A DNA stretch of 64,000 nucleotides from a virus (IMGVR_UViG_3300032236_000443:1-64000); one strand, 5' to 3'; shown: positions 1 through 64,000, numbered from the stretch's first letter. The notes: generated by a model not told the origin, from the sequence alone. Numbers and translations are program-made.

Positions 1-1018
1 CATGGTTCTCAAGAACCTTCTTTCGCAAATCTTCCATTAAATCAAGTTCCTCTCGGATACTTGCAATAACGGTTTCCATACCTTGCCACTTACGTTCACC
101 GTAGTAGAACCAACCACCACGACGCTCTACGAAGCCCATAACTACTGCAAGGCTAGCAATTTCTTTTGCAAAATCGAATTCGCCTGGCGCACAGTTGCCG
201 CCCTCTGCGAAGTAGAAATCAAAGTATGCGACACGCTGTGGTGGTGCAGTCTTGTTCTTGAGTGTTCGTACTTTAATTCTCTGACCCACTCGTACTTTAT
301 TGTTACCTGAACCAACTTCAATCCACTCATCTCGCTTGACTTCACAACGAGTGAAAAATGCGTAGTTCTTACCCTCTCCTCCAGGAGTTGTTCTAGGGTC
401 TCCATGCATTACTCCAATTTTCATGCGGTATTGGTTGATGATAAGTCCTAATACTGGTCGCTCATCTTCTGTGAGTGAACGCTTCATGGCGGTTCCTACT
501 ACACGAAAAAACTTATTGGTGAGCAGTGCTCCACGACCTACGGTTGCTTCGCTCATATCCTTTTCCATTTCTGGCATTGGGGATAAGGCAGGCAATGAGT
601 CAATAACAATGGCATCTACAGACTTGGACTCAGCAAACTCAATCACTGATTGATATGCCTCTTCCATGATGCTAGTTTCAATGACGATAACACGCTCAGT
701 ATCTACGCCACACATCTCTGCATATTCTGGAACCCATTGCTCTGCTGCTACCCATACTGTGGTGTAATCAGGGTTTAACTTTTGGTTTGCAGCAATCGTC
801 TTTAGCGCAAGGGCTGTCTTACCGTGAGATGGTTCTCCGATTAGTTCATTCCATTGGTTACCAGGAAAACCACCGCCCAGCACATAATCCAAAGTAGTTG
901 ACCCTGAAGTAATGCGAGGAATAATGTCACTACGGATATCACTAGCCATAACAACCACATTTGACTTAAACTTTTTATTAAGTTGAGCAACAATCTTGCG
1001 GGCTTCATCATTTATCAC
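1..1018 (-). CDS. recA: RecA/UvsX-like recombinase (3' end cut by window)
   Basis: ATP-dependent strand-exchange protein for recombination and repair of replicating phage DNA. About 339 residues are visible and the frame is still open at the window edge. Walker A is GEPSHGKT at residues 61-68, Walker B ends at Asp140 (IVIDS), and the L2 DNA-binding loop reads INQYRMKIG...TTPGG, very close to bacterial RecA. The start is GTG at 1018, overlapping the upstream stop as GTGA. It is the last visible gene of the replication block, behind the polymerase. The family is secure; whether it is nearer cellular RecA or phage UvsX needs a tree. Confidence 0.9.
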   Translation of the reverse strand, partial: MINDEARKIVAQLNKKFKSNVVVMASDIRSDIIPRITSGSTTLDYVLGGGFPGNQWNELIGEPSHGKTALALKTIAANQKLNPDYTTVWVAAEQWVPEYAEMCGVDTERVIVIETSIMEEAYQSVIEFAESKSVDAIVIDSLPALSPMPEMEKDMSEATVGRGALLTNKFFRVVGTAMKRSLTEDERPVLGLIINQYRMKIGVMHGDPRTTPGGEGKNYAFFTRCEVKRDEWIEVGSGNNKVRVGQRIKVRTLKNKTAPPQRVAYFDFYFAEGGNCAPGEFDFAKEIASLAVVMGFVERRGGWFYYGERKWQGMETVIASIREELDLMEDLRKKVLENH

Positions 1019-1404
1019 TGCTTAGTCCCATCTGGGTTATAACCTGCTGGCATCGGATTGAAACCACCTGTTGTATTTCCTAGTGCGCCTTTTGCTGCAC
1101 CTTCTACTTTAGCACCAGTAAGTGCTCCGTAACGAGAACCTGATTGACTTACAGGATAACCGCAGTCATAACAACGAGGAGCAATTGTTTGGCTAGGAGA
1201 CATGTAGTTACCTCCACCGCACTCAGGACAAGGTTGTGACTGTGATGCACTTTGCGCTTTGCTTGCTGCAGGTGCTTGTTGCTGAGGTGCAACATACTGA
1301 GTCATTGGTTGCTGAGATGGTGGCATCGGGTTATTAACCTGACGTGGCTGAGGTGCCTGTGGTTGCGTACCTAGTTGTTTAGCCCACCAATCTGCGCTAC
1401 TCAC
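1015..1404 (-). CDS. Pro/Gln-rich zinc-ribbon protein
   Basis: Unknown function, 129 aa from the GTG at 1404. That GTG overlaps the upstream stop (GTGA) and has GGGAG about 6 bases ahead; an in-frame TTG at 1416 is less likely. Residues 15-58 are a low-complexity P/Q/A/S tract. A four-cysteine ribbon follows (CPEC at about 59-62, CYDC at about 78-81), then a Gly-rich tail ending NPDGTKQ. It sits between a 36-aa zinc protein and recA, so a DNA- or protein-binding role in replication or recombination is a guess from context. Confidence 0.8.
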   Translation of the reverse strand: MSSADWWAKQLGTQPQAPQPRQVNNPMPPSQQPMTQYVAPQQQAPAASKAQSASQSQPCPECGGGNYMSPSQTIAPRCYDCGYPVSQSGSRYGALTGAKVEGAAKGALGNTTGGFNPMPAGYNPDGTKQ

Positions 1405-1511
1405 TTTGACTCCCAAGTATGCTCACAACGTGTGCATAGTACTGTGAACTCAGTTTGTGAGTATGAAATGCTGTACATCTTGTGTCCAAAGATTTTACAA
1501 ATAAAACTCAT
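1401..1511 (-). CDS. 36-aa zinc-binding microprotein
   Basis: A complete frame of 36 codons that starts at an ATG overlapping the polymerase stop (ATGA) and ends in a TGA overlapped by the next gene (GTGA). The peptide begins MSFICKIFGHKM and ends CTRCEHTWESK. The pattern C-x2-FGHK ... C-x2-C resembles the short phage zinc proteins grouped with DUF1660. Overlaps at both ends place it in the operon as a real gene. Function unknown. Confidence 0.65.
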   Translation of the reverse strand: MSFICKIFGHKMYSISYSQTEFTVLCTRCEHTWESK

Positions 1512-3505
1512 TTTGCTTCTCCCCACTTGTCTACTATTTTTACATCGGCTATTAGCGGAACGATAATCTCTGAAAGTTTGACACCTTCCATTGACTCCCG
1601 AATTGCTTCGGCGGTCTCTTCTGCTAAATCTTCACGTGCAACAGTAACGAGTTCATCGTGCACAGTCAATACGACATTCACATCTGGCTCGTCAATAAAA
1701 CAGGAATGTGCTCTAACTAGGGCTAATTTCATTAAATCTGCTGCAGAACCTTGAATCATGGTGTTAAACGCTTGTCGTTCCGCACGGAACTTTAACCCAT
1801 TCTCTGTGCTCTTTAATTCTGGTAGATAACGACGGCGACCAAGTAGTGTCTCTACATAAGGGATGTTGCCCTTACCTCGTGCAGTTCTAATGACCTTAGA
1901 TTTGTACTTGATAATGTCGTGGAACTCTTCCGAGAACTGGTCAATCAAATCACGGGCTTCTTTCTCAGAACAGCCAATGCTTCGTGCAATCTTTTCTGGT
2001 CCAACACCGTATGAGATTGCTAGAACCAACATCTTACCGACCTTACGTTCTACACCCATAATGTCACCAATAGCGGTGTATAGGTCTTTACCCTTGCGGT
2101 AGTAATCAAGTGCAACTGGGTCTTGTGACAGAGATGCAATGATGCGTGGCTCAATCTGAGAGTAGTCAGCAACAACTAACTTGTACCCTGGAGGTGCAAC
2201 AAACAAGTTACGAATCAACTTGCCGTAATCTCCACTACTAGGGATGTTCTGTAGATTAGGGTCAGTACTAGAAAAACGACCTGTCTCTGCTCCATGTGAT
2301 TTAAAGTTAGTGTGTGCTCTACCGTTGATTAGGAGCGATTTCTTCTCTACAACACGAGACTTACCAGCAGTTGTGCGAGTAATTTCTCCACCTAGGTATG
2401 GCATTACATAGGTTGTCATTAACTTATTTAAGTCTTGATACTCAATGATTGCGTCTACCAATTCGTCTTTAGAACGATAAAACTCCATCGCCTCTGCTGA
2501 CACGGAGTAGTGATAGATACTTAATTGCTCTCCTGATTGAGCAGCCTTAGTGCCCTTATCAGTCAACGCTACTTTAATCTTTAGGTTTGGCTTAATCCCA
2601 CGACCTTCAGGCTTAGGGGAAAACAACAACTCTTGCTTCTCTTTAACTGAGTTCATAGAAAATGCTTTGCCAGCCAACTTCCATGCTTTGGCTTTTGCTA
2701 AATCAATATCAACTTCTAAACGGTCTTTGAGGTTCTGCAGTTCAACCATGTCTAGGTTTGCGCCTGTTAGTTCCATGTCGCAAAGAGCGGCGATAACATC
2801 CATCTCTAATGCCCATACACGGGCAAGACTGCCTTCTAACTTAGGCTCTAAAAACTTGTACAACTTCCAAGTTGCCTCTGCATCTAACCCTGAATAGTGA
2901 GCAACATCGGAGAAGGAATGGACTTCAACCATTGCTCCAATGCCTTTTTCAACCTTAATCTTTAAGAACTTCTCAGCGCAGTCCTTCAAACCAAGTGACC
3001 CACGATTACGGTTATCAATAATAAATGCCGCCATCATGGTGTCAAAGTATGGTTTGCTAGGAACTACGCCTCGATAGTACTTAGTAATTGATTTAAGGTC
3101 GAACTTAATGTTATGACCGACCTTCAATTGCTTACTAAAGAAAAGCGGCTTCAATGCTTTGAATACATCTCCAGGAAGTAACTGGTCTGGTGGTGTATCA
3201 AAGACAGGTTTCCACTTGGCTTGGTTCTTTGAGTAATCAGTTTCCTTCAACTCTTTGCCAGCATCAAGTTTACGTTGACCGCTTAACAGGAGTTCCTTAT
3301 CCCAACGCAGGAACTCACCATTAGGATGTCCCATAGGGATTACATCAGTGCGCCCATCAGTGGCTAAGGAAATCCACAACACGTCATTTACGACGGGTTG
3401 AATTCTATTTTCTCCGACAGTTTCTACGTCGAATGCAAAACCGTCTACCTTGGAGTAAAACTCAACAAGGTCATCTAGTTGTTTCTTAGTTGTAATTATG
3501 TTCAT
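1508..3505 (-). CDS. polA: Family A DNA polymerase with 3'-5' exonuclease (Leu762 type)
   Basis: Phage replicative polymerase, 665 aa. The N-terminal DEDDy exonuclease shows DVET (Exo I), NIKFD (Exo II) and YSGLD (Exo III). The polymerase half has motif A DYSQIEPR, an O-helix with Arg487, Lys491, Leu495 and Tyr499 (equivalent to E. coli 754, 758, 762, 766), and motif C VHDE. There is no 5'-3' exonuclease domain, as is usual for phage forms. The ATG at 3505 follows a strong GAGGGG site. A hairpin terminator lies just upstream, so this gene may begin its own transcript. Leu at the 762 position is the viral Leu762 subtype. Confidence 0.95.
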   Translation of the reverse strand: MNIITTKKQLDDLVEFYSKVDGFAFDVETVGENRIQPVVNDVLWISLATDGRTDVIPMGHPNGEFLRWDKELLLSGQRKLDAGKELKETDYSKNQAKWKPVFDTPPDQLLPGDVFKALKPLFFSKQLKVGHNIKFDLKSITKYYRGVVPSKPYFDTMMAAFIIDNRNRGSLGLKDCAEKFLKIKVEKGIGAMVEVHSFSDVAHYSGLDAEATWKLYKFLEPKLEGSLARVWALEMDVIAALCDMELTGANLDMVELQNLKDRLEVDIDLAKAKAWKLAGKAFSMNSVKEKQELLFSPKPEGRGIKPNLKIKVALTDKGTKAAQSGEQLSIYHYSVSAEAMEFYRSKDELVDAIIEYQDLNKLMTTYVMPYLGGEITRTTAGKSRVVEKKSLLINGRAHTNFKSHGAETGRFSSTDPNLQNIPSSGDYGKLIRNLFVAPPGYKLVVADYSQIEPRIIASLSQDPVALDYYRKGKDLYTAIGDIMGVERKVGKMLVLAISYGVGPEKIARSIGCSEKEARDLIDQFSEEFHDIIKYKSKVIRTARGKGNIPYVETLLGRRRYLPELKSTENGLKFRAERQAFNTMIQGSAADLMKLALVRAHSCFIDEPDVNVVLTVHDELVTVAREDLAEETAEAIRESMEGVKLSEIIVPLIADVKIVDKWGEAK

Positions 3506-3526
3506 GTTAATCCCCTCGTGTTAGTG

Positions 3527-3563
3527 ATAAAGGGGCCTGGAAACGGAAGACAGGCCCCTTTAT
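3527..3563 (-). terminator. Strong hairpin between SSB-like gene and polA
   Basis: A perfect 13-bp inverted repeat (arms 3527-3539 and 3551-3563, core AGGGGCCTG/CAGGCCCCT) with an 11-base loop. In the minus-strand transcript the 3' arm ends in CCCUUUAU, a modest U-tract. It lies after the SSB-like gene and before the polA ribosome site, so it probably limits read-through into polA. Confidence 0.7.
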
Positions 3564-3574
3564 CTATGGAAGTA

Positions 3575-4225
3575 CTACGCTAAATTGCGTGCAATTTCTA
3601 GAAGTTCAGAGCGAGGGGTCTCACGAACTACTTCATCTGCTGTAAATGAAACAGCGTTTGCAACAGCGTCATTAACGGTGTCTTGCGACAACTTCCATTC
3701 CTCTGCTAGGTCACGACCACGAACGAAGTTGAGGGTGTACTGCGTCGTTGGTCCTGTTCCTAGGCGAGAAATCTCCCAGAACTCCTTATCAAGAGGACCC
3801 TTACGCTCATCGTCGTGAGCCTTCTTGATTTGGCGGGCTAGTGAAGGTGGTGCGGTTAGGACTTGTACTGTTGGTTCTCCACCAGAAAGTACAAGTACGT
3901 TGAATGCAAACTTTCCACGAGCCTTGTCGCCAAGAATCTCGCAGAGTGGGCAACCATCACCGATGCAAACAAAAGACTTCTTACCCTTTGGGCGTTCAAT
4001 CCAGTGCTGCTCGTAGGTTGCGAATGGGCGGTCCTGAAGGAACTTAACAAGTTGTGGTTCCTCAGAGAAACGGAAATCTGTTGGGAATTCCGTTGTGTCT
4101 TGCTTTAGAAGTGCATCGGCTGCATCCCAGCCTTCTTGCACTGTTGTTCCAACCTTTGGCTGGATATCGGCACTATCTTCTTCAAGATAGTCTTCCGCAT
4201 TTACTGCTGGTTTTGTAATTGGCAT
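3575..4225 (-). CDS. Probable ssDNA-binding protein (gp32-like, zinc motif)
   Basis: 216 aa from the ATG at 4225, with GAAAG upstream; a longer frame to 4324 would run into the preceding gene. The N-terminus is acidic. The core has a Cys cluster CIGDGCPLC followed by a beta-rich FNVLVLSGGEP stretch, a layout seen in phage gp32-like ssDNA-binding proteins with a zinc site. The position next to polymerase, helicases and RecA fits. No catalytic motif was seen. The family assignment is by pattern only; an unrelated zinc protein is possible. Confidence 0.55.
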   Translation of the reverse strand: MPITKPAVNAEDYLEEDSADIQPKVGTTVQEGWDAADALLKQDTTEFPTDFRFSEEPQLVKFLQDRPFATYEQHWIERPKGKKSFVCIGDGCPLCEILGDKARGKFAFNVLVLSGGEPTVQVLTAPPSLARQIKKAHDDERKGPLDKEFWEISRLGTGPTTQYTLNFVRGRDLAEEWKLSQDTVNDAVANAVSFTADEVVRETPRSELLEIARNLA

Positions 4226-4248
4226 TTGTTGTCTTTCGGTAATGAGGC

Positions 4249-4728
4249 CTAACGGCTCTCGTTGGATGTGATTTCCTTCCAGCGCTTTACTAAAGCATCT
4301 GTAAGGTCTTCGTGGTAGTTCCACTCTACACGAGCGGTTCCTAAAAGTCCACGTCTGGCGAACTCGTCAATCGTGGCTTCTATAAGAGCACGGGTATATA
4401 CACGATTACCGCCAGTCTTTTGACCCTTAAGAGTCTTAGACCGAAGACGGTAAGGTGCACGTGGGATGTAACCTTTGCGCTCCCATAGGCGAATAGTTAC
4501 TAAAGATTTTTCCAATGCTTGTGCTAATGCACCGATTGTAAATACTTCAGTTTCTTTTCCACCTAATGTTTTAATGATTGGGTTTTCATCCCAACCATTT
4601 GTTTCTCCCGACTTGCGACGGGAAACCTTTGGGTCTTCTTCTCTGCGCTTCTTCTTTGAAGAACCAGGAAGATACTCTAAATCGGCAAACGCCTTTTCAA
4701 TCTCGTCTTGACCTCGTAGACCTGCCAT
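4249..4728 (-). CDS. MerR-like helix-turn-helix regulator
   Basis: 159 aa. Residues about 60-100 hold a MerR-type winged helix (FTIGALAQALEKSLVTIRLW then ERKGYIPRAPYR), with a Lys/Arg-rich N-terminal tail and no ligand-binding domain. It is probably a DNA-binding regulator of the early operon or an excisionase-like accessory protein. The ATG at 4728 lies 3 bases after the upstream stop, and the gene ends 24 bases before the SSB-like start. Confidence 0.7.
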   Translation of the reverse strand: MAGLRGQDEIEKAFADLEYLPGSSKKKRREEDPKVSRRKSGETNGWDENPIIKTLGGKETEVFTIGALAQALEKSLVTIRLWERKGYIPRAPYRLRSKTLKGQKTGGNRVYTRALIEATIDEFARRGLLGTARVEWNYHEDLTDALVKRWKEITSNESR

Positions 4729-4731
4729 TGG

Positions 4732-5169
4732 TTACTTCTTTAGTACCAATGCCCATACAACATTCTGAGGATACATCTCATCAATTTCTGCTTCTGTAAG
4801 TTCTTCGTTATAGAGAGCAGCCATTAATGCATCTTCATCAACAACACGAATTGTCTTGTACAAAGTATCTTCAAGTCCGTGTGCAGTAATAATCTCTTCT
4901 GCTTTTAACTCATCTACTTTGCGAGTAACACGGCGCTGTTTAACGATTGAACTAAACCCATCAATTTCTTCTGGTAACTGAACGATGATGTTGCCCTTGT
5001 CATCAATCTCTCCTTCACCATCAAGAACTTCAAACAGTTCTGCACGAAGTGCTTTCTGTTCCTTCTCTAGGTAATCGAGTTGTGACTTTAAGAATGAATA
5101 CTTTTTTGCACGAGCAACTAAACTTGTCTCGTCAGCGTTGCGATTGTCGGCTGGTGCTACCTTTGCCAT
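4732..5169 (-). CDS. Unknown coiled-coil protein of replication block
   Basis: 145 aa, not recognised. Residues about 20-50 form a charged amphipathic helix (KSQLDYLEKEQKALRAELFE) likely to be a coiled coil. The rest is mixed alpha/beta and acidic. The ATG at 5169 is preceded by a run of five G as ribosome site. It lies between the SNF2-like helicase and the MerR-like gene in one operon, so a DNA-metabolism role is likely but unspecified. Confidence 0.7.
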   Translation of the reverse strand: MAKVAPADNRNADETSLVARAKKYSFLKSQLDYLEKEQKALRAELFEVLDGEGEIDDKGNIIVQLPEEIDGFSSIVKQRRVTRKVDELKAEEIITAHGLEDTLYKTIRVVDEDALMAALYNEELTEAEIDEMYPQNVVWALVLKK

Positions 5170-5177
5170 GATTCCCC

Positions 5178-6770
5178 CTACTGTCCCTGAATGAAGTTAA
5201 TCAAACTTCCTACCGTTAAATCTACACCACCTTTGGTGTTTATGCCTTCTCCGTCAATGATGGCAGTTGCTACCGCCGTTTTTTGATTGAGCATTTGGTA
5301 CTGGCGTTCCTCGATAGAGTCTTCCATAAGGAAGTCCTGAATTACAACACTAGCCCAAGTACTGGAGGCTCGTCTAATTCGGGAGTTTCTTTGAACTGCC
5401 GTACCTGACGACCACGGTAAGTCATAGTTTATCAGAAGATTGGCTTGAGGCAAATCCACCCCGTAACCTCCAGCGTCTGTGGATATCAATACCCTAACGT
5501 CTTTAGAGGTTTGAAAAAGAACTTTGGATTCTTCTTTTTCCTTAGAATTCATCATTCCTGAGTAACTTGTGTTACCTATCTTCTTTTTGGTAAGAGCAGA
5601 TTCTATCAGCGGCAACATGCCTAGGTAGCAAGTGAACACGACTACCTTAGCGTTCTCGTCAGTGTCTAGGTGGTCCTCAATATACCCAATGAGTTTCTCT
5701 AACTTAGGCGATTTAACGGCCTTGTCTAAGCGACCCTGTTCTGAGAGTCCTAGTAGGTACTCTGAGCCTTCTCCATCCTTTGCAGAGGCTTTTAAGGCAC
5801 TAGTACGGAGTAGGTCAGGATGGTCACAGAGCATACGCATGGCAGTTACCTTGCTCATGATTCGACCACGCATCTCATCCATAGGTCCACCCATTTGGTA
5901 TCCCTGTCCATAGTGCGCTTCTAAAGAAAAAGAACCCCCAAATAACTCTTGGGCATCAATCAAATCGGTAAGGAGTTCTGAGGCAATAATGTCGTATAAC
6001 TCTTTGCCTGCTTTATCAAAGGTAATTGTGTCTGGCGCCAAATGAATTGTCTCAGGTAAGTATGGCGCTACATCTGGGTCTTTCTGAGTTTTGCGTACAG
6101 ATACCTGCTTCATCTTCTCGTGGAAGATAGGAAGGTTGCGGTAACGCTGAACTCCACCAAAATGATTTCGTACAATAAAGGTTTGGTCAAACAAGTCAAA
6201 ACGACCAAGTACAGAATCATCAACAAACTGCATGATGCTGTACAACTCTTCTGGACGACCGTTCTCAATAGGTGTGCCAGTAAGTGCAAACCTAACTGGA
6301 ACATTCTTTGCTAACTTCTTTACAAACTTAGAACGCTGAGATTTAAATCCTTTGATTGCGGTTGCTTCATCACAGACAACTGCGCCCCATTCAAAGTCTT
6401 TGATAAATTCCCAGTCGTTAACTATTGTTTCATAGTTGCAGATTACATAGGTGTTGTTTATATCCCAGGCTCGTTGCCAGTCGTAACCCTTTGTCCAACC
6501 TAGTGTGCGTTGAGTTTTAGAGCCATCTATCACCTGAGTATTGGCATCGGAGAACTTCTGTATTTCTTTCTCCCATTGAAACTTAAGGCTAGACAATGCA
6601 ATAACTAAAATTGGTTTAGTAAGTACTTCATCTTCTTTTAACTTTTCCAATGCTGCGATAGTCATACAGGTTTTACCCAAACCCATTTCGTATGCAACTA
6701 GCATCTTCTTACGTGCAACCATGCGGTCTACTGCCTCTGGTTGATAGGGGAATAAAGTTCCGTTAAACAT
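5178..6770 (-). CDS. SNF2-type superfamily 2 helicase/ATPase
   Basis: 530 aa DNA translocase or helicase. Walker A is EMGLGKT at residues 28-34. Motif II is DEAT rather than DEAH, motif III is LTGTPIENG, and motifs V-VI run STDAGGYGVDLPQANLL to QRNSRIRRASS. This matches phage SNF2-like helicases used in replication or recombination. No nuclease domain is fused. The start overlaps the end of a 57-aa zinc protein by 8 bases. It probably remodels or unwinds DNA together with RecA and the primase-helicase. Confidence 0.88.
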   Translation of the reverse strand: MFNGTLFPYQPEAVDRMVARKKMLVAYEMGLGKTCMTIAALEKLKEDEVLTKPILVIALSSLKFQWEKEIQKFSDANTQVIDGSKTQRTLGWTKGYDWQRAWDINNTYVICNYETIVNDWEFIKDFEWGAVVCDEATAIKGFKSQRSKFVKKLAKNVPVRFALTGTPIENGRPEELYSIMQFVDDSVLGRFDLFDQTFIVRNHFGGVQRYRNLPIFHEKMKQVSVRKTQKDPDVAPYLPETIHLAPDTITFDKAGKELYDIIASELLTDLIDAQELFGGSFSLEAHYGQGYQMGGPMDEMRGRIMSKVTAMRMLCDHPDLLRTSALKASAKDGEGSEYLLGLSEQGRLDKAVKSPKLEKLIGYIEDHLDTDENAKVVVFTCYLGMLPLIESALTKKKIGNTSYSGMMNSKEKEESKVLFQTSKDVRVLISTDAGGYGVDLPQANLLINYDLPWSSGTAVQRNSRIRRASSTWASVVIQDFLMEDSIEERQYQMLNQKTAVATAIIDGEGINTKGGVDLTVGSLINFIQGQ

Positions 6771-6936
6771 TATCTATAGGAGTTGGTGCCGTCGCTAGAG
6801 TCCCACAAAGTGCACACTCCATATCGAGCATGTACATAGAGATTTCGCCATCCTCAAACATTGCCTGTACTTTCCACAACTTTGAGCCACAGACACAGAT
6901 GTGCAGTGGTTGGTCTTTATCTCTTAAATCCATCAT
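6763..6936 (-). CDS. 57-aa zinc-ribbon protein
   Basis: A small gene between primase and helicase. The start chosen is the ATG at 6936, which overlaps the primase stop (ATGA); an in-frame ATG at 6957 lies inside the primase. Two Cys pairs about 25 residues apart (CVCG ... CALCG) form a zinc ribbon. Function unknown; perhaps a small DNA-binding partner of the primase or helicase. Confidence 0.7.
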   Translation of the reverse strand: MMDLRDKDQPLHICVCGSKLWKVQAMFEDGEISMYMLDMECALCGTLATAPTPIDNV

Positions 6937-7871
6937 AGGTATGCTGCCTTGCCCCATACTCGGTCCTTGGCTGTCTCTAAGCCCTTTACAATCTCAGACT
7001 CAACCATATCCCCAACGTCTTTAACGTCTATACCTTCGTAATTAAAGAACTTTAGTTCCATGCCGTACTTGCGTGAGAACCCCATCATCTGCTCACAGGC
7101 TTTCTTACCTGCTTGGTCATTGTCGAATGCCGCAATGATTTGAGGGAAACGGCGCATAATCTTGGCTTGGTCCTCACTGAGGATTGCTCCGTATGTGGAG
7201 ATTGCGTTATGACCTAATCCTGTTAGGCGAACTGCATCAAGCGGAGACTCAACAACTATCAGCGGCTTGTTCTCATCTGCAATCTCAATACCAAAAACAG
7301 TCTTAGACTTCTTAACGCCTGCAGGTTGGTTCTTAAAGAATCTACCTCGTGCGCCCTTCTCCTGCCATCCCCATAACTTAAAAGTCTCTGGGTCACGGAT
7401 AGTCAGAATCCATGCTTCGTTCTTCGTATCCCATAAGACTTGATGTTTAGTTACTGCTTCTCTGTTCAAGAAACGCTTCTTCAACTCTATGTCTGGGGGC
7501 TCATGGAACACTGCAAGACGAGCCTCACTCATCTCTAAGACTTCCTCTGCGTGAGGCATGTACTGTGGCAATTCTCTGATACGCCTTAACAGTACATCCA
7601 CAGGCAGTGTCTCACTTGAGTCTATGTAATCTTTGGCGTCAAAGTAATCCATACCCTTAACGTCAGCAACAAGTGTGTAGATGTTTCCCTTGTAACCGCA
7701 GGAAAAGCAGAAGTGAACTCCAGTAACAGAATTTATCCACCAGTCAGGGTGAACATCTTCTTTACCTGTCCGTGCTTTGTGCATAGGACATAGGCCCTGC
7801 ACTTCGTCGCCACGTTGGGCGGTCAGTGAAATATCTAAGGAGAGAAGAACTCTCTCAACATCAATCATCAT
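6933..7871 (-). CDS. DNA primase (CHC2 zinc finger plus Toprim)
   Basis: 312 aa. The N-terminal zinc finger uses Cys28, His31, Cys55 and Cys58 (CPMH ... CFSC). The Toprim domain has the catalytic Glu in VVESPLDA and the metal-binding FDNDQAG. It synthesises RNA primers for phage replication. It is a stand-alone primase, shorter than bacterial DnaG and lacking a helicase domain; the DnaB-like helicase is the gene immediately upstream, overlapping by 11 bases. Confidence 0.9.
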   Translation of the reverse strand: MMIDVERVLLSLDISLTAQRGDEVQGLCPMHKARTGKEDVHPDWWINSVTGVHFCFSCGYKGNIYTLVADVKGMDYFDAKDYIDSSETLPVDVLLRRIRELPQYMPHAEEVLEMSEARLAVFHEPPDIELKKRFLNREAVTKHQVLWDTKNEAWILTIRDPETFKLWGWQEKGARGRFFKNQPAGVKKSKTVFGIEIADENKPLIVVESPLDAVRLTGLGHNAISTYGAILSEDQAKIMRRFPQIIAAFDNDQAGKKACEQMMGFSRKYGMELKFFNYEGIDVKDVGDMVESEIVKGLETAKDRVWGKAAYL

Positions 7872-9120
7872 CTAAGTCACTCCAACTAGAGCAGAACTCA
7901 CACTTGAGCATCTCTTCTTCATCGTGGAAGCAACCAGTTGACCAACGCCATGTAAGTGGAGTCTCTGTAGGACCACAGTTACGGCTAGCAACAACTTTGA
8001 GCAAACGAATCTTCTCGTCTTCTTCTACAGGTTCAAGACCCAAGATAACGTCTGAGTCTTGGAAGAATGAAGATGAGTAACCGATGGAATCTGCAGTTAC
8101 CTTTCCAGCACGCATCTTCCATAGAAGGGTCTGAGTGGTGATAATGATTGGCAAACTAACACGCTGAGCAAGTCGCTTCATTGCACGGGTTATGTTGGTA
8201 ATGGCTTGCGGTGTGTTCATCTCACCAGTCAACTCATCCATCATCAAGTACACACCGTCTACAAATACGATGTCTGGCTTCATCTGCTCAATCTTGGCTG
8301 CAAGTGCAGATACGGTAATTCCGTTTACTGCATCAACCAAATGGAATGGGTGCATAGTCTCCATGTCGTTCAACATGGCTACATAACGGTCATCTTCACG
8401 GGGCTTCAACTTACCTCGGCGCAAACGACCGTGGTCAATATGTGCACGCATCGCATCGTGACGTTGTTGTTGTTCGTGGTTGTTCATTTCAAATGACTGG
8501 AACATTGGCGTCTTACCAAGTTTGTGGACATTGATTGCCATCTGCAACGCAACCTGTGACTTACCAGTCTTAGGAGGTGCAATAACGGTAATCAACTGAC
8601 CGCCCTGCAAACCTGCAGTTGCTTCATCAATCTTTGCAAAGCCAGTTGGTATACCTAAGAACTCTTCGTTCTTGAGGGATAGGTATTGGTCATAACGCTC
8701 TTGTGTGTTCTTACTAAGGTCAATCTCACGAGTGCCTAATACACCTTGCTCGTTAACCTTGGTGATGGTTGCTTCCATCGCAAGAAGCGCTGCGTCATGG
8801 TTGTTCTCTTGTAACTGCTCAACTGCAGTCTCTAAACCTTGACGAGTCAACATACGGCGGCGGAAATCCACCATCGTGTCTAGAAGATAATCAATAGTGT
8901 CTTCTACATCAAGAATCTTGTAGTTAGGGTAATGGTCTTTAACAGTTGTACCTGTAGGTACTTCACTGTATTCGGTGTAGTGCTTACGGAGGAACTGCCA
9001 GACCTTGCGGTTATCGTCATCAAGGAACCAAGCATCACCAACGCCACGTTGTAGTACAGGAGTAATCTCTCGGTCTTTGATGACCTTACTGACTAAACGA
9101 TGCTCGTTATCTGCTGACAT
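7861..9120 (-). CDS. DnaB-like replicative helicase
   Basis: 419 aa RecA-fold hexameric helicase. It has an N-terminal helical domain, then a linker and the ATPase beginning GIPTGFAKIDEAT, with Walker A APPKTGKS at residues 181-188 and Walker B IVFVDG. The C-terminus carries a CxxC (CEFC) and an acidic tail. Together with the neighbouring primase and the DnaC-like loader it forms the phage replisome core. The ATG at 9120 directly follows a 38-aa zinc protein gene. Confidence 0.88.
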   Translation of the reverse strand: MSADNEHRLVSKVIKDREITPVLQRGVGDAWFLDDDNRKVWQFLRKHYTEYSEVPTGTTVKDHYPNYKILDVEDTIDYLLDTMVDFRRRMLTRQGLETAVEQLQENNHDAALLAMEATITKVNEQGVLGTREIDLSKNTQERYDQYLSLKNEEFLGIPTGFAKIDEATAGLQGGQLITVIAPPKTGKSQVALQMAINVHKLGKTPMFQSFEMNNHEQQQRHDAMRAHIDHGRLRRGKLKPREDDRYVAMLNDMETMHPFHLVDAVNGITVSALAAKIEQMKPDIVFVDGVYLMMDELTGEMNTPQAITNITRAMKRLAQRVSLPIIITTQTLLWKMRAGKVTADSIGYSSSFFQDSDVILGLEPVEEDEKIRLLKVVASRNCGPTETPLTWRWSTGCFHDEEEMLKCEFCSSWSDLDDD

Positions 9121-9237
9121 TTACTTCCACCGCTCTCCGCATGACTGACATTGTAAATAAGAATTACCGTTAACCCAAATGCGTTCGATGGTGTGAGCAC
9201 GACACATTGGGCAATTCGTATTTGCTACTGAAAACAT
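9121..9237 (-). CDS. 38-aa zinc-ribbon microprotein
   Basis: A complete small frame starting ATG at 9237 after an excellent GAGGGAGG ribosome site, stopping directly before the helicase ATG. The peptide has CPMC near the N-terminus and CQSCG near the C-terminus, 18 residues apart, and ends ERWK. This is a minimal zinc ribbon similar in style to the 36-aa protein at 1401-1511. Function unknown. Confidence 0.7.
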   Translation of the reverse strand: MFSVANTNCPMCRAHTIERIWVNGNSYLQCQSCGERWK

Positions 9238-9255
9238 AACGCCCTCCCTCAAGGA

Positions 9256-9672
9256 CTAGATATTACCTATTTCTACACCCGCAGACCCGTATCGTGCAAC
9301 TTTATCTGCAGTGTCTATAACTGCTCGTAAGTTTGGTCTGTAGGGTAATAACCCTACCACTTCGTCTCGGTCCTCATAAAGTTGCCAGTAGTTAAACGGA
9401 TTGACAACTCTGCGCTCAAACTTTTCGAACGCCTGTTCTAACAAGTCCTCTGTCCAACCATCAACCTCAAAGCCTGCAAGTTCTAAAGAAATTCCGTAGT
9501 CCCCTGAAACTTTCCATAACTTATTTAGGGGAAGGACTTCAATGTCACCAACTTTGAACTCACTCTTCTTTACAAGAAGTTTGCGTGACTCTTCTTCTTT
9601 AAGGCGTACAACGACATCGGTTGTAACAATGACTTGTGGTGAGGAGACATTTGAAATGTCCCCGCCTTTCAT
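9256..9672 (-). CDS. Unknown replication-block protein
   Basis: 138 aa, not recognised. The middle shows alternating short strands (KVGDIEVLPLNKLW, DYGISLELAGFEVDGW), followed by a helix and a C-terminal NPFNYWQLYEDRDEVV stretch. There are no cysteines and no nucleotide-binding loop. The start ATG overlaps the stop of the SWIM-finger gene (ATGA), so the two are translationally coupled. Confidence 0.7.
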   Translation of the reverse strand: MKGGDISNVSSPQVIVTTDVVVRLKEEESRKLLVKKSEFKVGDIEVLPLNKLWKVSGDYGISLELAGFEVDGWTEDLLEQAFEKFERRVVNPFNYWQLYEDRDEVVGLLPYRPNLRAVIDTADKVARYGSAGVEIGNI

Positions 9673-9974
9673 AGTACTTCTATCTTTGCGTACTTAACGA
9701 CGAACTCACGAAACTTTGCAGGGTCTGTACTTGCTTCAACTGCCATCTCTTCAGGGACTTCATTAGGAACCATGATGGAGTAATGACCCGTGTACTTAAT
9801 CTTGTCGTTAACGAATTGAATGTGTTTGCAAGAACCCTTCTTAGAAAAGACAGGGCAGGTGCACCGAACATCTTTAGTATCGGTTTCAACTTCAACCTCA
9901 AAAATGCCAGCGCCTTGGGCAGAGATGAACTGCTGTACTGTCCGCCATGCAGAACTCACTTGAGGTCCTTTCAT
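9669..9974 (-). CDS. SWIM-type zinc-finger protein
   Basis: 101 aa. Residues about 38-53 read CTCPVFSKKGSCKH, the CxC-x(n)-CxH signature of SWIM zinc fingers, which bind DNA or protein. The rest is a small alpha/beta protein. It is coupled by ATGA overlaps to both the DnaC-like gene upstream and the unknown gene downstream. It is probably an accessory DNA-binding factor in replication; the precise role is unknown. Confidence 0.75.
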   Translation of the reverse strand: MKGPQVSSAWRTVQQFISAQGAGIFEVEVETDTKDVRCTCPVFSKKGSCKHIQFVNDKIKYTGHYSIMVPNEVPEEMAVEASTDPAKFREFVVKYAKIEVL

Positions 9975-10693
9975 TGTGCACCACGTAGGTCTGCACCAAG
10001 TATAGGAACTCTTACGAAGGCTTCATTGGCGAAACTGCCCATTGCTTCTCCGTATTTTGCTTCCCAGTTCTCTAAGCGAACATTTGTAGTAACAATTGTT
10101 GGTAAACCTTTGTCATAACGAAGTCTGAGGATTTCGTCAAAAGAAGTATCGTCGTACTTAGAACCATACTCTTTACCAAGGTCATCAATAACCAAGATAC
10201 GAACATTGAGCCAATCAAACTTAGAGCGACCATGCAGACCGTCAATCTCGTAGTTCATCTCACGCTTGTCTTCGCCATCAGCGTCAAAGGTGGACTTCTT
10301 ACGAGAAAGAAACTCTGGGTAGGTCATGTAGTAGATAGGGCGCAACCGAATGCCGTAGTCAGATGGATTGACATGCAGAAGGCGTGCAGCCTTCCCATCT
10401 TCATCAGAGAGGCGACGGATTACCTCCATGGCAGCGACTACGGCATGGGTTGTCTTACCTATCCCAGGACCTCCATCGAAGACTAAGCCAACGCCATTGA
10501 CTCCGATGTTGCCAATTTGCTTTACGACGTGACCATTCACCACATCATCAATCCAGTTACTTACCTCATCAGGAAACGAACCTGCACGGTCAATAATGTC
10601 CTGCGGTTCCAACCCAATGAAGCGGTGTGGAATGTTGGAGTTTCTAAGAAGCCAGTGCTTCTTGAGTGGTGACAAAGTGTTTACGTCGTACAT
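9971..10693 (-). CDS. DnaC-like AAA+ helicase loader
   Basis: 240 aa ATPase. Walker A is GGPGIGKT at residues 74-81 and Walker B is ILVIDDLGKE around 166-175. Sensor-like TTNV follows, and GSFANEAFVRVP near the C-terminus matches the arginine-finger region of DnaC/IstB-type proteins. It likely loads the DnaB-like helicase encoded downstream onto phage DNA. The ATG at 10693 follows the histone-like gene by 17 bases. Confidence 0.82.
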   Translation of the reverse strand: MYDVNTLSPLKKHWLLRNSNIPHRFIGLEPQDIIDRAGSFPDEVSNWIDDVVNGHVVKQIGNIGVNGVGLVFDGGPGIGKTTHAVVAAMEVIRRLSDEDGKAARLLHVNPSDYGIRLRPIYYMTYPEFLSRKKSTFDADGEDKREMNYEIDGLHGRSKFDWLNVRILVIDDLGKEYGSKYDDTSFDEILRLRYDKGLPTIVTTNVRLENWEAKYGEAMGSFANEAFVRVPILGADLRGAQ

Positions 10694-10710
10694 TAGCCCT
10701 CGCTATTTGT

Positions 10711-11001
10711 TTAGTTGTTGTCGTCTAATTCGTACTCATAGATTCCGCCGTAGCGAAGTCCGATATTAGTAAAGACATAGCCAATCAACAACATGACATC
10801 TCCGTAGAAACGAAGGACACGGTTGTTAGTTGGGTATACAAGTTCTAGAGGCTTAATCTCTTGAACTACTTTTTCCTCTACAACTTTAGGTGCGACTGCC
10901 TTCTTTGCTGCTGCCTTCTTAGGTGCAGCCTTCTTTGCAGGAGCCGCCTTCTTAGCGGCAGTCTTCTTAGTGGTCATTGGACCTGTAGGCATAACAGCCA
11001 T
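10711..11001 (-). CDS. Small protein with histone H1-like Lys/Ala tail
   Basis: 96 aa in two parts. Residues about 10-40 are KKTAAKKAAPAKKAAPKK-type repeats like the C-terminal tails of histone H1 or actinobacterial HU. A C-terminal folded segment (VYPTNNRVLRFYGDVMLLIG...) ends in acidic DDNN. Nonspecific DNA binding by the tail is inferred. The start overlaps the upstream stop as TAATG. The repeat is visible in the DNA at about 10880-10970. Confidence 0.75.
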   Translation of the reverse strand: MAVMPTGPMTTKKTAAKKAAPAKKAAPKKAAAKKAVAPKVVEEKVVQEIKPLELVYPTNNRVLRFYGDVMLLIGYVFTNIGLRYGGIYEYELDDNN

Positions 11002-11309
11002 TATGCATCCACCTTGTACTCTAGAACACCAGAGAATGCAGTCGGCTTGCTGGTCTCTTTGTTGGTGTTAGTAATGTTCATCTTTACCGACTTGCGTGGT
11101 GTGTGCTTCAAAACCATTGTCTTAACCCAACGCTTTGCTGCTGAAGCATTCTTCCAAGAAGAGTATTCGCTAATACCTTCTGCTGGTTGAATTGAATTGA
11201 GGCTTGTGCCTGCTTCCTTCTGAACGCTAACGATTGCTAACCAACCGCCAGCCTTCTCAGGATTTAGTTCGATAGTTGCAACAAACTTTGCTGCTACTTT
11301 TTTTGCCAT
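11001..11309 (-). CDS. Unknown small protein
   Basis: 102 aa, not recognised. It begins MAKKVAAKFVATIEL and looks like a compact alpha/beta fold with a basic middle (KRWVKTMVLKHTPRKSVK). The ATG at 11309 has a near-consensus AGGAGG site. It is cotranscribed with the histone-like gene (TAATG overlap). The first codons also encode the last residues of an overlapping 31-aa membrane peptide. Confidence 0.72.
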   Translation of the reverse strand: MAKKVAAKFVATIELNPEKAGGWLAIVSVQKEAGTSLNSIQPAEGISEYSSWKNASAAKRWVKTMVLKHTPRKSVKMNITNTNKETSKPTAFSGVLEYKVDA

Positions 11310-11389
11310 TTGCGTATTCCTCCTAGGATTAGGTTTGTTCCAGTTAAAGTTCCAACTACTACCATTGCATAACCAATAATAGTTTTCAT
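11294..11389 (-). CDS. 31-aa single-pass membrane peptide
   Basis: Starts at an ATG overlapping the previous stop (ATGA) and runs 31 codons, overlapping the next gene by 16 bases. The peptide MKTIIGYAMVVVGTLTGTNL then ILGGIRKWQKK has one hydrophobic span and a basic end, typical of a tiny inner-membrane protein. Function unknown. Coupling supports expression, but chance cannot be excluded for so short a frame. Confidence 0.45.
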   Translation of the reverse strand: MKTIIGYAMVVVGTLTGTNLILGGIRKWQKK

Positions 11390-11532
11390 GCTTGTTCCTT
11401 CCACATTTCCATCATTCTCTTACCAGTCTCACTAATAGCAAAACGTGGTTCAAGATTTTCGTCGTAAGAAACAGTGATTGCATTTATTTTAAACAGATGC
11501 ATCAACGCTTCTGTTAACTCATCGTTTGTCAC
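11386..11532 (-). CDS. 48-aa small protein
   Basis: GTG start at 11532 within the last codons of the upstream HTH gene; 48 codons, ending in a TGA that overlaps the next ATG. The sequence is MTNDELTEALMHLFKINAIT... and ends EMWKEQA, a soluble mixed alpha/beta miniprotein. No family recognised. Support comes from start/stop coupling on both sides. Confidence 0.5.
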   Translation of the reverse strand: MTNDELTEALMHLFKINAITVSYDENLEPRFAISETGKRMMEMWKEQA

Positions 11533-12487
11533 TGAGCCTCTTCTCGTGACGCTCTAGTTGTGCACGACCAGATAAGGAATTCTGGAAAGTACGTCCGTCA
11601 CTTGCGACCAGCCTAGCAGATGTTGGCTCTGTGTCTATTTTCGCATTGACTCTGCCGAGGCCAAGGTTTTCTCTTGCCTGATTCATCTTCTTGCCAAAAG
11701 AAGCAAGGAACATTTTGTATAACCAAGGTGCTTCGTCGCCTATGTTCTTGAAATTGCTCTCATCCGCCATGAACAGGCGTAGCAACTCTAGTTCGATGAG
11801 TGGGGTTGTCTCGTATTGCTTTCTAAACTTTGCGAGTGCTCCTGAGAGTGTTTTGACGTTGACGGTACCTGGAAGTAACGGGTACTTGCGACCAACTTGG
11901 AAACTAAATTCTGCCGCCACATCCATCGGTGTCCACTCGTGCTCTGGGCGTCGCCCACGTGTTTTAGGGTCGGACTTACGTATCTTGGGCTGTGGGGCGT
12001 CCTTGGGTTCAATGAGTCCAAAGCCTGCCAAATCGTCTCCATCATCCTCATATTTTCTCATAGGAACTTTAATCTCCTTTGTAAAACCTTCGGTTTTAAT
12101 ATCTTTTAATTTATAACTATCTTGGCTATTAGGTACTAATGGCTTATTGGCTATATGGCTAATCCGACTATTAGTCACGTTACCACCTGTTGGGTGGACA
12201 TTAGAGTTCCCTACTGGGTGGACATTACGGTTCCCTATCTTGATGAGGGATGGACCCTGGAGTCCACCCCCTTTCTTGACTACAGTGCGGGTAATCAGAC
12301 CTGCCTCTTCTAGGGCTTTGAGGCCCCTTCTGACGGTCTTAACATGGACGTTGCCAGTATGTGCACAAAGTTCGCCTGCTGAGACCCGCAGAGAGCCTTT
12401 GGCGCCCGCTAAATGGCATAGCACGACTAGGAGACGGAACTGGTAATCGGTAAGTGAGGCTGTAAACGCCTCAGAAGGTATCTGCAC
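11519..12487 (-). CDS. Winged-helix replication/DNA-binding protein
   Basis: 322 aa. The N-terminal 80 residues form a winged helix-turn-helix (LTDYQFRLLVVLCHLAG, then VHVKTVRRGLKALEEAGLI), the layout of phage replication-initiation proteins. A low-complexity linker follows, with a repeated NVHP motif, then a C-terminal helical domain (EWTPMDVAAEFSFQVGRKYP) like helicase-interacting tails. GTG start at 12487. It probably binds origin DNA or helps load the helicase; a regulator is the alternative. Confidence 0.7.
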   Translation of the reverse strand: MQIPSEAFTASLTDYQFRLLVVLCHLAGAKGSLRVSAGELCAHTGNVHVKTVRRGLKALEEAGLITRTVVKKGGGLQGPSLIKIGNRNVHPVGNSNVHPTGGNVTNSRISHIANKPLVPNSQDSYKLKDIKTEGFTKEIKVPMRKYEDDGDDLAGFGLIEPKDAPQPKIRKSDPKTRGRRPEHEWTPMDVAAEFSFQVGRKYPLLPGTVNVKTLSGALAKFRKQYETTPLIELELLRLFMADESNFKNIGDEAPWLYKMFLASFGKKMNQARENLGLGRVNAKIDTEPTSARLVASDGRTFQNSLSGRAQLERHEKRLSDKR

Positions 12488-12496
12488 GGCTTTAGG

Positions 12497-13090
12497 TTAC
12501 TCTTCGTCCTTAAAGGGTGAGATGTTGCGTTTGGTCTCTGAGTCAATGATGTGCTCAGCCACCGCCTCGCTTAGTGAGTCCATGACCGTGGAGGCTACGA
12601 AGGCTGAGAGCAAATCTACGAACATGCCAAGGTGCTTGAACATCTGGTCATGCAGTTCGTTGCTGCTCATGTCCGCATAGTCATCTGGCTCAATCTCCAG
12701 AATGTCCATGCCGTCAGTAATGTCCCATGTCTCAACGGCAAGGTCTTCCACGGTGTGCAAGGCAAAATGGGCTTGCGGCGAGTCATCCCACACAATGCCA
12801 AGTGCGTCAGAACTTCCCAGTTGGTGAAGTACTTCCTTAACAGGGTTATCAATGACGGTAATGTCATCTGCTTGAGTGAGGAACTCATCAAGTCCTTCAG
12901 CAGTGGTGAAGTAGCAGTGAATCTTGATACCGTTTTCTTTGCAGGTTCTAATAACGCTGTCTGTAAATTCCTTATCCTTTTTCAAGATAGGAAGAAGAAC
13001 CGTTACATCTTCTGAGCCGTAGTTTTCTAACAAATCTTCTATGCCCAATGAAACATCAATGTCTTTAAATGAAATAACTGCAATCTTCAT
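12497..13090 (-). CDS. Rossmann-like protein of unknown function
   Basis: 197 aa. It begins MKIAVISFKDIDVSLGIEDL and alternates strands and helices (VTVLLPILKK, IKIHCYFTTAEGLDEF, ITVIDNPVKEVL), suggesting a small nucleotide- or sugar-binding Rossmann-type fold. The C-terminus is a long acidic helix ending in SPFKDEE. No catalytic motif identified. It lies between a membrane protein and the HTH replication gene. Confidence 0.65.
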   Translation of the reverse strand: MKIAVISFKDIDVSLGIEDLLENYGSEDVTVLLPILKKDKEFTDSVIRTCKENGIKIHCYFTTAEGLDEFLTQADDITVIDNPVKEVLHQLGSSDALGIVWDDSPQAHFALHTVEDLAVETWDITDGMDILEIEPDDYADMSSNELHDQMFKHLGMFVDLLSAFVASTVMDSLSEAVAEHIIDSETKRNISPFKDEE

Positions 13091-13099
13091 AGCGCCCTC

Positions 13100-13363
13100 T
13101 TAAAGTCGTGGTAGTCGTGGGTTAATTACCTGTGCTGGTTTGTTGAGTTGCTTACCGATAAACAGTGCAACAAAGATTGATGCTGGAACCGCTACGATAA
13201 GTGATAGTCCCCAATAATTTAGCAGATAGAAACCGCCAACGCTAAGAGGGAGAGTTAAAAACTTATTGAGGAAGGCTCGTGAAACAAAGCCAATATCAAC
13301 AAGTTCTAAGATGTAGGTAAGGGCCATGCCCACCATGAGTACTGCCAAGATATAGTCAACCAT
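13100..13363 (-). CDS. Membrane protein, 2-3 TM segments
   Basis: 87 aa, mostly hydrophobic: MVDYILAVLMVGMALTYILEL at the N-terminus, then LPLSVGGFYLLNYW and LSLIVAVPASIFVALFIG, with a basic C-terminus. It lies at the border between the tail-fibre genes and the replication block. A holin is possible from size and topology, but no lysin gene is adjacent, so the role is open. Confidence 0.65.
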   Translation of the reverse strand: MVDYILAVLMVGMALTYILELVDIGFVSRAFLNKFLTLPLSVGGFYLLNYWGLSLIVAVPASIFVALFIGKQLNKPAQVINPRLPRL

Positions 13364-13373
13364 GTGGCTGAGA

Positions 13374-15344
13374 CTACACGTCTAGAACGGTATATTCCAA
13401 TCCTGCTGGAGTGGTGATTCTCCACCAGCAGTTGATAGGTACCCACTCATTGAGCGTCTGCGCTAAACGGCGAATCTTAGTTGCCTTACCTGGGTAGTAA
13501 AGCGTTGGAGAGTTATGGGCTGTTCCTTGCCAAATTGCTCCGTAAGAGGCTGGCAATGAACCGTCAAAGTAATCTGTTGGAGCAAAGGTATCTTGACCTT
13601 GAACCATGTCTAAGTACACAGTGCCAGCATTTCCTACCAAAATTGTCAGGTAAGCATGGTGTGCAGTACTTTCGGTGTCAACAAGCGCTGTAACGTATTG
13701 GCGTGTCCAAGTTGGGCTTACAACACCTGGGTTACGCACTGTAGTTAAATAACTATTGTTCACATCGTACAAGTCCAAGACCATTTCAAACTCTGTTATG
13801 TCACTTGACTTAATGTAGGTAGAAGCACAGAAGAATGAGCCTGGTTCTACTGGGATTGGTGAACTTGCTTGAAGAGCCCAGTTACCTGTTGCGTGAAACT
13901 TGCCACTATATGAGCCAGGAAAACCTTCATTAGGTATATCTGTGCTCTGCTCAAACGTTACGCTTTGCAATGTCCATCCAGCAGCATCTACCTCAAAAGA
14001 AGGGTTATTGATGTAGTTTTCTCTGGTAGGCAATAGATTGAGGGTAAGTGCTCTAGCCTCATCGTAAGAGTAAACAGGTCCTGGTTGAACTGATATTTGG
14101 TCAACGTAATAAGTTCCAGCAGCACTAAATATAAGTTCAATACCAACATAACTGTGAGAACCAATTTCATCTGCATCTGCTACTGATGTGACGTGCAATT
14201 GTTGCCAAGTATTGTTAGCGGACAATGGTGAACTTGAGTGAGTTGTGTAAGTACCGTCATCTGGGTCATACACATGCATCACTACTGTGACTGTTCCAGA
14301 ACTTGCTGGGGACTTAACCATTAGCCCAATTGTGTAAGGAAGATACGGAAGAGAGAGACATGGCACACCTTGAAGAAGGTAGTTGTCCATACCCAACTTC
14401 ATACTTCCAGCACCTGTTGCGGTTACCTTACATGTCCAAGTTTTATCAATTGTTTTTGCTTGAATGCTTGGGAGTAACTCTTCGGTTGCAGTTAAAGTTA
14501 AAGTAGAGTCTGATACCCAACGACCAATAGAGTTGTAGAAAGTTGAGTCTTGAATGCTAAGCATTAGGTTTGGAGAAACAGTTCCTACTGGAGCAAATCC
14601 AGTTAACGCTTCTGCGTAGTTTTGAACTCCTAACAATGTTCCTTTGTTTTGATATGAGGGAATTGCCTCACGGATTAAACGACGTTGGTTTGCTGTAGGG
14701 ATAGTTGGCTCTTCTGTAAGGCCAAGGCTTAAAAATTCTGCCTCAATAGTTTTAGAATTTGCGTAGTCTGTGTTGTGGGATGGACGAATCATTTTGATTT
14801 GAGTTTGAAGTTGCTCGTAAGTAAACGCCATACCATCTAAAAACTTGTATAAATCAGAGGCTGGGTCAACAACGCCAAGAGGACTAAGTTCTGGAGTAGT
14901 AAATACACGTGGCAGTAAGTTCATCACCTTTTCGGTAGCACCCGTGTTATCTGGCACTACGTCGGTAATCTGTCCTGCACGTACCCACTCATTATCTACG
15001 GTGTAAAGAAAAACAGAGTAAAAAATGTTTCTGCCAGGAAGAATTTTAACCTGTGTTGGGTTTTCTTCTCCATCACTAAATGAAGTTCTAACTGAACCTT
15101 CTAGACTAGAACCATCCGAAGACAGTAGTTCATAGATTACAAGTCCATCTTCTTGATTTTCTGGAAATCCGTTTTGGTTTCGTACAAGACGAAAACGTGT
15201 GAAGAATCCAGTAGGTGGTGACCAAGTAATTGAGGCTTTATCGAACTGAAGAACCGCAGTAGACATAGGTTCTACAGAAAAGTTTAATCTAGGGGTAGCA
15301 CCATACGTTGCTCCACCATAGACAATGTCACCATACTTTGACAT
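13374..15344 (-). CDS. Baseplate/tail protein with carbohydrate-binding-like domains
   Basis: 656 aa. The first ~125 residues look like a fibronectin-III-type strand domain. Residues about 135-260 (NLLPRVFTTPELSPLGV, DLYKFLDGMAFTYEQLQTQI) resemble the P2 gpI-like tail proteins that attach fibres to the baseplate. Two related beta-sandwich modules follow (about 270-430 and 440-605), similar to CBM_4_9 in patterns such as NYINNPSFEVDAAGW. The C-terminus is basic. It probably connects the baseplate to host glycans. It follows the tail-fibre gene by 3 bases. Confidence 0.7.
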   Translation of the reverse strand: MSKYGDIVYGGATYGATPRLNFSVEPMSTAVLQFDKASITWSPPTGFFTRFRLVRNQNGFPENQEDGLVIYELLSSDGSSLEGSVRTSFSDGEENPTQVKILPGRNIFYSVFLYTVDNEWVRAGQITDVVPDNTGATEKVMNLLPRVFTTPELSPLGVVDPASDLYKFLDGMAFTYEQLQTQIKMIRPSHNTDYANSKTIEAEFLSLGLTEEPTIPTANQRRLIREAIPSYQNKGTLLGVQNYAEALTGFAPVGTVSPNLMLSIQDSTFYNSIGRWVSDSTLTLTATEELLPSIQAKTIDKTWTCKVTATGAGSMKLGMDNYLLQGVPCLSLPYLPYTIGLMVKSPASSGTVTVVMHVYDPDDGTYTTHSSSPLSANNTWQQLHVTSVADADEIGSHSYVGIELIFSAAGTYYVDQISVQPGPVYSYDEARALTLNLLPTRENYINNPSFEVDAAGWTLQSVTFEQSTDIPNEGFPGSYSGKFHATGNWALQASSPIPVEPGSFFCASTYIKSSDITEFEMVLDLYDVNNSYLTTVRNPGVVSPTWTRQYVTALVDTESTAHHAYLTILVGNAGTVYLDMVQGQDTFAPTDYFDGSLPASYGAIWQGTAHNSPTLYYPGKATKIRRLAQTLNEWVPINCWWRITTPAGLEYTVLDV

Positions 15345-15347
15345 TTA

Positions 15348-16643
15348 TTATGCTCCGATAAGTAGAAGTGGGTTAAATGTTTCTCCTGAAACAGACACAG
15401 TAGACCAAGATGCTGTGCTTCCGTTAGTTGTTAGGTATTTTCCTGAGTTTCCTGATTGAGATGGAACTACGTAAGCGCTAGTTGTATCTAGGTTAACTGT
15501 TACAGAACCGCTTGTTCCTCCACCCGTAAGACCTGTTCCTGCAGTAACTCCTGTAATAGCAGAAGCCCATGATGCAATAGTTCCGTTTGTTGTTAAGAAC
15601 TTACCGCTGTTGGTTGATTGGGGAGGCAAAGAAAATTGTGCAAAGACAATGTTATCTGTGCCAATTTTAATTCCCTTGGCTGGAGATGTAGCAGTTCCGT
15701 AAGTGTTCATGATGAACCCTTGACCGCCGTTTACTGTTCCGCCAACGCAGAACACAATGTCTCCAGCGTTTACTTCTCCAGGAATGCTATTGTCGTAGTC
15801 AGTTGCACGTGTCAAAATAGCAGATACGCCAGTAGCACCTGCAGTAGTCAGCGTGTAAATACCGTTTTGAGTTTGTGTTGTTTGGTCTTTTACAAGAACA
15901 CGAGTGCCTACTGTAGATACTGTTACTCCATCAATAACTAGTGCTCCAAGAGCAGTCATAGTAAAGATAGCGCCAACACCAGTACCACCATCAGCACCAG
16001 AAGAACCGTTGGTGTAAGTACCGCTGAGCAAACCAGTTGTAGCAACTGCTACTGAGTTGTGAGTGTTAATACCATCTGCAATAGCGTCAACATACTGCTT
16101 GCTTACAATGCCGAGTGCAGTTGTTGGGTCTGCAGTAACTGTTCCGCTTGTAAGGTTAAGGCCAGAAATAGTAGTTACGGTAGCGCCAGAACCAATTGAT
16201 GTAGAGCCAATTGTTGGTGCAGTAAACTGGTTGATAGATGCCCAAGAAGCAGTTGAACCGTTAGTGGTAAGGAACTTTCCACTTTGAGTCAATTGGCTTG
16301 GTAAGAAGTTACCTGTTGTCCAAGAAAAGTCGTAATCTGAGCCAGAGTTCTTTACAAGTACTTGACCTGTAGTTCCGCCAGTTGGAACCATTGCGGTGTA
16401 GGCAGAGTGAACTCCGTATTCAATGTTAGCGATACGGTCTCTGATGGTGTTCCAGGTAGTTGTAGACTGGTCAAAAGCGCCTACCCATCCTGAAGAAGTA
16501 AGAGGAAGGTTTCCAATGGTGGTTTCTACAGCGCTTACTTCAGCACGAAGAAAGTTAACGTGTTCGGCAAGGACAGTAGTTGTAAAGTCAACTACGTCTG
16601 AGCCAAAGTTTCTGACGTTAGCAGGGTATTGGGCTGATGCCAT
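15348..16643 (-). CDS. Tail fibre with SGKFLTTNG repeats
   Basis: 431 aa fibre. A helical N-terminus ends near residue 75. A segment close to SGKFLTTNGSTASWAS then appears three times, typical of trimeric tail fibres. Residues about 195-335 hold a module (RVLVKDQTTQTQNGIYTL, GDIVFCVGGTVNGGQGFIM) also present in the fibre genes at 41713 and 44870. It probably forms a receptor-contacting fibre on the baseplate. The ATG at 16643 has GAGGAAT upstream; the 66 bases before it hold nothing notable. Confidence 0.8.
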   Translation of the reverse strand: MASAQYPANVRNFGSDVVDFTTTVLAEHVNFLRAEVSAVETTIGNLPLTSSGWVGAFDQSTTTWNTIRDRIANIEYGVHSAYTAMVPTGGTTGQVLVKNSGSDYDFSWTTGNFLPSQLTQSGKFLTTNGSTASWASINQFTAPTIGSTSIGSGATVTTISGLNLTSGTVTADPTTALGIVSKQYVDAIADGINTHNSVAVATTGLLSGTYTNGSSGADGGTGVGAIFTMTALGALVIDGVTVSTVGTRVLVKDQTTQTQNGIYTLTTAGATGVSAILTRATDYDNSIPGEVNAGDIVFCVGGTVNGGQGFIMNTYGTATSPAKGIKIGTDNIVFAQFSLPPQSTNSGKFLTTNGTIASWASAITGVTAGTGLTGGGTSGSVTVNLDTTSAYVVPSQSGNSGKYLTTNGSTASWSTVSVSGETFNPLLLIGA

Positions 16644-16709
16644 TGTCTATTCCTCTCAAACCTATCGGTCTATTTTCTCTGGTTTGCCCACCATTTACTG
16701 CCTTAACTA

Positions 16710-17213
16710 CTAGCCATTGCGTCCGTGCGTGTGGCTTGGGGAGGTTCTTGTAGCCAAAGTAGTGTGAAGTGTGGTCAGTTGAGTTTCCAAAGAAGCAATT
16801 CTTGTTTCGTGGTCCTTGAGTTTGTTAGCCATAGCGATGATTGTGGCTGTCAAATCTACTTCTTTAGTTTTGTCTTGTTTGTTTACTAAAATTACGTAAG
16901 AAGTTATATCCGTTAAAGATACGGAATCAAGAAGGGGTTTTACTAATATTCTTTTACCCTTTACCTTATGGGTTCCAAATTCCCCAAAATACAAAGGATA
17001 GTTAGGGTCATCTTTTTCAAACTTTACCCATACACCTTGACCAACTTCTGGGACATAGACTCCATGCCCAGCAGGAACCATAGGCCAAGCCCAGTCTGTA
17101 GGTTCGCTGTGATGAGGAAGTTGTACTTGAATTCGACCTTGATTATTTGGGTCTTTGTTCTTTGCTACAACTCCACGATACACACCGTGTAACTTCTTAG
17201 AGGTATCGGACAT
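16710..17213 (-). CDS. Baseplate spike/assembly protein (gp5 OB-fold / gpV-like)
   Basis: 167 aa. Residues about 8-75 form the gp5/VgrG-type OB fold (YRGVVAKNKDPNNQGRIQVQ, WAWPMVPAGHGVYVPEVGQG, YPLYFGEF). A coiled coil follows, then a His-rich end SPSHTHGRNG that may bind metal at the spike tip. It likely caps the tail tube and punctures the envelope. The ATG overlaps the baseplate J stop as TAATG. Confidence 0.82.
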   Translation of the reverse strand: MSDTSKKLHGVYRGVVAKNKDPNNQGRIQVQLPHHSEPTDWAWPMVPAGHGVYVPEVGQGVWVKFEKDDPNYPLYFGEFGTHKVKGKRILVKPLLDSVSLTDITSYVILVNKQDKTKEVDLTATIIAMANKLKDHETRIASLETQLTTLHTTLATRTSPSHTHGRNG

Positions 17214-18778
17214 TACGAAATAATTCCTAGACTGATATTTCCTTCTTGGATTCTAAGGATTTGTCCGTTTCCTGCCGTAACGGTACCTAGTCCTGATGAA
17301 CCACCTTGAAGATACATAACAGTTAACTTAGCAGTTTTAACGCCCTCTGTTTGTTGCAATAGATATTCAACGTCTTGAACTGTAAGGCTGTCTGCAAAAT
17401 CCATGTAGTAATAACTGTAGTCAGTAACTAACTTTGCCTTGATATTTGCAGCAACTTCATTGTTTGTGTACTGAGGAAGTGCAGTGTATTGAAGGGCTAA
17501 GATTACATCTTTGTAAGTTGGTGGCATAACTACAACAGTAGTTCCAATAAGTGCATTAGGAGCGATTGCTGCGTCTGTTCTAAGCGCTAAGTCAATCCAT
17601 GCAGGTGTAGGTGTGTACTCATCGTCTCCTAAACCTGGGTGTAAATCTGGGTCTCCAACAGGTCGGTAAGGAGCCAAGTAAAGAGTTACCGATGTCCACA
17701 CGCTTGAAACTGCTTGCGCTTTGCCAGAACCGCTGACTCCAAGAGCAAGATTCTTAAAGTCATTAAGAGTTACAGCACGAGTATTAGTACGTAGGTAAAG
17801 CGGTGCCAATGCACGGACAAGGTCTAGAGGCTCTGGTTCAGCACCGTCTAAACCAACACCATCGTTAGTTGGCGTAATAAATGATTGAATAGCAATCAAG
17901 TCGTTTGAAGAAACTCCAGGAATATATTCAATAGTTGTAATCTTTTGAGGAGTAATGTTTCCAATAGTTCCTCCACCTACCTGATACTGAACACGAATTT
18001 CAGCAAAGTTTGTAGGAATAAGTCCTGAAATACCGTTACCAAATTGAACGTATACATTGTTATTTGCGTCTTGGTATGAAGTGAATACCTGGTCGTATGG
18101 GCCATAGTCAATGATGTGCTGTACTTGCTTCCACTTTGAGTAGTGAGAAGGGCTACTCTTTACATACACATTTACAGTTCCATCTACTACTGGGTTTTCC
18201 AAAAGTTGGAATACTTGACCTGGAGTTCCATCGGAACTTCCTACTAACTCTCCGTAAGAATTGGCGTCTGGTGAAACCAACGTAACGCTACGACCTTCTT
18301 TAGCCGCAACTGAAGTTACGCCAGAATCAGAGCCATTTGGGTCAGATGTAATGTCTGTCTGTGTAGTGAAGTAAACTGTTTGCACAGTGTCACCAATAAC
18401 GATGTCTCCTGATACAACTGTTCCAGCAGGAAGTGAAACAACCGTTGAGTCTGAAGTATTTGTAAAAGTAACGGTTAAGTTAGCGCTTTGATACCCTGCT
18501 GGGATATAGCCGTAAGTCTGTGAAAGGTTAAGCACACTCTCACGTTGGGTAGCGGTAGCAATAAACGCTTCGTTTGCATTACGGTCAATGTAATACGACA
18601 TTAAGTCGCCAAGATAGGCAAACGCCTCTACTAGAGCAATACCAAAATCTGCTGGGTCACTTGCACCCCATGTTGGAATTCTGTCTTGAATACGGCTAAT
18701 TAACTGCTCACGAATGGAGTAGTAGTCACGACTAGTGTAGTCAATAGATACTGGTATATAGGATGGAGGTGTGCTCAT
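17213..18778 (-). CDS. Baseplate J-like protein
   Basis: 521 aa. The N-terminal DPADFGIALVEAFAYLGDLM pattern, the central YVQFGNGISGLIP and the later ALNDFKNLALG-like stretch (VTLNDFKNLALGVSG) are characteristic of baseplate J/gp47 (T4 gp6) proteins that form the wedge ring. It overlaps the gp25 stop as ATGA. It pairs with the gp25-like protein to make the contractile baseplate. Confidence 0.9.
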   Translation of the reverse strand: MSTPPSYIPVSIDYTSRDYYSIREQLISRIQDRIPTWGASDPADFGIALVEAFAYLGDLMSYYIDRNANEAFIATATQRESVLNLSQTYGYIPAGYQSANLTVTFTNTSDSTVVSLPAGTVVSGDIVIGDTVQTVYFTTQTDITSDPNGSDSGVTSVAAKEGRSVTLVSPDANSYGELVGSSDGTPGQVFQLLENPVVDGTVNVYVKSSPSHYSKWKQVQHIIDYGPYDQVFTSYQDANNNVYVQFGNGISGLIPTNFAEIRVQYQVGGGTIGNITPQKITTIEYIPGVSSNDLIAIQSFITPTNDGVGLDGAEPEPLDLVRALAPLYLRTNTRAVTLNDFKNLALGVSGSGKAQAVSSVWTSVTLYLAPYRPVGDPDLHPGLGDDEYTPTPAWIDLALRTDAAIAPNALIGTTVVVMPPTYKDVILALQYTALPQYTNNEVAANIKAKLVTDYSYYYMDFADSLTVQDVEYLLQQTEGVKTAKLTVMYLQGGSSGLGTVTAGNGQILRIQEGNISLGIIS

Positions 18779-19173
18779 AGTGTCTCCTGGATTGGTGGAA
18801 GTGTGGCAGGTACAGTTACAATTCCAATAGTTGTAGAAGTTTGCTCAGAATTAGGTAGTGAGTAAGTAATGGTTACGCTAAGGGTAGTCGAATAATCGTC
18901 AAAAACTGTTTCTACAGACTCTAAAGTCAAGGGCCCAAGATACTTAGCAAATGCTCGTTCCACTTCAGTTTGAATGGTTGCCTCAGCATCGTCTGAAGTT
19001 TGCATGAATGCTTCAGGTACTAAAGTTCCAAACTCAGGGTTCATAAGGCGTTCACGGATGTTGGTTCCAACAACAGAGCGAACTCTGTCTGACCAAATTT
19101 TGCTCTGGTCTGTTGTTACACCTATAGAACCATAGGAAGTAACTTTAAATGGCAAAGATATAGAGGTTTCCAT
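18775..19173 (-). CDS. gp25/gpW-family baseplate wedge protein
   Basis: 132 aa from the ATG at 19173, which overlaps the upstream stop as TAATG; an in-frame ATG at 19188 would add five residues. The NIRERLMNPEFGTLVPEAF stretch and the EVERAFAKYLGPL region match T4 gp25-like lysozyme-fold wedge proteins, universal in contractile injection machines. No lysozyme catalytic function is expected in this family. Sits just before baseplate J, the usual order. Confidence 0.88.
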   Translation of the reverse strand: METSISLPFKVTSYGSIGVTTDQSKIWSDRVRSVVGTNIRERLMNPEFGTLVPEAFMQTSDDAEATIQTEVERAFAKYLGPLTLESVETVFDDYSTTLSVTITYSLPNSEQTSTTIGIVTVPATLPPIQETL

Positions 19174-20429
19174 TACCGACCAATCCATTTACTAGAAGAC
19201 ATTTTTAGCCCTGCTTTACTTTGGTTTACCAAAGGTGCTTTTCTGCTAATTTTAGCAACAGTTGTCTTAGTAGTCATTCCTGTCGCCATTTCAGAGAGCA
19301 CATTTCTTGTAGGAACAAGGCTAGCGTCAGAGTTACGAAGTCCAGTTCCTCTGTTATCGCCTGTACCATCGGTAAAGCACGTAAACTCAACGTTATAACG
19401 CCCATCGTAAGTCATGTGGTGGACTGCAGAAGTTACTACCCAAAATCCGTCTGTTTCGTCGCCAGTTCCATTTATGTCAATAGTTCTGTAAGGAGCAATT
19501 CTGGCATCGCCTTGGGCACTTCCCTCTGCGTGAAGGGAGAACCGTGCTAACTGAGCAAAGCCATCAGCCATTGCTTTGGCTGTTGCGGTGCTTTCAGCAA
19601 CACGGGTAGGAACTATCTCTTTAAACAAATCTTCTTTGGTAGAGATTCTAAGGCTCTTTCCAGTTTTACTTGGGGAAGAAGTTTGGGAAAAAATTCTTCC
19701 TGTAATTGGGTCTAATCCAGATACTACCTTGTCTTTTTTAACGTGAGAAGTTGATTCGTTAATACTTCCTACGGTGGTTCTAAACATGTCTAAGGTGTGT
19801 GCTTCGTATGTTGTCCCAGGGTTTATGTCATTGTCGTGGTAAGACAAGATAGGAATAGAGGTGTTGAAGTGGTCAATCATTTTGTCAATAGGATGGAAGT
19901 GAAGTTCTACACCAATAACGTGGCAAACATATCCAACACGTTCAGCAAGTTCTTGAAGTTTTTCCCAGTAAGAATGCCCAATCATAGTTTGTTGACCAAA
20001 CCGAACTGGGTGTTGAGTAACTACAGGTTTTAACTTATGCTTTTGTGCAATGTCAGTAGCAATTTCTGAAGCAGTTTTGTTTTTCCAAAGAGTATTTGCA
20101 CCTTCTTTTAATGGGAAAGAGGCAGCAATACCTTTAACTATGGTGTTTCGTGTCAGTGTTGCCTGTGTCTTTGAGTGAACGCTGTATACATGGCCTATGA
20201 ACTGACCAGAAGATGCTTCATTAGACCAAGAAATTTCCATTAGAACGCCAGTCTTCAACATAGTGTTAAAGAACTTATTGGCAGCGGCGTAAGAAAGTTC
20301 TACTTGGTCATGTTGACCTTTAGCCTGTCGTATGGTCACTGAGTTAGGTGCAACAGTTATTGAAGGAAACTCAGGGTATCTAACCTCAAACGTCGTACCT
20401 ACTCTACTTTGGTAGGTACGTTTAGTCAT
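19173..20429 (-). CDS. Baseplate hub protein (gpD / gp27-like)
   Basis: 418 aa. The sequence pattern (SVTIRQAKGQHDQVELSYAA, TLWKNKTASEIATDIAQKHK, HSYWEKLQELAERVGYVCHV, then LHFHPID) is that of the late-control gpD/gp27 hub family, which makes the trimeric hub holding the spike. It overlaps the LysM-like gene upstream by 8 bases and the gp25 gene downstream. Confidence 0.8.
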   Translation of the reverse strand: MTKRTYQSRVGTTFEVRYPEFPSITVAPNSVTIRQAKGQHDQVELSYAAANKFFNTMLKTGVLMEISWSNEASSGQFIGHVYSVHSKTQATLTRNTIVKGIAASFPLKEGANTLWKNKTASEIATDIAQKHKLKPVVTQHPVRFGQQTMIGHSYWEKLQELAERVGYVCHVIGVELHFHPIDKMIDHFNTSIPILSYHDNDINPGTTYEAHTLDMFRTTVGSINESTSHVKKDKVVSGLDPITGRIFSQTSSPSKTGKSLRISTKEDLFKEIVPTRVAESTATAKAMADGFAQLARFSLHAEGSAQGDARIAPYRTIDINGTGDETDGFWVVTSAVHHMTYDGRYNVEFTCFTDGTGDNRGTGLRNSDASLVPTRNVLSEMATGMTTKTTVAKISRKAPLVNQSKAGLKMSSSKWIGR

Positions 20430-20697
20430 TAGGAATCCTTAGTTGAGTTCCAATAGGAATCTCAAATGGGTTAATAATCTCTGGGTTAATGTCCATGATT
20501 TTCCACCATAGCGAAGCATTACCCAGGTTTACAGCAGCAATGTTTTGCACATTATCAATTTCTGTAACCTCATGAATGTAAAACTTTGACTGGTAGTTAG
20601 GCCATGCTCTAAAGACGGTTAATGCAAACTCATCTTTGTACGAGTTGTAACCGTAGAACAAAGGACCATCTGAATAGCGGCTGTCTAAGTAAATCAC
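20422..20697 (-). CDS. LysM-like baseplate protein
   Basis: 91 aa with GTG start at 20697 (GTGA overlap). The C-terminal part (SLWWKIMDINPEIINPFEIP then IGTQLRIPN) resembles the LysM-type domain of T4 gp53 and related CIS baseplate proteins, where it bridges tube and wedge. The N-terminus is aromatic-rich (LDSRYSDGPLFYGYNSY). It lies between the CIS-tube-like and hub genes, as expected for this role. Confidence 0.7.
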   Translation of the reverse strand: MIYLDSRYSDGPLFYGYNSYKDEFALTVFRAWPNYQSKFYIHEVTEIDNVQNIAAVNLGNASLWWKIMDINPEIINPFEIPIGTQLRIPND

Positions 20698-21974
20698 TGT
20701 TGATACACCGCCAAGTTTCCTCCGCCAGTTGTTGCCGCTCCTTTAGCGGTAATAATTCCATCCCAGTAACGGTTACAGGTCAGTGAAACAAACGTTTGAA
20801 CAGGAACCATTCGGCTATTAAAAATGGTGTGACGAATAGAAAGTCCAGTTACACGTACACGATAGCGAAGGTTATTTCCTAAATGCAGTTCTACTGGACG
20901 TACAGGCAACCAACCTGGGTCGCTTGTTTCTCCTCGTAGTGAGGAAACATAATTTGAGTTTCCTGCATAACCATGAAGTGCCTTAAACAAGTACTCCATG
21001 TCATACATAGTTCCCATTTCAACAATTTTCTTTAGTTCGGCACGCTCAGAACTTCCTGGTGGAGGAGTCCATTTTGGATAAGGACTACTTCCGTCATAAG
21101 TTCCGTCTGGCCTTAGTACTTGCATATCTTCTGTTCTGTTTAAGAACAAGTCAAAAGAAACTGTAGCACCTGTCATGTTTGCAGTAATAGGTGCAGTATG
21201 GTCTAAACCAAGTGCTTCGTACATTGGGTTTGCTAACGCAACTCCCTGCCAAGACATATTAATTTCTTTAGGGTTGTACATAAACTTAAACCCGTACATA
21301 TTTCCATCAAATTTTCTTTTGTCTTTTTTAGCAGCCTGAGTTGCTTGCGCTAAAACGTTTACAGAGTTAGTTACACGGTCCATCTGCAAAGTTCCTCGAC
21401 CACCAGCAATATTTCCGTCTTGGGTTATCGTCCAAGCCTTAATCGCATCACTGTAAGCGCCTTGGTCTACAAAGTGGAACATGCCTTCAGTTCCTGTTTT
21501 TACTAACTTTCTTGTTGTCCAAGAACCGCTGTCGTAAGGATGTGGAATTTTTTCTTCTACATACTCGGCTGCTTTGGGCATAGACAATGGGTTGAAGTAA
21601 GCGCTGCTAACCATAGGGGCGTTGTAATAGAAAGGTCCTTTACTAGGGGTAACCTTTACGTCAGGTGTACCGCTACCGCTGCTGCTACTGCTGCTTCCAG
21701 CAGAACGGCCTTTTCCATCTACTGATGGCATTGGTTTTACAAACTTTTTTGCCGCAGCAATAGACGCCTTCTCAGACATACCTGAAGGCATACCGTAAAT
21801 GTTAGTAGGAGGTGAGTACATAGTTGCCGTGGCAGTGGCTGAACCTATGTTTTGAAATTGCAGCAAATCGGTAGCAGGAAGATACAGTTGAGTATCTGGA
21901 ATTGGTGTGGTCTTTTGGAACGTAGGAATATTTGCGTTCTTAAAAGCAGGGGTCTTTGCTTTTTTAGGTGCCAT
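20694..21974 (-). CDS. CIS tube-initiator-like baseplate protein
   Basis: 426 aa. The N-terminal 130 residues are low complexity (P/S-rich, with SSSSSSGSG). Residues about 220-290 read FKFMYNPKEINMSWQG ... VSFDLFLNRTED, the pattern of the CIS_tube domain found next to LysM proteins in contractile systems. The C-terminal YRVRVTGLSIRHTIFNSRMV...TFVSLTCNRYW fits the same family. It probably joins hub and inner tube. The assignment rests on pattern only. Confidence 0.55.
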   Translation of the reverse strand: MAPKKAKTPAFKNANIPTFQKTTPIPDTQLYLPATDLLQFQNIGSATATATMYSPPTNIYGMPSGMSEKASIAAAKKFVKPMPSVDGKGRSAGSSSSSSGSGTPDVKVTPSKGPFYYNAPMVSSAYFNPLSMPKAAEYVEEKIPHPYDSGSWTTRKLVKTGTEGMFHFVDQGAYSDAIKAWTITQDGNIAGGRGTLQMDRVTNSVNVLAQATQAAKKDKRKFDGNMYGFKFMYNPKEINMSWQGVALANPMYEALGLDHTAPITANMTGATVSFDLFLNRTEDMQVLRPDGTYDGSSPYPKWTPPPGSSERAELKKIVEMGTMYDMEYLFKALHGYAGNSNYVSSLRGETSDPGWLPVRPVELHLGNNLRYRVRVTGLSIRHTIFNSRMVPVQTFVSLTCNRYWDGIITAKGAATTGGGNLAVYQQ

Positions 21975-24553
21975 TATTTACGTCCAATCATATCGGAAGA
22001 ACTTGAGTCATCTATTAAGGCTTTAACTCTTTTAGCAAAGAGAATTGCTTCACTATCAGATGCTTGGCTTACAGTTAAGTATATGTTTGTTGTATTACCA
22101 ATACTGGTAGAACCAGAAGAAGTTACCGTAGGAACAGTTGAAACAGTGTCAATTACTGTTTGAGTATCTGGCATAGAAGCACCAGAGCCTGGAGTTCCTC
22201 CACCTTTAATTTTTGTTCCCCATTTTGAACTGTTTACATCTGCTGTAAACTGTTCAAGAGAAGCGTTTGACCTTAAGTCATTCATAATCTTTGTGTAACC
22301 ACGAGCATCAGCGTTAGCGCCAGTAAGAGTCTGTAAGGTTGCATCTACACCCTGGTCTAAAGAACCATAAGTCTTTACTCCAACAGAGTTAAAGACCCCA
22401 GCACCTGGCATATCTAAGGTTGTGTTTAGGGGGTTAAAGGCGTTATTAGACGTTCCTCCCTCCCAGTGCATCCACGTAGTAAGCGCAGTTACATCGCTAT
22501 CTGTAACTTTAATGCCAGCCTTAGTTAAGAATGCTCTAGCAAATTCTTGGTCACCAGCAGTTCCAGCATTAGGGTTTACAGCGCCGTTACTTCCAGAATT
22601 TTGGTAGATGCCTAGTGTTTGTAAGCCTGCTGCTGCAGTCAAAGCATTTGTGTTCATTGGGTCAAATGCTGTTTGCCCAGAAATAGGAAGAATTGCTCCC
22701 TGAAGTTTTGATGGGTCTACAGGATTATTAGGGCCTTGTTGAACTTCAAAGTGAAGACCAGGTCCAGTTGTGTTACCTGATTTTCCAGTTTCACCAATTT
22801 TTTGGCCTTGAGATACTTGTGTTCCAGGACTAACATCTTTGCGGCTTAAGTGAGCGTAAATCGTAGAGTAACCATCAGGATGGTTGATTATTACTGCATC
22901 ACCATAGTCTGGGTTAAGAGTTTGATTGGAAACAATTCCATCTTTTGCTGCAACAACAGTAGTTCCAATGTCAGCAATAAAGTCTGTTCCTAAGTGCTTT
23001 CCACCTGTTTTAGACCAAATACTACTGTCAATATCTCCGTAGTTTGCAGAGACAGTGCCTACTGCAGTACCTCCTGATGCCAAAGCATTTGAAAGACCAG
23101 TTGTATCGGTAGGGGCTAATGCATTTGTTGCGCCTGGCGTTCCTCCACCACGAGCACGTCCGCTAAAGGAGCCTCCGTAACCTGGGCTTCCTCCTCCTCC
23201 AAATGTCATTGCAGCACCAGCAGCCGCAATAGGTACGCCAATTCCAACTTCTGAAGTAAGTGCTCCAGCAGCCATCATTCCAACGCCAAGTATCTTTTTA
23301 CCAATACCTAAAATACTTCCAAAAAGGCTCTTTGCACCTTTACCAGCGTTTGTTCCGCTAAGCCCATCGAGATAAGCCTTGTAACCTTCAAGAGATGCAA
23401 TAGTGTCTCCAAAGGCTTTGTTAAATGCTGTTACAGTGTCTGCAGCAGTTTGTAGCCCTTGAATTGCTGCTGATTCTGATTTACCTGCAACTCCAGTTTG
23501 AGAAGAGTTCATTTGGTACAAAGGACTGTAAGGGTTGTTATTGCCAGTTGCATTTTGCGCTGAGGCTAAGTCTGGGTTCTTTCCATTTGCAATATCTTGG
23601 AACGCTTTACGCATCATGATTCCAAGGTCACCTGTAAAGCCCATGCTCTGCATTGCTGGACCTAAGTTACCGTTTTGGAAATCGCTGTTGATTCCTGCTG
23701 CAGTGTTACCGTTAGGGAACAAAACTGAGTAGGCTTGCTGTGCAATATTTCCTACACTAAGAGCGTTACCCTTTGAGTCAATGGTAGAGATACCGTATTG
23801 ATAAAGGTTTGCTCCCATACCGCCAGTTGCAAGAGCAGACATGGCATTTGCTGCGTTCTCGTTTGGCATAGCCAAGGTACGAGCAGCACCAGCAACTTGG
23901 GATACTACGTTAAGGTAATTTTGGCTTCCAGCATTAAATCCAGCATTTGCAAGAATGTTTGCAGTTGCTGCATCGGAGCCCATGCTTGTAATTTGACCTT
24001 GTAGAGCGCTAAAGGTTGCGTTCTCTAATTTTGCACGGCTGATGCTGTTACCACTCATTGTTGCTGCTTGGAAGTAACCACCAGCACGGTTAACAATTGT
24101 GTTGGTATCAATCATGCTTGCAAAAGCAGCCTTAACAGGAGCAGTAACTAAATCTGTACCGATGCTAAGAGCAGCCATAGCCATGGTGCCTTTGCCTACT
24201 CCTCCACCACCAGAGAAGCCTGCAAGTCCAAGGCCTGTTCCTGTACCCCCTGTTCCTCCTGCAGCGCCTTGAGGTTCTCCACCAACAACTCCAGGAGTTG
24301 TGGCAGCCATTGAAGGCATAGCAGATGGAGCAGGAGTACTGAACTGTGCAAGAGCGCCGTACATAACATTAGTGTTTCCACCAACGCCTAATCCTTTTTG
24401 TCCTGTTCCAGCACCAATTGCAGCACCAACATTAGAGAAGGTGCTGCTAGCGGCAGAGCCAACACTAGCGATGGCAGAGTGGAGTTGGTTGACCTTGTTA
24501 GTTAAGTCAGAAACTCCCTGCGACATCGCTTGGATGTTTTGTACTACGCTCAC
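21974..24553 (-). CDS. Tape measure protein with M23 and lysozyme-like domains
   Basis: 859 aa, GTG start. The first ~480 residues are Ala/Gly/Ser-rich helix and coil with a hydrophobic stretch (ILGIGKKILGVGMMAAGAL). An M23-type domain spans about 505-620: His520 and Asp524 (HLGTD), His568 (YAHLS) and His601 (GLHFEV). Residue 599 is Gly where most M23 enzymes have the catalytic His of HxH. Residues about 680-815 (WMHWEGGTSNNAFNPLNTT) resemble the second peptidoglycan-hydrolase motif of mycobacteriophage tape measures. It sets tail length and likely opens the wall at infection. Confidence 0.85.
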   Translation of the reverse strand: MSVVQNIQAMSQGVSDLTNKVNQLHSAIASVGSAASSTFSNVGAAIGAGTGQKGLGVGGNTNVMYGALAQFSTPAPSAMPSMAATTPGVVGGEPQGAAGGTGGTGTGLGLAGFSGGGGVGKGTMAMAALSIGTDLVTAPVKAAFASMIDTNTIVNRAGGYFQAATMSGNSISRAKLENATFSALQGQITSMGSDAATANILANAGFNAGSQNYLNVVSQVAGAARTLAMPNENAANAMSALATGGMGANLYQYGISTIDSKGNALSVGNIAQQAYSVLFPNGNTAAGINSDFQNGNLGPAMQSMGFTGDLGIMMRKAFQDIANGKNPDLASAQNATGNNNPYSPLYQMNSSQTGVAGKSESAAIQGLQTAADTVTAFNKAFGDTIASLEGYKAYLDGLSGTNAGKGAKSLFGSILGIGKKILGVGMMAAGALTSEVGIGVPIAAAGAAMTFGGGGSPGYGGSFSGRARGGGTPGATNALAPTDTTGLSNALASGGTAVGTVSANYGDIDSSIWSKTGGKHLGTDFIADIGTTVVAAKDGIVSNQTLNPDYGDAVIINHPDGYSTIYAHLSRKDVSPGTQVSQGQKIGETGKSGNTTGPGLHFEVQQGPNNPVDPSKLQGAILPISGQTAFDPMNTNALTAAAGLQTLGIYQNSGSNGAVNPNAGTAGDQEFARAFLTKAGIKVTDSDVTALTTWMHWEGGTSNNAFNPLNTTLDMPGAGVFNSVGVKTYGSLDQGVDATLQTLTGANADARGYTKIMNDLRSNASLEQFTADVNSSKWGTKIKGGGTPGSGASMPDTQTVIDTVSTVPTVTSSGSTSIGNTTNIYLTVSQASDSEAILFAKRVKALIDDSSSSDMIGRK

Positions 24554-24563
24554 TTAGTGCCTT

Positions 24564-24710
24564 TCAGTTCTTAACCTCTACGAGGTTAAACCAGTTATCT
24601 CGTTCTCTAGGTGACAATTCTTTGATGTCATTTAGAGTCCAGTTTGTGTACGCTTCTCCTAACCATTTCCATTCCCTTATCAGGAACTTGTATGGCGTTC
24701 TGCTATATAC
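24564..24710 (-). CDS. +1-frame extension of chaperone-like gene (frameshift product)
   Basis: 48 codons open in the +1 frame relative to the gene at 24703-25515, ending TGA at 24566-24564 just before the tape-measure GTG. The peptide runs VYSRTPYKFLIREWKWLGEA, then YTNWTLNDIKELSPRERDNW and FNLVEVKN. It has no ATG or GTG, and its only TTG is near the end, so it is best explained by translation continuing from the upstream gene. LSPRER-type endings are common in phage tail-assembly chaperone fusions placed exactly here. Confidence 0.65.
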   Translation of the reverse strand, partial: VYSRTPYKFLIREWKWLGEAYTNWTLNDIKELSPRERDNWFNLVEVKN

Positions 24711-25515
24711 GAAACAAGGCTCCTAAACTAATAGGAACACTTACCTCACTTTCGCAATCAGGGCAAGTAACAGTGAGGCTGTCAAACTTTGGACCTGGGA
24801 TGCGCTCATTAATTGCGTCAACAATCTTGCGTCGGTCTGTAAGGCTTAGGTTCTGAACCTGTGCCTTACCAATAACTGGGGAGTTACCAATCTTCATAAC
24901 TGTGTTTTCAAGAAGAATGGTGTTTAGTTCTGCCGCAGTTTTATCTGCGTTAAGAATCAATTCTTTCTGGGTAATGCCAGTAGGAAGTTGAACGGTAAAT
25001 TCAACATTCTTTCCTTGTACGGTGAATACTCGGTCATTGATTGGGTCAGCAAGTTTTTGGACCTTGATATCTGTATCAATGTCTACTTCCACAGTCTTTA
25101 CATCTTGGCACTTGCCGCAATAGGCTCCAACAGGAGGGTTTGCTCCAAAGGTTACCTTGAGAATAGACAACAGAAGCATGTCTCTGTCACCAGAGAGCAT
25201 CTTGTCTAATACGTCTTCAGTAATCTTTTGGTTCCCTACTCGCACTGAGCCACGCTGGAGGATAGTGAGAAGCGCCTTGCTAGTGGTTGACGCACGGGCA
25301 ATCGCCTCTTCATCCTTACCGTTTAGTTCACGTACTTCCGCTTCGGTGATGACCTCCCCAGTTTCGCTATCGAGATAGCCACCAGGGAGAGTCACCAACG
25401 TATCCGAAGGAGGTGTAACTTCTACTTCTTTTTGTTGCGGCTTTTCTGCCACAACTTTCTTAATCAAGTCGTTTGCCAATGCGGGATTAGCCGCTGCACT
25501 AATGGTGTTCGTCAT
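24703..25515 (-). CDS. Tail assembly chaperone / T4-type hub-assembly-like zinc protein
   Basis: 270 aa in the zero frame. Two CxxC pairs (CGKCQ about residue 133 and CPDCES about 252) suggest a zinc site. The C-terminus VPISLGALFRI and overall layout resemble the T4_baseplate (gp26/gp51-like) group and tail chaperones of myoviruses. Position between tube and tape measure is the canonical chaperone slot. A +1 slip at UUU-C near the stop would give a 316-aa fusion. ATG at 25515. Confidence 0.65.
   Translation of the reverse strand: MTNTISAAANPALANDLIKKVVAEKPQQKEVEVTPPSDTLVTLPGGYLDSETGEVITEAEVRELNGKDEEAIARASTTSKALLTILQRGSVRVGNQKITEDVLDKMLSGDRDMLLLSILKVTFGANPPVGAYCGKCQDVKTVEVDIDTDIKVQKLADPINDRVFTVQGKNVEFTVQLPTGITQKELILNADKTAAELNTILLENTVMKIGNSPVIGKAQVQNLSLTDRRKIVDAINERIPGPKFDSLTVTCPDCESEVSVPISLGALFRI
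24711..24714 (-). promoter_or_regulatory. Candidate +1 slippery site (UUUC)
   Basis: On the minus strand the zero frame reads GCC TTG TTT CGT ATA TAG. A tRNA-Phe on UUU can re-pair on UUC after slipping one base forward, entering the open frame GTA TAT AGC. The +1 frame has a stop only five codons earlier, so the shift must happen in this short window; no other codon there offers equally good re-pairing. Inferred from sequence only. Confidence 0.5.
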
Positions 25516-25532
25516 GTTATTCCTTTGTTAGA

Positions 25533-26147
25533 TTAGAATGTTGCTGCTGAAGTTACTTTTTTATCTGTATCAATTGAAGCCCAGTTAAGGTCAAAGCCTT
25601 CGTGGACTAGGGTCATCTGCTCAACGTAGAGAGCGTTGTCTCCAGCGTTAAGGTCTGAGTATGCAACGGTTGTAGGCCATGCGTTGTAGACCTTGAAGCG
25701 CATTGCTACTTCGTCAGAGCCTCCAGCAGTAGCGCCAGAGTTAACGTCAGCACCAGCAGATGGGACTGGGTGGTTAAGGACTGCAATTTCCAAATCGCAA
25801 CGGAAGTTGCGAGATGGTGCAAGTGTTGAACCGCCAGCCTGAACAGTTGCGAACAACTGCTTCATCCAATCCCAGTTTTGCTTGCTTCCAAGGATGACGC
25901 CACGTTGAAGAGTCAACGGGGTGAATGAAGTCTGTCCTGGAATCTGGTGAACAGTGGTGTTGTAGCCACCTTCACGGTAAGGGATAGAGTCTGTGGTTAC
26001 AGCCAATCCTGAAACAGAGGTGAAACCAATGCTTACAGGGTTGAAGGCTGTGTTTGATGTGTCTTGAGGCTGGAACGTTACCAAGAACCGAAAGTTACGG
26101 ACTGGGTCAGTTGCTAGCGTCGAGCGATTGTTGACAATTGTTGCCAT
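25533..26147 (-). CDS. Tail tube protein (gp19-like)
   Basis: 204 aa. The pattern PVRNFRFLVTFQPQD, GFTSVSGLAVTTDSIPYREG, LTLQRGVI and the closing MTLVHEGFDLNW is that of the T4 gp19 tail tube family. It polymerises into the inner tube within the sheath encoded just upstream. ATG at 26147, 22 bases after the sheath stop. Confidence 0.92.
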   Translation of the reverse strand: MATIVNNRSTLATDPVRNFRFLVTFQPQDTSNTAFNPVSIGFTSVSGLAVTTDSIPYREGGYNTTVHQIPGQTSFTPLTLQRGVILGSKQNWDWMKQLFATVQAGGSTLAPSRNFRCDLEIAVLNHPVPSAGADVNSGATAGGSDEVAMRFKVYNAWPTTVAYSDLNAGDNALYVEQMTLVHEGFDLNWASIDTDKKVTSAATF

Positions 26148-26169
26148 TGTTTATTTATCTCCTTCGTTC

Positions 26170-27693
26170 TTAGGCGATAGTCTTTTGACTAAGGTCAATT
26201 ACGATGAACTCTGCAGGGTACTGTAGAGCGACACCGACTTGGATGTGTACTTCACCGTTTGCAATTGATTGGGCGGTGTTGTTAGTTCCATCGCACAAGA
26301 TGAAGTATGCCTGTGCTGGTGTAGCACCACGAAGGCCGCCTTGGTTCTTGTACTCATTGAGGAAGATGTTGATAGCAGTGCGGAGTTTTGCCCACAATAC
26401 TTCATCATTGTTCTCAAAGATTGCAAATTGCGATAGGTTCTTGAGTTGCTTGCGGATGTAGATAAGTGAACGACGCATGTTGACATACTTGTTCGCTGTA
26501 CCATCTTGAAGCAATGTACGGGCACCCATAACAGCAAGTCCTGCACCAGGAATCTGGCGAAGTGGGTTTACTGGAGCGCTACCTGAGTTCATCGCATCAA
26601 GTTCTGCAGATGTGAATGACTTCTCGATAGCAACGATGCCTGCAACAGTTGTTCCAATACCTGCTGGAGCCTTGAATACACCACGAGTTGTATCAGTGTG
26701 TAGGTAAAGACCAGCGACTGCACCAGAAGGTCCAATCAAACGGGTAGCACCTGTTCCACGACCGATTGGGTCTGAGATGTATGTCCATGGGTAGTAAACA
26801 GCCGCATAACTGGTGTCTTGGAGAGAACCAGCGTATGTGATTGCTTGTGCTGAAGTCTGCGCCTTTGCTGTTTCAACAATGACAAAGCCATTGTTTGTTT
26901 CAGCCCATGCAGTTGCAGCGTTGTAGACATCAACTGTGTGTGATGCTAGAGACTGTACTGCTGGGAGGAATAGGACTAGAGGACGGTCAAGAGAAGAGAA
27001 GTCTTCGAAGACGGAAACTGAACCACCCTTGTAGAGTGTGTAGTCTGTGTAGACAACTGCTGAACCGTTTCCACTATTGACAACAGTTCCGTGCATTGTT
27101 AGTGGATATGGGTTAGTCATTACTGGGACACCAGAAGCACTGAGGCTTACGATGATGTTAGGTGACACTGTGTTGATTACAGTCTCTGCAAAGTCGCTAG
27201 AGGTTGAATCGTCAAATACGACGTTCTCATAGCGCTCAAGAAGAATGTCATCTGAGATGTCGTTGAGAACGCCTGATTCCTTGTAGACACTTACGGTGTA
27301 AGTGCTAGAAACAGTGCCAGCAGAAAGAACAATACGAAGAAGAGTTCCGTCTGAACCTGCGTTCTTAGCGGTGAAGCGTGCAACAACGGCTGAGCCAGCA
27401 GTTACTGCTTCAACGTATGCCTGAGATGCATCAGCAGCAAGAAGACGCTTTACGTAAAGTTCACGTCCACCGTTGTTGAAGTATGCTGCAACTTGGAAGG
27501 TTGCTGGGTAGGCAGCGTTGTAGCCACCAAAATACTTGGTAAATTCGTACCAAGATTGTACAAGCGTTACTGATTCTGGTCCTTGTGCAAAAGGTGCAAC
27601 AACGGCTCCAGCAGCATTTGCCGTTACTCCACTTGGGAGTGTTGGCGGAAGTAGGCGTTCACTGATGTAAATACCTGGGCGACCATAGGCCAT
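26170..27693 (-). CDS. Contractile tail sheath protein
   Basis: 507 aa. It opens MAYGRPGIYISERLLPPTLP and has EFTKYFGGYN with NNGGRELYVKR, the conserved sheath N-terminal domain. The C-terminus contains the sheath fold with MGARTLLQDGTANKYVNMRR, SLIYIRKQLKN and the final PAEFIVIDLSQ. It surrounds the tube and contracts on infection, which defines the phage as a myovirus. Confidence 0.95.
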   Translation of the reverse strand: MAYGRPGIYISERLLPPTLPSGVTANAAGAVVAPFAQGPESVTLVQSWYEFTKYFGGYNAAYPATFQVAAYFNNGGRELYVKRLLAADASQAYVEAVTAGSAVVARFTAKNAGSDGTLLRIVLSAGTVSSTYTVSVYKESGVLNDISDDILLERYENVVFDDSTSSDFAETVINTVSPNIIVSLSASGVPVMTNPYPLTMHGTVVNSGNGSAVVYTDYTLYKGGSVSVFEDFSSLDRPLVLFLPAVQSLASHTVDVYNAATAWAETNNGFVIVETAKAQTSAQAITYAGSLQDTSYAAVYYPWTYISDPIGRGTGATRLIGPSGAVAGLYLHTDTTRGVFKAPAGIGTTVAGIVAIEKSFTSAELDAMNSGSAPVNPLRQIPGAGLAVMGARTLLQDGTANKYVNMRRSLIYIRKQLKNLSQFAIFENNDEVLWAKLRTAINIFLNEYKNQGGLRGATPAQAYFILCDGTNNTAQSIANGEVHIQVGVALQYPAEFIVIDLSQKTIA

Positions 27694-27728
27694 GATTTCT
27701 CCTAACTAGTTATTGGATGGGTTTCGTG

Positions 27729-28418
27729 TTATTCCGAGATGGTGAACGATTCAATAGCAGTGTAAGGATGGTTAGTCTGCCCTGGAGCAGCAACACCTTC
27801 AGTGCCTGTAACAGATATTTGCAACGCCTTGTATACTTGGTTGTAGAGTTGTGGCACAATCTCGGATGAGACTCGTACCGTAAAAGCATTTACGAATAAA
27901 CGCTTTCCTTGCTCTGTCACGTCTCTCTTGGAGATATCTAGGATATCTAAGCGACGAACAGTTCCATCATCGGGTTCAAGAATGCCGAACCGAAGAGGAA
28001 GTCTTGTATGCATTAACTGCGCCAAAATCTCACGGTCATGACGTGGTTGGCGAGAGTATGTAGTTATCTGGTAATCAATGTTTACTGGGATAGGCCAATT
28101 GATTTCCCAGTTGTTGAGTGCTGGGTCATAGGTAACTCCCTGTGTACCGTCAGAAGGAGCAACCATGAACTCTGGGTCTGGCAGGTAGTTAGGCTTAACC
28201 TTGCCACGCATAGAGCGTGAGAAATCTTCTGCAATGTCAATCATGTCAATAACGATGTATGGATATGACTGGTTACGTGGTTCCTGGTCAGGTTGTCCAA
28301 ACCAAACATCAACGTTGCGTTGAGCGTTTCCGCCCTCGTCAATCGTCTTTTGGTCAGTTACCTTCATGCCCTTAAGAAGGTCACGAAGAGCCTTATCTTC
28401 AGAAAGAATGAATGTCAT
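27729..28418 (-). CDS. Tail terminator / neck protein
   Basis: 229 aa, located directly upstream of the sheath. The pattern SYPYIVIDMIDIAEDFSRSM, then INWPIPVNIDYQITTYSRQPRHDREILAQL and LFVNAFTVRVSSEIVPQL, fits tail-terminator/gp15-like neck proteins that cap the tail and join it to the head. The start overlaps the HK97-gp10-like stop as ATGA. Assignment is from order plus fold-like pattern. Confidence 0.65.
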   Translation of the reverse strand: MTFILSEDKALRDLLKGMKVTDQKTIDEGGNAQRNVDVWFGQPDQEPRNQSYPYIVIDMIDIAEDFSRSMRGKVKPNYLPDPEFMVAPSDGTQGVTYDPALNNWEINWPIPVNIDYQITTYSRQPRHDREILAQLMHTRLPLRFGILEPDDGTVRRLDILDISKRDVTEQGKRLFVNAFTVRVSSEIVPQLYNQVYKALQISVTGTEGVAAPGQTNHPYTAIESFTISE

Positions 28419-28732
28419 AGGTTACCCAACATCTTGGACATACGTCCTACTAGGAACTTGTCTGCTTCTTGGGTACGGTTGATAGACCGACGAACTGCAG
28501 CGGTAGGGCGTTGTGATGGGGTGCCGTACTCTAGGTCCATAGCCTCAGACTTATGTGAGTCATGGATGTGCGCTTGGAAGCCATCTTTTCCATACGATAC
28601 ATGGAGGTTGCTAGCAACGTGTGAAGGCCATCCGCTAGCGTGGGCTTCGTTCTGAAGATGTGCTGACATCATGTGGCTAGTCTCATGACTTGCTTTAGTC
28701 AGTGCGCTCTTAAAAGCATGGATTTCTTTCAT
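28415..28732 (-). CDS. HK97 gp10-like head-tail connector
   Basis: 105 aa, His-rich helix at the N-terminus. The LEYGTPSQRPTAAVRRSIN motif is the hallmark of HK97 gp10-family connector/tail-component proteins (E-x-G-T...P...R). No Shine-Dalgarno precedes its ATG; instead a 12-codon leader frame with a good ribosome site ends in the overlapping ATGA, implying translational coupling. Confidence 0.7.
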   Translation of the reverse strand: MKEIHAFKSALTKASHETSHMMSAHLQNEAHASGWPSHVASNLHVSYGKDGFQAHIHDSHKSEAMDLEYGTPSQRPTAAVRRSINRTQEADKFLVGRMSKMLGNL

Positions 28733-28767
28733 ACGGTAGCCACCATTTGGGTAGGCATAAGCAGCAT
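28729..28767 (-). CDS. 12-aa leader mini-ORF coupled to connector gene
   Basis: ATG at 28767 preceded by AAAAGGGG at good spacing encodes MLLMPTQMVATV and stops at a TGA overlapping the start of the downstream connector gene. The downstream ATG lacks its own ribosome site, so this may serve only to deliver ribosomes. No evidence of a functional peptide. Confidence 0.35.
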   Translation of the reverse strand: MLLMPTQMVATV

Positions 28768-28849
28768 GATAAATCCCCTTTTAAAGCGCAAGTAGTTGGG
28801 ACTACACAGAGGTCGCACGACGTTCTGATACTGCAATGATAAAGAAGAA

Positions 28850-28867
28850 AGGCCCCTTTCGGGGCCT
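28850..28867 (-). terminator. Rho-independent-type terminator
   Basis: A perfect 7-bp GC stem (AGGCCCC/GGGGCCT) closed by a GAAA tetraloop in the minus-strand RNA, followed by UUUCUUCUUU. It lies right after the Lys-rich gene at 28873-29082, between the basic-protein cluster and the neck-sheath operon, so the tail genes may have a separate promoter in the 80 bases that follow; none was clear. Confidence 0.8.
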
Positions 28868-28872
28868 AACTC

Positions 28873-29082
28873 TTACTTCTTTTTCTTTTCTTTCTTGTCT
28901 TCCTTCTTATCGGAAGCCTTAATCTTCTTTACAATCTTCTTATCCATCTTTGCATCGTCTTCTTGAGACTTAGGCTTACGATGCTTCTTGTCCATCTTCT
29001 TAAACTTTGCCATCTCGTCTTTATCAAGACCCTTGGTTGTCTTAGCGTCTTGCTTCTTGTCTGACTTCTCTGTGTACTTCAT
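28873..29082 (-). CDS. Lysine-rich small basic protein
   Basis: 69 aa, extremely basic. The sequence is MKYTEKSDKKQDAKTTKGLD and continues with KK-rich repeats to EDKKEKKKK, with no hydrophobic core, so it is likely disordered and nucleic-acid binding. The AAGGAG site upstream is strong. It is the last of a run of small basic genes between two connectors and may be packaged with DNA. Function not known. Confidence 0.7.
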   Translation of the reverse strand: MKYTEKSDKKQDAKTTKGLDKDEMAKFKKMDKKHRKPKSQEDDAKMDKKIVKKIKASDKKEDKKEKKKK

Positions 29083-29090
29083 GGGTCTCC

Positions 29091-30071
29091 TTAGATTGCT
29101 TGGATGTTTGGCTTGTTGCCAGGGGTGAATGGGGCGTTTTGAATCTTTGGAGCCTGAGCACCAGGGCCAGTTTCAAATGGCATTTGAGAAATCTTTGAGT
29201 TGAAGTTAGCAGCAGGAGCACGGTTAGGAACTGAAGGAGCAGATGACTTGCCCATTCCTGAGACCATGCTTCCGATAGAACCAATTGCACCAACGCCAGC
29301 GCCGCCAGCAGGCTTTGGAGTATTAATCTTCATCTGTTGGTTAGAAGGAGCCGCAGGTGCTGCTGAAGCACCAGGCATGTTTACCTTTGTTCCAGACCAA
29401 ATCATGTTGCCGTTGTTGTACTTTGAACCAGGAGCGGTGAAGGCTGGGTTTGCCTTACGAAGAGCATCAACAGTTGTGTTGTTTGCACTAGCAATACCAG
29501 AAAGAGTATCGCCTTTCTTGACGGTGTAAGCGCCACCAGCAGCGGGAGTAGTCGCCGCTTTAGGAGCAGCAGGAGACGTAGGAGTAGAAGGTTTAGCGCT
29601 ACGGTCACGGAATAGGCCATTGATACCGCCAGCAATTCCACCTACAGCACCTGCAATAGGACCAGCCCATCCAAAGTTCTTCATTGCACTCTTAGCGCCT
29701 GACTCTGCACCTTGAATAATGTTACGACCAGCAGGTGAAGCAGCAGCACCACGAAGAGCGCCTGCAGCACCGCCAACAGCCTCTGGAAGTCCACCAGTTG
29801 CAATTGAACCAATTGGTCCAAATGTTTTTGCAGCACTCTTGACGCCTGATGCAGCACCCTTTACGCCACCTGTTGCAATGTTACCTACGTTGCGCTCTGC
29901 AGTGCGAACTGCAGGAAGAGATTGTGCAGCACCAGCAGCACCGCCAGCGATAGCGCCAGGAACACCAGCAGCAATACCGCCAAGTGCAGCACCACGTGTT
30001 GCGTTAAGTGCTACGCCAGAGCCTGCAGGCTTTGCTGCACCAGAAAATTGATTTGGATTTAAAGCCGCCAT
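29091..30071 (-). CDS. Ala/Gly-rich LysM protein
   Basis: 326 aa. Residues about 20-165 are Ala/Gly-rich with small-residue hydrophobic stretches (GAALGGIAAGVPGAIAGGAA) like membrane-active or virion-internal proteins. A LysM domain follows at about 180-232 (YTVKKGDTLSGIASANNTTV ... IWSGTKVNMP), which binds peptidoglycan. The C-terminus is Pro/Asn-rich. It could be an ejected or surface protein that contacts the cell wall. The N-terminal NPNQFS motif recurs in the protein at 58245. Confidence 0.7.
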   Translation of the reverse strand: MAALNPNQFSGAAKPAGSGVALNATRGAALGGIAAGVPGAIAGGAAGAAQSLPAVRTAERNVGNIATGGVKGAASGVKSAAKTFGPIGSIATGGLPEAVGGAAGALRGAAASPAGRNIIQGAESGAKSAMKNFGWAGPIAGAVGGIAGGINGLFRDRSAKPSTPTSPAAPKAATTPAAGGAYTVKKGDTLSGIASANNTTVDALRKANPAFTAPGSKYNNGNMIWSGTKVNMPGASAAPAAPSNQQMKINTPKPAGGAGVGAIGSIGSMVSGMGKSSAPSVPNRAPAANFNSKISQMPFETGPGAQAPKIQNAPFTPGNKPNIQAI

Positions 30072-30106
30072 TATTTGTTACCTGCTTTCTTGGCACCCTT
30101 ACAGGT

Positions 30107-30355
30107 TTACTTACCTGTTGTTCGGTGATACTTCTGGACTGCCTTCACACCCTGTTGGACGTTCTTGGCTCCAGCCTTTTTGGATAGGTTAATTTTGTCA
30201 AACTTGCCGCCATTACGCTTGGTATGGTCAACAATAATTTCGCCCTTTTTATCCTTGTACACCTTATGAGTTTCACGAGCAGGGGAGCCAGGAACCTTGA
30301 TTGCCAAGGTCACTGGCTTCTCTGACTTAACAGGTTTTGCGGGTTTTGCTGGCAT
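30107..30355 (-). CDS. Small basic protein
   Basis: 82 aa, basic. It begins MPAKPAKPVKSEKPVTLAIK and has a central beta-like VYKDKKGEIIVDH followed by KKAGAKNVQQGVKAVQKYH. No family recognised. It belongs to the run of small basic genes between the LysM protein and the acidic protein; the start lies 3 bases after the previous stop. Confidence 0.65.
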   Translation of the reverse strand: MPAKPAKPVKSEKPVTLAIKVPGSPARETHKVYKDKKGEIIVDHTKRNGGKFDKINLSKKAGAKNVQQGVKAVQKYHRTTGK

Positions 30356-30358
30356 TTA

Positions 30359-30529
30359 TTATTTCTTCTTTGCCTTAAGAGCCTTGAAGTCGTCACCCGT
30401 AATTTTGTTCTTTGGGTTAGCAGCACCAGCAATTTTCTTTTGCTTTGGTGATAGACCCTTTGCTGAAGACTTACCCTTGCCGTAGCCAGGTTCGCCCTTC
30501 TTCTTTCCACATCCACACTTAACGCACAC
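30359..30529 (-). CDS. 56-aa basic protein with CxxCxC motif
   Basis: GTG start at 30529, 6 bases after AAGGAG that is formed by the previous gene's stop region (TAAGGAG). 56 codons: MCVKCGCGKKKGEPGYGKGK, then a Lys-rich stretch ending FKALKAKKK. The three close cysteines may bind metal. Function unknown; it belongs to the basic cluster. Confidence 0.65.
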   Translation of the reverse strand: MCVKCGCGKKKGEPGYGKGKSSAKGLSPKQKKIAGAANPKNKITGDDFKALKAKKK

Positions 30530-30539
30530 AGTTATCTCC

Positions 30540-30701
30540 TTACTTTTGCTTTGAAGCCCACATGTTATCCACTAGGTTGGGATAAGGGCGTCCTGCTTTT
30601 TCTGCTCTTGCTTTTGCTGCAGCCTTCTGTCCTGGAGACATTGGCGTTGATTTCTTACTTGGACTTTTCTTTTTCCAAGGAGGAGTGGTTGCTTTTGCCA
30701 T
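30540..30701 (-). CDS. 53-aa basic protein
   Basis: ATG at 30701 overlaps the upstream TAA region (TAAATG). 53 codons: MAKATTPPWKKKSPSKKSTP, MSPGQKAAAKARAEKAGRPY then PNLVDNMWASKQK. The PGQKAAAKARA...AGRPYPNLVDN pattern is common to small phage proteins near head genes. Unknown function; likely disordered and basic. Confidence 0.65.
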   Translation of the reverse strand: MAKATTPPWKKKSPSKKSTPMSPGQKAAAKARAEKAGRPYPNLVDNMWASKQK

Positions 30702-30899
30702 TTACTTCTTCTTTACCTTCTTAGCAGCATCTTTCTTACGCTGCTCAGAGAGTGCGATAGCAGTTGCTTGACTCTTATTCTTTACGATGGGACCAGTTTT
30801 TGAGCCAGAGTGCAAAGTTCCAGATTTGTATTCTTTGATTACTTTCTCTACTTTGCCGTGACCTTTTACAGGGGTCTTACTCTTCGCTATCTTCTTCAT
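30702..30899 (-). CDS. DUF6496-like small basic protein
   Basis: 65 aa from the ATG at 30899, which lies inside the last codons of the acidic gene (23-base overlap in another frame). The core KVEKVIKEYKSGTLHSGSKT then KNKSQATAIALSEQ matches the DUF6496 pattern (VMHE-x-K-x-G-x-L-x-SG ... KQAIAIALSE), widespread in phages and bacteria with unknown role. A longer in-frame start at 30959 is unlikely because it lies deep in the acidic gene. Confidence 0.7.
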   Translation of the reverse strand: MKKIAKSKTPVKGHGKVEKVIKEYKSGTLHSGSKTGPIVKNKSQATAIALSEQRKKDAAKKVKKK

Positions 30900-31080
30900 C
30901 GTCTTCTTCCTCGTCTTCTTCCTCGTCTTCTTCGTCGAGTGCGTCCTCGTCGAAGTCATCCAAGTCTACATCTTCTTCATCAAACAAATCTTCGTCTAGT
31001 TCTGGTTCGAAGTCAGTATCAACATCTTCTACTGGTGCATCAACTGTTGTGTCTTCTACTGTTGTTGTTTCTTCTGTCAT
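30877..31080 (-). CDS. Extremely acidic Asp/Glu protein
   Basis: 67 aa from the ATG at 31080, behind AAGGAG. After a Thr/Val-rich start (MTEETTTVEDTTVDAPVEDV) nearly every residue is Asp or Glu (DEEDEEEDEEEDDEEDSEE at the end). It must be disordered and strongly negative. It sits at the head of five small basic genes, and its end overlaps the first of them, suggesting a functional pairing such as a DNA mimic or a chaperone for the basic proteins. Confidence 0.65.
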   Translation of the reverse strand: MTEETTTVEDTTVDAPVEDVDTDFEPELDEDLFDEEDVDLDDFDEDALDEEDEEEDEEEDDEEDSEE

Positions 31081-31090
31081 TGCTGTCTCC

Positions 31091-31624
31091 TTAGTTTGCA
31101 TATTGCTGGAATTGAGGGTCATTTACAAGTTCTTCGCCATTCAACTGGTTGCAGTCAAGTGTGACTACAGCGTAGTTGTTTGCATACCGTCCACGAGGTA
31201 GGACTCGTGTAGGAACGAAGACTTCGCCCTGAAATACTACACGGTCTTTGATGTGTAGGTTAGGGTCAGTGAGTAGTGCTGGTAAAAGTCTTTCAGCGTC
31301 CGCCACAGAAATTACTAGGCGCAAAGTATCGGTGGTGTAGTAGCCACGTTCGTTCATGATGTTGGTACCACGAAGTTGCTGAGCCATAATGACTGGCACT
31401 TCAAAGGCGTTCTTCCAACGACGTCCCTTACCAGGAGTCTGGCTAGATACATCATAGGTGTCGTCGTAGACATCAGTAGCATGGGTAGCCATGTAGTCAG
31501 CATCCCATACCCACCAGTCAACGATAGAACCTACTGGGTCACGAAGTTCGTCAACGACGCCTTCGTTAATGGATTTATTTTCAAAATCTATCTTGAAACG
31601 ACCTTGGACTTTAGTTCCACGCAT
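31091..31624 (-). CDS. Head-tail connector (stopper-like)
   Basis: 177 aa: MRGTKVQGRFKIDFENKSIN, then EVPVIMAQQLRGTNIMNERG, YYTTDTLRLVISVADAERLL and DRVVFQGEVFVPTRVLPRGR. A beta-rich protein with the strand and loop arrangement of head-closure/stopper proteins. Its place between the adhesin island and the gp10/terminator genes supports a neck role, but no family was identified with certainty. Confidence 0.55.
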   Translation of the reverse strand: MRGTKVQGRFKIDFENKSINEGVVDELRDPVGSIVDWWVWDADYMATHATDVYDDTYDVSSQTPGKGRRWKNAFEVPVIMAQQLRGTNIMNERGYYTTDTLRLVISVADAERLLPALLTDPNLHIKDRVVFQGEVFVPTRVLPRGRYANNYAVVTLDCNQLNGEELVNDPQFQQYAN

Positions 31625-31632
31625 ATCGTCTC

Positions 31633-33045
31633 CTAACTTAAGGTAAAGGAGTCAGTAAGTGGGTAACGAACCATGATAATTCCAGAACCGCCTGTTCCGC
31701 CATAGCCGTTTGCATTTCCAGCGCTAACATAACTGCAACCTGAACCTCCTCCACCAGTATTTGGAAGCCCTGCCCCCAGGATTACTGAGGTGTAAGGAAG
31801 AATGTTAGGTTGGTTGTATCCCCCAATAATTCCAGAGGTACCTCCGCCGCCAGCGCCACCTAAACCGTTGGTTACGTAACCGCCACCGCCACCACCGCCT
31901 GCGTAGTAGTAGTGTCCTCCAACATATTGACCAGTACCTGTAGCAGCACCAAAGGCATCGTAGTAAAGACCTGCACCACCCGCAGCGCCTGTTGCTGTAG
32001 AAGCACTACCAGCAGCAGCGCCCGCACCACCACCACCACCAGCACCACGGTTAGCGGCAACTCCACCAGTTCCCGAAGAACCGTTGTTACCTTGACCGTT
32101 AGTTCCTGTACCTCCAGAGTAAACAGAGTTATCTCCACCGCCACCACCGCCAGAGCCGCCATTACCTCCGTTAGCGGTTCCTGCTCCATAACCACCACCA
32201 GTGGGTGCAGTTAATGAACCAAATTGCGATGAACCACCTTGAGCACCTGGGCTGTTAAAAGCGGTGCCACCTGCGCCACCTCCTCCAATAGTTACAGTGT
32301 AAGAAGTACCAGCAGTTAAATTCTGGCTAGTAAAGTAAGAGAGACCCCCAGCACCCCCTCCTCCTCCTTGAGTTGCAGCACCATTTTGACCGCCACCACC
32401 ACCGCCGCCTGATACTACTAAAATGTCTGCCGTTAATCCTTGGCTAGGTACAAAAGCATCTGATGCACTAAATACATGGTAAGCATAACCGCCAGAGTAG
32501 TAACACGCTCCTCCAGTACCTTTAAAACCAGAGCCGATACCGTAAAGAGTAAAAGTAGAGTTAGCAAAAAAAGTGCTTCCAGTACCTGATTGTATTGTTA
32601 TCTGTGTAATAGGCGCTGTAATTGTAGATAATCCTGCAATCATAATTTGGTTTGCACTTGCAGAGTTATTTTCTCCAACACTTTGTGCTCCCCAACATTT
32701 TGCTTGACTTCCAGTGTAGTTAGGAATGTAAATTTCGCTATTTCCAAAAGTGTTTGCAGTTGCGTTTGGTCCAGCAGAGTTTCCAGCAAAACCATAAGTA
32801 GGGGAGTAACCACCAGTAGAGTAGTTTACTGCAGAACCTGTTCCATACAAATATTTATGAGAATAGACTCCAGTAGTACCGTTAAACGCTAACACAATGT
32901 CATCTCCTGCTTGACCTGTGTTATTACTTCTTGCGCTAAACTCAATCTTTAAATCAGTAAAATTTTGAGGAATGTTAGTGAATACAATAGAAGTAGCAGT
33001 TGTTGTTAATGAGAACGTTTGAATAGCAGAAAATGTTTTAGCCAT
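31633..33045 (-). CDS. Glycine-rich adhesin with NIPQ domain (copy 4)
   Basis: 470 aa. The N-terminal ~175 residues are the NIPQ domain (SIVFTNIPQNFTDLKI ... TLYGIGSG). A bridging YHVFSASDAFVPS...LTADILVVSGGGGGGGQ leads into about 250 residues of glycine-rich repeats, and the end is GGTGGSGIIMVRYP. This layout resembles glycine-rich receptor-binding proteins such as S16-type adhesins, where polyglycine helices pack into a sandwich. It is coupled to the next gene upstream by TAATG. Last gene of the second cassette copy. Confidence 0.75.
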   Translation of the reverse strand: MAKTFSAIQTFSLTTTATSIVFTNIPQNFTDLKIEFSARSNNTGQAGDDIVLAFNGTTGVYSHKYLYGTGSAVNYSTGGYSPTYGFAGNSAGPNATANTFGNSEIYIPNYTGSQAKCWGAQSVGENNSASANQIMIAGLSTITAPITQITIQSGTGSTFFANSTFTLYGIGSGFKGTGGACYYSGGYAYHVFSASDAFVPSQGLTADILVVSGGGGGGGQNGAATQGGGGGAGGLSYFTSQNLTAGTSYTVTIGGGGAGGTAFNSPGAQGGSSQFGSLTAPTGGGYGAGTANGGNGGSGGGGGGDNSVYSGGTGTNGQGNNGSSGTGGVAANRGAGGGGGAGAAAGSASTATGAAGGAGLYYDAFGAATGTGQYVGGHYYYAGGGGGGGYVTNGLGGAGGGGTSGIIGGYNQPNILPYTSVILGAGLPNTGGGGSGCSYVSAGNANGYGGTGGSGIIMVRYPLTDSFTLS

Positions 33046-34415
33046 TAGTTTGCATACCTCACAATAATAACTCCTGAACCGCCTGCGTAACCGATTAGGT
33101 GGTCTGATGTGACAGCGTTACCTCCGCCGCCACCGCCACCACCTGTGTTGGGAGTACCTGAAGAGCCACGAGACGAGCCTCCTCCGTTACCGCCACCGCC
33201 AGTGCCGCCAACACCACCGCTAGCACTTGAAGCGTAGCCACCGCCACCACCGCCACCTGCAATGTACCCATTAAAGCCAAGTTTAGTTGCGTACAACCAA
33301 CTGCTGTAAGTGTTTGAGCCAATACCGCCAGCACCGCCAGCAGTTAACCCTGTTCCGTTACTGCCGTTACCGCCAGCGCCACCGCCGCCAGCACCTGAAA
33401 GATAGGAACCATTAGAGCCAGTTGCACCTGTACCTCCAGATGAACCTTGACCTGAAGTAAAAGAGCCTCCAGAACCGCCACTGCCCCCATCAAAACCACC
33501 TGCACCGCCTCCGCCAGAGCCACCTGTTGAACCGCTCTTTACGGCTGCGGTAAGAGAGCCGCCGCCACCTCCGCCTACGGATGCGGTAAGAGCAGCAAAT
33601 TGTGAATTAACGCCATTATATCCACGTATGCTGTTGTCTCCAACAGAACTTGCTCCACCTGAACCTACTGTGCAAGTGTAAGAAGTGCCACTAGCAAGTG
33701 CTTGAGAAGTAAACGCTAAAAGTCCACCAGCACCACCTCCACCAGCCATGTTAGTTCCACCACCGCCACCGCCCGCAACAACGAGCACATCAGCAGTTAA
33801 AGCGGTTGCAGGAATAAACGCCCCTGTGCTCTTAAACGCATGGTAAGTGTATGTACCGTCAGTGCCAATAACGTCTCCACCGTAAGCCTTTGTGGGAACG
33901 ATAAACGTTGTATCAACGGCTTTAATCCCATAAATGCTTACGCTATCTCCTACTTTAAACCCGTCTGTGTTCTCAAAAATATTTATAGAAGTAATTGGGT
34001 TGTAACTTTTCCAAAGACCCGAACTAATTGTTTGATTTCCGCCTGTTGACATTTGAGTTGCCAATGCAGTTTTGTAAGTATTTGTACTGGAGTAGTTTAA
34101 AAGGTGCAGTTCGCACACTGCTCTTCCAGCGTTTACGTCTGAAGACGTTAGCATATAAAGACTTGCTACTGCTCCAGTTTTACCTGAACCTCCTGCAGAA
34201 CCATTTCCGTACAAAGATGTAGCAGAGTAGTTGCTTTGAGTGTCGCTATTGAACTGGACAAAAGCAGTTCTATCCCCATTACCTCCAGTTATGTTTCTGT
34301 ACAGATTTGTTTTAATAACTAAATCTGTATAATTTTGAGGTATGTTATTAAAAACAATAGATTTTGTGTTTACACCTAAAGTTTGACTAGCAATAAAAGT
34401 GTACGTAGATGCCAT
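33045..34415 (-). CDS. Glycine-rich adhesin with NIPQ domain (copy 3)
   Basis: 456 aa paralogue of the neighbouring gene: SIVFNNIPQNYTDLVI, SGLWKSYNPITSINIF, then SIYGIKAVDT, the bridging YHAFKSTGAFIPATALTADV and a long glycine-rich region ending GGSGVIIVRYAN. The conserved N- and C-termini with a variable glycine-rich middle suggest trimer assembly ends around a variable receptor-contact part. TAATG junctions on both sides. Confidence 0.75.
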   Translation of the reverse strand: MASTYTFIASQTLGVNTKSIVFNNIPQNYTDLVIKTNLYRNITGGNGDRTAFVQFNSDTQSNYSATSLYGNGSAGGSGKTGAVASLYMLTSSDVNAGRAVCELHLLNYSSTNTYKTALATQMSTGGNQTISSGLWKSYNPITSINIFENTDGFKVGDSVSIYGIKAVDTTFIVPTKAYGGDVIGTDGTYTYHAFKSTGAFIPATALTADVLVVAGGGGGGTNMAGGGGAGGLLAFTSQALASGTSYTCTVGSGGASSVGDNSIRGYNGVNSQFAALTASVGGGGGGSLTAAVKSGSTGGSGGGGAGGFDGGSGGSGGSFTSGQGSSGGTGATGSNGSYLSGAGGGGAGGNGSNGTGLTAGGAGGIGSNTYSSWLYATKLGFNGYIAGGGGGGGYASSASGGVGGTGGGGNGGGSSRGSSGTPNTGGGGGGGGNAVTSDHLIGYAGGSGVIIVRYAN

Positions 34416-35014
34416 TATTGAGCCACCTTAATTCCGTATAGCGCAACTTGTGAGTTTTGCTGAAAGTTTACTGCGTCTTTTGAGTAAACTTTTACGCTAG
34501 TAATTGCGTCAGAGTTAACTCCAGTGCCCGCTTTAAACCAAAGTCCAGAGTTAAGCATTGCAAATCCACCTGTAACGTTATCTACGCCGTGAAGCGAACG
34601 TGTTACTTTATTTTTATTTACATTTGTATAATCTAATATATCCACAATAGCGCCAAAAAAAGCGTTGTTTCCGACAGAACCATACCCAGCATACGCACCG
34701 TTAGCGCTGCTTGAGGCATAGGCAGAGACAGGGCTAGAACCTTGACCGTATAAAAGGTGGTAAGAGTAATTTGCTGAAGTATCGCCGTTAAATTGAAGGT
34801 CTAAATCTCCAGTAGAGTTAAACTGTCCAAAAATTCTTAGTTGCAAATGTGTAAAGTTTTGCGGAATATTGCTGAAGGTAATGTTTGCTTGACCACCAGA
34901 GGGTACAACCACTGTTGCGATAGATTGAAAGTCATTCTGAGTAGTGGTTTGGTCCCACACCTTAATAGACTTGGTGCTGGATAACCCAGCACCATTAAAT
35001 CTTTTAATAGACAC
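34415..35014 (-). CDS. Short NIPQ-domain fibre protein (copy B)
   Basis: 199 aa, GTG start with AGGGGAG upstream. It is the NIPQ domain alone: FSNIPQNFTHLQLR, GDTSANYSYHLLYG, VDILDYTNVNKNK, SGLWF and ALYGIK near the end. The N-terminal ~45 residues (KSIKVWDQTTTQNDF) likely anchor it. It has the same length and layout as the gene at 38422 and heads the second copy of the cassette. Confidence 0.7.
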   Translation of the reverse strand: MSIKRFNGAGLSSTKSIKVWDQTTTQNDFQSIATVVVPSGGQANITFSNIPQNFTHLQLRIFGQFNSTGDLDLQFNGDTSANYSYHLLYGQGSSPVSAYASSSANGAYAGYGSVGNNAFFGAIVDILDYTNVNKNKVTRSLHGVDNVTGGFAMLNSGLWFKAGTGVNSDAITSVKVYSKDAVNFQQNSQVALYGIKVAQ

Positions 35015-35036
35015 GAATGACTCCCCTTTGGGAAAA

Positions 35037-35273
35037 TTAGAGAACTAGAACGGCGGCTTCTTCTGCTGTCAAAGGAGTACCAGCGATTAACTTAGCCTTG
35101 GCGCTTTCCTTGAGAGCAGCAGTTGCTTCAGCAGCAGCGTCAGCAGCAGCCTTTGCTTCAGCAGCGGCAGCAGCGTCTTGGTCACGCTGTGCAATTTCTT
35201 GTGCAGTTAGGGGAACAATACGTTGTTCTCCAGTTGTGCAATCAACAATAATCTTTGTAGGTGTATCAGACAT
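35037..35273 (-). CDS. Small Ala-rich fibre-associated protein
   Basis: 78 aa. MSDTPTKIIVDCTTGEQRIV is a small strand domain, followed by an Ala-rich helix (QRDQDAAAAAEAKAAADAAA) and a short end. Similar small proteins are common beside tail fibres of aquatic phages, possibly fibre chaperones or tail-tip parts. It is coupled to the previous gene (TAATG-type overlap at 35273). Confidence 0.6.
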   Translation of the reverse strand: MSDTPTKIIVDCTTGEQRIVPLTAQEIAQRDQDAAAAAEAKAAADAAAEATAALKESAKAKLIAGTPLTAEEAAVLVL

Positions 35274-35638
35274 TACTTAACTTCCTTCCATGATGTAGTT
35301 GGTTCGTCCCATGAATAAATCTTGCCATCTGTAGGCATAGGTGTTGGGGCATCCCAAACACAGGTTTCTTCGTTCAATGTCCAAGAAGCAAATGGCTTTG
35401 GAGGAATGAATGCATCACGAACAGAGTCGTAAGTAAACCCAATTCCAGCATAGTTCTTGCGGAAAGGAGTACCGCCATTGCGATGCTCTCCAGCAATGGT
35501 GTTATAGGAAGTTTGCTTCCATGTACCACCCAAACCGAGTTCATCGGCTAAAAATGCTTGACCATCTTCCTTATCGTCTGCAACGACAAGTACACGAGTG
35601 ACAATGTTGTCTTCGTCAATTTCGGCCCAATGTGCCAT
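35273..35638 (-). CDS. Fibre-associated protein (aquatic-phage type)
   Basis: 121 aa from the ATG at 35638 with AAGGAG upstream. MAHWAEIDEDNIVTRVLVVA, then WKQTSYNT, GFTYDSVRDAFIPPKPFASW, TCVWDAPTPMP and YSWDEPTTSW. This pattern (IPPKP-x-x-SW, then C-x-W-x-x-P-x-P-x-P) recurs in cyanophage- and pelagiphage-like genomes near tail fibres. Function unknown, virion or fibre related. It separates the two copies of the adhesin cassette. Confidence 0.72.
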   Translation of the reverse strand: MAHWAEIDEDNIVTRVLVVADDKEDGQAFLADELGLGGTWKQTSYNTIAGEHRNGGTPFRKNYAGIGFTYDSVRDAFIPPKPFASWTLNEETCVWDAPTPMPTDGKIYSWDEPTTSWKEVK

Positions 35639-35687
35639 AGATTTTCTCCTTGCTTGATTGTCTAATGATAAACAGTTGTTAGTTAAT

Positions 35688-37067
35688 TTATGCCTTATAC
35701 CGAACAATAACTACACCAGAACCGCCAGCAGCACCGCTGTCTGCTCCAGTTACGATAGGTAGGCTGTAGCCCCAAGTTGCTCCTCCACCGCCACCTCCAG
35801 TATTTGTAAGACCAGCAGTAGGTAAAGAAGCAGGATTTGAAGTGGGAAATTGACCTCCACCCCAACCTCCCCCACCTTTTGAGCGGTAAGTAGGAATGTA
35901 ACCTTGGTAAGCGCCCCAGCCTCCATTAGTTCCAGTTCCTTCAGTACCACCGTTACCACCACCACCGTAATACGCCGATAAACCGTATACGTTTCCAACT
36001 GGGTGTGAAAAACCGTCTCCACCAATAGAGCCAACAGTTCCTGTTGTAGCGCTGCTATTCAACCCGTTAGCACCTGCTCCCGCACCGCCGCCGCCTGCAA
36101 GGTGAGAATTGTCGTTACCATTTGCAGTCTGACCACCGATGTAGCCAGTAGAGGTACCATTTACAACGTTACCTGAAGAACCACCTCTATCTGGGTAGTA
36201 ATAGTTAACTCCACCTACACCGCCACCAGAAGAAGTTAAGTTGTAAAACGTTGAAGATGTACCAGCAACAGCAGTAGCACCACCAGCAACTGCACCAGCG
36301 CCACCACCACCGATAGTTGCTACGTAGCCAACTCCTGGTGTAAAGGTAACTCCAGTAGTAACGCTTACGTAACCGCCACCACCACCAGTTCCTTGAGGTC
36401 CTCCTGCTTGTCCTCCACCTCCACCGCCAACAACCATGTAATCTGCTAATAGACGAGTAGAAGGTTGGAAAGACCCAGTTGAGTTAAAGATGTGGTAAAC
36501 ATAAGTGCCATCAGTAGTGACAATTCCACCATTTGCTTTTAGTGAATTGCCAACTACTTTCGTCATATCTTTAATGCCGTATAAGGTGAACTCTGAGTTT
36601 TGAGCAAAGTTAGATGCAGAAATCATGGTAAAACTAATAGAGGTAATTGGCGAAGTATTTGACCAAGTTCCAGACATAATATTTTCATGCCCAGTTGAAG
36701 AAAGAGCATCTGCAACGTTGTTTACAGAAAAGTTTTTAGGGTAAGAAGATGTGTAATTAGGGATGTAAATTTCCGTACTGTTAAACGTGCTTGCAGTACC
36801 GTTAGTGCCCCATACAGAGCCTACATACCTAGCAAGAGACGATGATGATTTGTTAGTTCCATCTGAGTACAGGTAGATGCCTGAAAAACCTGTAGTAGTC
36901 CCATTAAATGCAACGTTCATACCTTGCGCTGCGGAATCAGTGCTGCGTACAGATAGGTAAACCCTTAAATCAGTGTAATACGAAGGTATGTTAGAGAAGG
37001 TTACAGTAGTGTCTCCACCAGTTGCGCTTACAGTGTAAGAGCCAATTTTTGTCATTGTCTCATTCAT
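35688..37067 (-). CDS. Glycine-rich adhesin with NIPQ domain (copy 2)
   Basis: 459 aa. The N-terminal domain reads VTFSNIPSYYTDLRVYLSVR ... FTLYGIKDMT. Then comes YHIFNSTGSFQPSTRLLADYMVVGGGGGG, a glycine-rich region containing Tyr-rich loops, and the end GGSGVVIVRYKA. Compared with its paralogues the NIPQ motif is NIPS-Y-YTDL and the glycine region is interrupted more often by aromatic residues. TAATG overlap with the upstream paralogue. Confidence 0.75.
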   Translation of the reverse strand: MNETMTKIGSYTVSATGGDTTVTFSNIPSYYTDLRVYLSVRSTDSAAQGMNVAFNGTTTGFSGIYLYSDGTNKSSSSLARYVGSVWGTNGTASTFNSTEIYIPNYTSSYPKNFSVNNVADALSSTGHENIMSGTWSNTSPITSISFTMISASNFAQNSEFTLYGIKDMTKVVGNSLKANGGIVTTDGTYVYHIFNSTGSFQPSTRLLADYMVVGGGGGGQAGGPQGTGGGGGYVSVTTGVTFTPGVGYVATIGGGGAGAVAGGATAVAGTSSTFYNLTSSGGGVGGVNYYYPDRGGSSGNVVNGTSTGYIGGQTANGNDNSHLAGGGGAGAGANGLNSSATTGTVGSIGGDGFSHPVGNVYGLSAYYGGGGNGGTEGTGTNGGWGAYQGYIPTYRSKGGGGWGGGQFPTSNPASLPTAGLTNTGGGGGGATWGYSLPIVTGADSGAAGGSGVVIVRYKA

Positions 37068-38422
37068 TAGCGTGCGTACCTCACAATGATTAGTCCAGAA
37101 CCACCAGTTCCACCTGCACCTGCCTGAGAGTTTCCACCAGCACCTCCACCAGTGTTAGCAAGTCCATTGGCTTCAGTCTGGAGGTTGTCGTTACCTCCAC
37201 CTTGGTTACCTGCACCACCGTTACCGCCTCCGCCATTACCTCCAAGGCCGTGACCGTCCCAAGTACCGTCTGAACCTCCGTTACCTAAGTTAGCAGCACC
37301 TCCGCCACCACCTGCGTAGTAAACCGTTCCTGAAACATTCTGCCCTGTGTTGGTTGCAAGGCCCCATGAAGAGTACGCAGAAGTTCCTGCACCACCGTTA
37401 CCGCCATGATTAGCGTTACCAATTTCTCCAGCAACTCCAGCACCACCACCGCCACCGCCGTTGCGAACATTCGTAGCACCATTACCACCAGAATTACCTT
37501 GAGTACCAGTTCCTGTTCCACCTATGCCAGGAGTGTAACCACCACCACCACCTCCAGAACCACCATTGGCTCCGTTGTCACGGGATGAACCTCCTGCAGA
37601 ACCTCCACCAACTGCAGCGGTTAGAGCACCAAACTGTGAGTTGCCACCATTACCGCCAATACTGCCTCCACCGTTAGCACCGCCTGCACCTACTGTGCAT
37701 GTGTACGAAGTACCACCTGTAAGAGATTGAGATGTAAGTGCTACTACACCGCCCGCACCACCGCCACCACCAAAACGCCAGGTAGAACCGCCACCTCCAG
37801 CAACTACAAGGATGTCAGCAGTAAGGTTACGGGTAGGTGTAAATGTACCTGTTCCATTAAACACGTGATAAACGTAAGAAGAGTCATAGGCAATAGAGGT
37901 TCCGCCAGAAGCCTGTGCAACTCTAGCGTTTACTGGGCTAATGCCGTATAAAGAAAAAGTAGAACCAGCAGCAAAAGTATCGGAGTCTAAGTTAATAGTT
38001 ATAGATGTAATAGGTAAGAAGTTTCTCCACGTACCTGTATGAGCGTCAACTCCTCCACCGCCTCGGTCTGCTCGTGACATGATGGTTTTGTAGACAGTTG
38101 AGTTGGAATATTGAAAAATATCTACACGTCGCATACCCCACTCAGTGTTAGATGGAGTAGCGTAGTAGTCAATAGTTAAGTTGTTTCTGTTTGACCAACG
38201 ACTTGAGATAGGGCTACTTCCAGTTCCTGCCATAACTGTGCTGGAGTAATTTGCTCCAGTATCTCCGTTAAACTGAAGGTTTACGTAGTTAGTTGTAGTT
38301 GAAGAAGCAAGGCATGAAATGACTAAATACAAATCTGTATATGTTTGGTCAATGTTTGTAAAAGTTACACTAGCCGCTGATGAGTTTAACTTAATAGACT
38401 GTAAAGGAGTATTTGTTGGCAT
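37067..38422 (-). CDS. Glycine-rich adhesin with NIPQ domain (copy 1)
   Basis: 451 aa. SVTFTNIDQTYTDLYLVISC, FNGDTGANYSSTVMAGTGSS, LYGISPVNA, YHVFNGTGTFTPTRNLTADI, then a glycine-rich region with many GGGGAGG-type repeats, ending GGSGLIIVRYAR. A likely receptor-binding tail fibre tip. It is coupled by TAATG to the 199-aa protein upstream and to the paralogue downstream. Confidence 0.75.
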   Translation of the reverse strand: MPTNTPLQSIKLNSSAASVTFTNIDQTYTDLYLVISCLASSTTTNYVNLQFNGDTGANYSSTVMAGTGSSPISSRWSNRNNLTIDYYATPSNTEWGMRRVDIFQYSNSTVYKTIMSRADRGGGGVDAHTGTWRNFLPITSITINLDSDTFAAGSTFSLYGISPVNARVAQASGGTSIAYDSSYVYHVFNGTGTFTPTRNLTADILVVAGGGGSTWRFGGGGGAGGVVALTSQSLTGGTSYTCTVGAGGANGGGSIGGNGGNSQFGALTAAVGGGSAGGSSRDNGANGGSGGGGGGYTPGIGGTGTGTQGNSGGNGATNVRNGGGGGGAGVAGEIGNANHGGNGGAGTSAYSSWGLATNTGQNVSGTVYYAGGGGGAANLGNGGSDGTWDGHGLGGNGGGGNGGAGNQGGGNDNLQTEANGLANTGGGAGGNSQAGAGGTGGSGLIIVRYAR

Positions 38423-39021
38423 TATTTAATCCCATAGATAGATGCTATGCAACCTGAAACTAATGTTTGGCTACAGTTTAATGAGATAGTTCCTACTGCT
38501 TGTGTGCTATTCCATAGCCCCGATGCCAGTTGAATTTTACCTGAACCATTTACTTCCTGGGCTTCTAGCACTCTAATGTTTTTTGTTTTATTTGTATTTG
38601 AATAATCCAAGATATCAATAATGAAAGTGGTCCACATACCTGCGGTAGAACTTGAGCCGTTTACTTCTCCAACTCCCATAAAACTAACGCCCGTTTGTCC
38701 ACCCGTAAAGACGCTTGAACCATCTCCACCAAGTAGGTGATATGAGTAGTTGTTTCCAGAGTCAATGCCTGATGCAGGACCCATCTGCATTTGCCAACCA
38801 ATGCCTACCGCTTGGGCATAAGTAGAACGTACTAATCCACGAATTTGAAGGTGAGTGTATGTTGAAGGTATGTTATTGAACAAAAAAGCAGTTGAGTTTG
38901 TAGACAACTGTGCAGAAGTTATAGCATCCATCGCAGCAGTTTGAGATACTTGGTCCCAAACAGTTTGTTGCTTCGGAAAACCAGCCTGAATACTTTGACG
39001 AGAAAGACGACTAACTGCCAT
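38422..39021 (-). CDS. Short NIPQ-domain fibre protein (copy A)
   Basis: 199 aa: VWDQVSQTAAMDAITSAQL, FLFNNIPSTYTHLQIRGLVR, NNYSYHLLGGDGSS, IIDILDYSNTNKTKNIR, ASGLWNS, and ends SIYGIK. The same size as the gene at 34415 and the same domain without the glycine-rich extension. It heads the first copy of the cassette. Probably a fibre subunit or adaptor that carries the glycine-rich tips. Confidence 0.7.
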   Translation of the reverse strand: MAVSRLSRQSIQAGFPKQQTVWDQVSQTAAMDAITSAQLSTNSTAFLFNNIPSTYTHLQIRGLVRSTYAQAVGIGWQMQMGPASGIDSGNNYSYHLLGGDGSSVFTGGQTGVSFMGVGEVNGSSSTAGMWTTFIIDILDYSNTNKTKNIRVLEAQEVNGSGKIQLASGLWNSTQAVGTISLNCSQTLVSGCIASIYGIK

Positions 39022-39034
39022 GAGTTAGGTCTCC

Positions 39035-39403
39035 TTACGCTAGTTCAGAACCGAATGCTGAGAAAGAAAGAGTGGTTGCTGAGGCGTTAATGGTGATGAC
39101 ATCTGTGGTCGCCAATGTAATGCCAAGTGTCAAAGCAATCGTATCGTTTCCAGCAATTGGGGTTCCGTAAGCAATGTAGTGACGAGTATCAAGAGTTGCA
39201 CCTGCTGGGCGCACAGCGATGTTGAATGTTGCCGCTGTTGAAGCCTGGTTGCAGATAGTCAATGTTGAAACAACAGTAGAAGTTGCTGCTGGAACTGTGT
39301 AAAGGTTGTAGTTGGTATTAGCGGCAGAAAGTTGCTGAGCACCGTTACCAGTTGCTCCTGCTGCGCCTGTCATACCTAAAACTTTGTAAGAGGCTGTTGC
39401 CAT
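39035..39403 (-). CDS. Virion beta-sandwich protein (fibre-island type)
   Basis: 122 aa: SYKVLGMTGAAGATGNGAQQ, then NLYTVPAATSTVVSTLTICN, FNIAVRPAGATLDTRHYIAY and TPIAGNDTIALTLGITLATT. This pattern is common to small structural proteins of aquatic phages, likely a decoration or fibre-attachment protein. The ATG at 39403 is 62 bases downstream of the TPR gene, and that spacer shows nothing notable. Confidence 0.72.
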   Translation of the reverse strand: MATASYKVLGMTGAAGATGNGAQQLSAANTNYNLYTVPAATSTVVSTLTICNQASTAATFNIAVRPAGATLDTRHYIAYGTPIAGNDTIALTLGITLATTDVITINASATTLSFSAFGSELA

Positions 39404-39465
39404 TGAATAAACTCCTTGTGGCTGGTGATACCGTAATTATCTATGGTTAAAAGGCTTCTGTATTG

Positions 39466-40032
39466 TTAAAGCGCCCCTAGATTTTTAAGGTTAGAGGTTA
39501 CAGAGTTCCTGTATTCCTCAGTCAAACTAGGGTCTAGTAGGAGGTTCTTAAAGAGGTCTACCGACTCATCTTGGCGTCCCACCCACCAAGCGCTTACTGC
39601 CTTTTCAAAGATAAGACCATATCGTCCTGGGTAATCTACCCAGATAGGAAGTAGGTCATTTTTTGTTGCGGGCAAAGAAAGTCCAACTTCGGCGTAAGTG
39701 TAGGACTCTTGCCACTTCTTGTTCTGCTCAAAGTAACGTGAGAATAAGAACCATGCTTCAGGGCGGTTAGGCAGGTAAGCGATAGCCTTGTAGTACAAGT
39801 TCCGAACTGTGTGCTCACGGTTCTGCTGGGCGCTAAAACACTTGGCAGATTTCAGCAACGACGAGTAGACATAGGTGGGATGGGTGTAGTACCCGTACTC
39901 AGCAGTCCGTAGGTAGAAGGAAACGGCAGAAGCAGTCTGACCTATGCGGTCGTACTCTTCGGCAATCTGTAGGTTAAGTGCAGGACTAAAGGGGTCATTA
40001 GATAGTTGGACTATTAACTCTTTAATTTCCAT
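39466..40032 (-). CDS. TPR-repeat protein
   Basis: 188 aa of helical repeats: ALNLQIAEEYDRIGQTASAV, VRNLYYKAIAYLPNRPEAWF, LFSRYFEQNKKWQESYTYAE and ESVDLFKNLLLDPS are TPR-like 34-residue units. TPR proteins of this type often accompany carbohydrate-active enzymes in phages. It overlaps the end of the beta-propeller gene by 2 codons or more, so the two products are probably made together and may interact. Confidence 0.7.
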   Translation of the reverse strand: MEIKELIVQLSNDPFSPALNLQIAEEYDRIGQTASAVSFYLRTAEYGYYTHPTYVYSSLLKSAKCFSAQQNREHTVRNLYYKAIAYLPNRPEAWFLFSRYFEQNKKWQESYTYAEVGLSLPATKNDLLPIWVDYPGRYGLIFEKAVSAWWVGRQDESVDLFKNLLLDPSLTEEYRNSVTSNLKNLGAL

Positions 40033-41023
40033 AAAGAGCCTCCGAAATCATTGAGTCAACTGTTGACTTGGGTACTTCAAGGACAAATGCCGCATTGTCC
40101 TGAAATCCAAATGAGAGAAGTAAGTTGTCGTTGAGCACGGCAGCGCCGCAGACAAACTCAATCTTTGCATCTAGGAATGACCACTCTATTGGTGACACCC
40201 CAATTAATTTAAATGATTTGTTCCATACACATAAGCGATGGCGATAGACGCCATCTTTCTGTCCCATGTAGTTCTTAGTAAGCACAACTTCGTGTGTGAT
40301 GGCGATGTACATCTCGCCCCACTTAATGAGTTGAGAACCACCACGCAAATCAGCAGGAGCAGTAACGCCCTCTACAACCGCTAGTTGCTCACAGAATGCT
40401 GGGCGGTGTGGTTTAGTGCGAACAACCTCTGTCGGAGATGACCACTTAACGTATACATACGGCTTATCAAGTACAGGCATCCAGTTCTTTTCGCAGTATG
40501 CGTTCTCATCAATTGGCGCAGGAATACGGATGCGTGAAACTTCTTTAGCAGTCCATTGTTCTTTATCAACTTCTAACTCCGATAGTTCCATACGGCCTTG
40601 ACCAGTTGTAGTGGTATCTCTACGAACGCCTGTGCCGTAGTACTTTCCATCCCACTTAACTAAGCGGGCATCTTCTAACCCTACAAACTCCCAAATCGGC
40701 TCGTGAAGATTTTGCATTTCTATCTTGCAATAGTTGATGACATTAAAGTCTTTATCTAATCTACAGAAGTAATTCTCTGTACGTAACTTTTGGTCTTTCT
40801 CTGGATGCAAGTAAGAAAGAGGACCCCAGATACTGGGGAAGCGTTGGTCGTTTTCTGAGTGATAAAGAGTGTAATTGATATGACGCAAAATGCAGAGGAT
40901 ATCTCCATCATCATCTATAAAGATAGATGGGTTCATTAAACCAGTTCCACCTGTAACTTCAGAAGGAATGATGAGAGGCGTTAACTTGCCGCCTTCTTGT
41001 ACCGCCTTTTGCACCAGATTCAT
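40022..41023 (-). CDS. Five-bladed beta-propeller glycosidase-like protein
   Basis: 333 aa from the ATG at 41023; a GTG at 41047 lies inside the preceding gene. Repeating blade motifs are NPSIFIDDDGDILCILRHIN, GLEDARLVKWDGKYYGTGVR, KNWMPVLDKPYVYVKWSSPT, LRGGSQLIKWGEMYIAITHE and CGAAVLNDNLLLSFGFQD, the pattern of GH43/GH130-type propellers. A role in cutting or modifying host or virion glycans is inferred; the substrate cannot be read from the sequence. Sits within the fibre island. Confidence 0.65.
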   Translation of the reverse strand: MNLVQKAVQEGGKLTPLIIPSEVTGGTGLMNPSIFIDDDGDILCILRHINYTLYHSENDQRFPSIWGPLSYLHPEKDQKLRTENYFCRLDKDFNVINYCKIEMQNLHEPIWEFVGLEDARLVKWDGKYYGTGVRRDTTTTGQGRMELSELEVDKEQWTAKEVSRIRIPAPIDENAYCEKNWMPVLDKPYVYVKWSSPTEVVRTKPHRPAFCEQLAVVEGVTAPADLRGGSQLIKWGEMYIAITHEVVLTKNYMGQKDGVYRHRLCVWNKSFKLIGVSPIEWSFLDAKIEFVCGAAVLNDNLLLSFGFQDNAAFVLEVPKSTVDSMISEALYGN

Positions 41024-41036
41024 GGGGCAAAGACTA

Positions 41037-41696
41037 CTACATACCACCTAGCATAAGTACTTGAGGTAGTGGGTCAGATGCTGCTGCCGCCCAAGCAACA
41101 CCTGTACCTGTAGAGGTAAGAGCATAACCGCTAGTTCCTGCAGAACCACCAGCAGTCAATGTTCCAGTAAGAGTAAGGTTGGCAATAGAAGGACCTGTTG
41201 CAGCAACGATAGTTCCGCCAGTTCCTGTGATGAAGTCAAAGCCAGAAATTTGATAATCCCATGAGGCAGCGGTAGTTCCCGAAGTAGAGACAACTGTAAA
41301 GAAACCGCTAAAGCCAGTCTGCAGTGTAGCGACAAGATTTCCGCCAGAAGAGTTGATAGTCAAAGACTGTGTGCTGTTGTTGAGGATTTGGAAAGCAAAA
41401 CCAAGAGTTAAAGTGCTAACAACTGGAAGAACAATTGTCTGTGCAAGTGTTCCAGTGAAGTTTTGGGTAGTTTTGCTAGAGACTGTAAGGGTAGTAGTAG
41501 CACCAGCAGTTGCGGTTGTAGCGTAAGAAACACCACCACCTCCAGCATAAGACAAACCAGTCCACGCAGTAGAGCCATCACCGATTTTGAACTGGTTAGT
41601 ATCTGACTCAAAGCCAATTTCGCCCGCTGCAAGAGTTGGGTTATTGGAAGTCCAGTTAGCCGCTGTATCACGGCGTTGCTGCATTCTAGATGTCAT
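41037..41696 (-). CDS. Tail fibre protein with tropism-determinant-like N-terminus
   Basis: 219 aa. The start MTSRMQQRRDTAANWTSNNP, LAAGEIGFESDTNQFKIGDG, STAWTGL is the short N-terminal motif of many tail fibres and of major tropism determinant-like proteins, where it forms the attachment peg. The remainder is Thr/Ser/Gly-rich beta structure. It follows the collagen-like gene. Confidence 0.72.
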   Translation of the reverse strand: MTSRMQQRRDTAANWTSNNPTLAAGEIGFESDTNQFKIGDGSTAWTGLSYAGGGGVSYATTATAGATTTLTVSSKTTQNFTGTLAQTIVLPVVSTLTLGFAFQILNNSTQSLTINSSGGNLVATLQTGFSGFFTVVSTSGTTAASWDYQISGFDFITGTGGTIVAATGPSIANLTLTGTLTAGGSAGTSGYALTSTGTGVAWAAAASDPLPQVLMLGGM

Positions 41697-41712
41697 TGAA
41701 GACCTCTCTCAA

Positions 41713-44700
41713 TTAGAAACTTACCGTTGATGCGCCTGCATCAATCGTGTAAGTCCACGTAGTGGTGTTACTTGAAGAAACTCCTGCGTCATAGATTATA
41801 TCTGGCTTTATTGCTGAAGAACCGCCATCTAGATAATCAACTATGTATGCATTACCGCTAATGCCCTGGATACCTTGTGCACCTGTGGTTCCGATAGAAC
41901 CCTGAACACCTTGAGAACCTGTAAGTCCCTGTGTACCTGTTGAGCCTTGGGTTCCTGTAAATCCTTGTGCACCAGTGGCTCCTTGGGCACCTGTGGCTCC
42001 AGTAGCACCTGTGGCTCCTTGAAGACCAGTTGTACCTTGAGAACCTGTGGCTCCTGTTGTACCTGTAAAACCTTGTGCGCCCTGCGCTCCAGTGGCTCCA
42101 GCAGAACCTGTAGCACCAGTGGCTCCCTGTGCTCCTGTGGCTCCAGTAGTTCCCTGAACAGTTCCGCTAGTGATAAGCGTTGCTGAGAAATAAGTACCTT
42201 GACCGTTTGTATTACCGCCCCATTGCAAAACCTGTGATGTTGTGTTGCTTGTGTACGCAGTAAAGTCAATGTAATCAGTAGAACCGTTTAGGTAAACAAC
42301 CTTAGAACCACCCTGAGTGTAACCATTAGTGGTTGATACAGAGTTTTGGTAGATGGCGATTGTGCTGCCATTCTTCCTTACCTGGGTGTTGGTCTGAGCA
42401 GTACTCAGTGCGCCAGTTGCCCACCATGCATCAAAGTTAATAAGGTAGTAACCAGCAATAGTTGGTTGGAATCGCTTTGCTGTTGGGTCGTACCAGTTCT
42501 GTGGGTCAAAGTCATCAACAAACGCAATGAGTGCATCTGCGCCAGCAGTTACTGTTTGGTCGTTTGCTAATCGTCCATTTGCCGTGTAGTTAGCAGCGGT
42601 GAGCATTCCACCATTAAGACCTTGAATACCTTGCGTACCTTGTGAGCCTTGGGCTCCAGTAGTACCTGTTGTACCTTGGGCTCCAGTAGAGCCGATAGCG
42701 CCCTGTGTTCCAGTAAAGCCTTGGGTACCTGTCGCACCTTGGGCACCAGTAGCACCTGTTGTGCCTGTTGTGCCTTGTGCGCCCGTAGTTCCTACTGCGC
42801 CTTGAGTACCTGTAAATCCTTGAGCACCCGTAGTGCCTTGAGAGCCTGTTGCTCCTGTGGTTCCCTGTGCGCCAGTAAAGCCTTGCGTACCAGTAGCGCC
42901 TTGAGTTCCTGTGGCTCCCTGCAGTCCTTGTGTACCTTGAATTGCGTAAGCAACTTGGGTAGCAGTAAGGATAATTCCTGGGGTAATTGGTGTAGTTGGA
43001 GTTGTTCCTGCAGCAATTGTTTCAATAGAAACTGTTGTGCTTTCCGCTTGCCACATGAAGGTAACAACGTCATTGGCATTAAACGTGTAGACATAATTAA
43101 CGGTCTCAATGATTTGACCTGAAACGGAACCGTGCGATTGAGGTACAGTCATTTGACTGTTGGAGTATGGGGAATCTACTCCATTAACTCTTAGCCACAA
43201 GTTAGCGTTGTAAATCTGAGAAGAAGTGTTAACTAGTTGCACTGAGATAGTTATGCTGTAAGTTCCTTGGTTTAAGAACTTAATAGAGTTACCGCCCTGA
43301 GTTATTACGCCATTGTTCTCATAGGTGTTATTGATACTGATTGGATAAGCGGTTGTAGAGTTTGCAACAGTTTGAGTAGTTGTGTCGTAAAAAGAACCAT
43401 AGTAAGCAATTGTTCCACCAGCACCTTGAGCACCAGTGGCTCCTTGTGCTCCTACACCACTAGCCTGTGTCCATTGGATAGCGTCAGTACCAATACGGAT
43501 AGAGCCGTCTGAGTTAGAGCCGTTGGCATACATAAGCCATGCGGTCTTACCATAAACAGTTCCATCGGTTACAAATACGTAATCGCCTTCTTCTACCTGT
43601 GCTGCGACATGGTTATCAGCATCTGTAGCACGAGTAAGTTTCCACACAGAAGAAGAACTACCTGTCTGTGTTACTGTGTAAATACCATTTTGAACTTGAG
43701 TTGCTTGACCAGCAATAAGAACACGGTCACCAACTGCCATGTTTGGAGTGGTGTAACCATCAATAGAAAGAGTTCCGTTAGATGTAGCAATAATATAAGC
43801 GCCAATACCAGTACCGTTGCTAGCATCAGCAGAGCCAGCATAGTAAGTAGCACCATTACCAAGAGGCGTTGTCTGTACAGCCTCTACTGATTGGTGTGCG
43901 TTCTGAGAGGAGACAGGACCAACTGCTCCTTGAATACCCTGGGTTCCTTGTACGCCTTGGCTACCAGTTGTTCCCTGGGTTCCTTGCGCTCCAGTTGTTC
44001 CTTGAGCACCAGTGGTACCCTGAGAACCAGTTGTTCCTTGAGACCCCGTCGCTCCTTGAGAACCTGTTGTTCCTTGAGAACCAGTGGTTCCAGTCGTACC
44101 TTGAGAACCTGTAGTTCCCTGACTACCTGTAGTGCCCTGAGAACCAGTAGTTCCTTGTGAACCTGTAGCGCCAACTGCGCCTTGAGCACCCGTTGAGCCA
44201 GTGTAGCCCTGAGTTCCCTGTGCGCCTTGTGCACCAGTTGTACCTGTAGTTCCCTGTGAACCTGTGGCTCCAGTAGCACCCTGTGCTCCTGTTGTTCCTT
44301 GGCTACCAGTTGGGCCAATGTCTCCAGTTAAACCTTGAGAACCAGTAAAACCTTGTGCTCCTGTAGTTCCTTGGGAACCAGTTGCTCCAGTAGTTCCTTG
44401 ATTTCCTGTAGCACCTTGCGAACCTGTAGCACCTTGGCTACCCGTAGTTCCTTGAGAACCAGTTTGTCCAACAGCACCTTGGATACCAGTTGTACCTTGT
44501 GCACCGTCGTTACCTTGTGGTCCAGTAAATCCTTGCAGACCTTGAGCGCCAGTAGAACCAGTAGTTCCCTGTGAGCCAGTAGCGCCAGTGGTTCCTTGAG
44601 TTCCTACTGAACCTTGTGAACCTGTAGCACCTTGGCTTCCTGTTAATCCTTGAGAACCAGTTGCTCCCTGAGTTCCTGTTGAACCTGTGGTTCCTTGGGC

Positions 44701-44850
44701 TCCTTGTAGTCCAGCAGTAACCCACTCAGAGCCATCCCAAGTGTAAAGGGCATTATAAGTCGTATTGAAATAAACATCGCCAAGAGACGGACTGCTTGGC
44801 GGAGTCGCCAGATGCAGTACGTTAAGGGATGTTAAAAACCGACGGCTCAT
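41713..44850 (-). CDS. Giant collagen-like fibre with C1q-type domains
   Basis: 1045 aa. A short head peptide (PSLGDVYFNTTYNALYTWDG) is followed by ~260 residues of Gly-X-Y triplets rich in Gln, Thr, Ser and Ala. Then come a module shared with other fibres (QVQNGIYTVTQ, GDYVFVTDGTVYGKTAWLMY), a C1q/TNF-like jelly roll (about residues 478-635), more triplets, a second jelly roll (about 750-895), triplets again and a short end. Triplet tracts would form a triple helix joining trimeric globular heads, a long flexible host-adhesion fibre. Very repetitive DNA, so assembly errors are possible. Confidence 0.85.
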   Translation of the reverse strand: MSRRFLTSLNVLHLATPPSSPSLGDVYFNTTYNALYTWDGSEWVTAGLQGAQGTTGSTGTQGATGSQGLTGSQGATGSQGSVGTQGTTGATGSQGTTGSTGAQGLQGFTGPQGNDGAQGTTGIQGAVGQTGSQGTTGSQGATGSQGATGNQGTTGATGSQGTTGAQGFTGSQGLTGDIGPTGSQGTTGAQGATGATGSQGTTGTTGAQGAQGTQGYTGSTGAQGAVGATGSQGTTGSQGTTGSQGTTGSQGTTGTTGSQGTTGSQGATGSQGTTGSQGTTGAQGTTGAQGTQGTTGSQGVQGTQGIQGAVGPVSSQNAHQSVEAVQTTPLGNGATYYAGSADASNGTGIGAYIIATSNGTLSIDGYTTPNMAVGDRVLIAGQATQVQNGIYTVTQTGSSSSVWKLTRATDADNHVAAQVEEGDYVFVTDGTVYGKTAWLMYANGSNSDGSIRIGTDAIQWTQASGVGAQGATGAQGAGGTIAYYGSFYDTTTQTVANSTTAYPISINNTYENNGVITQGGNSIKFLNQGTYSITISVQLVNTSSQIYNANLWLRVNGVDSPYSNSQMTVPQSHGSVSGQIIETVNYVYTFNANDVVTFMWQAESTTVSIETIAAGTTPTTPITPGIILTATQVAYAIQGTQGLQGATGTQGATGTQGFTGAQGTTGATGSQGTTGAQGFTGTQGAVGTTGAQGTTGTTGATGAQGATGTQGFTGTQGAIGSTGAQGTTGTTGAQGSQGTQGIQGLNGGMLTAANYTANGRLANDQTVTAGADALIAFVDDFDPQNWYDPTAKRFQPTIAGYYLINFDAWWATGALSTAQTNTQVRKNGSTIAIYQNSVSTTNGYTQGGSKVVYLNGSTDYIDFTAYTSNTTSQVLQWGGNTNGQGTYFSATLITSGTVQGTTGATGAQGATGATGSAGATGAQGAQGFTGTTGATGSQGTTGLQGATGATGATGAQGATGAQGFTGTQGSTGTQGLTGSQGVQGSIGTTGAQGIQGISGNAYIVDYLDGGSSAIKPDIIYDAGVSSSNTTTWTYTIDAGASTVSF
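43918..44710 (-). repeat. Long Gly-X-Y coding repeat
   Basis: Degenerate tandem repeat of 9-base units encoding Gly-X-Y triplets (GSQGTTGSQG types) within the collagen-like fibre gene. Three further tracts in the same gene lie at about 41857-42162, 42608-42943 and 43418-43455. Repeat number is likely to vary by slippage or recombination among related phages. Confidence 0.85.
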
Positions 44851-44869
44851 GTACGCCCTTTGCTATTTG

Positions 44870-47119
44870 TTAGCCGATTACCACTACTCGGAATTGGTTG
44901 GTTCCTGGAGCAACCGCAAATGTTACGTTAACCTTTGAGGTTGTTGCGTGTGTAACGTCTGCAAAAACTTCTTCTCCAGAATCAGTATCATAAATAGTTA
45001 CAGATACATCTGTAGTTCCAAAGTTATGGTAGATATCAAACGAGGTGTTGTCAGCATCACCAATAGTCTGAGCCATCTTCTTGGTGATGTATGAATAGTC
45101 AATGATTTCAATAGCACCAGTGCCGTTGTTAATCTGAAGACCAGTTCCAAGGAGTGCAGCAAATCCATCACCGTCTAGTGAAAGTCCGCCATTTTCCTTG
45201 GCTACACCAGAGATAACTCCGCTTGAGATATTGATTCCGTTGCCTGCAGTGTATTCACCAGCGGCTGAGAACTGTGTCCAAGTAGATGCTCCAGCAGTAA
45301 ACGCTGTGACAATCCAACCTTGAGCAGCGTAAGTTCCTTCTTCTACAAGGACGTAAGAACCTTCTTTAATGTCTGTATCTGAAGGGGTTGTAGAAGCAAC
45401 CAAGGTCTGTGAACCAGAGTTGTAAATATAGATTCCGTTTTCAGTTGCTGTGGTTTGTGCCTTAACAAGTACACGGTCACCATTTACAAGAGTAACTCCA
45501 CTGATTGGGTCAGAGGCATTTGCAGTGATGTCAATGTTTGTACTTGTTGCAGTACGAACTGAGCCAAGAACAGATAGTCCTTGTGCTGTAGAGTCTACGT
45601 AGCCTTTAGTTGCAGCATCACCAGGGTTTAGCGGAGTTGCCAAATTGCTGATGGTGTAACCCTCTGCGTTTAGGTCTGCGTCAAGGATGACACCAGACCC
45701 AAGGGTCTTGTTAGTAAAGGTCTGTGAAGTACCGACTGTTGCAATTTCACGTTGTGGGTATGCGTTAGCCGCATCATCGCCCCAGTGAATATACGCCTTA
45801 CCTGTGTGACCGCCAGCATCATTTCCTGGGTAAAGGATGATGTCGTTAATCGCACGGAGAGCAAGGTCATCTGCAGCAGTGATGCGTGCTGTTCCTGTAT
45901 AAGAACGGTAAATTTGAAGGTATTCAGTTTGTGAAGAATCACGGTAACTAATTCCGTTAGGAGTATCTACTCGTACTGTTCCATCGGCAGCGATTACTAC
46001 ATCGCCGCTATTTGACTCAAGACCAAGGTCTCCAGTTGTAGCAACTACAGTAAATTCACCAGATGAAAGTGCGGCAATAATGCCACGTTGGTATCCAGTG
46101 TCATCTCCACCGTACCAGTACTCTGTTTTACGAGTATGAATTTCTTGGTTACGAGTAGTGATTACTCCGTTATCGGCTTGAAGAACAAGTGGTCCATCGT
46201 AAGTACCGATGGTTTGTTCTCCTGCTGCAGTTGTTATGTAAAGTTCTCCACCAAAAACTGTGCTATTTGTGGATGGGTTTACGTAAATATCACCGCTGTG
46301 TGACTCCAAAACCATTTGGTTGGATGCAACTACAGAAAGGCTTCCGTCTGATGGGTGAGCAAGAATTAATCCAAGACGAGAACCAGAAGTATCTCCACCG
46401 TTCCAAAGTTCAATCTTTGGTGTATGGAACTCAGAGGTATCTGTTGTTACAGTGCCGTTGTCTGCCGTAAGGTGAAGAGAATTAACATCAGTTGTGATAA
46501 TTCCGCCATCACCGTTAATTGTGAGATTACCATTAAAGATAGTAAGAGTTGTAGATGGCTCAATCTTGACGTTGCCATTGTTTGACTCCAAAGCAAGGTT
46601 GTTGATTGCAACAATCGCAAACTCACCTGCAGTGTAAGGGTTTGCGGTTACAATGCCGTACTGGTCGCCATCTTTCCAATACTCGGTCTTACGAAGGTGA
46701 AGTTCGCCGTTAGGAACGTCAATGTATGACGGAAGACTTACGGTTACATCACCAGTTGTTTGGTCAACAGAAATTTGATTTGTAGTACCGTTTACAGAGT
46801 TGACGTAAGTAGCGCTACCTGATGCGCCAATTTGCAACCAAGCATTATTGTAATCTAAGTAAAGAGTTTGTGTGTCAGTTGTAGCGTAGACACGTCCATT
46901 GTTACCTGCTGTAGGAAGAGCAGAGTATGTACCGTACTCAATAGAGCCACCAACTGGAACCCAGTTAGTACCATCGTAGATACGGAGTTCTTTAGCAACT
47001 GTGTTGTAGTAAGAGTGACCAGCACCGTATGGGGAAGGGTTATCTGGAAGGTTTTGAATCTTAAAGTTGGTTAACTCAAGACCAGTTAAACTAATTGGTG
47101 TGTAAAACTTACGGGCCAT
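44870..47119 (-). CDS. Tail fibre with TEYW/GGD repeats
   Basis: 749 aa from the ATG at 47119 (AAGGAG at proper spacing; the adjacent ATG at 47122 is too close). N-terminal LELTNFKIQNLPDNPSPYGA and YYNTVAKELRIYDGTNWVPV are typical fibre heads. About three 95-residue repeats follow (LRKTEYWKDGD ... LALESNNGNVKI; KIELWNGGD ... VLESHSGDIYV; RKTEYWYGGDD ... LGLESNSGDVVI). Then comes the shared NGIYIY module and a C-terminal beta domain ending FAVAPGTNQFRVVVIG. Receptor-binding structural role. Confidence 0.8.
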   Translation of the reverse strand: MARKFYTPISLTGLELTNFKIQNLPDNPSPYGAGHSYYNTVAKELRIYDGTNWVPVGGSIEYGTYSALPTAGNNGRVYATTDTQTLYLDYNNAWLQIGASGSATYVNSVNGTTNQISVDQTTGDVTVSLPSYIDVPNGELHLRKTEYWKDGDQYGIVTANPYTAGEFAIVAINNLALESNNGNVKIEPSTTLTIFNGNLTINGDGGIITTDVNSLHLTADNGTVTTDTSEFHTPKIELWNGGDTSGSRLGLILAHPSDGSLSVVASNQMVLESHSGDIYVNPSTNSTVFGGELYITTAAGEQTIGTYDGPLVLQADNGVITTRNQEIHTRKTEYWYGGDDTGYQRGIIAALSSGEFTVVATTGDLGLESNSGDVVIAADGTVRVDTPNGISYRDSSQTEYLQIYRSYTGTARITAADDLALRAINDIILYPGNDAGGHTGKAYIHWGDDAANAYPQREIATVGTSQTFTNKTLGSGVILDADLNAEGYTISNLATPLNPGDAATKGYVDSTAQGLSVLGSVRTATSTNIDITANASDPISGVTLVNGDRVLVKAQTTATENGIYIYNSGSQTLVASTTPSDTDIKEGSYVLVEEGTYAAQGWIVTAFTAGASTWTQFSAAGEYTAGNGINISSGVISGVAKENGGLSLDGDGFAALLGTGLQINNGTGAIEIIDYSYITKKMAQTIGDADNTSFDIYHNFGTTDVSVTIYDTDSGEEVFADVTHATTSKVNVTFAVAPGTNQFRVVVIG

Positions 47120-47128
47120 CATGTCTCC

Positions 47129-47578
47129 TTATGACAAGTATGCAACGCCGCTAAACGCTGCTAGAAAAGTTATTTCCAAGTAGTTCGGGTCTCGGTAGTA
47201 AATTTCGCCCTCGCATATTGCACCAGTGGAGTCCATTGTAGTGACGTTTGGAAAGAAATTAAGGTTATGCGAGATACGCCATAAAGCAGATGAAACACCT
47301 TGGTTGTGTGTATACGCAATTGCACGGTTAGTTCCTTGTATACCTTGGATACCCTGAATTCCTTGAGTTCCAGTTGCTCCTTGTGCTCCAGTGCCAGTAG
47401 CGCCTTGTACACCTTGTGGACCACGAGCACCGCCCTGACCAGGGCCAACTACAACAGTTGATTGGGTAGATTGAGCAGCGCTAGGAGGTACTACAGTAAT
47501 AACTACAGGATTAGTTGCCTGTACTGTAATTCCCTGTGTGCCGCAAGAGCATGTGTTCTGGCAACCACAAGTTGTCAC
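47129..47578 (-). CDS. Short collagen-like protein
   Basis: 149 aa, GTG start overlapping the upstream stop (GTGA). The N-terminus is Cys-rich (TTCGCQNTCSCG), possibly disulfide- or metal-linked. A short Gly-X-Y run (GGARGPQGVQGATGTGAQGA...) follows, then a globular end (AIAYTHNQGVSSALWRISHN, GEIYYRDPNYLEITFLAAFS) that resembles the final domain of the large fibre at 44870. It may trimerise with the collagen-like fibres. Confidence 0.7.
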   Translation of the reverse strand: MTTCGCQNTCSCGTQGITVQATNPVVITVVPPSAAQSTQSTVVVGPGQGGARGPQGVQGATGTGAQGATGTQGIQGIQGIQGTNRAIAYTHNQGVSSALWRISHNLNFFPNVTTMDSTGAICEGEIYYRDPNYLEITFLAAFSGVAYLS

Positions 47579-48624
47579 ATCGTCACCTCACGGGTAACGA
47601 ATACTGTTCCACGCATGTAAGTCTTTTGATAAGTTGGGTCACCATCAGTAGTTGCTTGGATATCCCAATAGCAACGTTCTGGCAGGTCTGTGGTCTGTGA
47701 CGGTGTGAGGGAAAGGGTCAACTTCTGGTTGTTGCCTGATACTGGTGTAACAGTCATGTTGGCAACAAGAGTTGGGTCTCCTGGTTGCATACGAATTTGA
47801 GAGGCAAATGTGTAGCCTGAGATATCGAATGGGAAATCAAGTTCGACAGAGAACGAATCTCCTTGGTACATAGTCAAGTCGTATGTAGGAACATCGGAAG
47901 GTGAGATAGCACTTCCGTAACTTGGCATTGAAAGAAGGGCACGGCTAGGCATAGAGCGGTCGTCCACTTCTTGTGGCAAGTAGATAGGTACATAACGGTT
48001 TGTGGTCTTAGAAGTGCGGCGAAGGGTGAATACGTCTATCTTGTAAAGACCGATGCCAAGCATTGAGCAAAGTTCCTTGTATTGATTCTTGCGCTCTTCA
48101 ATCATCTGCATGAGTTGGCGGTAGCGCTCAGAACGTGGGATAGCAACTCCGTCAGGAGCAGTAATGTCAATATCAAATGAAGCGTCAGTAGCAAGTGTGT
48201 AAAGCGCCAAGGTAGAGGCGTACACAACTACTGGGTATTCTTCAATACCTGGAAGGCTTGTGTAGGTGTAGCCACGACCGTATGCGTCAGCGTGGTTAGC
48301 GATGTGTTGACCAAAGGCTGTATCAATGAACTGGCAGATTTCGCTATCTACAAAGTAACGGTAGTAGGTGCCAGAGAAAACAATGATAGCCCCAGAAGCA
48401 GGTACATCATGAAGAGTTACATACCCTGTTAGTTCCTCAACGACAGATGTGTCGGAGACGTCTGTGTTATTCACATAGACCATAAGGGAGGCACCATCAA
48501 CTGGTGAGTAAGGGATGAGGAAACGGTTAGTGGCGCCGTCTGCAACAATTTGATGGACAAAGGACTTGCCTGTGTCGCCTATTTCAAATCGTAGACGGTC
48601 TGCAAGACTGTTTAGTGTAGCCAC
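47575..48624 (-). CDS. Head-tail adaptor with BppU-like Ig domain
   Basis: 349 aa, GTG start with GGAGG. Residues 1-205 resemble a helical head-tail adaptor (LADRLRFEIGDTG, EICQFIDTAFGQHIANHADA, ERKNQYKELCSMLG). From about residue 245 a beta domain reads YDLTMYQGDSFSVELDFPFD ... CYWDIQATTDGD, TYMRGTVFVTREVTM, similar to the BppU-type N-terminal domains in aquatic phages. It is the first gene past the strong terminator, so it heads the adhesin transcript. Confidence 0.6.
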   Translation of the reverse strand: MATLNSLADRLRFEIGDTGKSFVHQIVADGATNRFLIPYSPVDGASLMVYVNNTDVSDTSVVEELTGYVTLHDVPASGAIIVFSGTYYRYFVDSEICQFIDTAFGQHIANHADAYGRGYTYTSLPGIEEYPVVVYASTLALYTLATDASFDIDITAPDGVAIPRSERYRQLMQMIEERKNQYKELCSMLGIGLYKIDVFTLRRTSKTTNRYVPIYLPQEVDDRSMPSRALLSMPSYGSAISPSDVPTYDLTMYQGDSFSVELDFPFDISGYTFASQIRMQPGDPTLVANMTVTPVSGNNQKLTLSLTPSQTTDLPERCYWDIQATTDGDPTYQKTYMRGTVFVTREVTM

Positions 48625-48642
48625 ATAACCTCCGAAATACGT

Positions 48643-48661
48643 TTAAGCAATTATCGCTTAA
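48643..48661 (-). promoter_or_regulatory. TTAAGC/GCTTAA palindrome
   Basis: An exact inverted repeat TTAAGC-(7)-GCTTAA lying between the terminator at 48671-48726 and the ribosome site of the adaptor gene. It could be an operator or promoter element; on the minus strand its centre reads GATAAT, like a -10 box, but no -35 at usual spacing was found. Confidence 0.35.
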
Positions 48662-48670
48662 TACTCCAAA

Positions 48671-48726
48671 ATAAAAAGGTCCAACCCCCAACTGGGAGGA
48701 GGGCGGGAACCAGTTGAGGGTCGGAC
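48671..48726 (-). terminator. Strong rho-independent terminator after head genes
   Basis: In minus-strand RNA, a 17-bp stem with arms 48710-48726 and 48679-48695 pairs completely, using two G-U pairs, and is followed by CUUUUUAUUUU. The same arms read as plus-strand RNA would contain A-C mismatches, so the hairpin is oriented for leftward transcription. It separates capsid expression from the adhesin island. Confidence 0.9.
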
Positions 48727-48739
48727 TACTAGCGACGTC

Positions 48740-49111
48740 TTAGTTAGGACGCCAAATGTATCCAAGTTGTTCTAGATAGTTTGCGAGGTGTGAAGGTACT
48801 CGGTACTTAACTCCTGCTTTAAAGGAGAATGTATTTCCGACTCCGTAAGTCATCTCGTCAATATCGGTGATTGTACGAATGATAACCATGTCATTCGCTA
48901 CTGATACTCCGACATCTTCAATTTCATCTAGTACAAGTGGAGCCTCTGGACGCTTCGGGTCGAATACGTCTTTCTCAAGACTCTCTGCCTCAATCTGGGC
49001 AGCAATTGAAATTTCATCTTTGCGCTTGCGTAGCGCTTCTGCGTTCTTCTTTGCTGCTGTTTCCGCTGCACGGCCTGTTGCGTCAAGCGGACTTGTTGGT
49101 GTATTTGCCAC
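48740..49111 (-). CDS. Unknown capsid-associated protein
   Basis: 123 aa, GTG start with AGGAG. The N-terminal half is a charged helix (AAETAAKKNAEALRKRKDEI). The C-terminal half (MVIIRTITDIDEMTYGVGNT then FKAGVKYRVPSHLANYLEQL) resembles small proteins downstream of capsid genes in actinophages. The role is unknown, perhaps a head decoration or an adaptor-associated protein. Confidence 0.65.
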   Translation of the reverse strand: MANTPTSPLDATGRAAETAAKKNAEALRKRKDEISIAAQIEAESLEKDVFDPKRPEAPLVLDEIEDVGVSVANDMVIIRTITDIDEMTYGVGNTFSFKAGVKYRVPSHLANYLEQLGYIWRPN

Positions 49112-49145
49112 GGTGATAATTCTCCTAAGTTAGTTGTTTAGTTGT

Positions 49146-49186
49146 GATGGCTGTGGGCCCAGGAAGGAGTAGGGCCCACAGTCATC
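49146..49186. terminator. Stem-loop after the major capsid gene
   Basis: Arms of 15 bases (49146-49160 and 49172-49186) pair except at one position, with an 11-base loop; the core is CTGTGGGCCC/GGGCCCACAG. No U-tract follows on the minus strand, so it may attenuate transcription or protect the capsid mRNA 3' end rather than terminate fully. Confidence 0.5.
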
Positions 49187-49193
49187 GGGTGTC

Positions 49194-50324
49194 TTAGTTT
49201 GTGTAAACCTTGACGATAGCCTGGTCGGTGATAACACCGAGGCCCCAGATTGCGTACCATGCAAGAGCGTGCTCACGACCGAAGTCGAGAACGCCACCGT
49301 CACGGAGTTCAACTGGAAGAGAGATTGCGTGTCCGAATGCGTTGTCACCAATCATGATTGATTCGTAGACAGTTGCACCGTTACCTGTTGCGTTGGTTAG
49401 GTAACCCTTTTCTGCTGTGTAATCAGCAGAGACTGGGTTTCCACCCTCACCTGGGTTGGTGTTAGCAAGAACGTCAGAGATTGAACCCTGGGTTGCTGGA
49501 GCACCGACGAGTGAAGAGGTTGTGTAACCAGCGTTAACAGAAAGTTGCTTAACCTGTGTTGTCTCAATGAAGACTACGTCGTAGAGACGACCGATTTCAC
49601 CGAGCATGAAGTTACCTGGAGCAGCGTACTTTGTAACTTCGATGAACTCTGGGTTCGAACGAATGTCACGAGACTGCTTTGGGTGGATGAATTGGACGTA
49701 TGTTTCGCCCAAACGAGGGATGTTCTTGCCAGCGAGGGTAAGAGCAGCATCCTTAACTGCACCTGTTGACAACTTGTAAGCGCCATCGAGGTCAGAGAAT
49801 TGTGTTGCCTTTGTACCTTCGTTGTACCAGTCGTTAACACCTTGAACACCTGTGCGGTCGTAACCGAACACTGCTGATGTTGCAGCAGAAAGGGTGTTGC
49901 GTGCCTGTACGTCGAGGTACTGAGCCATGTGGCGACCAAGAAGACGTGAAGCAGATGCCATAACGTCATCGAATGATGCGTTAAGAAGGAGTTCAGAAAC
50001 TGCTACTGCGTAGCCGTGTTCTGCAACTGTGATTGCAATTTGCTCTGCTGTAAGAGCGTTTGTTGTCATACGGACACCTTCTGTAAGTGGTGAAGGGTCT
50101 ACAGCAAAGTTCTTGTAACGGAGGAAGTTCACACGAAGACCAGGAGCAACTCCTAGTTCAGTCTTCTTAACAGCGAACTGCTCGAAACGAAGAATTGGCA
50201 TTGCCTGGAACAAGATTTCCTTGGACCAGATTGTTTGGATTGCTTGATTCAAAGATGAATTAGCACCTGAGTAAGCGGTTGGGGCTCCTGCGAGTTGCCC
50301 TGTACCTGTAATTGCACTTGCCAT
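49194..50324 (-). CDS. Major capsid protein (N4-gp56 type)
   Basis: 376 aa from the ATG at 50324. The pattern FEQFAVKKTELGVAPGLRVN, FLRYKNFAVDPSPLTEGVRM, AITVAEHGYAVAVSELLLNA and HPKQSRDIRSNPEFIEVTKY is that of the N4-gp56-like HK97-fold capsid proteins. It builds the head shell; scaffold and portal lie upstream in the usual order. The ending AIVKVYTN is also typical. Confidence 0.9.
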   Translation of the reverse strand: MASAITGTGQLAGAPTAYSGANSSLNQAIQTIWSKEILFQAMPILRFEQFAVKKTELGVAPGLRVNFLRYKNFAVDPSPLTEGVRMTTNALTAEQIAITVAEHGYAVAVSELLLNASFDDVMASASRLLGRHMAQYLDVQARNTLSAATSAVFGYDRTGVQGVNDWYNEGTKATQFSDLDGAYKLSTGAVKDAALTLAGKNIPRLGETYVQFIHPKQSRDIRSNPEFIEVTKYAAPGNFMLGEIGRLYDVVFIETTQVKQLSVNAGYTTSSLVGAPATQGSISDVLANTNPGEGGNPVSADYTAEKGYLTNATGNGATVYESIMIGDNAFGHAISLPVELRDGGVLDFGREHALAWYAIWGLGVITDQAIVKVYTN

Positions 50325-50360
50325 GTAGGTCAAGTCCTTTCATTAGTTGTTTGGAGGGGA

Positions 50361-51110
50361 TTAACCGAACAGTCCCTGACCACGGTTGCTGGCTGCAGTG
50401 CCAAGTAGTTTGGCTCTTTGTTTCGCATAGTCTGCCAATGACATATCCCTGATTGAATCAGGTGTGTACGATTTTTGTTCCGAGTCATTATCGAGGGGTC
50501 CTGAAGCAGGAGCGGTAACACGTGCTCCTACCATTGATTGCTTTGCATTAGCAGTTGCCTGCTGAACATCCTGCATAATTCCTGCAGACTTGTCCTTGAG
50601 CGTTGCAATGCTTTGCTCAATTTCTTCTTGGCTGTTACCGTTAACAAGGTCAATGAGTTGAGGGACAATGCTGTCACGCTCTTCCTCAATACGCTGTGAA
50701 CGATACGCCATCAAATCTTGGAACTGACGTTCTCTTTCAAGGAGGGCAAAAGCCTTTTCTCTCTCAAGACGCTCGGACTCTAACTGAGTCTGCCATTCTT
50801 GCTCCTTCTTAGAAAGGAGTTCCTTGACGGAGAGTTCTTCTTCTTCTTTTGCTTTCGCTTTTGCAATACGCTCTGCTTCTTTTGCAGCACGCTTTGCTTC
50901 TTTTTCTGCTTGACGAGCGGCTTCTTCTGCTTGAGCCTTCTTTAGTGACTCAAGTTCTTGAGCCATCTTTTCCATCTGAGGATATAACTTAGCCTTCTCC
51001 TGTGCACGAGCCTTTGCAAGGTCGTCAGCAGTAAAGCCAGGCATAGTTGTCTCACTCACTTCCGAAACTTCAGCAACTGCTGGAGTCTCAATTACTTGGT
51101 TTTCATCCAT
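50361..51110 (-). CDS. Capsid scaffold protein
   Basis: 249 aa from the ATG at 51110 (AGGTGA site; a GTG at 51119 is an alternative). Residues about 30-140 are a highly charged coiled coil (KMAQELESLKKAQAEEAARQ, KEAKRAAKEAERIAKAKAKE). A C-terminal basic helix ends RGQGLFG and probably binds the capsid protein. No protease motif was seen. Size, composition and position directly before the major capsid gene are typical of scaffolds. Confidence 0.82.
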   Translation of the reverse strand: MDENQVIETPAVAEVSEVSETTMPGFTADDLAKARAQEKAKLYPQMEKMAQELESLKKAQAEEAARQAEKEAKRAAKEAERIAKAKAKEEEELSVKELLSKKEQEWQTQLESERLEREKAFALLERERQFQDLMAYRSQRIEEERDSIVPQLIDLVNGNSQEEIEQSIATLKDKSAGIMQDVQQATANAKQSMVGARVTAPASGPLDNDSEQKSYTPDSIRDMSLADYAKQRAKLLGTAASNRGQGLFG

Positions 51111-51166
51111 TGTAATCACCTATTTTTCTTATGTCGTTGTCCAAATGCCTTGCGGCGTGCCACTGA

Positions 51167-51197
51167 GTTATAATGAGATAATTGCATATCATTTCAA
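51167..51197 (-). promoter_or_regulatory. Candidate sigma70-like promoter for scaffold-capsid
   Basis: On the minus strand TTGAAA (51197-51192) is followed by 19 bases and TATAAC (51172-51167), about 55 bases before the scaffold start. The spacing is 2 bases longer than optimal. The 128-base gap between portal and scaffold otherwise holds only the hairpin at 51215-51234. Confidence 0.35.
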
Positions 51198-51214
51198 CGC
51201 ATTTGTCTCGTTAT

Positions 51215-51234
51215 ATTCTGATGTTTATCAGAAT
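51215..51234. terminator. Hairpin between portal and scaffold genes
   Basis: A perfect 8-bp stem ATTCTGAT/ATCAGAAT with a 4-base loop, AT-rich. Its placement before the candidate promoter and the scaffold suggests attenuation of read-through towards scaffold or capsid, with a restart from the promoter. Weak stem, so the role is tentative. Confidence 0.4.
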
Positions 51235-51238
51235 TCTT

Positions 51239-52975
51239 TTATTCCTTGTCTACAGTTCTCCTCTGTGGAATTTTCGTTCCATAGGCGTCAGTGACAAGTT
51301 TGTTTCGTATTTCTGCCTCAGCCATCTTTTCAGTATTCATCATCTGTTGGTTGGCTGGGTCCATAGCGTTTTCAGGAGTTTCTGGTCCAGACATTCCATC
51401 GCCTAGAACATCTCCATCACCCATCGCTTGTGGTTGCATTGGAATTGCAGAGTTGCCATCAGGACCAGGCATCATGCCTGTCATATCCATAATAGCCTTC
51501 TGAATCTGAATCTTTACTAGTTGCAAAGCACCATCTGCTTGTGCATCTGCCATGAGTTCGTCACGGATTTCGTTCAACTTCTCTTCTGGGAATTCCTCAC
51601 CAAGAGTACGAAGTGCACCTTCCTTAGACTCAAGTCCCATTCCAAGTTTTGTCTGAATTTCGTTCAAAACAATCAACTTATCCAAAGGAAGAGGTTGTGG
51701 GAACTGTGCGTAGTTCATGAATGAGATTGGGTCATTAGGGTCAAGTTGTGGTAACTGACCTTCCTTGATTGGACCATCTACATCAGGGTTGTAAATCATT
51801 GTCTCTGGCTCTTTAAAGAAGAGGGTACGAAGAGCGAGTTCGTTAATCTTCTCAAGACCCTTGCCATATTGTGCTACTTTTTGAGAGTAACGGTTCATCA
51901 ATGGCTGATACTGAATAGAAAGAGCAACACCAGAGGTGTTAGAGATAGGTTGAACTTGACCCAGTGCGGTTTCTGGGATGTTCATGATTTCGTGCATAGA
52001 ACGCTTCAAGAGTTCTAGGTACTGTAAAGCACCAGAAATTCCTGCAGCACCTCCCTCAAGGTTGAAGACTTGAGCATCTTTTGGAAGACCGCCCCAAACC
52101 TTCTTTGCACCCTTTTCGAGATTAGAGGCTTTTGCACCAACAATAACTGTCACAGGGGAAGCGTGATAGTTAATGATGTCTGCAACGTCAGTTGATATTT
52201 CATTGTATGAGCGGTTTAGTGTGATGATGTCGTGTGCGTCTGCGAGACCCCACGGTGAACCTGAAACAGGAACATTAGGAATGTGAACCACTGGAATAAG
52301 ACCAAGTGGATTCGGACGAGAATCAATCAACTCATCGTTGATGTATTCCTCGATTGTGTCGTCAGTAAGAATTTCAGTGTAAGTAAATACTTGGCGAGTA
52401 CCTTCTAGAGATGTACCCCAGAAACGGTACTTCTGCTTGAAACGTAGCAAACGTGTACGGTCATGTGGGTGGAACTCAGGGAAACAGAACGATGAGTTCA
52501 TTGGAAGAATACGAACACGACCTGGATGTTCTCCACCAGCAGAGTCTTGCCATGGTTCTTCATAAGCAATCTTGACGAATACATCGCCAGTGATTCCGCC
52601 TTGCTGTGCCATTTCAAGAAGCACACGCATCTTGTCGTTATCTACTTCCCAGATACGCTCTAAGCGGTCTGGAACGATTGCTTCCGTTGCTTTGGGGGAA
52701 CGGAAGTGAATCCCCTTGCCGAAAGTAAAGCGGGCTAGAAAGTCGTTGAATGCACGGTAGTAATTAACTGTGAGTTGCATTTCGCCAGTCTCACGGCGAT
52801 AACCCCAGTGATGTCCAAGATACATCGCCCAGTTAAGTGAGTAGCGATTTAGTCGAGGACCATGTACTTCGAATTCTTCGTCAGCAAGTTCGACCAAACC
52901 AAGTGGTGAAACCGAAATGGTTAAGTCTGATGATGCAGCCCTGTATGACGGAGGACTGAAGTCCATGAATGACAT
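51239..52975 (-). CDS. Portal protein
   Basis: 578 aa. The pattern LNWAMYLGHHWGYRRETGEM-like (residues about 45-65), FTFGKGIHF, ILPMNSSFCFPEFHPHDRTR, LGLIPVVHIPNVPVSGSPWG and MHEIMNIPETALGQVQPISN followed by SGVALSIQYQPL is that of phage portals, which form the dodecameric DNA gate at one head vertex. The C-terminal third is Met/Gln-rich and acidic. The ATG at 52975 overlaps the previous stop (TAATG). Confidence 0.9.
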   Translation of the reverse strand: MSFMDFSPPSYRAASSDLTISVSPLGLVELADEEFEVHGPRLNRYSLNWAMYLGHHWGYRRETGEMQLTVNYYRAFNDFLARFTFGKGIHFRSPKATEAIVPDRLERIWEVDNDKMRVLLEMAQQGGITGDVFVKIAYEEPWQDSAGGEHPGRVRILPMNSSFCFPEFHPHDRTRLLRFKQKYRFWGTSLEGTRQVFTYTEILTDDTIEEYINDELIDSRPNPLGLIPVVHIPNVPVSGSPWGLADAHDIITLNRSYNEISTDVADIINYHASPVTVIVGAKASNLEKGAKKVWGGLPKDAQVFNLEGGAAGISGALQYLELLKRSMHEIMNIPETALGQVQPISNTSGVALSIQYQPLMNRYSQKVAQYGKGLEKINELALRTLFFKEPETMIYNPDVDGPIKEGQLPQLDPNDPISFMNYAQFPQPLPLDKLIVLNEIQTKLGMGLESKEGALRTLGEEFPEEKLNEIRDELMADAQADGALQLVKIQIQKAIMDMTGMMPGPDGNSAIPMQPQAMGDGDVLGDGMSGPETPENAMDPANQQMMNTEKMAEAEIRNKLVTDAYGTKIPQRRTVDKE

Positions 52976-53250
52976 TACTTCTTGCCTTTATCCTTCTTTG
53001 AAGACTTCTTCTTTGAGGTTGTCTCTTTATCAGTCTTGCTTAACTTTTCTGACTTCTCTTTTTCGTGCTTCTTTTTAGCAACACCCATTTTACGGTCTTG
53101 CTCTGTGGTTTCAATGAAGCGACCACCATGCTCAACATAAGTCTTGTGTACCCAGTGAGATGCTCCTGGGTTTGGATAGTTGGAGTACTTTGCTTTTGCC
53201 TGTGCGACAATCATCGCCCACATTTTGGGGTTTGCTGGTTTACTCGCCAT
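52975..53250 (-). CDS. Small basic protein between portal and terminase
   Basis: 91 aa. KPANPKMWAMIVAQAKAKYS, NPGASHWVHKTYVEHGGRF is a small conserved helical unit seen in many phages and bacteria next to head genes; the second half is Lys-rich and disordered, ending SSKKDKGKK. Unknown role. Start ATG at 53250. Confidence 0.68.
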   Translation of the reverse strand: MASKPANPKMWAMIVAQAKAKYSNYPNPGASHWVHKTYVEHGGRFIETTEQDRKMGVAKKKHEKEKSEKLSKTDKETTSKKKSSKKDKGKK

Positions 53251-53275
53251 ACTATCTCCTCTCTATAACCTAATA

Positions 53276-53297
53276 GCCCCCACACTAATGTGGGGGC
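53276..53297. terminator. GC-rich hairpin
   Basis: A perfect 9-bp stem GCCCCCACA/TGTGGGGGC with a 4-base loop, in the 67-base gap between two small genes. The following minus-strand bases (TATTAGGTTATAG) are only partly U-rich, so it is a weak terminator or processing signal. Confidence 0.55.
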
Positions 53298-53317
53298 GAC
53301 TAGATGTCTGTATGAAC

Positions 53318-53713
53318 TTAGTCGTTTACGACTGTTGCGGATGTACGTTGTTGACGTCCGCCTGAACGAGCCACTGTCTCAATTGTCTGAGCAGCGTAAT
53401 CGTTGTGAGAGCCGTGTGCGAACTCTCCGAGGAATGTTGGTGCTTCTACCCAAGCGGCAGAACCAACATGTGCACGCTCTGAAAGAGTTTCAGCAGCAGG
53501 CTTCTCGAAAACGTTTGCATTACGGTTAGGGCGTCCTGCTGCAGGAATGTAACCCTGCATCATGCCCTTCTGGAAATCGGTAGGCACATCGGTGTCTGTT
53601 GCGATTCCTTCTTCAAAGCGAAGAGGACCACGACGGACTGCGTTGTCTGCACCCTTACGCTCGTATACTTGTGGTGCACGCTCTGGAAATTGAGGTGCTG
53701 GTGAGATAGACAT
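53318..53713 (-). CDS. Unknown head-region protein
   Basis: 131 aa, Pro/Arg/Ala-rich and without clear secondary structure repeats. MSISPAPQFPERAPQVYERK, PTDFQKGMMQGYIPAAGRPN and VGSAAWVEAPTFLGEFAHGS are its clearest segments. It probably is a virion or assembly protein because it lies between terminase and portal. ATG at 53713 with AAGGAG. The 76 bases towards terminase contain nothing convincing. Confidence 0.65.
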   Translation of the reverse strand: MSISPAPQFPERAPQVYERKGADNAVRRGPLRFEEGIATDTDVPTDFQKGMMQGYIPAAGRPNRNANVFEKPAAETLSERAHVGSAAWVEAPTFLGEFAHGSHNDYAAQTIETVARSGGRQQRTSATVVND

Positions 53714-53789
53714 AGGAGTCTCCTTATTTCTTAGGGAAGGCCATTCCAGGTAATAGTTTCCTACCTTTTGCCCTACTTGTGTTGTTTAA

Positions 53790-55373
53790 CTAGAAAAAAG
53801 GATTTGAGGATGCCAGAACTTCAGGCATTACCAAAGATTCTGTCAAAGAACAGGCGATTGATAAAGAGTCCACAAAGTCATCGTGGGCATAGGCTTCATC
53901 AGGGGCGGCTACAAGAAAGTTAGGTCCCTTGAACTGAACTTCTGCATCCGTCATCTGTTGGTAGAAGCGCTTCCAAGTACGAAGTCTGCGGGTTTTTGCA
54001 TGTGCAGGCCAAGAAATCATTTCTCGTTGAATCAAGGCTTGCAAGTGCTTCCAACGCTTTGACTGTTCGGAAGGAGAAGATGTCAATGAGGATACTTCTG
54101 CTCTAGGCATAAGTAACTTTAGACGTTGCGCTACTGCGTCTCCAACACCGTTGGCATCCACTCCGATGGCAAGAACATCATAGTTCTCCAAGAAGTTAAC
54201 AATTTGAAAGTATTGTTCTTCCCAATCGTCTCCCTGCAATTCCATCCAATTCAAGATGCGGTGTTCAAAGTAGCCAAACTCATCAGGTCGGTCCCAGTCA
54301 ACCCACACAACTGTGACAACTGTTGAGTCAGTTTTACGTGCTGGGTCAATACCTACAACAACTGGTGTCTTGTGCCAAGACTTAACTAACTCAGAAGATG
54401 TATCTCCTAGTTTGTCCATAACGCTTGAGGTTACAAACATACCTCTCTCAAGCAACCACTTGCAGTTATACGACATTTGGAACTCATCAGAGTCTTCACC
54501 GATGCGAAGCATCTCTCTTTTAATGTGAGTTGCGTAGTTAGGGTTAATCTTTGCAACTTCTTTCCAGTCCCATTGGAAGTGATTTTGCCTAGAACTCTTA
54601 CCTGTTTGACGACGCTTGTTTAACTGAATAGCCTTATAGAAGTTGTTCTTAGAAGTAGTAGGTGTGCCAGTTTTAACCATAGTACCTGCGTAGTACGCAA
54701 GCATTGGAGAGATTGATTTAGAGACGGTAAAGTCATCGGCTTCTTGACACTCATCAATAACAATCAAATGGAATGACTTAGATTCAATCTTTGCACGAGG
54801 GTTAGCAGTCATCATCGTGATTGTTGAACCAGACTTCTTTAACTTAATCTGACGAGTAACGCCGCCTACACGAGCAGCAGCATCATCAATTTCTGGGTCA
54901 CCCATAATCTCGATAGCACGCTCAGAGGTAAGTCGGGTTACAGCACGACCAAAGAGTGTTTCTACCTGTCCTTCTGTAGGTGCAAATAGTCCTACCCACA
55001 AACCATCTTTAAACTTGCCAAGTAGGTCTGGGTACAGTTTTGCAAGGCGTGGAAGAAGAACCATAAGTGTGGCTACTACGTCAGCAACAGTTTCTGACTT
55101 ACCTGACTGACGTGCGGCAAGGGCTGTGATTTCTTCGCCATCGTTAATGATTACTGACTCAATGATGCGACGTGCTAATGGCTTTTGGTATGGGTGCAGG
55201 TCATGGCCTACAAGGACCTTTAAGAAGTCCATAATTTTGTCTACAAGTTTTTCAACAAACTGTTGAGACAGTTCGTCTAGTTCTTCAACTTTTTCTTCGG
55301 GTGCAGGCTCTTCATCCTGAAGGTAAAACTCAGGATTGATTTCTTCAAACTTCTCGTCGTCGTAACTATTCAT
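53790..55373 (-). CDS. terL: Large terminase subunit
   Basis: 527 aa from the ATG at 55373 (GGAG site). ATPase: Walker A AARQSGKS at residues 86-93, Walker B LIVIDE with Asp207-Glu208, coupling motif TGTP. RNase H-like nuclease: Asp in GIDPARK, Asp in GVDANGVGD, and HDDFVDSL near the C-terminus. It packages and cuts phage DNA at the portal. The small subunit was not identified with certainty. Confidence 0.95.
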   Translation of the reverse strand: MNSYDDEKFEEINPEFYLQDEEPAPEEKVEELDELSQQFVEKLVDKIMDFLKVLVGHDLHPYQKPLARRIIESVIINDGEEITALAARQSGKSETVADVVATLMVLLPRLAKLYPDLLGKFKDGLWVGLFAPTEGQVETLFGRAVTRLTSERAIEIMGDPEIDDAAARVGGVTRQIKLKKSGSTITMMTANPRAKIESKSFHLIVIDECQEADDFTVSKSISPMLAYYAGTMVKTGTPTTSKNNFYKAIQLNKRRQTGKSSRQNHFQWDWKEVAKINPNYATHIKREMLRIGEDSDEFQMSYNCKWLLERGMFVTSSVMDKLGDTSSELVKSWHKTPVVVGIDPARKTDSTVVTVVWVDWDRPDEFGYFEHRILNWMELQGDDWEEQYFQIVNFLENYDVLAIGVDANGVGDAVAQRLKLLMPRAEVSSLTSSPSEQSKRWKHLQALIQREMISWPAHAKTRRLRTWKRFYQQMTDAEVQFKGPNFLVAAPDEAYAHDDFVDSLSIACSLTESLVMPEVLASSNPFF

Positions 55374-55392
55374 TTCACTCCGTAAATAGCGA

Positions 55393-55410
55393 GACCCACT
55401 TGCGTGGGCC
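55393..55410 (-). terminator. Small hairpin before terminase
   Basis: In minus-strand RNA GGCCCAC-GCAA-GUGGGUC forms a 7-bp stem (one G-U) with a GNRA-type loop, 20 bases before the terminase ATG. No U-tract follows; it may be an RNA processing or attenuation element. Confidence 0.4.
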
Positions 55411-55454
55411 TTCGCCTGACCAAGAGAGAGGTAAAGCAAGTAAATGGTAACACA

Positions 55455-55688
55455 TTAGTTGCGTCGTCTCAACTCTTTAGCAATGGCATGGAATGCTTCT
55501 GCACCCATAACTACTTCGTCTAATAAGACGTCACTCGGATTCTTTTGCCAAGCGGTAATACACTTGCCAATCGTGTACATCGAGTGCTCCATCCACTGAA
55601 TCAAGTCGGGAGTAGAAATCTTCGCTACTCTCTTCTCTATCCGAGTCTGGGGCTGGTGTCCATCCTGCTTCTTCCGTAAAATCGTCAT
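55455..55688 (-). CDS. Small conserved protein next to terminase
   Basis: 77 aa, basic at both ends: ISTPDLIQWMEHSMYTIGKC, then ITAWQKNPSDVLLDEVVMGA and EAFHAIAKELRRR. The pattern (STPDL-x-x-W...I-x-AWQ...E-x-x-x-GAEA) is familiar from small phage proteins near terminase; function unknown, perhaps a small terminase-like or accessory protein. It overlaps the upstream gene by 158 bases in another frame. Confidence 0.65.
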   Translation of the reverse strand: MTILRKKQDGHQPQTRIEKRVAKISTPDLIQWMEHSMYTIGKCITAWQKNPSDVLLDEVVMGAEAFHAIAKELRRRN

Positions 55689-55926
55689 AAGTAACTTCCC
55701 GTGTTTCTAATGCTCCTGATAGTGCTTCTTCTTCAGTTTTTACGCCAGTCCAACGTCCACACACTAGTGCTTTGTATTTTGGCAGTCTCAGTATAAAGGG
55801 TTTTGCTGTACGGAAGGGTTCTTCAATTTCTTGTGTCCATCCACGAACAGCAACCTTATGGCCCCAATCATAGGGGAATTTAGTAACTTGAACGAATAGT
55901 GGTCCGATGTTGTGTACCTTTGGCAT
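55531..55926 (-). CDS. Unknown protein overlapping the next gene
   Basis: 131 aa: MPKVHNIGPLFVQVTKFPYD, WGHKVAVRGWTQEIEEPFRT, KYKALVCGRWTGVKTEEEAL and an acidic end (PDSDREESSEDFYSRLD...HDWQVYYRLAKESE). The last ~52 codons share DNA with the start of the gene at 55455-55688 in a different frame. Starts 1 base after the KTSC gene. Function unknown. Confidence 0.6.
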   Translation of the reverse strand: MPKVHNIGPLFVQVTKFPYDWGHKVAVRGWTQEIEEPFRTAKPFILRLPKYKALVCGRWTGVKTEEEALSGALETREVTYDDFTEEAGWTPAPDSDREESSEDFYSRLDSVDGALDVHDWQVYYRLAKESE

Positions 55927-55927
55927 C

Positions 55928-56659
55928 TTATTGTTTTATCTTCCCTGTTCCTGTTGTACCTTTTCTTAGGCTTACGCCCTTCTGATATGCACGGCTAATA
56001 GCGTACAACTTCTTACGTGTTCCAGCAGCCATACCAGCAGTATCGGCTACGCCACGAGGCTTGTAATCTAGGAAGTTATAAATGTACTTACCCTTTGAAA
56101 CAACGCCCTTAAAACTACGCCACTCATCTTCGGTAACTTCGTAATAGTTATACCAAGTACCATCTCTAAAGACTACTGTTAAAACGCCTCTCTCAGGGTC
56201 GTAGCCCGCAGCAACTGTGCGTGGGCGCTGAGTATTAGAGGTAGTTGTAGGAACGACTGTAATCTGTGCTGGAGCACTGCTTTCGCCCTCTTGTGGTCCT
56301 TTAAGACCAGGAACAATAAGTTCGCCCGACTCTTCATCTATATCGTAAGACTGACGGTAGATTGACTTATCTACATACTCACCGTTCTTATCGGTGTAAT
56401 AACCTTGCGCCTCATCAGAGACCCAAACATTTGCGCTGGTAGCAAGCGCTTCACCAGCCATGTTCTTATAAGTCTGTGGCTTATAGAACTCGCCAGCAAT
56501 CTCGTTAAGAGACCCAAATTCTCCCATTGCCGCAGCAACTGGGCGTGAACCAATAAGATTCAGTAACTCTTCGCTAGAAGGAAGTACTGGCTTACTGGAA
56601 CGAGAAGACGGTGAAGCCGTTCGTTTCCGACCGACTCCACCGCCTCTTGTACTAGCCAT
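55928..56659 (-). CDS. KTSC-domain protein
   Basis: 243 aa. Residues about 150-215 are a KTSC domain (RTVAAGYDPERGVLTVVFRD, GTWYNYYEVTEDEWRSFKGV, SKGKYIYNFLDYKPRG), a small fold seen in phage and bacterial proteins of uncertain role. The N-terminus is Ser/Arg-rich and the C-terminus is basic (GTRKKLYAISRAYQKGVSLR). It probably is a virion-associated or host-takeover protein; no catalytic site is evident. Confidence 0.7.
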   Translation of the reverse strand: MASTRGGGVGRKRTASPSSRSSKPVLPSSEELLNLIGSRPVAAAMGEFGSLNEIAGEFYKPQTYKNMAGEALATSANVWVSDEAQGYYTDKNGEYVDKSIYRQSYDIDEESGELIVPGLKGPQEGESSAPAQITVVPTTTSNTQRPRTVAAGYDPERGVLTVVFRDGTWYNYYEVTEDEWRSFKGVVSKGKYIYNFLDYKPRGVADTAGMAAGTRKKLYAISRAYQKGVSLRKGTTGTGKIKQ

Positions 56660-56664
56660 TTATA

Positions 56665-57315
56665 TTAGGAGGCTGCTGCCCAAGGAGTTGTGGTGACTGT
56701 TACACCGACTGCTACAGATGTTCCTGCTGCAGTTCCTTGTGACTTGATTGTTCCAGCAACACCAACTACTGTGCCTGAAAGACCAGTAAGTGAAAGTGCT
56801 GTTGTGGTTGTTGTAGCAACTGTGAATGTGTTAGTTGCGTTATCAACAACTGTCCAAGTACCGTTTACAGTTGCGTCAACAGATGCGACTGTAACCTTAG
56901 TTCCAATTGCATACGCTGCGCCTGCACCTGAAGCAGTAAGAACTGCAAGGCCGCCTGCTGCACGTGTGACTGCTGTAACTGTCTTAGCAGCGTTAGTTGC
57001 TGCTGTTTGTACTGAGGCAATAAGTGTTGAGTCAAGGAGTGTGTCAGTTGCGTCTGCTGTAAGTTGTCCAAGTACGTTTGGAACCTTTACATAGTCAACT
57101 CCACCAGACTGTGTGCCTGTTGTGTTAGGTGTGTAAAGAGGATAGCCATTCCAGCCATCTTCTGCAATATTGTGTGAATCCTTGGTGTAATCAAGGTTGG
57201 TTCCACCATTGTCACGGCGAACATCGTTTGGTTGTAGTGGGAAGTTACCCCATACAAAATCAACGACGACGTTTCCTTTGTCATCTACGAGATGACCGTC
57301 TTGATTTGTAGCCAT
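56665..57315 (-). CDS. Probable virion structural protein
   Basis: 216 aa. The N-terminal third (VDFVWGNFPLQPNDVRRDNG) is followed by KVPNVLGQLTADATDTLLDS, which resembles a PASTA-like or cell-wall-related element, then a Val/Thr/Ala-rich repeat region (GTKVTVASVDATVNGTWTVV, NTFTVATTTTTALSLTGLSG). Beta-rich structure suggests a head decoration or surface protein. The 93-base gap downstream contains only weak inverted repeats. Confidence 0.6.
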   Translation of the reverse strand: MATNQDGHLVDDKGNVVVDFVWGNFPLQPNDVRRDNGGTNLDYTKDSHNIAEDGWNGYPLYTPNTTGTQSGGVDYVKVPNVLGQLTADATDTLLDSTLIASVQTAATNAAKTVTAVTRAAGGLAVLTASGAGAAYAIGTKVTVASVDATVNGTWTVVDNATNTFTVATTTTTALSLTGLSGTVVGVAGTIKSQGTAAGTSVAVGVTVTTTPWAAAS

Positions 57316-57408
57316 TTTTCTTCTTTCTCTAGAGAGGTGTTATTTTCCCCATGCGCTTAGGGGAACCCTGGTATGTAGTATCCAAGACTTCTTAAAGAAT
57401 GTCAGGGT

Positions 57409-57639
57409 TTAGTCCTCACACTCATGTTCGTCTAGTTCATTTTCTAAAAGGACTTCTTCACAGTCTCTACACTTAAAGAAACGGACATCATCAAGTCCAA
57501 CGTGCAAAGAATCTGCGTGGTACTCATCTACAGCCATTTCTGGCTGAGCCAAGATTTCTGGGGGAAATGGACCTCTAGGACTATGCGCTACAGAAGGGAC
57601 TGCGTGACCTTGAACTGCAAACTTACGAATTAGAGGCAT
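57409..57639 (-). CDS. Small zinc-motif protein
   Basis: 76 aa. Pro-rich N-terminus (VPSVAHSPRGPFPPEILAQP); C-terminal CRDCEEVLLENELDEHECED contains CxxC and HxC, a likely zinc site. Function unknown. It overlaps the upstream gene by 17 bases. Confidence 0.62.
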   Translation of the reverse strand: MPLIRKFAVQGHAVPSVAHSPRGPFPPEILAQPEMAVDEYHADSLHVGLDDVRFFKCRDCEEVLLENELDEHECED

Positions 57640-57940
57640 TTTTTGTTGCGGCCTTCTTTACAGTTTTCTTAGCGGTTGTGGGAGTCGGTGTAGAATCTGT
57701 ATCAGGAGCAACATCTTCGGCAACAGGTTCTGCTGCTGGCTCCTCAACGGGAGCAGCCTCTACTACTGGAGAGGTGTAGTTTGAAATAATAGCCTTGTAA
57801 GCGTCTGTTGTAGGAAGAAGTCCTGCATTCTTACGGTCGTTTAGGAATGCTGGAAGGTGCTTATCGCAGTAGAGAATCTCTGTTCCAAGAGTAATTTGAT
57901 AGACATATAGAGCATCCGAGTTGCAGTTAGCGCAATTCAT
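57623..57940 (-). CDS. Small zinc protein with Pro/Ala/Glu tail
   Basis: 105 aa. N-terminal MNCANCNSDALYVYQITLGT then EILYCDKHLPAFLND has the pattern C-x2-C ... C-x2-H, a zinc-binding head similar to short actinobacterial proteins. The C-terminal half is Val/Pro/Glu-rich and ends in Lys-rich TAKKTVKKAATKNASNS. Unknown function. Confidence 0.65.
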   Translation of the reverse strand: MNCANCNSDALYVYQITLGTEILYCDKHLPAFLNDRKNAGLLPTTDAYKAIISNYTSPVVEAAPVEEPAAEPVAEDVAPDTDSTPTPTTAKKTVKKAATKNASNS

Positions 57941-58245
57941 TTCTTTTTCCCTTTGTTAGCAGCCTGGATTGCTGCACCCTTTTTCTTAGCGTCAGCCTTA
58001 GAGGATGCACCCCATGCTTGGAGTGATAGAAGTAGGCGAGTAGGTGAGCCATCGGGCTTACGCTCTGGTCCTGGCATATTACCCATACGAGTAAGGAATG
58101 CGCCACGACGTGGGTTATTACCAGACTTAACTGGTGCCTTTAAATCTGAACCAGGGTGAGCCTTCTCGTAAGACTTGCGACCCTTTTCGTTAAGACCGCC
58201 CTTGGAGTTCTTACCTTCTTTACGCTGCCATGCTTCGCTTGCCAT
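57937..58245 (-). CDS. DUF6321-like small basic protein
   Basis: 102 aa from the ATG at 58245 (TAATG overlap with the upstream stop). AWQRKEGKNSKGGLNEKGRK, SYEKAHPGSDLKAPVKSGNN and PRRGAFLTRMGNMPGPERKP, then SLQAWGASSKADAKKKG match the DUF6321 pattern found in phages and bacteria. It is conserved and basic, with unknown function; possibly a nucleic-acid or virion protein. Confidence 0.75.
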   Translation of the reverse strand: MASEAWQRKEGKNSKGGLNEKGRKSYEKAHPGSDLKAPVKSGNNPRRGAFLTRMGNMPGPERKPDGSPTRLLLSLQAWGASSKADAKKKGAAIQAANKGKKK

Positions 58246-58469
58246 TACCACATCACCCCGTGACTAAATTGATTTGGATTAAGAATATCTGCGCCACCAG
58301 TCATTGGACCAGGTGTACTCATCTGCGATTCTAACCAATATGCTGGTGGTTGCATCCCAAAGTTACGGACAATTTGTCCTTCTACAACAGTCGCTGAGTT
58401 CATAGCGCCTACTACTCCGTCATTGAAGTTGGAGTATGCTCCATCAGTTCTGTTTAGCGCTACTGGCAT
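58245..58469 (-). CDS. Unknown small protein with NPNQFS motif
   Basis: 74 aa: MPVALNRTDGAYSNFNDGVV, GAMNSATVVEGQIVRNFGMQ and the end ADILNPNQFSHGVMW. Not recognised. The C-terminal LNPNQFS also occurs at the N-terminus of the LysM protein at 29091. Coupled to the DUF6321-like gene. Confidence 0.6.
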   Translation of the reverse strand: MPVALNRTDGAYSNFNDGVVGAMNSATVVEGQIVRNFGMQPPAYWLESQMSTPGPMTGGADILNPNQFSHGVMW

Positions 58470-58472
58470 AAA

Positions 58473-59138
58473 CTACTTCTTCTTTTTTTGAGCAGCCTTT
58501 TTAGCAGCCTCACGTGCTGTTGGGGTCTTTGTTGCTTTCTTAGCAGGCATAACTTGTGGCTGGTCTGCGTAGTGAGTAATTTTCTTTGTGACAGGGTCAC
58601 GGTGAGCATACTTCTGAACCTTTGCAGGCGCTTCCGTTGGTGCGGCTGGTGCAGGAGTTTCAGACTTTGCCTGTGGTGCTGAAGGCTTAACTGGAGACTT
58701 TGCAGGCATACCTAAATCAACAGGACCGCCCTTTGGTGCAGATGGAGTCTCTGATTGAGGAACGTTAGGAGAAGAAGGTGAACCCTTTGGTTTACTAGAC
58801 TTACGAGTAAATCCAAGTGACACATCGCCAAACTGTGCGTTAACTGGAGTTCCGCCTTCAGCGTGCTTTAGTACAGAACCAAGAAATTCTTTATGACGAC
58901 CGTGGTCGTTTTGCTTTGCTGCTTCACCAAGTACGTGATTTACAACAGCCATGCGCTCTTCGTGCGAGTTGTTTGTTACAGTCTTCCACTTATCGTGCTC
59001 AAGACTTGCAGAGTGCATACGAGCATTATTAATGCCGCTGAGCATTGAGCCCATGCGACCTCCGCTAGGTGTCAATCCCGAAAGCATTGAAAGGCCTTCG
59101 TTACCGTGGCCTGCTGTTGTACGACTCATCTCTGGCAT
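58473..59138 (-). CDS. Unknown Pro/Lys-rich protein
   Basis: 221 aa from the ATG at 59138. The N-terminal part is Gly/Ser/Met-rich with a helix (EERMAVVNHVLGEAAKQNDH). The centre (PVNAQFGDVSLGFTRKSSKP) is beta-like, and the C-terminal 100 residues are Pro/Ala/Lys-rich and disordered, ending REAAKKAAQKKKK. Probably a virion-associated basic protein. Confidence 0.62.
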   Translation of the reverse strand: MPEMSRTTAGHGNEGLSMLSGLTPSGGRMGSMLSGINNARMHSASLEHDKWKTVTNNSHEERMAVVNHVLGEAAKQNDHGRHKEFLGSVLKHAEGGTPVNAQFGDVSLGFTRKSSKPKGSPSSPNVPQSETPSAPKGGPVDLGMPAKSPVKPSAPQAKSETPAPAAPTEAPAKVQKYAHRDPVTKKITHYADQPQVMPAKKATKTPTAREAAKKAAQKKKK

Positions 59139-59152
59139 AGTCTTATGGTCCC

Positions 59153-59509
59153 TTACTTTGTTTCGTCTGACTCTGTATTCGTCAAGCAATTTTCAATAGA
59201 AATTAGTCTTTCGCCCATCTCTACAAAGGCTTCCATAAGGATTGCTTGATTTGCGTAGAGTTTGTCTACCTTGTCCTTGGTGGTGCTTCCTCCGTTATTG
59301 CTGAGTTCTCCGTCAAGTTTGTTGAGGCGCTCCATAACTCCAGGAACACGGTCACGGCCTGGTTCTGCATCTTCGCCCTCCCAATCACGCATGAAACGTT
59401 CCATCCATGAGGACCAACGCTTTACCTTCTTACGAATAGGGTTGAGGAGAATCCCCAAACTGATGATGGCACCAGTAACGATGCCAAGAGTTGTAAAGAA
59501 AGTTGTCAT
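59153..59509 (-). CDS. DUF2746-like membrane/coiled-coil protein
   Basis: 118 aa. N-terminal transmembrane helix (TTFFTTLGIVTGAIISLGIL), basic segment, then a charged coil with GVMERLNKLDGELSNNGGST and KDKVDKLYANQAILMEAFVE. The NNGGST-x-KD-x-V-x-K motif fits the DUF2746 group of actinophage proteins, often near lysis genes. ATGA overlap with the upstream gene. Confidence 0.68.
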   Translation of the reverse strand: MTTFFTTLGIVTGAIISLGILLNPIRKKVKRWSSWMERFMRDWEGEDAEPGRDRVPGVMERLNKLDGELSNNGGSTTKDKVDKLYANQAILMEAFVEMGERLISIENCLTNTESDETK

Positions 59510-59724
59510 TGATTAAACCCAATTACCTTTGTTTTGCACCCATCGGTCCAATATAAACCAGGTTTTCCTGGAATTGGAATTATAGCCTGGGTACAGAAGC
59601 GCACATTATTAAGTGAAGGTGAATATCCTGGAGGGGTAATAGGAATTGCATGAGGTACATAGCCTGGAAAGAAAGGCTTATGGATTGCAACAATAACTGC
59701 CACTACAAGAAGATACTTTTTCAT
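59506..59724 (-). CDS. Small secreted or anchored protein
   Basis: 72 aa from the ATG at 59724. MKKYLLVVAVIVAIHKPFFP is a signal-like hydrophobic start; the rest (YVPHAIPITPPGYSPSLNNV, CTQAIIPIPGKPGLYWTDGC) has two cysteines that could form a disulfide. No lipobox was seen. It lies in a membrane-protein cluster and may act at the cell envelope, for example in superinfection control or lysis. Confidence 0.6.
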   Translation of the reverse strand: MKKYLLVVAVIVAIHKPFFPGYVPHAIPITPPGYSPSLNNVRFCTQAIIPIPGKPGLYWTDGCKTKVIGFNQ

Positions 59725-59725
59725 T

Positions 59726-59905
59726 TTATTCTTTTGGATTACGTAGTCGAAGTGTAAGAATCCACACAATAAACGACGCAAGAGTTACTTTGCCAATAAC
59801 TGTTTTGGCGCTTCCTGTAAGGACTAGCCATGCTGAGAAAAGACCTACAAAGGTCCAGATTTCGCTAAAGAAATCTTTTGAAACATCTTTAAAGAATTGC
59901 TTCAT
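59726..59905 (-). CDS. 59-aa two-TM membrane protein (possible holin)
   Basis: ATG at 59905 directly follows the stop of the large secreted protein gene; 59 codons. Segments IWTFVGLFSAWLVLTGSAKT and VIGKVTLASFIVWILTLRLR give two membrane spans with a charged loop and basic tail. Size and topology suit a class II holin, but no endolysin was identified nearby. Confidence 0.6.
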   Translation of the reverse strand: MKQFFKDVSKDFFSEIWTFVGLFSAWLVLTGSAKTVIGKVTLASFIVWILTLRLRNPKE

Positions 59906-62233
59906 TTAGTTACCAAACTTTCTACGTACTGCAGCGATGACGGTTGTCAACACTAGGATTTTCTTTGCTTTCTTTCTTGTAACAGGAGACATGTCGTTAC
60001 CGATATTCGCCATAGCGACGAATGCGTGGTTTAATGCCTGTACACCAGGTACTGCTGCAATGGCGCCAGTAACTGGAGTTTCAATAACGGGTACTGCAAC
60101 GTCAGGTGCGTTAAATGTTGTACCGCCTGGTTGTCCGATAAATGTAGCCGCAACAGTGATTGCCTCTGGAGGAATAGGAAGTCCTGAACCTGGAGGTGGG
60201 GCTGGTGGAGTAAGTTTACCGTCTTCTCCAACTACCTGTGGCGCTGACTTTGTTCCAAAGAATTCAATGCCGCCGTTTTCAACTCCAGGCTTATCTACCT
60301 GAACGTGAGCGACTAACGCCTCTGCTGGAGCAACTTTAGGTGTAGTGTCTGATAATTGGTCAGGACTGTTAGATACAAGACCAGGAACTACTACAACAGG
60401 AGGTTGTGATGCAGGAGCAGGTGCGGGTTCTGGTGCAGTCGTTGGAGCAGGCGCAGGAGCGGGTTCAGGCGCTGGCACAGGAGCAGGTTCGGGTTTTGGG
60501 TCTGGTTGCGGCGCAGGTTGCGGGTCTGGTTGAGGTTGTGGGTCTGGCTGAGGTTGAGGCTGAGGTTGTGGGTCAGGAGCAGGTTGAGGTTGTGGGTCTG
60601 GTTCAGGCTGAGGAGCAGATTGAGGTTCTGGAGCCGTGGGCTGATTATCAGTTTGAGCACTCTGGTTGGCAGCCGCCTGAGCAGCGGCATCTGCTGCCGC
60701 CTTATCAGCAGCCGCTTTAGCAGCAGCGGCATCTGCAGCGGCCTTAGCATCTGCGATTGCCTTTGCAGCAGCAGCGTCAGCAGCAGCCTTTTCTGCAATA
60801 GCGTTTTGAACTGTGGCTACTGCGTTATCTAACGCTTTTGCTGCATCATTTGCGGCTTGCTGTGCAACTGTTGCAGAATCATCTGCAGTAGCAAGGTCTG
60901 CGGTTGCAGTGTCTTGAACAACTTTGAGGACACCTTGTTGAGTGGTGAGGTTTTGCTGAGCAGTGGTGAGGTTTTGTTGGGCAATGGTGAGGTTTTCTTG
61001 TGCAGTAGTGAGGTTTTGCTGAGCATCTGCAACTGCTTGTTGAGCAGGTGGTATAGCCGCAATAGCATCAGCAGCCGCCTGCACTAACGCTGGGTCTTTA
61101 GTAGTAGTTGTTGTACCAAAAGCACTTGCTCCAGGAGTAGTGAAGTAACCTGTACCGTCTGCCCTAAAAATCATCCAACCAAGTGTGCAACTAGCACCAC
61201 CACCATTTTCGTAATACCAAATGATGAAGTCCTGTTGTTTGTCTGTTGTTGTGTTGTAGGTAGGTGAGTACTGACTCCAAGCAGTTCCTTGGTCTCTCCA
61301 ATTATTTATTGCAAGAACACCGTCAATGTACATCTTAGAACCATCGTCAGATGAAACAGCGTACTTAACAGACACAGCGTCATTAGGGACAGTAATTGTT
61401 CCCTCGTATTTAACAATGACATGGTCTGATAGTCCAGAGTTAAGAATTTGACCACTTCCCCAGTTAGCGGCAATGTAGGGAAGAGTAAGTACCTCTACTG
61501 GAGTTTGGTTAGCAATTACTGGTGAAGAACCGTTCGTCGCACGATATACCGTTGCGGTTACTCCATTGGTGGTCACAGTCACTGTTGAGGAATCTGCCGC
61601 TGCTTGTGCTGCAGTTGCGGCATTTGTTACATCGCTCAATGTTTGTTGAGTTTGGGCAACTGTAACTGTGGCACCATCAACTGTTGATTGGGAAGAGGCT
61701 ACTAATACGACGTTGTCTGAGACAACGGCAGTTGCCGAATCCACGCTAGATTGAGCAATTAGCACCAAAGCGGCTGAAACAGTGGCAGTTTCTAGGGCTT
61801 GTTGAGCAAGTTGAATCTTGGCTGCAGCGTCCTGTACGGCTACGGTAGCGCTATCTACAGCGGCTTGAGCCACGGGAAGTTCTGCAACTTTGGTCTGTAC
61901 ATCAGGGATTGCCTGAAGAGTAGCGGTAGAGTTATCAACAGCAGTTTGCACTGTGGCTGTTGCTGTCTCTATCTTGGCTGCAACAGTCTCTAAAGTAACG
62001 GAGGTAACCGTAGATGTATCAGACGATAAAGATGATTGGTTTGCTAATGGCGTGGCTAGTGATGGGTCTTGCGGTTGTACTACCACTTCTGTCGCTACTG
62101 AAGTAACGTCATCGGCTTGAGCAGTTTGCGCCAACGCTAAAGATAGGCAGAACAAAGCAGTTCCACCTAGACTTGCTTGTGTAATCCGTTTACGAACGTC
62201 AGATTGTGCTGCGAATGTACGCAGTGGTTTCAA
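59906..62233 (-). CDS. Secreted PA14-like protein with coiled coils and Pro/Gln tail
   Basis: 775 aa, TTG start at 62233 after GAGGGG. A signal peptide covers residues about 15-40 (GTALFCLSLALAQTAQA). A repetitive Ala/Thr/Val coiled coil follows, then a PA14-like beta domain (about 225-375, DDGSKMYIDGVLAINNWRDQ), a second coil with QQNLTTAQ repeats, an Ala-rich helix, a PQPEPDPQPQ tract and a C-terminal hydrophobic segment with basic end (ILVLTTVIAAVRRKFGN). Likely exported and membrane-anchored, exposing a sugar- or wall-binding domain. Function unknown. Confidence 0.75.
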   Translation of the reverse strand: MKPLRTFAAQSDVRKRITQASLGGTALFCLSLALAQTAQADDVTSVATEVVVQPQDPSLATPLANQSSLSSDTSTVTSVTLETVAAKIETATATVQTAVDNSTATLQAIPDVQTKVAELPVAQAAVDSATVAVQDAAAKIQLAQQALETATVSAALVLIAQSSVDSATAVVSDNVVLVASSQSTVDGATVTVAQTQQTLSDVTNAATAAQAAADSSTVTVTTNGVTATVYRATNGSSPVIANQTPVEVLTLPYIAANWGSGQILNSGLSDHVIVKYEGTITVPNDAVSVKYAVSSDDGSKMYIDGVLAINNWRDQGTAWSQYSPTYNTTTDKQQDFIIWYYENGGGASCTLGWMIFRADGTGYFTTPGASAFGTTTTTKDPALVQAAADAIAAIPPAQQAVADAQQNLTTAQENLTIAQQNLTTAQQNLTTQQGVLKVVQDTATADLATADDSATVAQQAANDAAKALDNAVATVQNAIAEKAAADAAAAKAIADAKAAADAAAAKAAADKAAADAAAQAAANQSAQTDNQPTAPEPQSAPQPEPDPQPQPAPDPQPQPQPQPDPQPQPDPQPAPQPDPKPEPAPVPAPEPAPAPAPTTAPEPAPAPASQPPVVVVPGLVSNSPDQLSDTTPKVAPAEALVAHVQVDKPGVENGGIEFFGTKSAPQVVGEDGKLTPPAPPPGSGLPIPPEAITVAATFIGQPGGTTFNAPDVAVPVIETPVTGAIAAVPGVQALNHAFVAMANIGNDMSPVTRKKAKKILVLTTVIAAVRRKFGN

Positions 62234-62284
62234 GTATTCCCCTCGGAATCCTTAGTGCCCCCTCAATGGGTTAATTAAATCAGA

Positions 62285-62500
62285 TTATGCTGGCTTACGG
62301 TTCTTAATTAATTGAGCCTTGCCTGAACCAGTTTGTGAGTTAACGCTTTCACCTTCAACACCTTTACCGTAACCATTCCAAGAAACAATACTTGGTTCTG
62401 CTACAGACTTGTATCCTCTATCTGGTGTGTAGATAAAACCTGTTGATACTTCTGTTCTGTTATTTACTTTTAATACTTTGCGGTTTAGTTGTTTGCTCAT
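62285..62500 (-). CDS. Unknown small basic protein
   Basis: 71 aa: MSKQLNRKVLKVNNRTEVST, GFIYTPDRGYKSVAEPSIVS. No family recognised. The ATG at 62500 overlaps the preceding stop (ATGA). The 51-base gap to the secreted-protein gene contains only its ribosome site. Confidence 0.6.
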   Translation of the reverse strand: MSKQLNRKVLKVNNRTEVSTGFIYTPDRGYKSVAEPSIVSWNGYGKGVEGESVNSQTGSGKAQLIKNRKPA

Positions 62501-62835
62501 GCGGACATTCCTGACGAAGCAGTTGCTGTACCACCAATACCGCCACCATCAGAAGTTGGTGCTGGCATTGCAGTGTCTGTAACTCCGTTAGTTGCTGCAC
62601 CCATTGATTCATCACCGTGTTGTTCAGCAGTTTCTTGTCCTGGTGTTTCTCCTTGCTCATGGTTAGCAGTGGTCATTCCACCAGTACCCATAGCACCGTA
62701 CATGTAAGGATAGTTTGCCCAGTTTGAGCCAAGACCAACATAGACACCAGAAAGACCACGACGTGCTTTCTTACGTCGCTCTTGCTCTGCTACGTCAGTT
62801 GCAGCAAGGAATTGCTGCGATAGGTTCTCATTCAC
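62497..62835 (-). CDS. Unknown Gly/Thr-rich protein
   Basis: 112 aa, GTG start at 62835 overlapping the previous stop. N-terminal helix QQFLAATDVAEQERRKKARR, a Tyr/Gly segment (GSNWANYPYMYGAMGTGGMT), then low-complexity Gly/Thr/Ala. Probably a small virion-associated protein. Confidence 0.58.
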   Translation of the reverse strand: MNENLSQQFLAATDVAEQERRKKARRGLSGVYVGLGSNWANYPYMYGAMGTGGMTTANHEQGETPGQETAEQHGDESMGAATNGVTDTAMPAPTSDGGGIGGTATASSGMSA

Positions 62836-63022
62836 CTGTTTGCCTCTGTCTTGGTTGGTTAAGTTCTAGTTGGGTCATATTGCCGATGTTGTAGTTGCCA
62901 AAGTCTCCGTTAGGACCACCAAAGATTCCATCAGCAACCTTCTCGTTTTGAGGGCGCTGCTGATAGTAGTAGGCAGTGGTTGTCAACGGCACGCTTGTTA
63001 GGGCTTTGTTATCCGTTGGCAT
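62828..63022 (-). CDS. Unknown small protein
   Basis: 64 aa from the ATG at 63022: MPTDNKALTSVPLTTTAYYY, then QQRPQNEKVADGIFGGPNGD and FGNYNIGNMTQLELNQPRQR. An in-frame ATG at 63046 lies inside the upstream gene. No family recognised; the Asn/Gly-rich tail suggests a disordered or virion peptide. Confidence 0.58.
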   Translation of the reverse strand: MPTDNKALTSVPLTTTAYYYQQRPQNEKVADGIFGGPNGDFGNYNIGNMTQLELNQPRQRQTGE

Positions 63023-63212
63023 AATCAAACAATCCTTCTGGGTCATAAACTTCTAAAGAAGTCTTTAATAGTGTGTAGCCAGTTTCCTTTGCGTGATGAC
63101 CGCAAAAGAACAATTCTCCTGTGCGTAGCGTTGCTCGTACCAGGGCTCTTGCGCTGCAACGGTCGCAACGGTCTTCTGCAGTAAGTTCTTTAGGACTGAC
63201 TGCGGTGTTCAT
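63009..63212 (-). CDS. DUF7455-type zinc protein
   Basis: 67 aa. LTAEDRCDRCSARALVRATL then FFCGHHAKE has the C-x2-C ... C-x-H-H arrangement of DUF7455, a family typical of Actinobacteria and their phages. Likely a zinc-bound regulator-sized protein; exact role unknown. TAATG overlap with the upstream 56-aa gene. Confidence 0.75.
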   Translation of the reverse strand: MNTAVSPKELTAEDRCDRCSARALVRATLRTGELFFCGHHAKETGYTLLKTSLEVYDPEGLFDYANG

Positions 63213-63382
63213 TATGAACTAAATCCTGGCTTAGCAAGGGGTTGAGAATTGTTAGCAGCAAACTTATTGTCGCTACCAGATGTATCTAACCCTGCTGGAC
63301 CATCGTACTTTGGGTTCTCAGGCATGGCTTGTTTGTTAGCCGTAATGTTTGGCTGACCACCAAACTGTGAGTTAGAAATCAT
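63212..63382 (-). CDS. 56-aa unknown protein
   Basis: ATG at 63382, 56 codons, with the stop overlapping the DUF7455-type start (TAATG). MISNSQFGGQPNITANKQAM, then PENPKYDGPAGLDTSGSDNK and FAANNSQPLAKPGFSS: polar and probably disordered. Divergent from the plus-strand zinc gene 42 bases away, so both starts share a very short intergenic region. Confidence 0.55.
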   Translation of the reverse strand: MISNSQFGGQPNITANKQAMPENPKYDGPAGLDTSGSDNKFAANNSQPLAKPGFSS

Positions 63383-63424
63383 GTGTTTATTCTACTCTCT
63401 CAAAGGATGGTGTATGCTCCAACC

Positions 63425-63601
63425 ATGCCTAAGTATCAATACGCTTGTATCAACTGCGATAAGGACTACGAAAAAGAGCGTAGCATCCACGATGCAGAAC
63501 CTAAGTATGTCTGCGACGATTGCGGCTACGCTCTTCAACGAGTCTTTACATCCTTTGGCCTTCAGTTCAAAGGCTCAGGATTTTACTCAACTGGAAATTA
63601 G
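63425..63601 (+). CDS. FmdB-like zinc-ribbon protein (only plus-strand gene)
   Basis: 58 aa from the ATG at 63425, preceded weakly by AAAGGA. YACINCDKDYEKERSI ... YVCDDCGYALQRVF is a two-pair zinc ribbon of the FmdB/CxxC family, and the ending FKGSGFYSTGN is the standard C-terminus of that family. Possibly a regulator. Its stop overlaps the convergent membrane-protein stop, sharing TTAG. Confidence 0.85.
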   Translation: MPKYQYACINCDKDYEKERSIHDAEPKYVCDDCGYALQRVFTSFGLQFKGSGFYSTGN

Positions 63602-63990
63602 TTGTAGTTAGGGTCTGCAGGAACCTCTGGTTCTGCAGGTGCTGCTGGTGCAGCAGGTGTAACTACTGAAGTTCCACCTTGTGCTGAGATAACGATATCT
63701 TGACCAGTCTGCTTTGCTTCGACCTGTAGGTCTGCTGCAGTCTTGGAGTTAACATCAACTGCTGCAAATGCTGCGTTGATTTCATCCATGTCAAGTTTTC
63801 CGTCATTCATAAAGCCACGAGCAAGTTTCTCAACTACTGCGGCAACTGCGGTAAGTCCAGCAACTGAAACTGCTTTGACAACAGAGATACCTGCTACAGA
63901 ACCAGCACCAATTACTGATAGGCCTGAAGCGGCAAACACTGCGACAATACGCAAAAGGATGTTGCCAAATAACTTAAGTCCGTCTTTCAT
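63598..63990 (-). CDS. Membrane protein, holin-like (actinophage type)
   Basis: 130 aa. Hydrophobic N-terminal half (FGNILLRIVAVFAASGLSVI, GAGSVAGISVVKAVSVAGLT) with two spans, then EKLARGFMNDGKLDMDEINA, an EF-hand-like acidic loop, and a Pro/Ala-rich tail. Similar small membrane proteins with the MNDGKLD motif are common in actinophages and sometimes labelled holins. The start is complete at 63990. Confidence 0.65.
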   Translation of the reverse strand: MKDGLKLFGNILLRIVAVFAASGLSVIGAGSVAGISVVKAVSVAGLTAVAAVVEKLARGFMNDGKLDMDEINAAFAAVDVNSKTAADLQVEAKQTGQDIVISAQGGTSVVTPAAPAAPAEPEVPADPNYN

Positions 63991-64000
63991 TCTTCTTTAC

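What the first reader, a model, noticed from the sequence alone, without database searches (positions are those of the whole stretch)
31633..39021. Duplicated three-gene adhesin cassette flanking two small genes
Transcription order gives 199-aa NIPQ protein, two Gly-rich adhesins (451 and 459 aa), two small genes, then again a 199-aa NIPQ protein and two Gly-rich adhesins (456 and 470 aa). All inner junctions are TAATG. All six share NIPQ-x-YTDL/THL, YSYHLLYG-like, SGLW and YGIK motifs; the four long ones end GGSGxIIVRY. This looks like repeated duplication followed by divergence of receptor-binding proteins, a resident host-range repertoire.
Basis: partly seen in the sequence, partly recalled or inferred. 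Interest (0 to 1): 0.75.

Follow-up and report, generated by a model that had tools for sequence, protein, structure and literature searches.

The report
Paired three-gene phage fibre cassettes
This uncultured virus, probably of actinobacteria, carries two copies of a strict three-gene unit whose three related proteins most likely join one-to-one-to-one into a receptor-binding fibre head, whereas the fibre heads known from tailed phages are generally built from three copies of one protein.

Summary
The gene layout is real: two cassettes of three genes (A, B, C) around two small genes, each ABC set joined by TAATG. It is not a recent local expansion or a loose repertoire. In 240 complete, non-redundant gene clusters from IMG/VR, 232 hold exactly 3, 6 or 9 of these "NIPQ" domains (213, 15 and 4 clusters). 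Position in the triplet predicts sequence class almost perfectly (396/396 and 179/180 in the two later sets). A alone carries an anchor-like extension and never a glycine-rich tail; B and C start directly at the domain and may carry a tail resembling the receptor-binding end of cyanophage Pam3's fibre. Covariation between A, B and C of the same triplet is similarly strong for all three pairs, involves the same two terminal strands, and exceeds controls that keep most of the phylogeny. Best explanation: each cassette encodes one obligate A:B:C heterotrimeric fibre head, and this phage makes two different heads. The domain has no Pfam family and no cultured member was found. Virophage DSLV2, with an unrelated protein family, offers an experimental precedent for a three-gene heterotrimeric fibre. 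Heterotrimer assembly here is inferred, not shown.

The parts
38422..39021 (-). A1: anchor chain of cassette 1; conserved N-terminal peptide (SVSRLSKQSIQAGFPKQQ.VWD in relatives) + NIPQ beta-sandwich, no tail
37067..38422 (-). B1: NIPQ domain + Gly-rich tail (PF21722)
35688..37067 (-). C1: NIPQ domain + Gly-rich tail (PF21722)
35273..35638 (-). s122: small conserved companion (phrog_7759), possible assembly factor (inferred from linkage only)
35037..35273 (-). s78: small Ala-rich companion, found within 1.5 kb downstream of 87 of 111 triplet clusters, possible assembly factor (inferred from linkage only)
34415..35014 (-). A2: anchor chain of cassette 2 (GTG start); conserved N-terminal peptide (MSIKRFNGAGL..KVWDQTT.NDFQSIATVVVPSGG) + NIPQ beta-sandwich
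33045..34415 (-). B2: NIPQ domain + Gly-rich tail; model matches the Pam3 fibre
31633..33045 (-). C2: NIPQ domain + Gly-rich tail (PF21722)
39035..39403 (-). h122: border gene of the exchange site (phrog_1276-like)
31091..31624 (-). g177: other border gene, homologue of BRock gp142, which lies between capsid and sheath genes

Best explanation
Each cassette encodes one obligate A:B:C heterotrimeric fibre head. The three paralogous NIPQ beta-sandwiches pack around a pseudo-threefold axis lined by their first and last strands. Chain A supplies the only attachment to the virion, through its N-terminal docking peptide or, in other phages, a fibre anchor plus FN3 domains. Chains B and C have no anchor, are held by A, and (in this phage) carry Pam3-like glycine-rich tips that contact the host surface. 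The window phage makes two such heads with different docking peptides. Their doubling is old and fixed. Fast divergence and wholesale replacement of the cassettes at the h122/g177 site would tune host recognition. Shown: domain and gene order, triplet rule, position-specific classes, distribution of extensions and tails, sequence covariation, model similarity to Pam3. Inferred: 1:1:1 stoichiometry, trimer geometry, receptor binding, virion location.
For: Triplet rule: 232 of 240 complete non-redundant clusters hold 3, 6 or 9 domains. Set 1 gave 79/84, set 2, seeded with a C-class motif, 48/51, set 3, seeded with A-, B- and C-class motifs, 105/105. Of 8 exceptions, 2 are contig-edge truncations (L040, L220), 1 is an A gene split in two ORFs (L233), and 5 involve divergent domains poorly matched to any class. 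Position = class in 326/329, 179/180 and 396/396 domains; the class label changes 3 times on a 329-row tree. Over 147 triplets the tail pattern is only ---, -GG or --G, never on A; N-terminal extensions are an A feature and the long ones include FN3 and fibre-anchor-like sequence. Control: Gly-rich fibre genes without the domain in the same contigs, most with an N-terminal segment of their own, come singly (23) or in twos (4). In four phages C of one triplet is fused to A of the next. Covariation: A-B, B-C and C-A couplings sit in the same terminal strands, 7 of the top 30 in the same column +-1 (e.g. A16-B16, C17-A17, C18-A18, B21-C21); top score 2.89 versus 1.28-1.65 when partners are swapped with nearest relatives, 24 of the top 30 in terminal strands versus 1-6; couplings to the linked gene s78 are weaker. 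A-C coupling is as strong as A-B and B-C, as a ring requires and a linear stack does not. Fold: confident all-beta model matching predicted viral fibre proteins, some annotated as collagen-repeat proteins; B2 matches the Pam3 fibre. Precedent: three consecutive virophage tail genes with position-specific clades co-purify as a 1:1:1 heterotrimer (PMC12724248).
Against: No complex was predicted or measured; the structure tool takes single chains. Foldseek found no PDB match at E<=1e-3 for the NIPQ domain itself, so a trimeric relative is not established. Covariation came from 298 sequences over about 400 columns, terminal columns are lineage-rich, and the swap null controls phylogeny only down to about 54% partner identity. 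Chain-s78 scores are not negligible (up to 1.52). A correlation test for cyclic symmetry of the whole coupling matrices was uninformative.
Confidence: 0.66

Rival explanations
1. A, B and C each form homotrimers that stack end to end on one fibre (A proximal, then B, then C); the cassette is an obligate set because each tier docks on the previous one.
For: Phage fibres are typically homotrimers, and Pam3 gp24 with the similar Gly-rich domain is one (PMC9608196). The C-to-A fusions in four phages are also compatible with continuous homotrimeric tiers. A would be the proximal, anchored tier.
Against: A and C covary as strongly as the neighbours A-B and B-C, through the same strands and partly the same columns, which a stack does not predict. 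B and C have no N-terminal segment for docking on the previous tier, and both B and C bear bulky tails in 46 of 147 triplets.
Confidence: 0.15
2. One reading: a resident repertoire of independent, alternative receptor-binding proteins made by repeated duplication.
For: Paralogy of all six, Gly-rich receptor-binding-like tails, and faster divergence than most neighbours: 42-50% median identity against 64-78% for h341, h188, h122, s122, s78 and g177.
Against: Alternative binders should be gained and lost singly, but 232 of 240 clusters are exact multiples of three, in fixed order and with only one anchor per three. The double cassette is shared by 13 distinct phages and so is not a recent expansion.
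Confidence: 0.1
3. The triplets are obligate heteromers but not host-binding tail fibres: they are capsid, neck or collar decorations that at most stick to surfaces.
For: The locus lies between the capsid genes and the sheath, in a stretch where BRock-like phages have the genes between head and sheath, and not with the baseplate genes. The nearby 750-aa protein matches head-decoration families.
Against: Neighbours include a collagen-like fibre (PF01391) and a protein with the Mtd N-terminal domain of a tropism determinant. A chains in relatives carry tail-fibre-like anchors, and the tails resemble the Pam3 tail fibre.
Confidence: 0.09

Closest known systems
Myocyanophage Pam3 tail fibre gp24 (PDB 7YPX, 7YFW; PMC9608196)
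   Same: Beta-sandwich followed by a glycine-rich receptor-recognition domain. The B2 model's best PDB match is 7ypx (probability 1.00, E 3e-4), and a profile search points to the same chain (E about 0.09). A fibre chaperone accompanies it in Pam3; small companion genes accompany the triplets here.
   Different: Pam3 gp24 is one gene making a homotrimer with its own helical anchor on every chain. Here there are three different genes, one anchor-bearing chain, and a beta-sandwich without a significant PDB match.
Tripartite tail proteins of virophage DSLV2 (PMC12724248)
   Same: Three consecutive paralogous genes, phylogenetic clades by position, shown there by co-purification to be a 1:1:1 heterotrimer that binds cell-surface LPS.
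   Different: A phage-tail-collar (PF07484) protein family in virophages; no PF07484 match here, no Gly-rich tails mentioned there, one set per virus as described.
C1q head (A, B, C chains)
   Same: Works-like analogy only (own knowledge): three paralogous beta-sandwich chains forming one pseudo-threefold head.
   Different: No sequence or fold match obtained; animal protein.
Glycine-rich tip adhesin gp38 of Salmonella phage S16
   Same: Gly-rich receptor-binding domain; the Pam3 authors report structural similarity of gp24 to it (PMC9608196).
   Different: Single-gene tip on a homotrimeric fibre (own knowledge); no match obtained here.

Membership tests
Pfam Gly_rich_2 (PF21722) | Whole-protein score above curated cut-off (24.3 bits) | tested here: met
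   B1 43.6, C1 35.8, B2 51.0, C2 50.5 bits; A1 and A2 none
Pam3-type glycine-rich fibre | Glycine-rich domain similar in sequence or fold to Pam3 gp24 | tested here: met
   Foldseek 7ypx_A E 3e-4, probability 1.00; profile E about 0.09 over profile positions 260-438, weak on its own
Pam3-type glycine-rich fibre | Single polypeptide with its own N-terminal virion-docking domain | tested here: not met
   B and C start at the domain with no extension; A is extended but has no Gly-rich tail
Heterotrimeric three-gene fibre (DSLV2-like by function) | Three consecutive paralogues with position-specific clades | tested here: met
   326/329, 179/180 and 396/396 domains; 3 label changes on the tree
Heterotrimeric three-gene fibre (DSLV2-like by function) | PF07484 tail-collar domain | tested here: not met
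   No PF07484 match in any of the cassette proteins or among 81 A chains
Heterotrimeric three-gene fibre (DSLV2-like by function) | 1:1:1 complex | not testable with these tools
   Only indirect: obligate triplets and A-B, B-C, C-A covariation
C1q/TNF-type trimeric domain | Fold match to TNF/C1q structures | tested here: inconclusive
   All-beta model, pLDDT 88, but no PDB match at E<=1e-3; RANKL only at rank 17, E 0.05, TM about 0.2
Diversity-generating retroelement target | Reverse transcriptase in the genome | tested here: not met
   No PF00078 match in the 98-kb record, which may be incomplete

The most novel reading that the evidence does not exclude
A widespread, so far undescribed class of tailed-phage fibre heads in viruses of aquatic bacteria is built as an obligate A:B:C heterotrimer from three dedicated genes with a single anchored chain, and phages add heads in whole triplets (up to three, sometimes chained by C-A fusion) rather than gene by gene.
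Probability: 0.6. Interest if true: 0.8.

Novelty: new variant of a known kind. Interest (0 to 1): 0.66.

Why it matters
Phage receptor-binding fibres are generally treated as homotrimers, so host-range prediction, fibre annotation and structure prediction assume one gene per fibre tip. A strict rule of three would mean that these genes must be expressed, predicted and exchanged as a set, that one asymmetric head can present up to two different tips, and that annotating the genes as separate 'adhesins' is misleading. It is directly testable by co-expression. The family appears common in uncultured viruses (several hundred IMG/VR contigs here), has no Pfam model, and gave no hit in the phage collection beyond two records of one uncultured virus.

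Tried and rejected
Recent in-situ duplication: rejected, because cassette 1 and cassette 2 each form their own clade across 13 phages. Whether cassettes 1 and 2 are sisters is unresolved: the larger FastTree puts cassette 2 with other triplets, while the IQ-TREE search has both together with support 82; the root is unknown. An earlier version of that tree had colliding row names (the same flaw affects the row count) and was redone. Diversity-generating retroelement: no RT found. Structured RNA in the window: no Rfam hit. PDB relatives of the NIPQ domain by sequence and fold: none significant. Small genes s122 and s78: no PDB match and no Pfam match. A correlation test for cyclic symmetry of the coupling matrices was uninformative, and a first nearest-neighbour swap null reused rows and changed the score scale, so it was replaced by a one-to-one couple swap. 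Paper searches for heterotrimeric tail fibres in tailed phages found no report; the library holds open-licence papers only.

Full report
What is there. The window is part of a 98,099-base virus record with a contractile tail: major head protein, portal, sheath, baseplate proteins and a tail protein with a metallo-endopeptidase domain are recognisable. The head protein is 61-62% identical, and the portal 54%, to those of Streptomyces phage BRock and its relatives, and the only hit of an A-chain profile in GTDB genomes is an actinobacterium metagenome-assembled genome whose contig holds a complete triplet. The host is therefore probably an actinobacterium (inference). The reported genes exist as described. 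I name them by transcription order A1, B1, C1, s122, s78, A2, B2, C2.

Small corrections. The first small gene starts at 35638, not at the upstream TTG, so C1 and s122 are about 49 nt apart; the relatives agree. The motifs are approximate. The real common denominator is a domain of about 165 residues shared by all six; A1 and A2 add an N-terminal peptide, and B and C add a glycine-rich tail (Pfam Gly_rich_2; phrog_2295). The domain itself matches no Pfam family in 81 A chains beyond scattered chance-level hits.

Relatives. Searches of IMG/VR with the 199-aa gene and with alignments of A1, A2 and the downstream gene g177 found the same eight-gene arrangement in other phages, for example L004, L005, L006, L022, L024 and L038; in L007 and L020 the two cassettes are directly adjacent and the small genes lie to one side. 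In ten such phages the flanking and intervening genes h341, h188, h122, s122, s78 and g177 have median identities of 64-78% to the window, whereas the six NIPQ proteins have 42-50%. Only the neighbouring fibre-like gene h219 is as variable (47%). In A1 the N-terminal segment is better conserved (median 55%) than the rest (36%); in A2 it is 53% against 42%. Other phages with the same border genes carry unrelated content between h122 and g177, so this is an exchange site.

Rule of three. Counting NIPQ domains in complete, non-redundant clusters gave 79 of 84 multiples of three in the first set, 48 of 51 in a second set seeded with a C-class motif and 105 of 105 in a third set seeded with A-, B- and C-class motifs. 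Together this is 232 of 240: 213 threes, 15 sixes and 4 nines. Cassettes separated by more than 1.1 kb, such as the two in the window, were counted separately. Two of the eight exceptions are cut by contig ends (L040, L220), one has its A gene broken in two ORFs (L233), and five contain divergent domains only weakly similar to any of the three classes. 'Complete' means no edge ORF and at least 500 nt on each side; redundancy was removed by shared 4-mers.

Position equals class. The nearest relative of each domain in another contig sits at the same position in its triplet for 326 of 329 domains, and the position label needs only 3 changes on the tree of all 329. In the two later sets 179 of 180 and 396 of 396 domains fall in the class of their position. 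N-terminal extensions are a feature of A, up to 277 residues. The long ones contain FN3 domains and sequences typical of fibre anchors, similar to the N-termini of Gly-rich fibre genes in the same contigs that lack the NIPQ domain. Those genes serve as a control: they occur singly (23 runs) or in pairs (4 runs), never in threes. Across 147 triplets the glycine-rich tail is on neither B nor C (87), on both (46) or on C alone (14), never on A. In four phages C of one triplet and A of the next are one reading frame with an FN3-like linker (the two linkers scanned, L081 and L009, score just under the Pfam FN3 cut-off), which suggests that heads can be chained.

History. The six window domains pair as A1-A2, B1-B2, C1-C2. 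Cassette 1 of 13 phages forms one clade and cassette 2 another (support 96 and 97 for the sets of 13 rows). A mixture-model tree keeps cassette 1 as a clade with support 100 and does not reject cassette 2. The doubling is therefore older than these phages. Whether it was a tandem duplication or the acquisition of a second cassette is open because the root is not known.

Do A, B and C touch? Distances between triplets correlate among A, B and C (Spearman 0.57-0.61, shuffled 0.06), as expected of a unit inherited together. A direct-coupling analysis of 298 concatenated triplets gave inter-chain pairs concentrated in the first strand (profile columns 16-24) and last strand (172-183), in all three pairings, with same-column pairs such as A16-B16, C17-A17, C18-A18 and B21-C21. 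Swapping B and C one-to-one with those of the nearest relatives, which keeps most of the phylogeny, lowered the top score from 2.89 to 1.28-1.65 and the number of top-30 pairs in the terminal strands from 24 to 1-6. Couplings to the linked gene s78 are weaker. The strongest pairs mostly join N-termini of different genes, about 0.5 kb or more apart, so DNA adjacency is not the likely cause. A-C is as strong as A-B and B-C, which suits a ring of three and not a linear stack. I regard this as suggestive, not proof.

Structure. The A2 model is confident (pLDDT 88) and all beta, with a disordered N-terminal peptide of about 20 residues that is nonetheless strongly conserved among the closest relatives, as a docking peptide would be. 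It has no significant PDB match but matches many predicted viral proteins, including ones annotated as FN3, side-tail-fibre and collagen-repeat proteins. The B2 model (pLDDT 89.5) has the cyanophage Pam3 fibre as its best PDB match, and a profile search independently points to the same chain. [quoted passage not shown]

Mechanism. The simplest reading is an obligate A:B:C heterotrimer per cassette: one anchored chain, two tip-bearing chains. Three consecutive tail genes of virophage DSLV2, an unrelated family, show the same genomic signature and co-purify as a 1:1:1 heterotrimer (PMC12724248), so the signature has at least one experimentally tested counterpart. I found no report of such a fibre in a tailed phage. 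Where the heads sit on the virion is unknown. The locus lies between capsid and sheath genes, so a neck or head position is possible. s78 and s122, at least one of which follows 89 of 111 triplet clusters within 1.5 kb, may be assembly factors; this rests on linkage only.

Noticed in passing
window 40022-41047 and 39466-40032 (h341, h188): This two-gene pair is on the same strand as its neighbours here and in several relatives, but on the opposite strand in many others with the same border genes (e.g. L024, L132, L163), so it has been inverted during evolution.
   Followed up: no
window 41037-41696: 219-aa protein with the Mtd N-terminal domain (PF18454, E 2.9e-15), the anchoring part of a known phage tropism determinant; no reverse transcriptase was found in the record.
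   Followed up: partly
window 41713-44850: 1045-aa collagen-like protein (PF01391, seven stretches) not far from the capsid genes.
   Followed up: no
window 49194-50333 and 31091-31624: Head protein and the g177 gene link this virus to Streptomyces phages of the BRock group; about 16 kb of mostly fibre-type genes lie between g177 and the gene (47575-48624) whose homologue is adjacent to it in BRock.
   Followed up: partly
L276 (MAG of an uncultured actinobacterium): The only triplet found in a GTDB genome, three NIPQ domains in a row; a host hint, but the contig could be a co-binned virus.
   Followed up: partly
L009, L081, L251, L261: C of one triplet is fused through an FN3-like linker to A of the next, as if fibre heads were chained.
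   Followed up: partly
L013, L039, L053, L060, L210: Divergent NIPQ domains outside the three classes, single or two in one protein; possibly ancestral or homo-oligomeric forms that could help root the family.
   Followed up: no
window 21974-24553: 859-aa tail protein with a metallo-endopeptidase domain (residues about 500-618).
   Followed up: no
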